This document shows positions 1-23,076 of a stretch of DNA of 23,076 nt, in pieces. A program made the translations under genes and the position numbers. Source of the stretch: a virus; the IMG/VR virus record IMGVR_UViG_3300020020_000433, positions 1 through 23,076 of that record; one strand, written 5' to 3'. Every line of letters begins with the position of its first letter. The stretch's first letter is position 1. The notes beneath the pieces are model-generated. The model did no database searches. It had not been told where the DNA came from and was given only the letters and a program-made list of their open reading frames with translations.

Positions 1-831
1 GCCGACATCTTCGGCGAGGCCAAGCCGCTGCTCAGTGATTGGGGCAATGCGCGGCAGCGGGACGACATCATCAAGGCTTTGATGGCGTTTCCGTCCGAGA
101 CGCTGCCGGCGGCCGACGTCACGGTCAACGGCATTCTGTATGCCGCGGCCGAGGCGGGGCAGGCGGCCACGGCCAATGCCTGGCTGACGGCGAATGCGGA
201 TCGCGTCCAGTACGGCGCGCTGCGTGCCAACGGCGTCAGCAACGTGCATGCCACGGCGCTGGCGACGCTCGATGTGACGGCCGACAAGTTCACGGCGGCG
301 AACCTGTCGCTGCTGAAGCGTGTCGCGCTCAACGCCGATCCTCATATCCGTCCCTACAAGACCAAGGACGGTTATGAGTATTATGTGGCGTTCGCCGGCA
401 CCAACACCTTCCGCGATCTCAAGCTCGATATGCAGACGGTCAACAAGGACGCGCGTCCGCGTGAGGACAACGGGGTCAGCAAGAACCCGCTATTCCAGGA
501 CGGCGATCAGATCTATGACGGCGTGATCGTGCGCCAGGTGCCGGAGATTTCCAACTTCGTCACCTCGTCCTGGACCGGCCTGACCACGGCCGGCACCACC
601 AGCAACCGCGTCGAGCCGGTGTTTCTGTGCGGGCAGCAGGCGGCGGCGATCGTGTGGGGCCGCATGGCGAAACCCACGTTTAGAAAAGAAGATGACTACC
701 AGCACATTACGGGCACCGGCGTCGAGATGGCGTATGGCGTCGCCAAGATGTTCTCGAAGCATCCGATGACCGGCAGCGCACTTGTACAATCTGGGCTTGT
801 GACCGGATTTTATGCAAGCTCCGCGGATTAA
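1..831 (+). CDS. Major capsid protein, N4-gp56/DUF4043-like (5' end outside window)
   Basis: This is the shell protein of the phage head. The reading frame is open from base 1 and ends with TAA, so the true start lies upstream and only the last 276 residues are visible. The segment around residues 120-175 of the visible part has the arrangement I associate with N4-gp56/DUF4043 capsids: YYVAFAGTNTFRDLKLD, then KNPLFQDGDQIYDGVIVRQV, where a loop names the 'gained' element before an IYDGV/YNGV strand. The last third contains VFLCGQQAAAIVWGR, also typical of this fold. It lies directly upstream of a strong terminator and of the head-tail adaptor genes, which is the normal place for a coat gene. 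The family call is from recalled motifs; a different HK97-fold coat subfamily is the alternative. Confidence 0.75.
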   Translation, partial: ADIFGEAKPLLSDWGNARQRDDIIKALMAFPSETLPAADVTVNGILYAAAEAGQAATANAWLTANADRVQYGALRANGVSNVHATALATLDVTADKFTAANLSLLKRVALNADPHIRPYKTKDGYEYYVAFAGTNTFRDLKLDMQTVNKDARPREDNGVSKNPLFQDGDQIYDGVIVRQVPEISNFVTSSWTGLTTAGTTSNRVEPVFLCGQQAAAIVWGRMAKPTFRKEDDYQHITGTGVEMAYGVAKMFSKHPMTGSALVQSGLVTGFYASSAD

Positions 832-839
832 CGACAACT

Positions 840-870
840 GGAGGGCAGGGAAACCTGCCCTCCTTTTTCT
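840..870 (+). terminator. Strong intrinsic terminator after the capsid gene
   Basis: A perfect 10-bp stem (840-849 GGAGGGCAGG with 854-863 CCTGCCCTCC) closed by a GAAA tetraloop is followed by five T residues. It starts nine bases after the capsid stop codon. It probably trims transcription leaving the capsid gene, so that coat protein is made in excess over the adaptor and tail genes downstream. Confidence 0.9.
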
Positions 871-884
871 GTTGAGGGCAAGCC

Positions 885-1232
885 ATGGTCGATGTCAGTA
901 AAACCCGCGAGGATCTGATCCACCGGGCGGCGACCGAGGTCGGCGCGCTGGCGTCGGGGCAGAGCCTGTCCGCGGAGGACTTTGCGACGATCGACAACCT
1001 AGTGGATCCGCTGGTGCAGCAACTGTCGTTCGACGGCGTGGTGCATGTGCAGGACACCGACGCCATCCAGCCGGAGCATTTCCTGCCGCTGGCGCGACTG
1101 TTGGCGAACGAGAGCGCGATTTCGTTTGGGCAGGCGTACAGCAAGGACGTGAAGGCGATCAACGAGACGCAATTGCTGCGGATTACGGCGATGCGGCCGA
1201 CGTATGAAACGTTAGAGAACGACTTTTTCTGA
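885..1232 (+). CDS. Putative head-tail adaptor / tail accessory protein (P22 gp4 position)
   Basis: A 115-residue protein, probably mostly helical (for example residues 9-25 and the LLANESAISFGQAY stretch), with no signal peptide or membrane segment. The ATG at 885 has GAGG seven bases upstream. The stop codon overlaps the start of the next gene by one base (TGATG), so the two are likely translationally coupled. In P22 the order is coat, gp4, gp10; this gene occupies the gp4 slot between a coat gene and a gp10-like gene. It would bridge portal and tail. The sequence alone does not prove the family, and it is shorter than P22 gp4. Confidence 0.55.
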   Translation: MVDVSKTREDLIHRAATEVGALASGQSLSAEDFATIDNLVDPLVQQLSFDGVVHVQDTDAIQPEHFLPLARLLANESAISFGQAYSKDVKAINETQLLRITAMRPTYETLENDFF

Positions 1233-2656
1233 TGACAGCGATCGTGCTCCCCACCACCACAATGCCGGGGCAAAACGAGCAAGAGAGTGGCGGGCGGCTG
1301 ATCAATTGCTTTGTCGAGAGCCTGGGCGAGACGGGGCCGAGCAAATTCAAGATCGTGCGGGTGCCGGGAATGGACGAGTGGGGCACGACGCCACTGACTA
1401 ATTTCCGCGGCGCGCTGCAGGTGAATAATACGCTCTACGCGGCGTTCAACGGCGACGTTGTCACCTGGACGGGGCCGGGCGTGGGGACGGTGACGACAGG
1501 CGGCCTGCCAGGGGACGATCCCGTGTTCTGGGCGCGGGACATGGCGGTGACGCCGAATGTGGTGGTGGTCAGTCCGGACAATGGCGCGTTCGTGGTGGCG
1601 GGAGGTGCGACCACGGCGTATCCGGACGTCGACGTTGGCTCGCCAAACAGTGTCTGCTATCTCAAGGGGCGCTTCGTGTTCAGCTACGGCTCTGGCCTGA
1701 TGAGGCAGACCGGGCTGAACTCGACCGACATCAACACGACGGAGAGTGCGACGGCGGAAAGCAAGCCGGACACTCTGTACCGGGTGATAGCGGTGGGCGA
1801 CACGCTGCTGGCGTGCGGCTCTAACTCGATCGAGTTCTGGCGCACCAATGACGAGACGGTCGGCTTTGCCTTCTCGCCTGTCGCCACGCACAACCGCGGC
1901 ATCATCCACCGCTACGCGATCGGCGGTTACGAGGAGGGGTTTGGTTACGGGACGTTCTTCGTGGCGGATGATTTCTCGGTGCGGCAGCTCGACGGTTATG
2001 CGTCGAACAAGATCAGTCCGCCGGATCTTGATCGGCTGATTGAGGAAGTCGAGAACAAGGAAGAAATCCAGGTTTCAGTCTACATCACGCAGGGTCATCC
2101 GATGGTGGTGGTGCAGACACTGGACTGGACATGGGAATACGACGTCACGTTGCAGCGGTGGCATGAGCGGCAGAGCTACAACATGCCGCGGTGGCGCGGT
2201 TCTCTGCCGTTCAAGGCGTTCGATGTCTGGATGTGCGGCGGCATCCACGACGCGGCGCTAAATGCGGATATTTACGAGATCGTTACGGGGCTGACGACCG
2301 AGGATGGCGAGCCGCTGCCCGTCGAGATTATCACGGGTCCGCTGGGTTCTTTCCCGGTCGGGGCGCGGGTCAACCGGCTGGATCTGTTCCTGTCGGCCGC
2401 GGTTGGAATGGCGCCGGGCCTGCCGTCGATCCAGACGGCGCCGAAGATCGACATCTACGTCAGCAAGGATTTGGGGCTGTCGTGGGGCAATCCCTGGTAC
2501 CGCGAGATCGGGCCGCAGGGGCTTAGTCCGAATGTGCGGGTGCATAATCTGGGATTGTGCGGGCCGAAGGGCGTCAAGTTCAAGTTTGGTTTTTCCGATC
2601 AGGTTCATTTCGCGATGATGGCGGGCGACGTGACGACGTCTCCGCTCAGGAACTGA
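1232..2656 (+). CDS. Packaged DNA stabilisation protein, P22 gp10-like
   Basis: A 474-residue tail-hub protein close to the length I recall for P22 gp10 (about 472). It would attach beneath the portal, seal packaged DNA in the head and receive the fibres. Visible features fit: an N-terminal NCFVE segment (residue 26 on) and a beta-propeller-like series of strands with repeated GRFVFSYGSG, DTLLACGSNSIEFW and TFFVADDFSVRQLDGY blocks. These GxxVWxx-type repeats are characteristic of the gp10 family. The C-terminal 110 residues (ITGPLGSFPVGARVNRLDL onward) form a further beta domain. The start is set by the TGATG overlap with the preceding gene. Neighbours on both sides match the P22 order. No defects are seen. 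Confidence 0.8.
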   Translation: MTAIVLPTTTMPGQNEQESGGRLINCFVESLGETGPSKFKIVRVPGMDEWGTTPLTNFRGALQVNNTLYAAFNGDVVTWTGPGVGTVTTGGLPGDDPVFWARDMAVTPNVVVVSPDNGAFVVAGGATTAYPDVDVGSPNSVCYLKGRFVFSYGSGLMRQTGLNSTDINTTESATAESKPDTLYRVIAVGDTLLACGSNSIEFWRTNDETVGFAFSPVATHNRGIIHRYAIGGYEEGFGYGTFFVADDFSVRQLDGYASNKISPPDLDRLIEEVENKEEIQVSVYITQGHPMVVVQTLDWTWEYDVTLQRWHERQSYNMPRWRGSLPFKAFDVWMCGGIHDAALNADIYEIVTGLTTEDGEPLPVEIITGPLGSFPVGARVNRLDLFLSAAVGMAPGLPSIQTAPKIDIYVSKDLGLSWGNPWYREIGPQGLSPNVRVHNLGLCGPKGVKFKFGFSDQVHFAMMAGDVTTSPLRN

Positions 2657-2657
2657 C

Positions 2658-2804
2658 ATGCCGACAGCAAGCCCGAAGATCCCGCCGATGCCGTCACCGG
2701 ACGTGCCTCTGACGGAGCGGGACGGGACGATCAATTCGGATTGGTACAAGTGGCTGGTCGCGTTCGTGGCGATCGTTAAGGCCGTAAGGCAGGAGATACC
2801 GTAA
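2658..2804 (+). CDS. Small phage structural-region protein, 48 aa
   Basis: A 48-residue frame fills the gap between the gp10-like gene and the next gene. It starts one base after the previous stop and its TAA overlaps the next ATG (TAATG). The N-terminal 15 residues are Pro/Ser-rich (MPTASPKIPPMPSPD), followed by LTERDGTINSDWYKWLVAFV. Short proteins with the pattern 'D/E-R-x-G-x-I-x-x-x-W-Y-x-W/F' commonly sit here in short-tailed phages; their role is not established. The tight packing on both sides is the main evidence that it is translated. In P22 this slot is near the tail needle gene gp26, but this protein is far too short to be a needle. Confidence 0.7.
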   Translation: MPTASPKIPPMPSPDVPLTERDGTINSDWYKWLVAFVAIVKAVRQEIP

Positions 2805-3829
2805 TGGCATCGTTCTTCGGGACATTATTCGGTGGCGAGGCTGAGGCCGAGGCTGCTGAGAAGAACCGCGCGCTGCTGGCGCAATACGGGCAGACTGGCA
2901 ACACGGCGCTGGACAAGGGCCTGACCTCGTCCACGGGCGCGGTCAATACCGGCGCCGGTAATGCCGCGGGGCTATTGGGGCAGAACACGGGGCTGTACCA
3001 GAACCTGGGGCAGCTCGGCACGGGCTATCTGGATTCCGGGCTGCAGAACCAACTCGGTGCGCTGGGGCAGGCCGGCCAAGCCTATGAGCCGCTGTCGGCA
3101 CTGGCGGCCAAGTACGGCGGCGGCACGGACATGTACCTCAACTCGCTCGGGGTGAACGGGGCGGGCGGCAATCAGGCGGCTGTGGACGCCTTCCAGGCGG
3201 GGCCTGGATACGAGTTCGCGCAGAGCCAGGGTCTGGACGCCATCAACCGGCGGCGCGCTGCCAGCGGCATGCTGGGCTCGGGAAACGCCGATCTGGACGC
3301 GATCAAGTACGGGACTGGATTAGCCAACCAGGAATACGGCAACTGGCAGACCAAACTGGCTGGGCTGATCAATCCGGAACTGACGGCCACGCAGGGCGCC
3401 GCCACGGGGATGGCGGGCAATGCCCGCGACATCGCGGCGCTGTACGGGGCCGACACAGCCGCACGGCTCGGCCTCGAGCAGGCTGTCACGACGGGGCAAG
3501 CCGGCACCAACACCAACCTGGCGAACAACCAGGTGGCCTTGGGCAACTCGCTGGCGGGGCTGTATTCGGGCGATGCCACCAACCGCGTCGGGCTGCAGGG
3601 CAATATCACGTCCGGCGGCATGTCGGCCAACAACACGCAAGCGGCCGGCGAGGCCGCGGGCGCCAAGAACCTGCTCGGGCTCGGGATGAACCTGGCGAGC
3701 TTGGGTGTGAGCGGCGGTCTGTTTGGTGGTGGTGGCATCCCCGGCGCGGCTGGCCCAACATCCGTTGGCGGCGCTCAACTTCAGCGCCCTACCTTATTCG
3801 GTAGCCTGTTTGGTGGGGGCACGGCTTAA
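2804..3829 (+). CDS. DNA ejection (transfer) protein, gp7-like
   Basis: A 341-residue, Gly/Ala/Asn-rich protein that would be packed in the virion and expelled into the host with the DNA. It opens with a hydrophobic FFGTLFGGEAEAEAAEKN start and ends with a GGLFGGGG-rich tail. The block GPGYEFAQSQGLDAINRRRA followed by SGMLGSGN and LANQEYGNW (about residues 131-183) is a signature I recognise from phage 'DNA transfer protein' families. A long helical, Asn/Gly-repeat stretch (200-290) follows. It is the first of three large genes between gp10 and the fibres, matching the P22 gp7-gp20-gp16 order. The start overlaps the preceding stop by one base. Confidence 0.7.
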   Translation: MASFFGTLFGGEAEAEAAEKNRALLAQYGQTGNTALDKGLTSSTGAVNTGAGNAAGLLGQNTGLYQNLGQLGTGYLDSGLQNQLGALGQAGQAYEPLSALAAKYGGGTDMYLNSLGVNGAGGNQAAVDAFQAGPGYEFAQSQGLDAINRRRAASGMLGSGNADLDAIKYGTGLANQEYGNWQTKLAGLINPELTATQGAATGMAGNARDIAALYGADTAARLGLEQAVTTGQAGTNTNLANNQVALGNSLAGLYSGDATNRVGLQGNITSGGMSANNTQAAGEAAGAKNLLGLGMNLASLGVSGGLFGGGGIPGAAGPTSVGGAQLQRPTLFGSLFGGGTA

Positions 3830-5782
3830 ATGGCAACCATTCCGACGCTTCAAATTCCGCAACTCGGCGCCGTCTCCGGCGGCATCGATTTCTCGCCGCT
3901 GGCCAGCCTCGGTGAGCTTTACAAGAAGAAGCAGCAGGAAATGTCGCTGTCGGAACTGGGTAAGGGGCTTGCCTCTGGCACAGTGGACTATCGAACGGCG
4001 GCGGCGAAGTCGTTCGAGGCTGGCGACGTCAATTCGGGGATGAAGTTCCTGGCGCTGGCCGAGGATCAGCGCAAGGAGGCCCGCGGCGAGGCTGCGGGGC
4101 GTGATTTCCTGTCGGCGTTCACGCCGGGTGGGGGACAGCCACAGGCGTCAGGAGCGGCATTGCCGGCTTCTGGCGGGGCTGTCAGGACAATTCCGGGGCG
4201 AAGGTCTGACGCCAGGATCTATGAAAACGACGAGGCGTCGCCACTCGACCCGCCGTCAGGCGGCGAGCGTGACGCCGTCATCCGGACCATGCTCTCGGAG
4301 GCCGGCAATCAGGGACCGACCGGGCTGAACGCAGTCGGCTCCGTCATCCGCAACCGCTCGGTCGGCGGTGACGTGTCGCCCACGGAAGTGGTCACGGCCA
4401 AGAACCAGTTCGAGCCGTGGAATACGGCCGGGGGCCGGGCCAAGATGGCATCTTACGACCCGAACAGCCCAGCCTATCAGGCCGCGGCACGCGGACTGGA
4501 CGCGGCCTATTTTGGCAATGATCCGACCAACGGCGCCACGCATTTCTATTCCCCGAAGGCGCAGGCAGCACTCGGTCGCGCGCCGCCGCGGTGGGATGAC
4601 GGGACCGGCGTCGACATTAACGGGCACAGGTTCTTTGGTGGTGCTGCGGGCGGCGAGCGGACTCCGCAGCCGTACCAGGTGGCGGCAGGTGGGGCTGTTG
4701 CCCCGCCGTCGCGGGACGCGCAGGAACTGCAGCAGGCAGGCGGCCAGCAGGCGCTTGCGTTCCAGCAGCCAGCCCAACAGCCGGCACCGTTTCAACAGGC
4801 GCCGCCCACTCAAGTGGCGCAGGCACCGCAACAGGCAGGTGGTGCGGCTACGCCATCAATCCCGCATCTTCTGCAGGCCATTGCAAATCCGTATCTGCCG
4901 GCGGGGCAGAAGGACATCGCTAAGATGTACCTGCAGAAAAGTCTTGAGGCGGAAAAGACGCCTGACCACATCAAGCAGTTGCAGATCCTAAAGCGGGATA
5001 GCGGCTACCCCGGCACGCTTCTCGATCTGGAAAAGGAATTGAAGTCACTCGCCAAGACGGAAGTGAATATCAACCAGAAGGGCGAAAGCAAGTTCGAAGA
5101 AGAGTTCGCCAAGGTAGACGCGAAACGATTTGGAGACATAAGAGAAGCTGGAGAAGCCGCGCGGAAGAAGTTGGTTGATGTCGAGACGATGCGCGAGATC
5201 CACAATCGCGCCGGTTCGCAAGGCGTATTGGCTGGCGTCAAGGACGTCTTGGGGCCGTACGCTGACGCGGCCGGAATTAATATCGAGGGACTTTCAGATA
5301 TTCAGGCGTATGCGTCAGTGGTCGAACGGCTCGCGCCGCAGCAGCGGGCGCCGGGATCTGGTTCAACATCAGACGTCGAATACAAGGGTTTCAAGAAATC
5401 CCTGCCGCAACTGATGCAGAACCCCGCCGCGCGTGAAGTTACGCTGAATGTGCTGGAAGGGCTGACGCGCGACGAAATCGCGCGCGGCGACATCGTTTCA
5501 AAACTTTCATCGAAGGAAATCACTCGGGCCGAAGCCGAGAAGGCATTGCGCGCTTTGCCGGATCCGATGAAGGCGTTCTCGGAATGGCGCAAAGCTAACC
5601 CGGAAGCCTATGGGGCCGCGATCAAGGGCGCCAATGCGCCGAAGCAGACGCCGAAAATGTCGCCGTCAGACGTCGCTGACTCGCTTGCCAATGCGCGGGC
5701 GGCTATCGCCAAGACGCCCGCGGCGAAAGACGCCATTATCAAGAAATTGCGGGACAACGGGATCAACACGGACGGGCTTTGA
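3830..5782 (+). CDS. Ejection protein with SleB-type peptidoglycan hydrolase domain (gp20 position)
   Basis: A 650-residue virion protein that should cut peptidoglycan locally during DNA entry. Residues about 147-270 resemble the SleB/Hydrolase_2 cell-wall hydrolase domain: RDAVIRTMLSEAGNQGPTGL with Glu157 as likely catalytic acid, then VGSVIRNR, the QFEPW segment (193-197) and THFYSP (237-242). A Gln/Pro-rich linker (about 280-340) separates it from a C-terminal alpha-helical region (345-650), probably the part that forms the trans-envelope channel. The N-terminal 100 residues are also helical. The ATG follows the previous stop with no gap. It is the only peptidoglycan hydrolase seen in this window. 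The gp20-like role is inferred from position. Confidence 0.7.
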   Translation: MATIPTLQIPQLGAVSGGIDFSPLASLGELYKKKQQEMSLSELGKGLASGTVDYRTAAAKSFEAGDVNSGMKFLALAEDQRKEARGEAAGRDFLSAFTPGGGQPQASGAALPASGGAVRTIPGRRSDARIYENDEASPLDPPSGGERDAVIRTMLSEAGNQGPTGLNAVGSVIRNRSVGGDVSPTEVVTAKNQFEPWNTAGGRAKMASYDPNSPAYQAAARGLDAAYFGNDPTNGATHFYSPKAQAALGRAPPRWDDGTGVDINGHRFFGGAAGGERTPQPYQVAAGGAVAPPSRDAQELQQAGGQQALAFQQPAQQPAPFQQAPPTQVAQAPQQAGGAATPSIPHLLQAIANPYLPAGQKDIAKMYLQKSLEAEKTPDHIKQLQILKRDSGYPGTLLDLEKELKSLAKTEVNINQKGESKFEEEFAKVDAKRFGDIREAGEAARKKLVDVETMREIHNRAGSQGVLAGVKDVLGPYADAAGINIEGLSDIQAYASVVERLAPQQRAPGSGSTSDVEYKGFKKSLPQLMQNPAAREVTLNVLEGLTRDEIARGDIVSKLSSKEITRAEAEKALRALPDPMKAFSEWRKANPEAYGAAIKGANAPKQTPKMSPSDVADSLANARAAIAKTPAAKDAIIKKLRDNGINTDGL

Positions 5783-5986
5783 TTTCCACTTTCGGAAATC
5801 GGTGATTGCCTGTTCGATCATCAGAAATATCAGCGTGAAAATGAGAGCGAACAGAACGCCGAAAACGATCGCCAATCCAGGAACCCTGTCCGGGTGCTGA
5901 ACCACCTCTCGGCTCATTTCCAATTCCATCCAGATCGCAATCGCGACCGTCGCGGCCTGAATTGAACAGAGAAACAGACGTCTCAT
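5666..5986 (-). CDS. Possible antisense small membrane protein
   Basis: A 106-residue frame runs opposite to the virion genes. It covers the only sizeable + strand gap in this block (5783-5984) and the last 117 bases of the SleB-domain gene. The product starts MRRLFLCSIQAATVAIAIW, a first hydrophobic segment (3-21), and has a second strong one at about 35-58 (LAIVFGVLFALIFTLIFLMI), then a basic segment. The C-terminal 40 residues, which lie antisense to the ejection gene, look less natural, so the true protein could be shorter in function. A weak AAAGG lies about 11 bases upstream of the ATG. Its start overlaps the divergent ATG at 5985. It could be a cargo membrane protein or a chance frame; codon-bias and conservation tests would decide. 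Confidence 0.4.
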   Translation of the reverse strand: MRRLFLCSIQAATVAIAIWMELEMSREVVQHPDRVPGLAIVFGVLFALIFTLIFLMIEQAITDFRKWKSKPVRVDPVVPQFLDNGVFRRGRLGDSRPRIGKRVSDV

Positions 5987-8015
5987 GGCAGCTCTAACCT
6001 TTGATGATTTACCAGCGCCCCAGCCGCTTCCGGAGGGGCGGCCGAGGGTTCAGGTCAACACCGGGCCTAAAAGCAATGCCCTGACCTTCGATGACGTTAC
6101 CGCGCCACGGGACGCGCTGCAAACGGCGACAGGGTGGGGCAAGGCCGCGGTTTCCGGTCTTGACAAGGGCGTGGCGGGGCTGGCCGGTTTGCCGGCGGAC
6201 CTCGCGCTTGGTAGTGTGTGGCTGCTCAATTGGGCTTCCTCGAAGGCGCAGGGGCGGTCATTCGAGGAGGTTGAGGCCGAAAACGACCGAAAAGCCATCA
6301 TTTCCCGCGACACCATCAGGCCGTGGGGGGCGCAGGCGATAACTGCGGCCTCCCCGCTACAGCACAAGCCGGAAACCACGACAGAGAAATACATCGATAC
6401 CGCGATGTCGTTTGTGCCCGGAGCAGTCGCTCCAGGTGTTGCGGCCGGCAGACTTGCCAATATAGGGCGCGATGTGGTGCGGATGGGCATCGCACCAGGC
6501 GTTGTTTCCGAGGCCGCCGGGCAGGCCACGGAAGGCACGGCCATGGAGCCGTGGGCGCGGGGTCTGACGGCGCTAGGGACGGGCGCGGTAGGCGCATGGG
6601 TCAACGCGCCCAACGCGGCGGGGTCTGTCGTCACGCAGGCCGCCCGAGGCGCTACACCCGCCCAGATCGACGCTGCCGAGCAGTTGTTCCGACAGGCACA
6701 GCAGGCCGGTGTTCCGATTACACGCGCGGAGGCCGTCCAGTACGTCACGGGCGGGGCAACCAATCTCGGCAACCTGCAGAGGGTGGTCGAAGGTTCCGGC
6801 CAGATGCAGCCGTTCTTTGCCCAGCGGCCGGGGCAGGTCGAGGCAGCGACACGGCAGCAAATTGGGCAGACGCTGGGGCAGGCTGCGCCCGACCCGTATG
6901 CAATCGGTCCGCAAGTGGGGCAGGCCGCCGAGGGGGTTGTTCAGGACACCCGCAACGCCATCAATGCCCGGACGCGGCCCTTGTACCAGGCCGCCGACGT
7001 CGACCGTGTCCCACCGGCTCAGTACCAGCGACTAGCGCAAGATCCGAGTTATGACGCCGCGCTGCAGACAATCCGTAATCACCCCGAACTAGGGCCTCAA
7101 TTCAACCATCTGCCTGATAATTCCGTGACGGTTGTCGACGCCGTCAAGAAGCTGCTGAACACGCGCGCTGATGTTACGCCGAACGCAGATGCGACTGAAC
7201 GCTACCTTGCGAGTTTGCGTGGCACGGCTGAGACGAATGCAAGGACTGCCGGTACTGCCTCGTCTCCAGCTTACGCGCAGGCACTCGCGGAGCAGGCGCG
7301 GCTGCGGCAGCAATATCTAGAGCCGCTGCTGGCCGGGCCGCTCGGCAAACTGGCAAAGACCGACATGGCGACCGATCGAGCCATTCGTGTGCTGTTTCCG
7401 GAAAATCCGCTGCCAGGCGGGGAGAACCAGATAGGTGGAGCCATTACGGCACTGGCTACGCGCCAGCCGGGCGCCACTCGACAACTGGTTAGGGCGCACG
7501 TCGAGCGCACGTTTAACGAGGCAGTGCAGTTACTGCAGAGCGGCGCAAACCAATTCGGCGGTGCCGGCTTCGTTGCGGCGTTGCGCGGCAACCCACAGCA
7601 GGCCGCCAATTTCGAAGCGGCGCTAACGGCTCTGCGTGGCGGGCAAGCCTATCAGGGGATGGACCGCTTTCTGCAAATTCTCGAGGCGCAGGGCACACGC
7701 CAGCGCCAGGGGTCGCAGACCGCGTTCAATCAGGAAGTGCAGGCAGGGCTGAAGCAAGGCGGCACGGTCGCTGAGGCGCTGACGGGGGCGGCGACTGGCG
7801 GGATCAAGGTGCCTCAACAAATCAGTGACGCCATTCAGCGGATGCGTCTTGGACAGAATACGCGAGAGATCGCTGACCTTCTGACCAACCCCGACGCCGC
7901 CGCACTATTCCGGCAATTGGCAACAGCGCCGCCTAACTCTGCGAAGGCAACGGCAATCGCAACGCGGCTTTTCTACATGGCAACGCAGGACGCCAGAACC
8001 CGAGAGAAAAAGTAA
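5985..8015 (+). CDS. Large ejection / internal virion protein (gp16 position)
   Basis: A 676-residue Ala/Gln-rich protein, the last of the three ejection candidates. Near the N-terminus the motif LTFDD occurs twice (residues 4-8 and 33-37), each followed by a Pro-rich tail. Residues 50-80 and 130-220 are Ala/Gly-rich and hydrophobic (LAGLPADLALGSVWLLNW; FVPGAVAPGVAAGRLA), compatible with membrane insertion after ejection. The rest is predicted helical with many QQAG and TRAEA-type stretches. No catalytic motif is visible. The upstream ribosome site is weak (GAGAAACAG), unlike its tightly coupled neighbours. The assignment as an ejection protein rests on size, composition and place in the gp7-gp20-gp16 order. 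Confidence 0.6.
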   Translation: MAALTFDDLPAPQPLPEGRPRVQVNTGPKSNALTFDDVTAPRDALQTATGWGKAAVSGLDKGVAGLAGLPADLALGSVWLLNWASSKAQGRSFEEVEAENDRKAIISRDTIRPWGAQAITAASPLQHKPETTTEKYIDTAMSFVPGAVAPGVAAGRLANIGRDVVRMGIAPGVVSEAAGQATEGTAMEPWARGLTALGTGAVGAWVNAPNAAGSVVTQAARGATPAQIDAAEQLFRQAQQAGVPITRAEAVQYVTGGATNLGNLQRVVEGSGQMQPFFAQRPGQVEAATRQQIGQTLGQAAPDPYAIGPQVGQAAEGVVQDTRNAINARTRPLYQAADVDRVPPAQYQRLAQDPSYDAALQTIRNHPELGPQFNHLPDNSVTVVDAVKKLLNTRADVTPNADATERYLASLRGTAETNARTAGTASSPAYAQALAEQARLRQQYLEPLLAGPLGKLAKTDMATDRAIRVLFPENPLPGGENQIGGAITALATRQPGATRQLVRAHVERTFNEAVQLLQSGANQFGGAGFVAALRGNPQQAANFEAALTALRGGQAYQGMDRFLQILEAQGTRQRQGSQTAFNQEVQAGLKQGGTVAEALTGAATGGIKVPQQISDAIQRMRLGQNTREIADLLTNPDAAALFRQLATAPPNSAKATAIATRLFYMATQDARTREKK

Positions 8016-9125
8016 ATGGCTGGATTGTATCCTTTAAGCCGCTATCAGCAATTTGACGAGAACGGCGAGTTGCTGGTGGGCGCGCGACTGTTCCTGTTCG
8101 ACGGCGGCACCACAACGCCGCGCGTTGGATACCGCGATAGTTCGCTGACGACCGAACACCCGAACCCCATTGTTGCCGACGCGGCTGGCAGAATACCGCT
8201 GATCTACCTGGAAGATGGTTTCTACCGCCAGCGCCTGACCACGGCAAGCGGCGTAGTCGTTTTTGACGATGATGGGATCCCGGTCGTCTCGACCACCGCG
8301 GGCGGCACGGGCACTTCGGTCGACCCCAACAGCACGATGAAAACCCGCGACATCAAGGTCCGCTTCGATGACCAGCCGATTGACGGCTATGTCCGCCTGA
8401 ACGGTCGCACGATCGGCTCGGTTGCTTCAGGAGCGACCGAGCGCGCCAATGCGGACACACAGTCGCTGTACGAGGAGCTGTGGGGCTATTCAACTATCGC
8501 GGTGTCGGGCGGCAAGGGCGCCAGCGGGCCGGCGGATTTTGCCGCCAACAAGGCGCTGGTGCTGCCCGACTGCGCCGGGCGCGGTATCTTCGGCATGGAC
8601 GACATGGGTGCTGGTGCGCGCGGCATCCTGACGGCGGCGACGATTACCGGCCCGACACTGGTCGGCAGCTACGGCGGCAGCCAGCAAGTCACGATCGCGC
8701 AGGCGAATTTGCCGGTTTACACGCTGACGGGCGGCTCGAGCGAGAATTTCACGGTGTCGGGGACGAGCGGCAACGACAGCCCCGACCATACGCACGGACA
8801 GATTGGCACATTTGGCTCCACAGCTTCCGGCACCCACTCACACATTTACGGTACGGCGGCCACAAAGAACTTCAGAGCTGATGGCGTTGCGGTAGGCGGG
8901 GGCGGGCTGTGGGGCAACACCGTGGACGTGAGCACCAGCAGTGACGGTAATCACTCGCATAACATCACCATTTCGGGGTCAACTGAAGGGCGTGGAGCTT
9001 TCCATCAACATGCGTTCAGTTGGACTGGCGCCGCCCCGAACATCACGATCGGCTCGGGCGGCTCGGGCACGGCCACCACCAACTTGCCGCCGGTCATGCT
9101 GTTTATGATTTATATCCGACTTTAG
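8016..9125 (+). CDS. Tail fibre with collar-type, HxH-rich receptor-binding tip
   Basis: A 369-residue fibre. Residues 1-95 (LYPLSRYQQFDENGELLVGA, LFLFDGGTTTPR) form a beta-rich virion-attachment domain of a kind common in tail proteins. Residues about 118-232 resemble the tail-collar domain: a GYVRLNG turn, LVLPDCAGRGIFGMDD and VGSYGGSQQVTIAQANLP. The C-terminal part is Gly/Ser/His-rich with four HxH motifs (258/260, 274/276, 313/315, 330/332), the pattern that binds metal ions along the trimer axis in T4 gp12 and gp37 tips. It ends NLPPVMLFMIYIRL, like other collar proteins. The ATG directly follows the preceding stop. It probably contacts a cell-surface receptor. Confidence 0.75.
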   Translation: MAGLYPLSRYQQFDENGELLVGARLFLFDGGTTTPRVGYRDSSLTTEHPNPIVADAAGRIPLIYLEDGFYRQRLTTASGVVVFDDDGIPVVSTTAGGTGTSVDPNSTMKTRDIKVRFDDQPIDGYVRLNGRTIGSVASGATERANADTQSLYEELWGYSTIAVSGGKGASGPADFAANKALVLPDCAGRGIFGMDDMGAGARGILTAATITGPTLVGSYGGSQQVTIAQANLPVYTLTGGSSENFTVSGTSGNDSPDHTHGQIGTFGSTASGTHSHIYGTAATKNFRADGVAVGGGGLWGNTVDVSTSSDGNHSHNITISGSTEGRGAFHQHAFSWTGAAPNITIGSGGSGTATTNLPPVMLFMIYIRL

Positions 9126-9129
9126 GTGG
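9124..9129 (+). promoter_or_regulatory. Ribosome binding site choosing ATG 9135
   Basis: AGGTGG lies five bases upstream of the ATG at 9135. An in-frame GTG at 9127-region is part of this same site and cannot be the start, so the shorter reading is preferred. Confidence 0.7.
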
Positions 9130-9134
9130 AAACA

Positions 9135-9473
9135 ATGTATCACGTTTTATTCGCGCCACAGTCCACGCGGGCAAGTTGGGAGTTCTACGGCGAACTCACT
9201 GACGCTCAAGGCGTGCCGGTCGACCTGACCGGCTGTACAATGGTGTTCGCCGCCAACGAGAAAAACGGCGGCGGGCAGCGCCTGCTGGCTTCCACCGACA
9301 ATGGCAAGATCACCTTCCCGGATATCGGCATTTTCCGCTGGTTCTTTGAACGCGGTGAAATGGGCGGCCTGTGCGCCGGCACCTACGAAACCGGCCTGAC
9401 AATCGCGAATGATACGCAGACGATGCAACTCAGCGTCGGGCCGTTGTCGATTACTGATGGAGTAGTGCCGTGA
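9135..9473 (+). CDS. Small tail/baseplate-like protein, 112 aa
   Basis: A 112-residue, probably all-beta protein. The pattern 'D-x-x-G-V-P-V-D-L-T-G-C-T-M-V-F' (about residues 23-38), followed by a NGKITFPDIGIFRWFF stretch and a GTYETGLTI strand, is like the N-terminal domain of BppU-type upper baseplate proteins and of many phage fibre adaptors. The start at 9135 is chosen because of the AGGTGG site; a longer reading from 9126 would begin inside that site. The TGA overlaps the GTG start of the tailspike gene (GTGA), which suggests that the two proteins are made together and that this one may adapt or chaperone the spike. The exact function is unknown. Confidence 0.65.
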   Translation: MYHVLFAPQSTRASWEFYGELTDAQGVPVDLTGCTMVFAANEKNGGGQRLLASTDNGKITFPDIGIFRWFFERGEMGGLCAGTYETGLTIANDTQTMQLSVGPLSITDGVVP

Positions 9474-11599
9474 CGACTTTTCCGGTGAGTATGAGACTTC
9501 GCGCTCTTCCATCCTACCCGTCGCGCATTATTGGCGGTGATGGTATCTCGGCCACGACAGAGAATGGTCATGTCACGATCGATCTCGCGCACGGTGACTT
9601 CGGCCTGATTTCGTCAGTTCCGACTAGCCCGACAAACAGCATTCTGACATACGACACGGCGACGGGGGAATATGCCAATATCCCGTCGTCATTACTGGGT
9701 GGCGCTGTCTCCGGCATCGGCGATGCGCCGTCAGACGCAACACTCTACGGCCGAAAAAGTGCTAGCTGGGTGCATGTTGCAATTGCTGATGTACCAGGAT
9801 TGCAGACGGCGCTTGACACCAAGGCGCCGTTAGCGTCTCCGGCATTGACGGGCAACCCGACTGCGCCGACGCCGACGCCAGGCGATAACGACACGTCGAT
9901 TGCAACGACGGGTTTTGTCCGTACGGCTATCGCGGCCATCCCGCCGGGGTCGAGCCTTGTTTACGATTACGAAACCCGGCCGCTGGCAGCGGCGGCGACT
10001 ATTCCGGCGGCGATTCACATGGTGCGGCTCGGCGGCTGTATCAATGTCGGCGAGGGCGGCGCTCTCTATACCCGCGTCGGCAGTGCGCCATCGCACAGCG
10101 CCAGGTTTCAATCGGCTGACGGCGGCTGGTGGGAAATCGCGCCGGAATATACCGTTGACGCAAGACAGTTCGGCGCGATCAGTTCGGACAATGTTGCAAA
10201 CCGCGCAACCAATACCGCCGCCATCAACGACATGCTGACTTATGCGGCGGCGCGCAATCTGCCGTGCGGCATCTTCGGCCTGTTTCCGGTGACGAAGGTT
10301 CTGGTTCCAGGAAATTCGCGCATTTTCGCTGGCGGCGTTCTGCTCGGCGACACCACCAATTCCTATTCCGCGGTGGTCGAGATAGTCGACGCGGTCGACG
10401 TTGTGATCACCGGCAATCTGACCGTTAGCGCCTCCTACAACACCGGCTATGCCTGCGGGGTCAAGATATGGGGCAACGCTAGCCTGGTCGGTTATGTCGA
10501 CATTCACGGCATCAGCATTGCCGGCGCGCAAGTCGGCTGGCAGATCGGCGACCTCACCAAGCCGGATTCTACCGTGAGCGAAATCACCATTGCCGGTGGT
10601 TATACCTACGGCACGCCAACGGCGTTGCTAGCCATTGGCACTCAGACTTTTGCCAACTTCAGCGGCTACAAGTTGCAGTCGGCGCAGGGCGCCGGCACGG
10701 GCGCGTGGTTGTCATTGCCGCTCAAGGCAGTGATTGTCATTGGAGCCGGGGTCATACAGACCGGTGGCGAACTACTTGAGGTGCTCGACGCCACCGGTTG
10801 CGGCGTCGAATTGCGACCGATCAACAGCGCCACTTATCCGAAATCATATGGCACCTATAAGGCGACCGGGGTTGTGATCGAAGCGGCGGGCTATCTGGGG
10901 CTTGCAGCCAATCCGGCTAGCGTGACGCCGGTTGCCGCCACACGCGGCGGCTTTGAGTTTGGCAGCGGGTGCGTTGGCATTATGATGGGCAACACGGTGC
11001 CGATCATTTCTACAGCAGCGGATTTCACTGGCTCGATTATCTGTGGTCCCAATCGCTTCTATTCGAGTGTGGTGCGAACACCGCAGACCATTTCCTGTGC
11101 GGGGAATGCCGATATCTACTGCGACGATGCCGCGTTCGGCCTGAATTTCCCGTCGACACTGACCGGGATCACCGGTGGCATCGTGCATTTCAGTCATCGC
11201 CATATCCTGCATGCCTTCAACCTGGTAGGGCAGGCGCTCGCGGCCAGCAGTGCTACGGCGCTGAAATTCCAGGCGCTCGACAACAGCGGCGACAAGGCAC
11301 ATTTTGCCAGCGGCTATTCCACGACGACCGGCGTGTTTACGGTGCCGGTCGGCGGGTTGAAGGAAGTGCTGGTATCGGCGACGTTCGGACTGGCAGCGGT
11401 GACCAATGGGCAGTTGATCGTCATGGTAAACGGCGCATCCCGCCAGGGCAGCTACGTCAACGTCTACGGCAACACCATGGCCAGTCTCGGCCCGCTCAAT
11501 GCCGGCGACACCATTTCCGTTTCATTGATGAATTTGACCGGTGCCACGCCGGCCGGTTCGAATGCCTGGGATACTCTTTCAATCTATGCGGCGAGGTGA
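9470..11599 (+). CDS. Tailspike: fibre repeat, right-handed beta-helix, C1q-like tip
   Basis: A 709-residue receptor-binding or depolymerising spike. Residues 1-115 are a virion-attachment region. Residues about 115-157 (LQTALDTKAPLASPALTGNP, then DNDTSIATTGFV) match the repeat used in phage tail fibres. The stretch YTVDARQFGA (about 228-236) followed by TNTAAINDMLTYAA is the usual entry into a pectate-lyase-like beta-helix, which runs to about 570. The last 130 residues (FQALDNSGDK, GVFTVPVGG, VMVNGASRQGS, LNAGDTISV) look like a C1q/TNF-type jelly roll that trimerises the tip. The GTG start overlaps the previous stop, with GGAG eight bases upstream; an internal ATG at residue 8 is an alternative. 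Catalytic residues cannot be placed by eye. Confidence 0.75.
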   Translation: MTTFPVSMRLRALPSYPSRIIGGDGISATTENGHVTIDLAHGDFGLISSVPTSPTNSILTYDTATGEYANIPSSLLGGAVSGIGDAPSDATLYGRKSASWVHVAIADVPGLQTALDTKAPLASPALTGNPTAPTPTPGDNDTSIATTGFVRTAIAAIPPGSSLVYDYETRPLAAAATIPAAIHMVRLGGCINVGEGGALYTRVGSAPSHSARFQSADGGWWEIAPEYTVDARQFGAISSDNVANRATNTAAINDMLTYAAARNLPCGIFGLFPVTKVLVPGNSRIFAGGVLLGDTTNSYSAVVEIVDAVDVVITGNLTVSASYNTGYACGVKIWGNASLVGYVDIHGISIAGAQVGWQIGDLTKPDSTVSEITIAGGYTYGTPTALLAIGTQTFANFSGYKLQSAQGAGTGAWLSLPLKAVIVIGAGVIQTGGELLEVLDATGCGVELRPINSATYPKSYGTYKATGVVIEAAGYLGLAANPASVTPVAATRGGFEFGSGCVGIMMGNTVPIISTAADFTGSIICGPNRFYSSVVRTPQTISCAGNADIYCDDAAFGLNFPSTLTGITGGIVHFSHRHILHAFNLVGQALAASSATALKFQALDNSGDKAHFASGYSTTTGVFTVPVGGLKEVLVSATFGLAAVTNGQLIVMVNGASRQGSYVNVYGNTMASLGPLNAGDTISVSLMNLTGATPAGSNAWDTLSIYAAR

Positions 11600-11603
11600 A
11601 CAA

Positions 11604-12029
11604 ATGACCGATGTAACCGGGCGACAATTTACCGTAACCGCGATCGATGGCGATAACATTTCTGTCGTTTGTTATGACGACGGCGCGTCCTATCTGTGTT
11701 CGCCGCTCTGCTTCGAAGGCGAGCAGTCGATGTTCATTGCCGATGAATTGCCTGTTGAAGTTGGAGATGTCGCCGCAGAGCGGGCGCCGGTTCCGATTGT
11801 CTCCCATCCACTGCCTGACGCCAATACCCGCATTGACGATGGTGTGACTGCGGCGCTGACGACGGTTGTTGCCGCGGCTGGAGCCATCCATGCCATCCCG
11901 CACGGCGGCGCCGTCCCGGCCAGGTTTGAGGCGCTGCTGATCCAGGCGGCGATTATCTCCGATGCGTTTATCGCGATGTTGCAGGCCCAGGCAGCGTCGA
12001 TGGTTCCTCCAGCACCGCCACCGCCGTGA
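11604..12029 (+). CDS. Hypothetical protein, 141 aa, in tail-fibre operon
   Basis: I do not recognise this 141-residue protein. The first 50 residues are beta-like (GRQFTVTAIDGDNISVVCYD) with two cysteines. A flexible middle leads to an Ala-rich helical part (about 95-130), and the protein ends in PPAPPPP. The start at 11604 is chosen because GAGGTG (11593-11598) sits five bases before it; upstream in-frame starts lie inside the tailspike gene. Its stop overlaps the GTG start of the lipoprotein gene (GTGA). The position behind a spike would suit a fibre-assembly factor, but nothing in the sequence proves this. Confidence 0.6.
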   Translation: MTDVTGRQFTVTAIDGDNISVVCYDDGASYLCSPLCFEGEQSMFIADELPVEVGDVAAERAPVPIVSHPLPDANTRIDDGVTAALTTVVAAAGAIHAIPHGGAVPARFEALLIQAAIISDAFIAMLQAQAASMVPPAPPPP

Positions 12030-12223
12030 GGGCCGCCCTGCTGCTGGCCCTCATCGCATTGTCGATCGGCGGATGCGCCAAGCAGCGGCTCGGGCTCGAG
12101 CTGTACGATCCTGACACCTACACACGGGCCGAGAACGACGCCATTCAGGCCGAGGTGCAGTGCAAGCAGTTGGCGAAAACGTCGGTGCAGATTGCCCGGT
12201 GCGTCGGCAACAGGAGGCCATGA
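12026..12223 (+). CDS. Small lipoprotein, 65 aa
   Basis: The product starts with a short basic N-terminus, a hydrophobic core (ALLLALIALSIGGC) and a Cys at residue 17 in a lipobox-like setting (I-G-G-C). It is therefore expected to be lipidated and held in the outer or inner membrane. The mature part is about 48 residues and charged, with two further cysteines (47 and 60). It overlaps the preceding gene by four bases (GTGA) and is followed closely by a holin-like gene. An outer-membrane spanin (Rz1-like) is possible by size and neighbourhood, but the Pro-rich composition of Rz1 is absent and no inner spanin partner is seen. A superinfection-related lipoprotein is another option. Confidence 0.65.
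   Translation: MRAALLLALIALSIGGCAKQRLGLELYDPDTYTRAENDAIQAEVQCKQLAKTSVQIARCVGNRRP
12212..12217 (+). promoter_or_regulatory. Ribosome binding site choosing ATG 12226
   Basis: A full AGGAGG lies eight bases before ATG 12226 but only two bases before ATG 12220, so the second ATG of the MTM start is the likely initiation codon. Confidence 0.7.
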
Positions 12224-12225
12224 CC

Positions 12226-12474
12226 ATGCTTACCTCAGTCATTACTTTTTTAATCTATCTCTGCATCTTCGCGATCGTCATCTACCTGGTGATTTACGTT
12301 CTCGGCGTTATCGGGGTGCCGATCCCGCCCAAGGTGCTGCAACTGATCTGGGTCATTGTCGCGCTGATAGCAGTCCTGTGGCTGGTGCAGATGGTGACGA
12401 GCGGCGGGTCGTTCAAACTCTCGAGCCCCTTTCGCCTCGGAGACACCGCCATTGCCTCCGGCCGAACCGTTTAG
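12226..12474 (+). CDS. Small two-helix membrane protein, holin-like
   Basis: An 82-residue inner-membrane protein with two clear hydrophobic segments: about 5-30 (ITFLIYLCIFAIVIYLVIYV) and 38-57 (LQLIWVIVALIAVLWLV), joined by a short GVPIPPK turn, followed by a polar tail. The size, two segments and place after a lipoprotein gene are compatible with a holin. The 'IPPxxxxxxxxIxVIxAVxWL' arrangement also resembles small bacterial membrane proteins of the Thivi_2564 type, so lysis function is not proven. No endolysin is encoded next to it. Initiation at 12226 is favoured by the perfect AGGAGG eight bases upstream. Confidence 0.6.
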   Translation: MLTSVITFLIYLCIFAIVIYLVIYVLGVIGVPIPPKVLQLIWVIVALIAVLWLVQMVTSGGSFKLSSPFRLGDTAIASGRTV

Positions 12475-12499
12475 TCCGCGTGTATGTATTGGGTGCTGA

Positions 12500-12946
12500 A
12501 TGTTTGATCATGTCTACGCCAAGATAAGCCCGGAGCCAAACACGGGATGTTGGATATGGACTGGTTCGATAAGCAGTACCGGATATGGCAATGTTTCGAT
12601 TGTGAAGGACGGTAAACGTAAAACTAGAAATGCCCCTCGTCTAATGTATGAACTCGAAAAAGGCCCCATCAAGCAGGGTCTTATAATTGATCATCTGTGC
12701 AGAAACAGGTGGTGTGTAAATCCAGACCACCTTGAACCTGTCACCTATCGCGAGAACTCCATAAGGGGCTTGGGACCAAAAATGCTTGGGGATCGCAATT
12801 CAACTAAAACCCATTGCCCGAAAGGGCATTCTTACTCCGATGGAAACCTGTACGCCTACAAAGGCAGAAAAGGTCGAGACTGGCGCGGCTGTGTTGAATG
12901 CAGGAGGGCGAGCGGTGTAAGGCAAAGGGGAAAAGCTAATGGCTGA
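12500..12946 (+). CDS. HNH homing-type endonuclease
   Basis: A 148-residue nuclease, probably a selfish free-standing homing endonuclease. The HNH motif is plain: IIDHLCRNRWCVNPDHLEPV (62-81), with Asp64-His65, Asn74 and His77 as the likely metal and catalytic residues. Upstream, CWIWTGSISSTGYGNV (17-32) is the usual beta-strand lead-in of this HNH_3-like group. A zinc ribbon follows (CPKGH at 106-110, CVEC at 131-134). Base composition is visibly more AT-rich than the genes around it and the codons differ (AAA, AGA, ATA, CTA are used), so it looks acquired. It overlaps the start of the next gene by eight bases. No strong ribosome site precedes its ATG. Confidence 0.9.
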   Translation: MFDHVYAKISPEPNTGCWIWTGSISSTGYGNVSIVKDGKRKTRNAPRLMYELEKGPIKQGLIIDHLCRNRWCVNPDHLEPVTYRENSIRGLGPKMLGDRNSTKTHCPKGHSYSDGNLYAYKGRKGRDWRGCVECRRASGVRQRGKANG

Positions 12947-14870
12947 TATCGATCTCCTGCCGCCGCGCGGCATCCCCAGGCTTGCGCTGGTGGACGGGCT
13001 GGGCATTGCCACCAACGGCTCACAGACGGTCGCACAGCTCGCCGCCAGGGGCATGCGGTCGGTCTGCGCGGTAGACAGCACGGGCGTCTCTGTCAGCGGC
13101 GCCACGATGCTGCAGCTCGCCCAGAGGGGCATTAGCGCCTTCTGCCCGGTGGACGAGCTGGGCGTGGCCCAGAGCGGCGCCACAGCCGACGCGCTGCGTC
13201 GGGCCGGCATCCGGCCCATGGTTCTGCTCGGGGCGACTGGCGTCGCCCTGACAGGCTCGGCCACGATGCTGACCCTGGCGCAGCGGGGGTTGCCCTATTT
13301 CTGCCCGGTCGACGAGGCCGGCAACGCCACCACCATGGGCGCCGTTATCCTGGTTAGCAATACCAACGTGCTGGAGACGGCCACGATCGGCACCAACGTC
13401 GGGGTGCTGTCGGTGGCGGGAGGCACAGGCACCTACACCTTTTCCCTGACTGACAGCGCAGGCGGCAAGTTCGCTGTGGCCGGCACCAACGGCGTCAACC
13501 TCAACACCGCGGCGACACTCAATTACGCAACCGCGCCAAGTCACAACATCACGGTATCTGCCACCAATGGCGGTACGCCGATCACCCGGACGATCGTCAT
13601 CACGGTCGTTCAGGTGCCTGTGCTGCCCGCCAATGCCGGCGGCGCCAATCTGCCTGCCATCAGCGGCTCGACCGTGGTCGGCGGCGTTCTGACATCAACA
13701 ACCGGCACCTGGACCGGTAGTCTCCCGATTACATACGCCTACCAGTGGAAGCGCGGCGCGACCAACGTCGGCACCAACTCCAGCACCTACACCACGGTTG
13801 CCGCGGACATCGGCTCGACCATGACGGTGGTGGTGACCGCCACCAACACCGCCGGCAGCGCCAACGCAACGTCCGCCGCAACGGCGGCAATCACCGGCAT
13901 TGCGCCGGTCAATACCGTCCTGCCAGCCATTTCCGGCTCGACTACGCAGGGCGCGACGCTGACGGCGACAACAGGAACCTGGACCGGAACGCCGACGCCG
14001 ACCTACGCCTACCAGTGGAAGAGCGCCGGCGTGAACGTCGGCACCGGATTGACGACCTACGCGACGGTGGTCGGCGACGTTGGCAACACCATCACGGTAG
14101 TGGTCACCGCTACCAACGTGGCGGGAAGTGCCAATGCAACGTCAGCCGCGTTTGGGCCGATTGTTGCGACTGCCGGGCCGCCGGGGGCACCGACGCTCGA
14201 CCTCGCAGCGGCGTCCGATACGGGGTCATCATCGACTGACGACATCACCACCGACACCACGCCCGACATCGTCATTACGTTTACGGTTGCGCTCGTGACC
14301 GGCGATATCATCCACCTTCTCGACGGTGCATCGGAACTGGTGGCGCATACCGTCACGGCGCTTGAAGCCGGATCATCCACAATTGAACTAACGGCGATAT
14401 CTCCGCTGGCCGGCGGGGCGCATTCGCTTACCGCCACTCACGAACGGGGCGGCCTGACCAGCCCGGTGAGTGCTGCATTGGTGTTTACGGTTGACCTGAC
14501 TGCACCAACCATCACCACGCCCAGCACAGCCAACGTCAACGAGGGCGTGGCGCTGGCGATTGCACTTACGGCAAACGAAACGGTGACGTGGACAGAGACA
14601 CTGGACACTGGAAACCATTTTGAAATTTCCGGGGCCACGCTGCGATGGACCAGCAACGGCACCAAGGCATTCACGGGTGTGGTCGATGCATACTCCTGCG
14701 AGGTTACGGCGACGGACGTTGTCGGCAATGCATCAAGCGCGACAATCACCGTCACGGTTCTCGATGTCGCTGGCTTGACGCGGGATTTTGGCGCGGAAGG
14801 TATTGGTATTTCAGTCACAACCGGCAGCAGGGAGTGGAGCGCCGAGGGCGTTTCATTTGTGGAGAGCTAA
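12939..14870 (+). CDS. Ig-like/cadherin-like repeat tail protein with 26-aa N-terminal repeats
   Basis: A 643-residue adhesive tail protein built from repeats. Residues about 11-135 hold four to five copies of a 26-27-residue unit with the core 'RG[IM]xxxCPVDExGVxxSGATxxxLAQ'. Residues 136-230 look like a cadherin-like or Ig-like domain (ETATIGTNVGVLSV). Two 90-residue Ig-like units follow in tandem (238-327 and 328-about 415), each with TGTWTG, YAYQWK and VVVTATN blocks. Residues 420-515 (DTTPDIVITF, GDIIHLLDG) are a bacterial Ig-like domain, and 520-605 another. The end (FGAEGIGISVTTGSREWSAEG) is a short beta segment. It probably extends from the tail and binds surface glycans weakly. A small AAGGGG site precedes the ATG inside the HNH gene. 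Confidence 0.7.
   Translation: MADIDLLPPRGIPRLALVDGLGIATNGSQTVAQLAARGMRSVCAVDSTGVSVSGATMLQLAQRGISAFCPVDELGVAQSGATADALRRAGIRPMVLLGATGVALTGSATMLTLAQRGLPYFCPVDEAGNATTMGAVILVSNTNVLETATIGTNVGVLSVAGGTGTYTFSLTDSAGGKFAVAGTNGVNLNTAATLNYATAPSHNITVSATNGGTPITRTIVITVVQVPVLPANAGGANLPAISGSTVVGGVLTSTTGTWTGSLPITYAYQWKRGATNVGTNSSTYTTVAADIGSTMTVVVTATNTAGSANATSAATAAITGIAPVNTVLPAISGSTTQGATLTATTGTWTGTPTPTYAYQWKSAGVNVGTGLTTYATVVGDVGNTITVVVTATNVAGSANATSAAFGPIVATAGPPGAPTLDLAAASDTGSSSTDDITTDTTPDIVITFTVALVTGDIIHLLDGASELVAHTVTALEAGSSTIELTAISPLAGGAHSLTATHERGGLTSPVSAALVFTVDLTAPTITTPSTANVNEGVALAIALTANETVTWTETLDTGNHFEISGATLRWTSNGTKAFTGVVDAYSCEVTATDVVGNASSATITVTVLDVAGLTRDFGAEGIGISVTTGSREWSAEGVSFVES
12969..13326 (+). repeat. 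Tandem repeat of about 78-81 bp (26-27 aa), 4-5 copies
   Basis: Units begin near codons 11, 38, 64, 90 and 117 of the Ig-like protein. Copies 2, 3 and 5 share Cys-(Ala/Pro)-Val-Asp; copies 1 and 4 have diverged at the Cys. They are coding repeats and not a separate element. Confidence 0.7.
13651..14170 (+). repeat. Two tandem 270-bp Ig-like modules
   Basis: The second unit is offset from the first by exactly 270 bases. For example the 18-base string TACGCCTACCAGTGGAAG occurs at 13734 and at 14004. Similar long matches occur at the ACCTGGACCGG and GCCAACGCAACGTC blocks, so the modules arose by in-frame duplication. Confidence 0.85.
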
Positions 14871-16214
14871 ATGGCACATCGTTTTGTAAGAAGTGGCGGG
14901 GACGCCGGGGCGTGGACCGGGACAGTGACGACGCTTACGGCGGGGCTGTTAGCGGCTTTGGCTGGCGAGGATATCTACGTTGCAGCTGATCATGCCGAGG
15001 CGCTATCCGCCACCGCTCTCACGCTGACATCGGCTGGCACCCAGGCACTCCCATGCCGCATTTTTGTTGCCGACCACACGGTGGCGCTCTCCAGCGGCAA
15101 CGTTGTCGCGGCGGCATTGATCAGCACGCCGACTGTCACGATCGGGACGTCAGGCGCATCTGCTCTTTCGACGGGTGGCGTTGTGTCGGACTGCCGAGGG
15201 TTCATTTTCACGGCCGGTAGCGCCGCGTCAGTTGCCAACATTACAGTCATTGGATTTTGGTCATTCAAGAACTGTTCGTTTATTATAGCAAACACAGCGA
15301 CAACGTCGGTAATCAGGCCGGGCGGCAATTCGCAGTCCAAGACTGTATTTGATGATTGTTCAGTGAAGTTTGGCTCAACAGCACAAGCCATCACAGTGAA
15401 CGCTGGCGAGTTTGTCTGGAAGAATACCGCAAATCCATTCGTCTCTGGTTCCGTTATCCCGGCGGGATTGTTCTCGGGAGCGTCGGGGGGGTCGGCGTTG
15501 CTGCGCGGTGTTGATTTAAGCGGCATAGCACCTGTTGCGGGCAAAACCCTGGTTGCTGGAGCGGTTGGCATTGTATTCAATGTAACACTGATCAACTGCA
15601 AAGAGCCGGCATCGTGGACACCTATTGTTGGGGTGCAGTCTGGCGATTTTCTTACGCTGGTACGCGAGCGCAGCGAGAACGGCGCCATTAACTACACCAA
15701 GTCCAAGGACGACTATTTCGGCCAGCAATCTACCGAGACGACAATCATCCGGACCGGCGGGCCGACTGACGGCACCACGTCAACGTCGTGGAAAATCAAC
15801 ACCGCCACGGCCGGCACGTTCACCGGAAGGGCGAGGCCGCAAAAGCCGTTCAAGTCCACGCCGATGGTAATCTGGAACGACGTTACCGGCACCAACCGGG
15901 TGGTGACGGTGTACGGCGTCTGGGCGGGTGGCGCGGTGCCGTTCAATGACGATATCTGGCTGGAGGTCGATTATCTCAGTTCCAGCGCCAGTCCACTTGG
16001 CACAGTGGTTAGCACGACAATTGCCACACCCCTGACCGCGCACGCGGCGGTTGGTACGGATAGCTCGACCTGGGCGTCTTCTCCCGGCACGGCCTTTAAG
16101 TTGGTGGCGACACTCTCCGCGCCGCAGCCGGGCATGAAGGGACCGATGACGATCCGCGTCTGCGTTGGTGCCCAGAGTACTTTATATATCGACTGGAAGC
16201 CGGTACTCAGCTGA
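14871..16214 (+). CDS. Beta-rich tail protein, 447 aa
   Basis: A 447-residue protein in the receptor-binding block. The first 30 residues (MAHRFVRSGGDAGAWTG, TLTAGLLAALAGEDIYVA) resemble the opening of beta-helix tail proteins that tile a list of rungs. Residues about 60-260 are Ala/Gly/Val/Thr-rich rungs (VISDC-like VVSDCRGFIF, FKNCSFII, FDDCSVKFG) consistent with a right-handed beta-helix. The last 150 residues (KSTPMVIWND, VYGVWAGGAVPFNDDIWLEV, TLYIDWKPVLS) form a separate beta-sandwich, a tail seen on other phage structural proteins. No enzyme motif is recognisable. It abuts the previous gene, and its TGA overlaps the next ATG (TGATG), so it is likely to be made with, and perhaps to anchor, the 1401-aa enzyme. 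Confidence 0.65.
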   Translation: MAHRFVRSGGDAGAWTGTVTTLTAGLLAALAGEDIYVAADHAEALSATALTLTSAGTQALPCRIFVADHTVALSSGNVVAAALISTPTVTIGTSGASALSTGGVVSDCRGFIFTAGSAASVANITVIGFWSFKNCSFIIANTATTSVIRPGGNSQSKTVFDDCSVKFGSTAQAITVNAGEFVWKNTANPFVSGSVIPAGLFSGASGGSALLRGVDLSGIAPVAGKTLVAGAVGIVFNVTLINCKEPASWTPIVGVQSGDFLTLVRERSENGAINYTKSKDDYFGQQSTETTIIRTGGPTDGTTSTSWKINTATAGTFTGRARPQKPFKSTPMVIWNDVTGTNRVVTVYGVWAGGAVPFNDDIWLEVDYLSSSASPLGTVVSTTIATPLTAHAAVGTDSSTWASSPGTAFKLVATLSAPQPGMKGPMTIRVCVGAQSTLYIDWKPVLS

Positions 16215-19200
16215 TGGCGCAACATGTCTTTATAATATCGGGACAGTCGAACGCCGCCGGCCAGTGGTCGGGCACCGTGCCTGCGCATTTGCAGACAGCG
16301 GATGCCGGCATCAAGATCTGGACCGGCGCGTCGTGGGATACGCTGGTTAACGGCACTAATAACCAGACCCTGGCGTCCGGCATATCAACGGCGGGCTGGT
16401 GGGGGCCGGAATCTCAATTTGCCTATCTGTTCCGGCAGATGTTTCCGACAGAGACAATCTATCTCCTGAAGGCGGCGGTGGGATCGACAGGCATAGCTTA
16501 CTGGTTGCCGAGTGGCGTTGGGTATAATCTCATTACCGCGAATATTACGCCGGCCCTGGCCGCGTTGTCGTCGCCGGTTGTGGACGGCTTTCTCTGGTAT
16601 CAGGGCGAACAGGACGCGACGACATCTGTATTGGCGAATGCCTATCAAGCCAATATGGAGGCACTCGACGTCGTCGTTAAAACGACATGGCGCGGCACCG
16701 AGGCCACCCGAATGATGGTGGCCCAGGTCAATCCGGGTGACGGGAGGGCTTATCTCTCGACCGTGCGCGCGGCGCAGGCGGCCTATTGCGCCGCCGATCC
16801 GGCAGGGCGCTTTCTCAACAACACGGCCGCCTATTCGTATCAGGGCGATGCCGTGCATTTGACTGCGACCGGGCTGGTATCCTGCGGCGCAGACATGTTT
16901 GCCAACTATCTGACGGCGCGGCGCAGCCGCATGGTGTGGAGCAGCGCGGCCAGTACGGCTGAAGTCGCGTTTATGGCTGCGCCGGATATCATCGCGATTG
17001 TGGTGGAAGATCCGCCAATCATCCCCGGCAACATCGTGTCCGGCTCGTTTGACACGCATCCATATGTCACCTGGTTCCAGATGACTAACCCGCGCAGCGG
17101 TGCGATGGAATGGTGTACGCCTCTCGGCAAGGACCGCACCGAGGTCAGGTTCAGCGATCTGCCCAACCCGGCGGGCTACATCAACAAGGTGGCGCTGCGG
17201 ACCTTGGCGAACTGGTCACTGACCGGCGGCGGGGGCGTCACCATTTCCAATGTCTATTACCGCGACGAGGCCAGCGGGCAGGGCTGGGTATTCAATACAG
17301 GAAGCGGGCAGGGGCTCAATTCCTACATGGTCACGCAGCGGCATACGGTCTACCTGAAACTGTCCGGCGTACCGACAGGCGCCGCCATGACCATCGGCAA
17401 CGCGACCGCCGGTGTTGCCCCAATCAGCTACACCTTCAACGACAAGACTTCGCGAGCGGGTGGCATCCAGGTCAACCACATTGGCCAGCGCCCTGACGAC
17501 GCGCACAAATACGGCTATCTGGCCGCGCGCATTCCTGGCGCAGCCAATAGCGGCACCATGCAATTTGCCGCCGCGCCCTACAACATGACGACGTTCCATG
17601 TGCTGGATAGTACTAAGACGTCAGTCTATTCCAATTCCATTGTGCAGCGGGTTAGCTCGGCACTGACACCGGGCGAGGGATACGACAGCGGCATTGACGT
17701 GGCCGATCTTGGGCAGGGCTGGCGGATTACAGGTGTAACCAAGGGGGCATCAACCACGACTGTAACCTGCTCGGGCGGGCACGGCCTTGCGGTCAACGAC
17801 CGAGTGCGGTTCTTTGGTATCAGTGGCATGACGCAACTGGAAAATCCGCCGGCTGTGCTGGCTGGAAGTAACTGGTTTGCGCCGATCATTACGCGCGTTG
17901 ATGCCACCACCTTCGACATTGCGCTTAACTCTAGCGGGTTCACTAATTTCTCGGCCACTCCGGTAACAAGCGAGGCGCTCGGCGGCATAACCAATATGGT
18001 GTTCAAGTGTTTCAACACCAATCGCGCCGGCACTTACGTTTATGGGTTGGACTTCAGCGCGTGGACGCCAAGCAGTGGCGGGACGTATTACCTGCATATT
18101 CCCGGTTATGGCATCAGCGACCCGATGCAAATCACATCCAATGCATGGGCGCAGTCTACCGCCAAGCTGCATGAGGGCGTCTACACGTTGAGACACGGCA
18201 TCGCTGTGACCAACTCGAGCGGCTATTCGCGCGGCGTGTCGCTCTACGATGGCGTTAACGGCGTCACCAATTATCGCAGCACATTGGTTGCTCTGTTCTG
18301 TACAGAGTGCGCGAGTTTCTACATTCCAACGCCGGCACCGGCACCGCCAACGGCAATAGGTTCGGGGCTCGGCGCTTACTACAACGCCGGCGCTGCGTTT
18401 ACGTTTACGTCTCTGACTGTCTCCGGCTCGACCATTACCGCCACGACATCCGCGCCGCATGGAATAACCATCGGGCAGAGCATCGCCGTGCAAATGGTGG
18501 GGTCGGCACCGGCAACCTACCTCAATGGCACTGGCTCCATCTTGACGGCGTTAGCTACAGACAAGTTCACCTATACCGCTGTGGGCACCGCACCTGTCGC
18601 ACCAGCTACAACACCCGGCATCGGAAGAAGTGGCTGGGTTACCAGCGTGCGCCATCCGGGCCGGGTTGCGCACCAGGATGCGGGCGACAATGACGAGCCG
18701 GGGATCGATCATTTCCCGGCTTGGAAGCTACTAGCGATGGTGTTTGGCAACATGGACAAGCCGTCGCGCTTTACGCCGTTCACGGTGCCGCTCAGTAGCG
18801 CCGTGCTGGATCCGACACTGTTTGCCGGTACCGATGCGCTGCCGCCGCTGTTCCATGAGATGTTCTGGTTTGCCGAGCCGTATCGCGTCAATCAAATGCC
18901 GGACGGTTCAGTGTGGGGAGGGCACAATATCGGGGCACAAAAGTTGCCGCCTTTGTTGCCTGAGTTTTCGTCGGCGATTGCTTCCTATCCGGAAACCATT
19001 GACAAGTACCGCGGGACGGACGCGGGCGGTGGGCTGACGGGGCAAACCGTTCACGCCTACATCTACGCGCGCGACCACCTGACAAATTTTCTCTATGCCG
19101 CCTATGCCGCGCAACTGGCGCAGATTGCATATGATTACACGCTGACGGCATTGGGCGATGCCTACAAAGCGTCGGCGATCGCGGCCTATGCGTGGGCCGA

Positions 19201-20419
19201 TAATCTCATGACCGACCCGGTCGCGCGTGACGCCTATTACAAGGGGGAACTGAATTTACGGGACAAGGCCGGGTGGACCGAGGCGCAGTATCAGAACGCC
19301 ATGATCGAGATCGACGGCTATCCGGGGGTGCTGAAGCGCGGCATGGTCGCCAAGGTAGACGCGGCTGGGTCGCTGTTCCGGCTGCTCGGTAGTACGACGG
19401 GGGCGGCGTATGGTGCGTTTATCACCAACCGGGCGTGTACGACTGCGACGGTAAGCAATGCCGGCACTGGTCACGCTGTCAACGATATCCTGACACTTGC
19501 CACCACAGGCGCCACAGGCGTGGTCAAGCCGATCAGGATATTGGTGACTGCCGTGGACGGGGGCGGCGGGATAACCGGGCGCTCCGTGTTGAATACTGGA
19601 TCGTTCACGACGGCGCCGACACCCAATCCCATAGTGCAAGCGAGTTCTACGGGGTCCGGTATCAATGCCTCGTTTACGATCGCCACCCTGCCGATGCACA
19701 ACAATATTGGGGAAGAACACATCGGTGGTTACGATTACTGCGTGACGACAGGAGCTAATGCCACCGCAAAATCAGATATTCAAACGCGATCGTCCGCCAA
19801 TCCTCAACCCGCGTTGTGCATGGCATCAACGATGGGCTACATGGGGATGTTCTGGCGCGGTGGGTCGCCGGGTACGTCGGGGACTACAGAGCCAGCCGGT
19901 ATGTTAGAGATGATACTGGCTCATTCGCATTATGCTTTTATCAACGGCAACACGGCGGCAAGAAGTTCGGAGTTTATAAAACTGATGCAGGCTGGCGCTA
20001 ATTTCATCCATGGTGCAAACCTGGCGAATAAGGCGTACATCACCGGGATGGGTCCACGACCTTTCAGGATTGTCTTGCACGAAGATAGTTTCAAGTACGG
20101 CGCCAAGCCTATCCACGGCATCAATGTCATGGGGCATTTTGCCTGGGCGACATCATCGATGTTCAACAACTTCGCCGGCAGCACGGCGGCTTCTGATGGT
20201 CCGCTCAATTACAATTCGGACAACACAACAGGACTTTATGAAAGCTATGCCACGCCTGGCTCGGCCAAGATGTGGAACCCGTGGCGGGGGGCGTCGAGTT
20301 ATTGGGAATGGTCGCCTGAGAATAAGGGCATCATTTACGCTTCCGAGTTCACCCAAATTCTGCAGGTGAGTTTACTGGCGATGGAACTGTACCTGCACGG
20401 CTGGGACGATAACGTCTAG
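16214..20419 (+). CDS. Tail-borne polysaccharide enzyme: SASA esterase + GH9-like glycanase with inserted modules
   Basis: A 1401-residue, probably bifunctional enzyme. Residues 1-235 are an SGNH/sialate-O-acetylesterase (SASA) domain: GQSNAAG with Ser12, WYQGEQD (128-134) and DAVHL (Asp212, His215). Residues about 416-645 resemble the Ig-like domain in front of GH9 glycanases: IQVNHIGQRPDDAHKYGYL, then DFSAWTPSSGGTYYLHIPGY. Residues 655-1401 fit a GH9 (alpha/alpha)6 barrel: VAHQDAGDND (Asp822 and Asp825, the DAGD pair), PPLFHEMFWFAEPYRVNQMPDG, HGANLANKAYITGMG and ASEFTQILQ (Glu1378, candidate acid). Three beta modules interrupt it: about 503-585 and 728-790 (HGL/HGI...G-type, like FCCH domains of tail proteins) and 1075-1158 (SNAGTGHAVND...NTGSF). 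It likely deacetylates and cuts capsule or exopolysaccharide. The GH9 call is inference from motifs; activity is unknown. Confidence 0.75.
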   Translation: MAQHVFIISGQSNAAGQWSGTVPAHLQTADAGIKIWTGASWDTLVNGTNNQTLASGISTAGWWGPESQFAYLFRQMFPTETIYLLKAAVGSTGIAYWLPSGVGYNLITANITPALAALSSPVVDGFLWYQGEQDATTSVLANAYQANMEALDVVVKTTWRGTEATRMMVAQVNPGDGRAYLSTVRAAQAAYCAADPAGRFLNNTAAYSYQGDAVHLTATGLVSCGADMFANYLTARRSRMVWSSAASTAEVAFMAAPDIIAIVVEDPPIIPGNIVSGSFDTHPYVTWFQMTNPRSGAMEWCTPLGKDRTEVRFSDLPNPAGYINKVALRTLANWSLTGGGGVTISNVYYRDEASGQGWVFNTGSGQGLNSYMVTQRHTVYLKLSGVPTGAAMTIGNATAGVAPISYTFNDKTSRAGGIQVNHIGQRPDDAHKYGYLAARIPGAANSGTMQFAAAPYNMTTFHVLDSTKTSVYSNSIVQRVSSALTPGEGYDSGIDVADLGQGWRITGVTKGASTTTVTCSGGHGLAVNDRVRFFGISGMTQLENPPAVLAGSNWFAPIITRVDATTFDIALNSSGFTNFSATPVTSEALGGITNMVFKCFNTNRAGTYVYGLDFSAWTPSSGGTYYLHIPGYGISDPMQITSNAWAQSTAKLHEGVYTLRHGIAVTNSSGYSRGVSLYDGVNGVTNYRSTLVALFCTECASFYIPTPAPAPPTAIGSGLGAYYNAGAAFTFTSLTVSGSTITATTSAPHGITIGQSIAVQMVGSAPATYLNGTGSILTALATDKFTYTAVGTAPVAPATTPGIGRSGWVTSVRHPGRVAHQDAGDNDEPGIDHFPAWKLLAMVFGNMDKPSRFTPFTVPLSSAVLDPTLFAGTDALPPLFHEMFWFAEPYRVNQMPDGSVWGGHNIGAQKLPPLLPEFSSAIASYPETIDKYRGTDAGGGLTGQTVHAYIYARDHLTNFLYAAYAAQLAQIAYDYTLTALGDAYKASAIAAYAWADNLMTDPVARDAYYKGELNLRDKAGWTEAQYQNAMIEIDGYPGVLKRGMVAKVDAAGSLFRLLGSTTGAAYGAFITNRACTTATVSNAGTGHAVNDILTLATTGATGVVKPIRILVTAVDGGGGITGRSVLNTGSFTTAPTPNPIVQASSTGSGINASFTIATLPMHNNIGEEHIGGYDYCVTTGANATAKSDIQTRSSANPQPALCMASTMGYMGMFWRGGSPGTSGTTEPAGMLEMILAHSHYAFINGNTAARSSEFIKLMQAGANFIHGANLANKAYITGMGPRPFRIVLHEDSFKYGAKPIHGINVMGHFAWATSSMFNNFAGSTAASDGPLNYNSDNTTGLYESYATPGSAKMWNPWRGASSYWEWSPENKGIIYASEFTQILQVSLLAMELYLHGWDDNV

Positions 20420-20514
20420 CGCCATTTCCACACACCATAGGCCAGCCACGCCACCTTGGCGGCAAATGGCAGCGCAAGCAGGGCCACCAGCCAGGCCGGG
20501 ATATTATCAAACAT
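20416..20514 (-). CDS. Tiny membrane protein, 32 aa, overlapping the PEP-CTERM gene
   Basis: A 32-residue frame, MFDNIPAWLVALLALPFAAK then VAWLAYGVWKWR, with one membrane-spanning segment and a basic end. Its ATG overlaps the stop of the upstream PEP-CTERM gene by eight bases (ATGTTTGA), a geometry that favours translational coupling; no independent ribosome site is visible. Its own TAG uses the same CTAG tetranucleotide as the stop of the convergent tail enzyme gene. It exactly fills the space between the two genes. The function is unknown. The hydrophobicity pattern argues that it is translated, but a frame this short can arise by chance. Confidence 0.5.
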   Translation of the reverse strand: MFDNIPAWLVALLALPFAAKVAWLAYGVWKWR

Positions 20515-21037
20515 TTTTGTTTTCCATGGGACGGTAACGTCTGACTAGCGCGATCCCGGCAAAACCAAGGATCAGCATTGCCCAGGTCGATGGCTCTGGC
20601 ACTGGCGCTGCGATCGAGAGATTGTCCGGCAGGGAGAATCCAACGGTGATATCGTTGACGATCCAGTTCTCGGAATATAACGCAGAAATGCCCACATAGA
20701 TCGTCCGGTCGGTGTCCGAAATAGTGAACGTGTGGTCGAAAATTTCCGGGTAATGATAACCGGTGGAGCTTCTGACCTCATCAAATTGGGCATAGGAATT
20801 CTGGGTGCTGATGCCAGCCGTGGCTTGGTAACCGTTGTTCATGTAGTACTCAGGATATAGTTGGCGGATATCTACATACATCCAAGCCCCGATTTCGATA
20901 GGTTCCGGGATAGCTCCGTAGACCGTGAACTGATGCGGCCCGGTGAGGTAGTGGCTTTCAACCCATACAGCCTGGCTAGGGCCAGCCGACAGCAATGACG
21001 CCGCGAGCGCGCAGGCGGCGACCGATAAAAATCTCAT
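20507..21037 (-). CDS. Secreted protein with PEPxxWA-CTERM sorting signal
   Basis: A 176-residue exported protein. The N-terminal 23 residues are a Sec signal peptide (MRFLSVAACALAASLLSAG, cleavage likely after SQA). The mature part (24-145) is beta-rich and aromatic and I recognise no enzyme motif. The C-terminus is a textbook PEP-CTERM tail: PEPSTWA (147-153), hydrophobic segment (152-165) and RRYR. In bacteria this signal is processed by an exosortase in strains that make exopolysaccharide. A GGGGA site precedes the ATG by about eight bases. It runs against the tail genes and lies between them and the integrase, the usual place for phage cargo genes, so it may alter the lysogen surface. 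No exosortase is in the window, so host machinery would be needed. Confidence 0.85.
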   Translation of the reverse strand: MRFLSVAACALAASLLSAGPSQAVWVESHYLTGPHQFTVYGAIPEPIEIGAWMYVDIRQLYPEYYMNNGYQATAGISTQNSYAQFDEVRSSTGYHYPEIFDHTFTISDTDRTIYVGISALYSENWIVNDITVGFSLPDNLSIAAPVPEPSTWAMLILGFAGIALVRRYRPMENKNV

Positions 21038-21287
21038 TTGAATTTCCCCATGATGTGGCGACGGTTGGCTGGAATCCTGCCCCAGGTCAATCGGTGCTTA
21101 AGTTAATGTTAATGGTGTGGGTGTTAGGTGAGGGCGCCGATAAAAATTCCCTTTTGGCTTCAATGGGGCTGATTTTCCCTCACCTTGCCTATATCGCATT
21201 GATTTCATTATCATATTAGTAGAACTTCTTCCCCCACCAACGCCTAAAAACAGCATTGATATTGCTGTGAAATTTAGTCCAATTCCC
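21038..21287. other. Gene-free stretch with nested inverted repeats; candidate attP
   Basis: No convincing gene lies here. It is AT-richer than its surroundings and sits between the cargo gene and the 3' end of the integrase, where attP normally lies. Inverted repeats are nested: AACGCCTA (21239-21246) with TAGGCGTT (21311-21318), ACAGCA (21250-21255) with TGCTGT (21263-21268), and TTCCCTCACC (21283-21292) with GGTGAGGGAA (21301-21310), which runs into the integrase coding end. The 12-mer TTCCCTCACCTT also occurs at 21175-21186, and GGTGAGGG at 21127-21134. These could be integrase arm or core sites. There is no T-run, so the hairpins do not look like intrinsic terminators. Confidence 0.45.
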
Positions 21288-21310
21288 TCACCTTCCCATG
21301 GGTGAGGGAA
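21283..21310. repeat. Perfect 10-bp inverted repeat at the end of the integrase gene
   Basis: TTCCCTCACC and GGTGAGGGAA flank an 8-base spacer (21293-21300). Further partial copies of the same word occur at 21127-21134 (inverted) and 21175-21186 (direct). Confidence 0.8.
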
Positions 21311-22340
21311 TAGGCGTTCCGGTTTTGGACAGTTTTTCCATGTGCTCCGACGCCAACCTTTGACGGTCGGCGGCTCGGGTGTAGAGCGCGGCCATCTGCC
21401 CGCCTTCCCAGCCAAAGATCGCCTCCAGGGTCGCCACTGTGGCGCCGTTGTTCGCCGCGCGCGTTGCTGCGGCCTTGCGGATCCCGTGCGCCGACTTTCC
21501 GGGGATGCCGGCCTGGCGGCAGGCTCTCTTGAACAGCGTGCCGATCACCTCCTTGCGAAGCGGCTGGCCCTTCTTGCTGGCGATAATCGACAATTCCCCG
21601 ATCGGCCCCGCCGCGATGGCGGCGGAAAGCTCCGGCAGCACCGGGATTGTCACCCTGGTGCCGGTCTTTTCCGTGTCGATCGTGATGACGCCGTTGCGGA
21701 TGTGCTGCCGGCCGAGCCTGGCGGCGTCGCCGCGGCGCAGGCCGGTGAAGCAATAGACCGCGAACATGACACGCTCGCGGGTGCCGAGCGGCCAGCGGGC
21801 CTCGTACCGTTCCAGCTCCTCCTCAGTCCAGACCGGGAAGCCCTTTGTCTTGGGCTTGGCGACGCCGCGGCCGGCGGTCGGGTCGACGGCGACGTGCTGG
21901 GCCTTGACGGCCCACTTGAACATGCCGTGCAGGGTGTCGACAAAGTGTCGGGCGGCGTATGGCTTGCGGCGCTGGATGCCCTGCTCGATCGCCTTGCCGG
22001 TGATGGCAGACAGCGGCACGTTCCCGCCGGTTTTCAATACCTGCAGCATGATGCGTTCGCGCTGGCGGCGGGTGGCGAGCGACAGATCGGTCCAGACAGC
22101 AGTCTGTCGGTAGAGCATCCAGAGCCATTCCAGGCTGCCCTTGACGGCGCCCGCGGCGCGCTGGGGCGCCTCGCCCCGCAGGGCTGCCTGGTAGGCGGCC
22201 TCAAACTCCGGCGTCCCGTAGGCCGCCTTGATGCGGATCCTGGCGCCTTTACCGATGCGCACATACCAGACGGCCTTGCCGTGGCGGGTGACCTGGCGAT
22301 GCAGGTGAGGCGGGCGGGGGCGGGGCATGGCCGGCATCAC
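21288..22340 (-). CDS. int: Tyrosine site-specific recombinase (phage integrase)
   Basis: A 350-residue integrase that would insert and excise the phage genome at att sites. The catalytic set is readable: Arg202 in TGLRRGD, Lys225 in TEKTG, His285 and Arg288 in HGIR, Trp311 in the place often held by a second His (as in Cre), and Tyr320 in ALYTRAAD. The N-terminal 60 residues carry a GKAVWYVRIGKGARIRI segment, the arm-binding type domain of many rhizobial prophage integrases; residues 68-165 are the core-binding SAM-like domain. The GTG at 22340 has GGGAGG (22348-22353) seven bases upstream and gives a 4-base overlap with the preceding stop; the ATG at 22337 is an alternative. No residue is missing. 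Confidence 0.93.
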   Translation of the reverse strand: MMPAMPRPRPPHLHRQVTRHGKAVWYVRIGKGARIRIKAAYGTPEFEAAYQAALRGEAPQRAAGAVKGSLEWLWMLYRQTAVWTDLSLATRRQRERIMLQVLKTGGNVPLSAITGKAIEQGIQRRKPYAARHFVDTLHGMFKWAVKAQHVAVDPTAGRGVAKPKTKGFPVWTEEELERYEARWPLGTRERVMFAVYCFTGLRRGDAARLGRQHIRNGVITIDTEKTGTRVTIPVLPELSAAIAAGPIGELSIIASKKGQPLRKEVIGTLFKRACRQAGIPGKSAHGIRKAAATRAANNGATVATLEAIFGWEGGQMAALYTRAADRQRLASEHMEKLSKTGTPIPSPMGR

Positions 22341-22510
22341 AGCACAACCTCCCGCTCGTTTTCAACAGGCTCGGGGGGCCGCTCCCCGTTCTCCACCACG
22401 ATCGACCCGTCCGGCTTGACCGTCACGCTGCGCACGCGCAGGCCGGCGCTCTCGGCGGCTCTCACCGCCCGGCGAACCTGGGCCTGCGTGAAGGTGACGG
22501 CTCGGGTCAT
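22337..22510 (-). CDS. Small integrase-adjacent protein, 57 aa
   Basis: A 57-residue protein with an N-terminal helix (FTQAQVRRAVRAAESAGLRV) followed by a two-strand segment with KPDGSIVV and an acidic tail. Proteins of this pattern are frequent just upstream of integrases in rhizobial prophages; I know of no established function. Initiation at 22510 (MTRAV) is chosen because its ATG overlaps the previous stop by four bases (ATGA), as at the other junctions here. Longer readings run into the preceding gene. A directionality factor would be a reasonable guess from position only. Confidence 0.7.
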   Translation of the reverse strand: MTRAVTFTQAQVRRAVRAAESAGLRVRSVTVKPDGSIVVENGERPPEPVENEREVVL

Positions 22511-22722
22511 TCTGCGGCCTGCATCTCTCGTTGTTTCGCCTTTTCCTTGTCCATGATGTAAGAGCAGATCAATTCGATCTTGGTCTTGACCACCCACAGG
22601 TTGGCCTGCTCTGCGGCCACCTCGTCATAGGTGGCAGGGTTTGCTAGCCTCTCACCGATTGCACTTAACTGCCCGATCATCGTGTTAAGGGCCTGCGCTA
22701 GCGGCTCACGGTCTGGTGTCAT
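22507..22722 (-). CDS. Small early-region protein, 71 aa
   Basis: A 71-residue, probably wholly helical protein (LAQALNTMIGQLSAIGERLA, then YDEVAAEQANLWVVKTKIEL) with a Lys/Glu-rich end (DKEKAKQREMQ). No motif is recognised. The start has an AGGA site (from GGAGCAGGACAA) about five bases upstream and overlaps the previous stop (ATGA). It is part of the leftward early operon feeding into the integrase. Confidence 0.7.
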   Translation of the reverse strand: MTPDREPLAQALNTMIGQLSAIGERLANPATYDEVAAEQANLWVVKTKIELICSYIMDKEKAKQREMQAAE

Positions 22723-22889
22723 TTGTCCTGCTCCGGTGCGAGGGCGGCGCGGGCTTTTCTTTTCATCAACTCAGCGGCAGACAACGGGCTTACGATGGGC
22801 GTGGCAGCAATCGTCCGCAGCGCCGCCTCCAGCGCCTCGATGCGGGCTAAGGCATTTTTCAATTCAAAACCCAGTTCTGCTTCGTTCAT
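22719..22889 (-). CDS. Small early-region protein, 56 aa
   Basis: A 56-residue frame: an amphipathic helix with heptad-like leucines (ELGFELKNALARIEALEAAL, residues 5-24), a TPIVSPLSAAEL segment and a basic helix (MKRKARAAL), ending APEQDK. It is too short for most gene finders' cut-offs but is fixed by ATGA overlaps at both ends. The leading helix may form a coiled coil. No function can be assigned. Confidence 0.65.
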   Translation of the reverse strand: MNEAELGFELKNALARIEALEAALRTIAATPIVSPLSAAELMKRKARAALAPEQDK

Positions 22890-22906
22890 TTGTCTTGCTC
22901 TGGTGC
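22719..22906 (-). repeat. Duplicated 21-base gene-junction sequence
   Basis: The bases ending two consecutive small genes are near identical. On the + strand, 22719-22739 and 22886-22906 match at 19 of 21 positions (both mismatches are T/C). Each copy encodes the residues APEQDK, the ribosome site and the overlapping ATGA of the next gene. Confidence 0.85.
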
Positions 22907-23076
22907 GATGCCTAACCTTCCGCGCGCCTCACGAAACCACACCGTAGCTTCATCAGGCATAAAGCCACCCTTGTTCGCCAAGATGACTTCAATTTCGTGA
23001 ACGCTCAGACCGCTGTTGCGGTACGGTTGATCAGCCATAATGGCGCGAAGGTTTGCGAAGCCGTTCGGCTCCTCCA
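22886..23076 (-). CDS. Small early-region protein (5' end outside window)
   Basis: The frame is open from the window edge to a TGA that overlaps the next ATG by four bases. The visible 63 residues include YRNSGLSVHEIEVILANKGG and DEATVWFREARGRLGI and end APEQDK, the same six residues as its downstream neighbour. The internal ATG at 23038 lacks a ribosome site, so the gene probably starts beyond the window. The function is not recognised. Confidence 0.6.
   Translation of the reverse strand, partial: EEPNGFANLRAIMADQPYRNSGLSVHEIEVILANKGGFMPDEATVWFREARGRLGIAPEQDK

Follow-up and report, generated by a model that had tools for sequence, protein, structure and literature searches.

The gene described here probably encodes a bifunctional polysaccharide depolymerase of an alphaproteobacterial phage, which acts in two steps by deacetylating its substrate and then cutting it. 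The gene occupies positions 16214-20419 (+ strand) of the window, the 23,076-nucleotide stretch of viral DNA that was analyzed, and forms one uninterrupted open reading frame of 1401 amino acids, a predicted fusion of a SASA/SGNH esterase to a glycoside hydrolase of family 9 (GH9). In the mechanism that we infer, including enzyme activity, substrate, order of action, and virion attachment, the SASA domain would strip O-acetyl groups from the exopolysaccharide or capsule of the host. The CelD_N-GH9 part would next hydrolyse the beta-linked backbone that is thereby exposed, using the inverting mechanism of family GH9, with Asp825 as the base, helped by Asp822, and Glu1378 as the acid. Removal of the polysaccharide would give the virion access to the cell surface. 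The sequence itself shows the identities of the domains, the catalytic residues, the boundaries of the modules, the clean junction of the insertion, and the location among tail genes.

All sequence blocks named in the original prediction are located in this single reading frame: GQSNAAG (residues 10-16), WYQGEQD (128-134), and DAVHL (212-216) in the esterase half, and VNHIGQRPDDAHKYGY (420-435), GTYYLHIPGY (623-632), and DAGDND (822-827) in the GH9 half. Glu1378 falls within the SEFTQI segment (1377-1382). The E-values of the profile comparisons rule out a chance origin of the motif matches. A tblastn search with the whole fusion protein against 50,697 phage records gave zero matches.

Residues 1-239 (16214..16930, +) are identified by Pfam and BLASTP as a SASA/SGNH carbohydrate acetylesterase domain with predicted activity. 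The match to the SASA profile (PF03629; E 3.6e-25, 89.3 bits) is well above the curated cutoff of 24.8 bits, and the esterase had been expected at this N-terminal position. The set of SASA/SGNH blocks is complete: the predicted nucleophile Ser12 (codon 16247-16249, +) belongs to the GQSN block, WYQGEQD corresponds to WxQGE, and the predicted catalytic Asp212 (16847-16849, +) and His215 (16856-16858, +) form the Asp-x-x-His block. The best phage relatives of the domain are tail-spike acetyl esterases of the Vi01 type. Vi01_171c, the Vi adhesion and acetyl-esterase tail spike (SASA/DUF303) of Salmonella phage Vi01, which targets the Vi capsule (PMC3220722), aligns to residues 1-238 with a BLASTP E-value of 1e-11, and the GQSN, WxQGE, and GDxxH blocks all line up. 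Tail fibres with an SGNH domain are active acetylesterases (PMC13123978).

Residues 240-1401 are, as judged by homology, a strongly diverged GH9 enzyme that includes a CelD_N-type immunoglobulin-like domain and has predicted activity. The N-terminal part of the GH9 protein is the beta domain "MAAPDII" (residues 240-414; 16931..17458, +), which is homologous to parts of the closest viral relative (L002) and of protein P0002 of Aminobacter paAMD1. The Ig-like domain is split into two halves, residues 416-501 and about 600-640 (17459..18133, +), delineated by CelD matches and hhalign. The first half pairs with the GH9 "NQxGYxP" strand in hhalign, and CelD from the PDB is matched at residues 600-668. 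The Pfam search for CelD_N (PF02927) with the window sequence alone gave no match; matches below the cutoff were obtained for three of the eight family members, and the distant phage GH9 proteins L055 and L054 have clear matches above it. The catalytic domain (residues 640-1401; 18131..20416, +), which is interrupted by two of the beta modules described below, was delineated by hhalign and by its invariant catalytic columns. A hidden Markov model built from phage sequences only found Clostridium thermocellum CelD in the PDB with an E-value of 2e-8, and comparisons of GH9 references with the family profile yielded hhalign E-values of 7.4e-11, 1.8e-14, and 7.4e-17 over up to 415 columns, with 8-12% identity to characterised GH9 enzymes. 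The region GANLANKAYITGMGPRP ... LHEDS (residues 1267-1292; 20012..20089, +), equivalent to the GH9 block "GxNPxxxSYVTGxG...HHR", is the second stretch matching CelD and also contains the weak Pfam GH9 match. The CelD_N-GH9 identity proposed earlier is supported by profiles at the level of the family, whereas the GH9 match (PF00759) of the window sequence alone (13.4 bits, E 0.049) stays under the cutoff of 27.7 bits, which is a threshold of sensitivity and not a property of the enzyme. The Aminobacter protein clears this cutoff with 57.1 bits (E 2.5e-15).

The DAGDND motif (18677..18694, +) aligns with the GH9 sequence "HDAGDY/H", and its Asp822 and Asp825 are the predicted catalytic aspartates. 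Glu1378 (20345..20347, +), the predicted general acid, aligns with the glutamate of the canonical "NEVAIN/NEIAIN". The three residues are invariant in all eight aligned proteins, seven full-length phage proteins including that of the window and the one from Aminobacter, and the catalytic set has been preserved as originally claimed. This conservation bears on the unlikely alternative that only the SASA domain is active, as a receptor-recognising deacetylase like those of Vi01, G7C, and Aristophanes, and that the divergent GH9 part serves as a binding or structural scaffold. Such a role would agree with the distance of the GH9 part from characterised enzymes, evident from its Pfam E-value and low identities, with the modules inserted into it, and with deacetylation alone being the activity reported from known phages (PMC8471582, PMC13123978). 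However, Asp822, Asp825, and Glu1378 do not vary among the eight diverged proteins, although the esterase is fused only in that of the window. Loss of catalysis normally frees catalytic positions to vary, and a dead GH9 domain was rejected as the first-choice reading on the basis of the invariant residues. Because the relatives are too few, AlphaFold models were of low confidence, both for residues 240-1401 with an alignment of seven phage sequences (pLDDT 38) and for residues 640-1401 with 12 viral sequences (pLDDT 42, pTM 0.52). The top Foldseek matches of the low-confidence model include GH9 endoglucanases and a xanthanase, with a best E-value of 0.03, which is not significant. The poor models, the Foldseek result, and the Pfam GH9 score under the cutoff weigh against the two-step reading.

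Three beta modules had been proposed to be inserted into loops of the GH9 part. This holds for modules 2 and 3, which break the catalytic domain, but module 1 lies within the Ig-like domain and is common to the Aminobacter homologue. Module 1 (residues 503-585; 17720..17968, +) is E1_FCCH-like according to its alignment and to PF16190, which matches the isolated module with an E-value of 2.7e-5, under the curated cutoff. Its presence in the bacterial protein indicates that it is ancestral. Module 2 (residues 728-790; 18395..18583, +) was delineated from the alignment, precedes the DAGD motif, and matches PHROG 9998 (1.6e-4). Module 3 (residues 1075-1158; 19436..19687, +) resembles a module of phage structural proteins; in isolation, it matches PHROG 32129 (2.7e-8) and the head decoration family PHROG 9703 (2.1e-7). 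Modules 2 and 3 are confined to the close relatives that form the window clade and are missing from the viral proteins L012 and L013 and from Aminobacter.

GH9 proteins of the window type are encoded by seven viral contigs, and the esterase is fused to GH9 only in that of the window. The homology of the DNA to the closest relative, L002, ends at the start codon of the fusion gene and resumes exactly at 16931, and the GH9 gene of L002 begins at the position equivalent to the ATG at 16931. An already existing phage GH9 gene would have acquired the esterase module precisely at its N-terminus. The occurrence of the fusion in only one metagenomic contig counts against the two-step depolymerase and in favor of a metagenome assembly artefact that joined an unrelated esterase to a GH9 gene. 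Such an artefact is very improbable, since the fusion gene has one reading frame with no stop, the 0.7-kb esterase segment is flanked on both sides by homology to L002, with one break at the start codon and the other at ATG 16931, and its GC content of 0.605 is close to the 0.583 and 0.585 of its neighbours. Furthermore, L002 joins a different, non-orthologous SASA-like esterase to the N-terminus of another tail gene (hhalign probability 87, E 4e-6 against the SASA set), and this accompaniment of GH9 by an esterase also supports the two-step reading. The assembly chimera was rejected because of the clean two-sided junction. The gene upstream in L012 was considered by eye as an SGNH esterase from its GDSN start; the profile comparison was unconvincing (probability 1.6), and the gene was not counted. 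When the neighbours that resemble esterases in L002 and L012 were compared with solved structures, nothing useful emerged.

The fusion gene directly follows tail genes, with the Hc3, tail fibre, and major head families upstream, and GH9 lies within the tail and structural block in the window and its relatives alike. The tail-region protein immediately upstream (14871..16214, +) is 54% identical to the protein encoded just ahead of GH9 in L002 and is a possible adaptor. It is preceded by a Big_13 tail-region protein (12939..14870, +), whose C-terminal part is 70% identical over 185 amino acids to the L002 protein that bears the SASA-like esterase at its N-terminus. The carrier appears to be a podovirus of the P22 type that infects an alphaproteobacterium, and an integrase suggests that it is temperate. 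The rhizobial host and target suggested originally agree with this evidence as far as the class Alphaproteobacteria, and nothing points to a narrower group. Instead of a tail component, the product could be a free enzyme that is made late, is released at lysis, and degrades exopolysaccharide or biofilm, or the gene could be an accessory gene for feeding on carbohydrates, readings to which we assign a low probability, slightly above that of the scaffold. No virion anchor domain was recognised in the fusion protein, other viral GH9 proteins resemble secreted accessory enzymes (the N-terminus of L054 is signal-peptide-like, and L012 proteins start with Tat-like sequences), and activity has been shown for the accessory GH9 cellulase encoded on a viral contig from the rumen (PMC10465536). 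In contrast, the window protein lacks a signal peptide, its gene sits inside a run of tail genes, its module 3 has a match in a family of phage virion proteins, and the relatives of its SASA domain are tail spikes.

The bacterial homologue, P0002 of Aminobacter paAMD1 (WP_268738182), annotated as a "glycoside hydrolase family 9 protein", shares with the window protein the MAAPDII domain, the Ig-like domain with the FCCH-like insert, and GH9, at an overall identity of 28-30%. Unlike the phage protein, it has a signal-peptide-like N-terminus, contains neither the esterase nor modules 2 and 3, and is encoded beside a polysaccharide-synthesis cluster, adjoining glycosyltransferase, flippase, export, and O-antigen-ligase genes. 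The phage GH9 is predicted to share ancestry with this enzyme. Because of the signal peptide and polysaccharide-synthesis neighbours of the homologue, the substrate of the fusion protein is probably a bacterial exopolysaccharide. The Aminobacter protein had no tblastn match among the 50,697 phage records, and none of the viral contigs scanned with it matched. The esterase on the neighbouring tail gene of L002, if confirmed, would mean that acetyl removal must precede cutting by GH9. One GH9 enzyme is able to cut xanthan, a polymer that is reported to be shielded from depolymerases by its acetylation; however, native xanthan is also a substrate of the GH9 xanthanase MiXen, and GH9 enzymes therefore do not generally require deacetylation beforehand (PMC10881899).

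Most phage depolymerases of known fold are beta-helix lyases or hydrolases, and described phage deacetylases usually act alone. The literature searched, with subscription papers mostly outside its scope, contained no mention of GH9 in a phage tail protein and no description of a deacetylase paired with GH9 in one phage protein. There is about an even chance that the proteins form a family of GH9-based phage tail depolymerases that has not been described before and derives from a hydrolase of a bacterial exopolysaccharide cluster, with one member combining O-deacetylase and backbone hydrolase in a single chain, and a related phage carrying its own, non-orthologous esterase on a tail gene nearby. 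If so, phage depolymerases would gain a catalytic family in the form of a GH9 barrel encoded by a tail gene, and a phage enzyme would be connected with a bacterial hydrolase whose gene adjoins an exopolysaccharide cluster. The fusion would offer a one-protein system for testing whether acetylation shields exopolysaccharide from phages, and possible tools for acetylated alphaproteobacterial polysaccharides.

Among known systems, Vi01_171c shares the SASA family, with 238 aligned residues that include all catalytic blocks, and the tail-spike context, but its esterase lies inside the spike, it has no known glycoside hydrolase part, and the host is gammaproteobacterial. Cellulose is the first receptor of Erwinia amylovora phage S6, whose gp094 and gp095 are GH48 and GH5 cellulases (PMC9544554). 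S6 is similar in encoding cellulase-type hydrolases that are presumed to cleave a beta-glucan exopolysaccharide serving as receptor, whereas its enzymes belong to families GH5 and GH48, are encoded by separate genes, and are not fused to an esterase. The GH9 of the rumen viral contig is likewise virus-encoded and was shown to be active on CMC, but it was reported as an auxiliary metabolic gene close to a Ruminococcus GH9 and is not described as a tail-region protein or esterase fusion (PMC10465536). The window protein resembles C. thermocellum GH9 enzymes of the CelD/CbhA type in the order of the Ig-like domain and GH9 and in the catalytic Asp/Asp/Glu, and GH9 endoxanthanases such as MiXen provide a precedent for GH9 acting on bacterial exopolysaccharide (PMC10881899). 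It differs from CelD, CbhA, and MiXen in its very low identity to them and in the additional MAAPDII domain, FCCH-like Ig module, and two catalytic-domain modules.

The open reading frame at 16214-20419 (+) of the window extends over 1401 codons without an internal stop, and all of the sequence blocks named in the original prediction occur in its product at their predicted positions. The 23-kb virus contig also encodes a major head protein, P22-type head closure protein Hc3, tail fibres, an HNH endonuclease, and an integrase; judged from its genes, the phage is a temperate podovirus. The large protein encoded at 3830-5782, which has a SleB-type cell wall hydrolase domain in its interior (Hydrolase_2, 1.9e-9), probably acts in ejection or as a virion lysin. 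The HNH endonuclease gene, positioned between tail genes at 12500-12946 (PHROG 826, 1.7e-44), possibly encodes a homing endonuclease. Proteins with PEPxxWA-CTERM sorting signals adjoin the integrase gene both in the window (20507-21037 (-)) and in the related viral contig L002 (9431-10057 (-) and 11541-12338 (-)). Carried by a phage near an enzyme predicted to cut exopolysaccharide, these surface proteins could serve as cargo that remodels the surface of lysogens.

The predicted O-acetylesterase half belongs to the SASA family. The Pfam SASA profile covers residues 3-233 with an E-value of 3.6e-25, far over the curated cutoff. In a search of 50,697 phage records, the esterase half had matches in 40 phages of Salmonella, most of them phages of serovar Typhi, and in one Ochrobactrum phage. 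Direct comparison with Vi01_171c, annotated as a Vi maturation/adhesion tail spike, aligned residues 1-238 (E 1e-11), and the two proteins have the GQSN, WxQGE, and GDxxH esterase blocks in common.

The single window sequence has a twilight match to Pfam GH9 (0.049), which does not reach the strict single-sequence threshold, and matches CelD in the PDB at 0.014 in two collinear stretches. The GH9 identity is settled by an annotated GH9 protein from an Aminobacter plasmid (WP_268738182), because it bridges the window protein, to which it aligns over its full length, and known GH9s (Pfam GH9 2.5e-15; solved CbhA 2e-10). Homologous viral proteins are 89% (L002), 50-54% (L008, L009, L010, and L011), 32% (L012), and 27% (L013) identical to the window protein. 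A profile of phage sequences only reaches CelD at 2e-8. Profile-profile comparison with GH9 proteins gathered from other bacterial genomes gave a single-comparison E-value of 7.4e-11 when the window protein served as master; when L012 or L013, from which modules 2 and 3 are naturally missing, took its place, the values were 1.8e-14 and 7.4e-17, respectively. The original prediction held the catalytic set to be intact, and Asp822, Asp825, and Glu1378 are indeed unvarying in seven phage proteins, including that of the window, and in the Aminobacter protein. The window DAGD aligns with the GH9 DAGD, and, in a separate alignment, Glu1378 aligns with the glutamate of the canonical NEVAIN/NEIAIN motif. 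Together, the profile comparisons, bridging homologue, and catalytic residues make membership of GH9, as predicted, well supported at the family level. Two AlphaFold models are of low confidence (pLDDT 38 and 42, pTM 0.34 and 0.52); a Foldseek search with the second placed GH9 enzymes, including a xanthanase, on top, with E 0.03 or worse and low TM-scores.

Three beta modules had been predicted to split the GH9 part. Modules 2 (728-790) and 3 (1075-1158) interrupt the catalytic domain and are found only in the window protein and its close relatives. Module 2 matches PHROG 9998, of unknown function, and module 3 matches PHROG 32129 (unknown) and PHROG 9703 (head decoration). Module 1 (503-585), which resembles the E1 FCCH module (2.7e-5, under the cutoff), lies within the Ig-like domain, between its strands, and leaves the catalytic domain unsplit; it is ancestral, because L012, L013, and the Aminobacter protein also carry it. 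A main rival explanation is that the GH9 part has been cut down to a binding role.

Other viral GH9s were observed. Contig L055 encodes two tandem paralogues, each combining GH9 with CelD_N (6575-8878 and 9227-11542; Pfam 5e-26 and 4e-26), in which HDAADWD replaces HDAGD, and a UvsX-like recombinase. Another lineage, in L052 (1873-6368), L053, and L054 (6908-8767), possibly comprises secreted accessory enzymes; the L054 protein has a signal-peptide-like N-terminus, and the L052 gene adjoins a signal-peptide beta-helix gene and is itself not far from virion genes. Two tail-region proteins of L012 (3315-4838 and the GH9 protein, 5848-9807) start with Tat-like SRRN(F/L)L, unusual in virion proteins.

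DNA homology between the window and L002 extends to where the preceding gene ends and into the opening codons of the fusion gene, then breaks off and resumes exactly from ATG 16931; in L002, the equivalent ATG lies close to where a separate GH9 gene begins. These breakpoints and the separate gene identify the 0.7-kb esterase segment, similar in GC to neighbouring sequence (0.605 vs 0.583), as a clean N-terminal module addition. The gene upstream of the GH9 gene is kept between the two contigs (54%). No fused esterase was found on the GH9 of other close relatives. In L002, a different SASA-like esterase (hhalign probability 87, single-comparison E 4e-6) is fused N-terminally to the product of the next-but-one tail gene; the C-terminal part of that product is 70% identical to the window 12939-14870 protein. 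That two non-orthologous esterases accompany the same GH9 suggests that the activities are functionally coupled.

The Aminobacter enzyme has an in-frame signal-peptide-like segment, VVFAFRVFLMALLTLPASARA, upstream of its annotated start, and is therefore probably exported. An in-frame GTG upstream of 10025 in its plasmid locus (L007) yields this type of N-terminus, and the annotated start is probably too late. The gene adjoins those for glycosyltransferases, a flippase, a BcsQ-like protein, a polysaccharide exporter, and an O-antigen ligase. The probable export and these neighbours argue that enzymes of this GH9 lineage act on a bacterial exopolysaccharide and not on plant cellulose. The plasmid relatives of the window integrase among the matches listed are alphaproteobacterial (best 52%, Bradyrhizobium), which justifies an alphaproteobacterial host assignment; a rhizobial one is not established.

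Most likely, the window protein would deacetylate the host exopolysaccharide and then cut it. We infer from its tail-gene context that it is attached to the virion; the other main rival is that the enzyme is released instead. Xanthan-cutting GH9s exist, and acetylation is reported to shield xanthan from depolymerases; MiXen, a GH9, also cuts native xanthan (PMC10881899).

In the literature searched, we found no report of a GH9 enzyme encoded among the tail genes of a phage or of an in-frame union of such an enzyme with an acetylesterase. Either half has precedents of its kind in viruses: acetylesterase activity has been shown experimentally for the SGNH tail fibres that Klebsiella prophages encode (PMC13123978), tail deacetylases occur in Acinetobacter phage Aristophanes and Pectobacterium phage Possum (PMC8471582, PMC9569702), some viruses carry GH9 accessory genes (PMC10465536), and a phage that uses cellulose as its receptor and carries GH5/GH48 cellulases is documented (PMC9544554).
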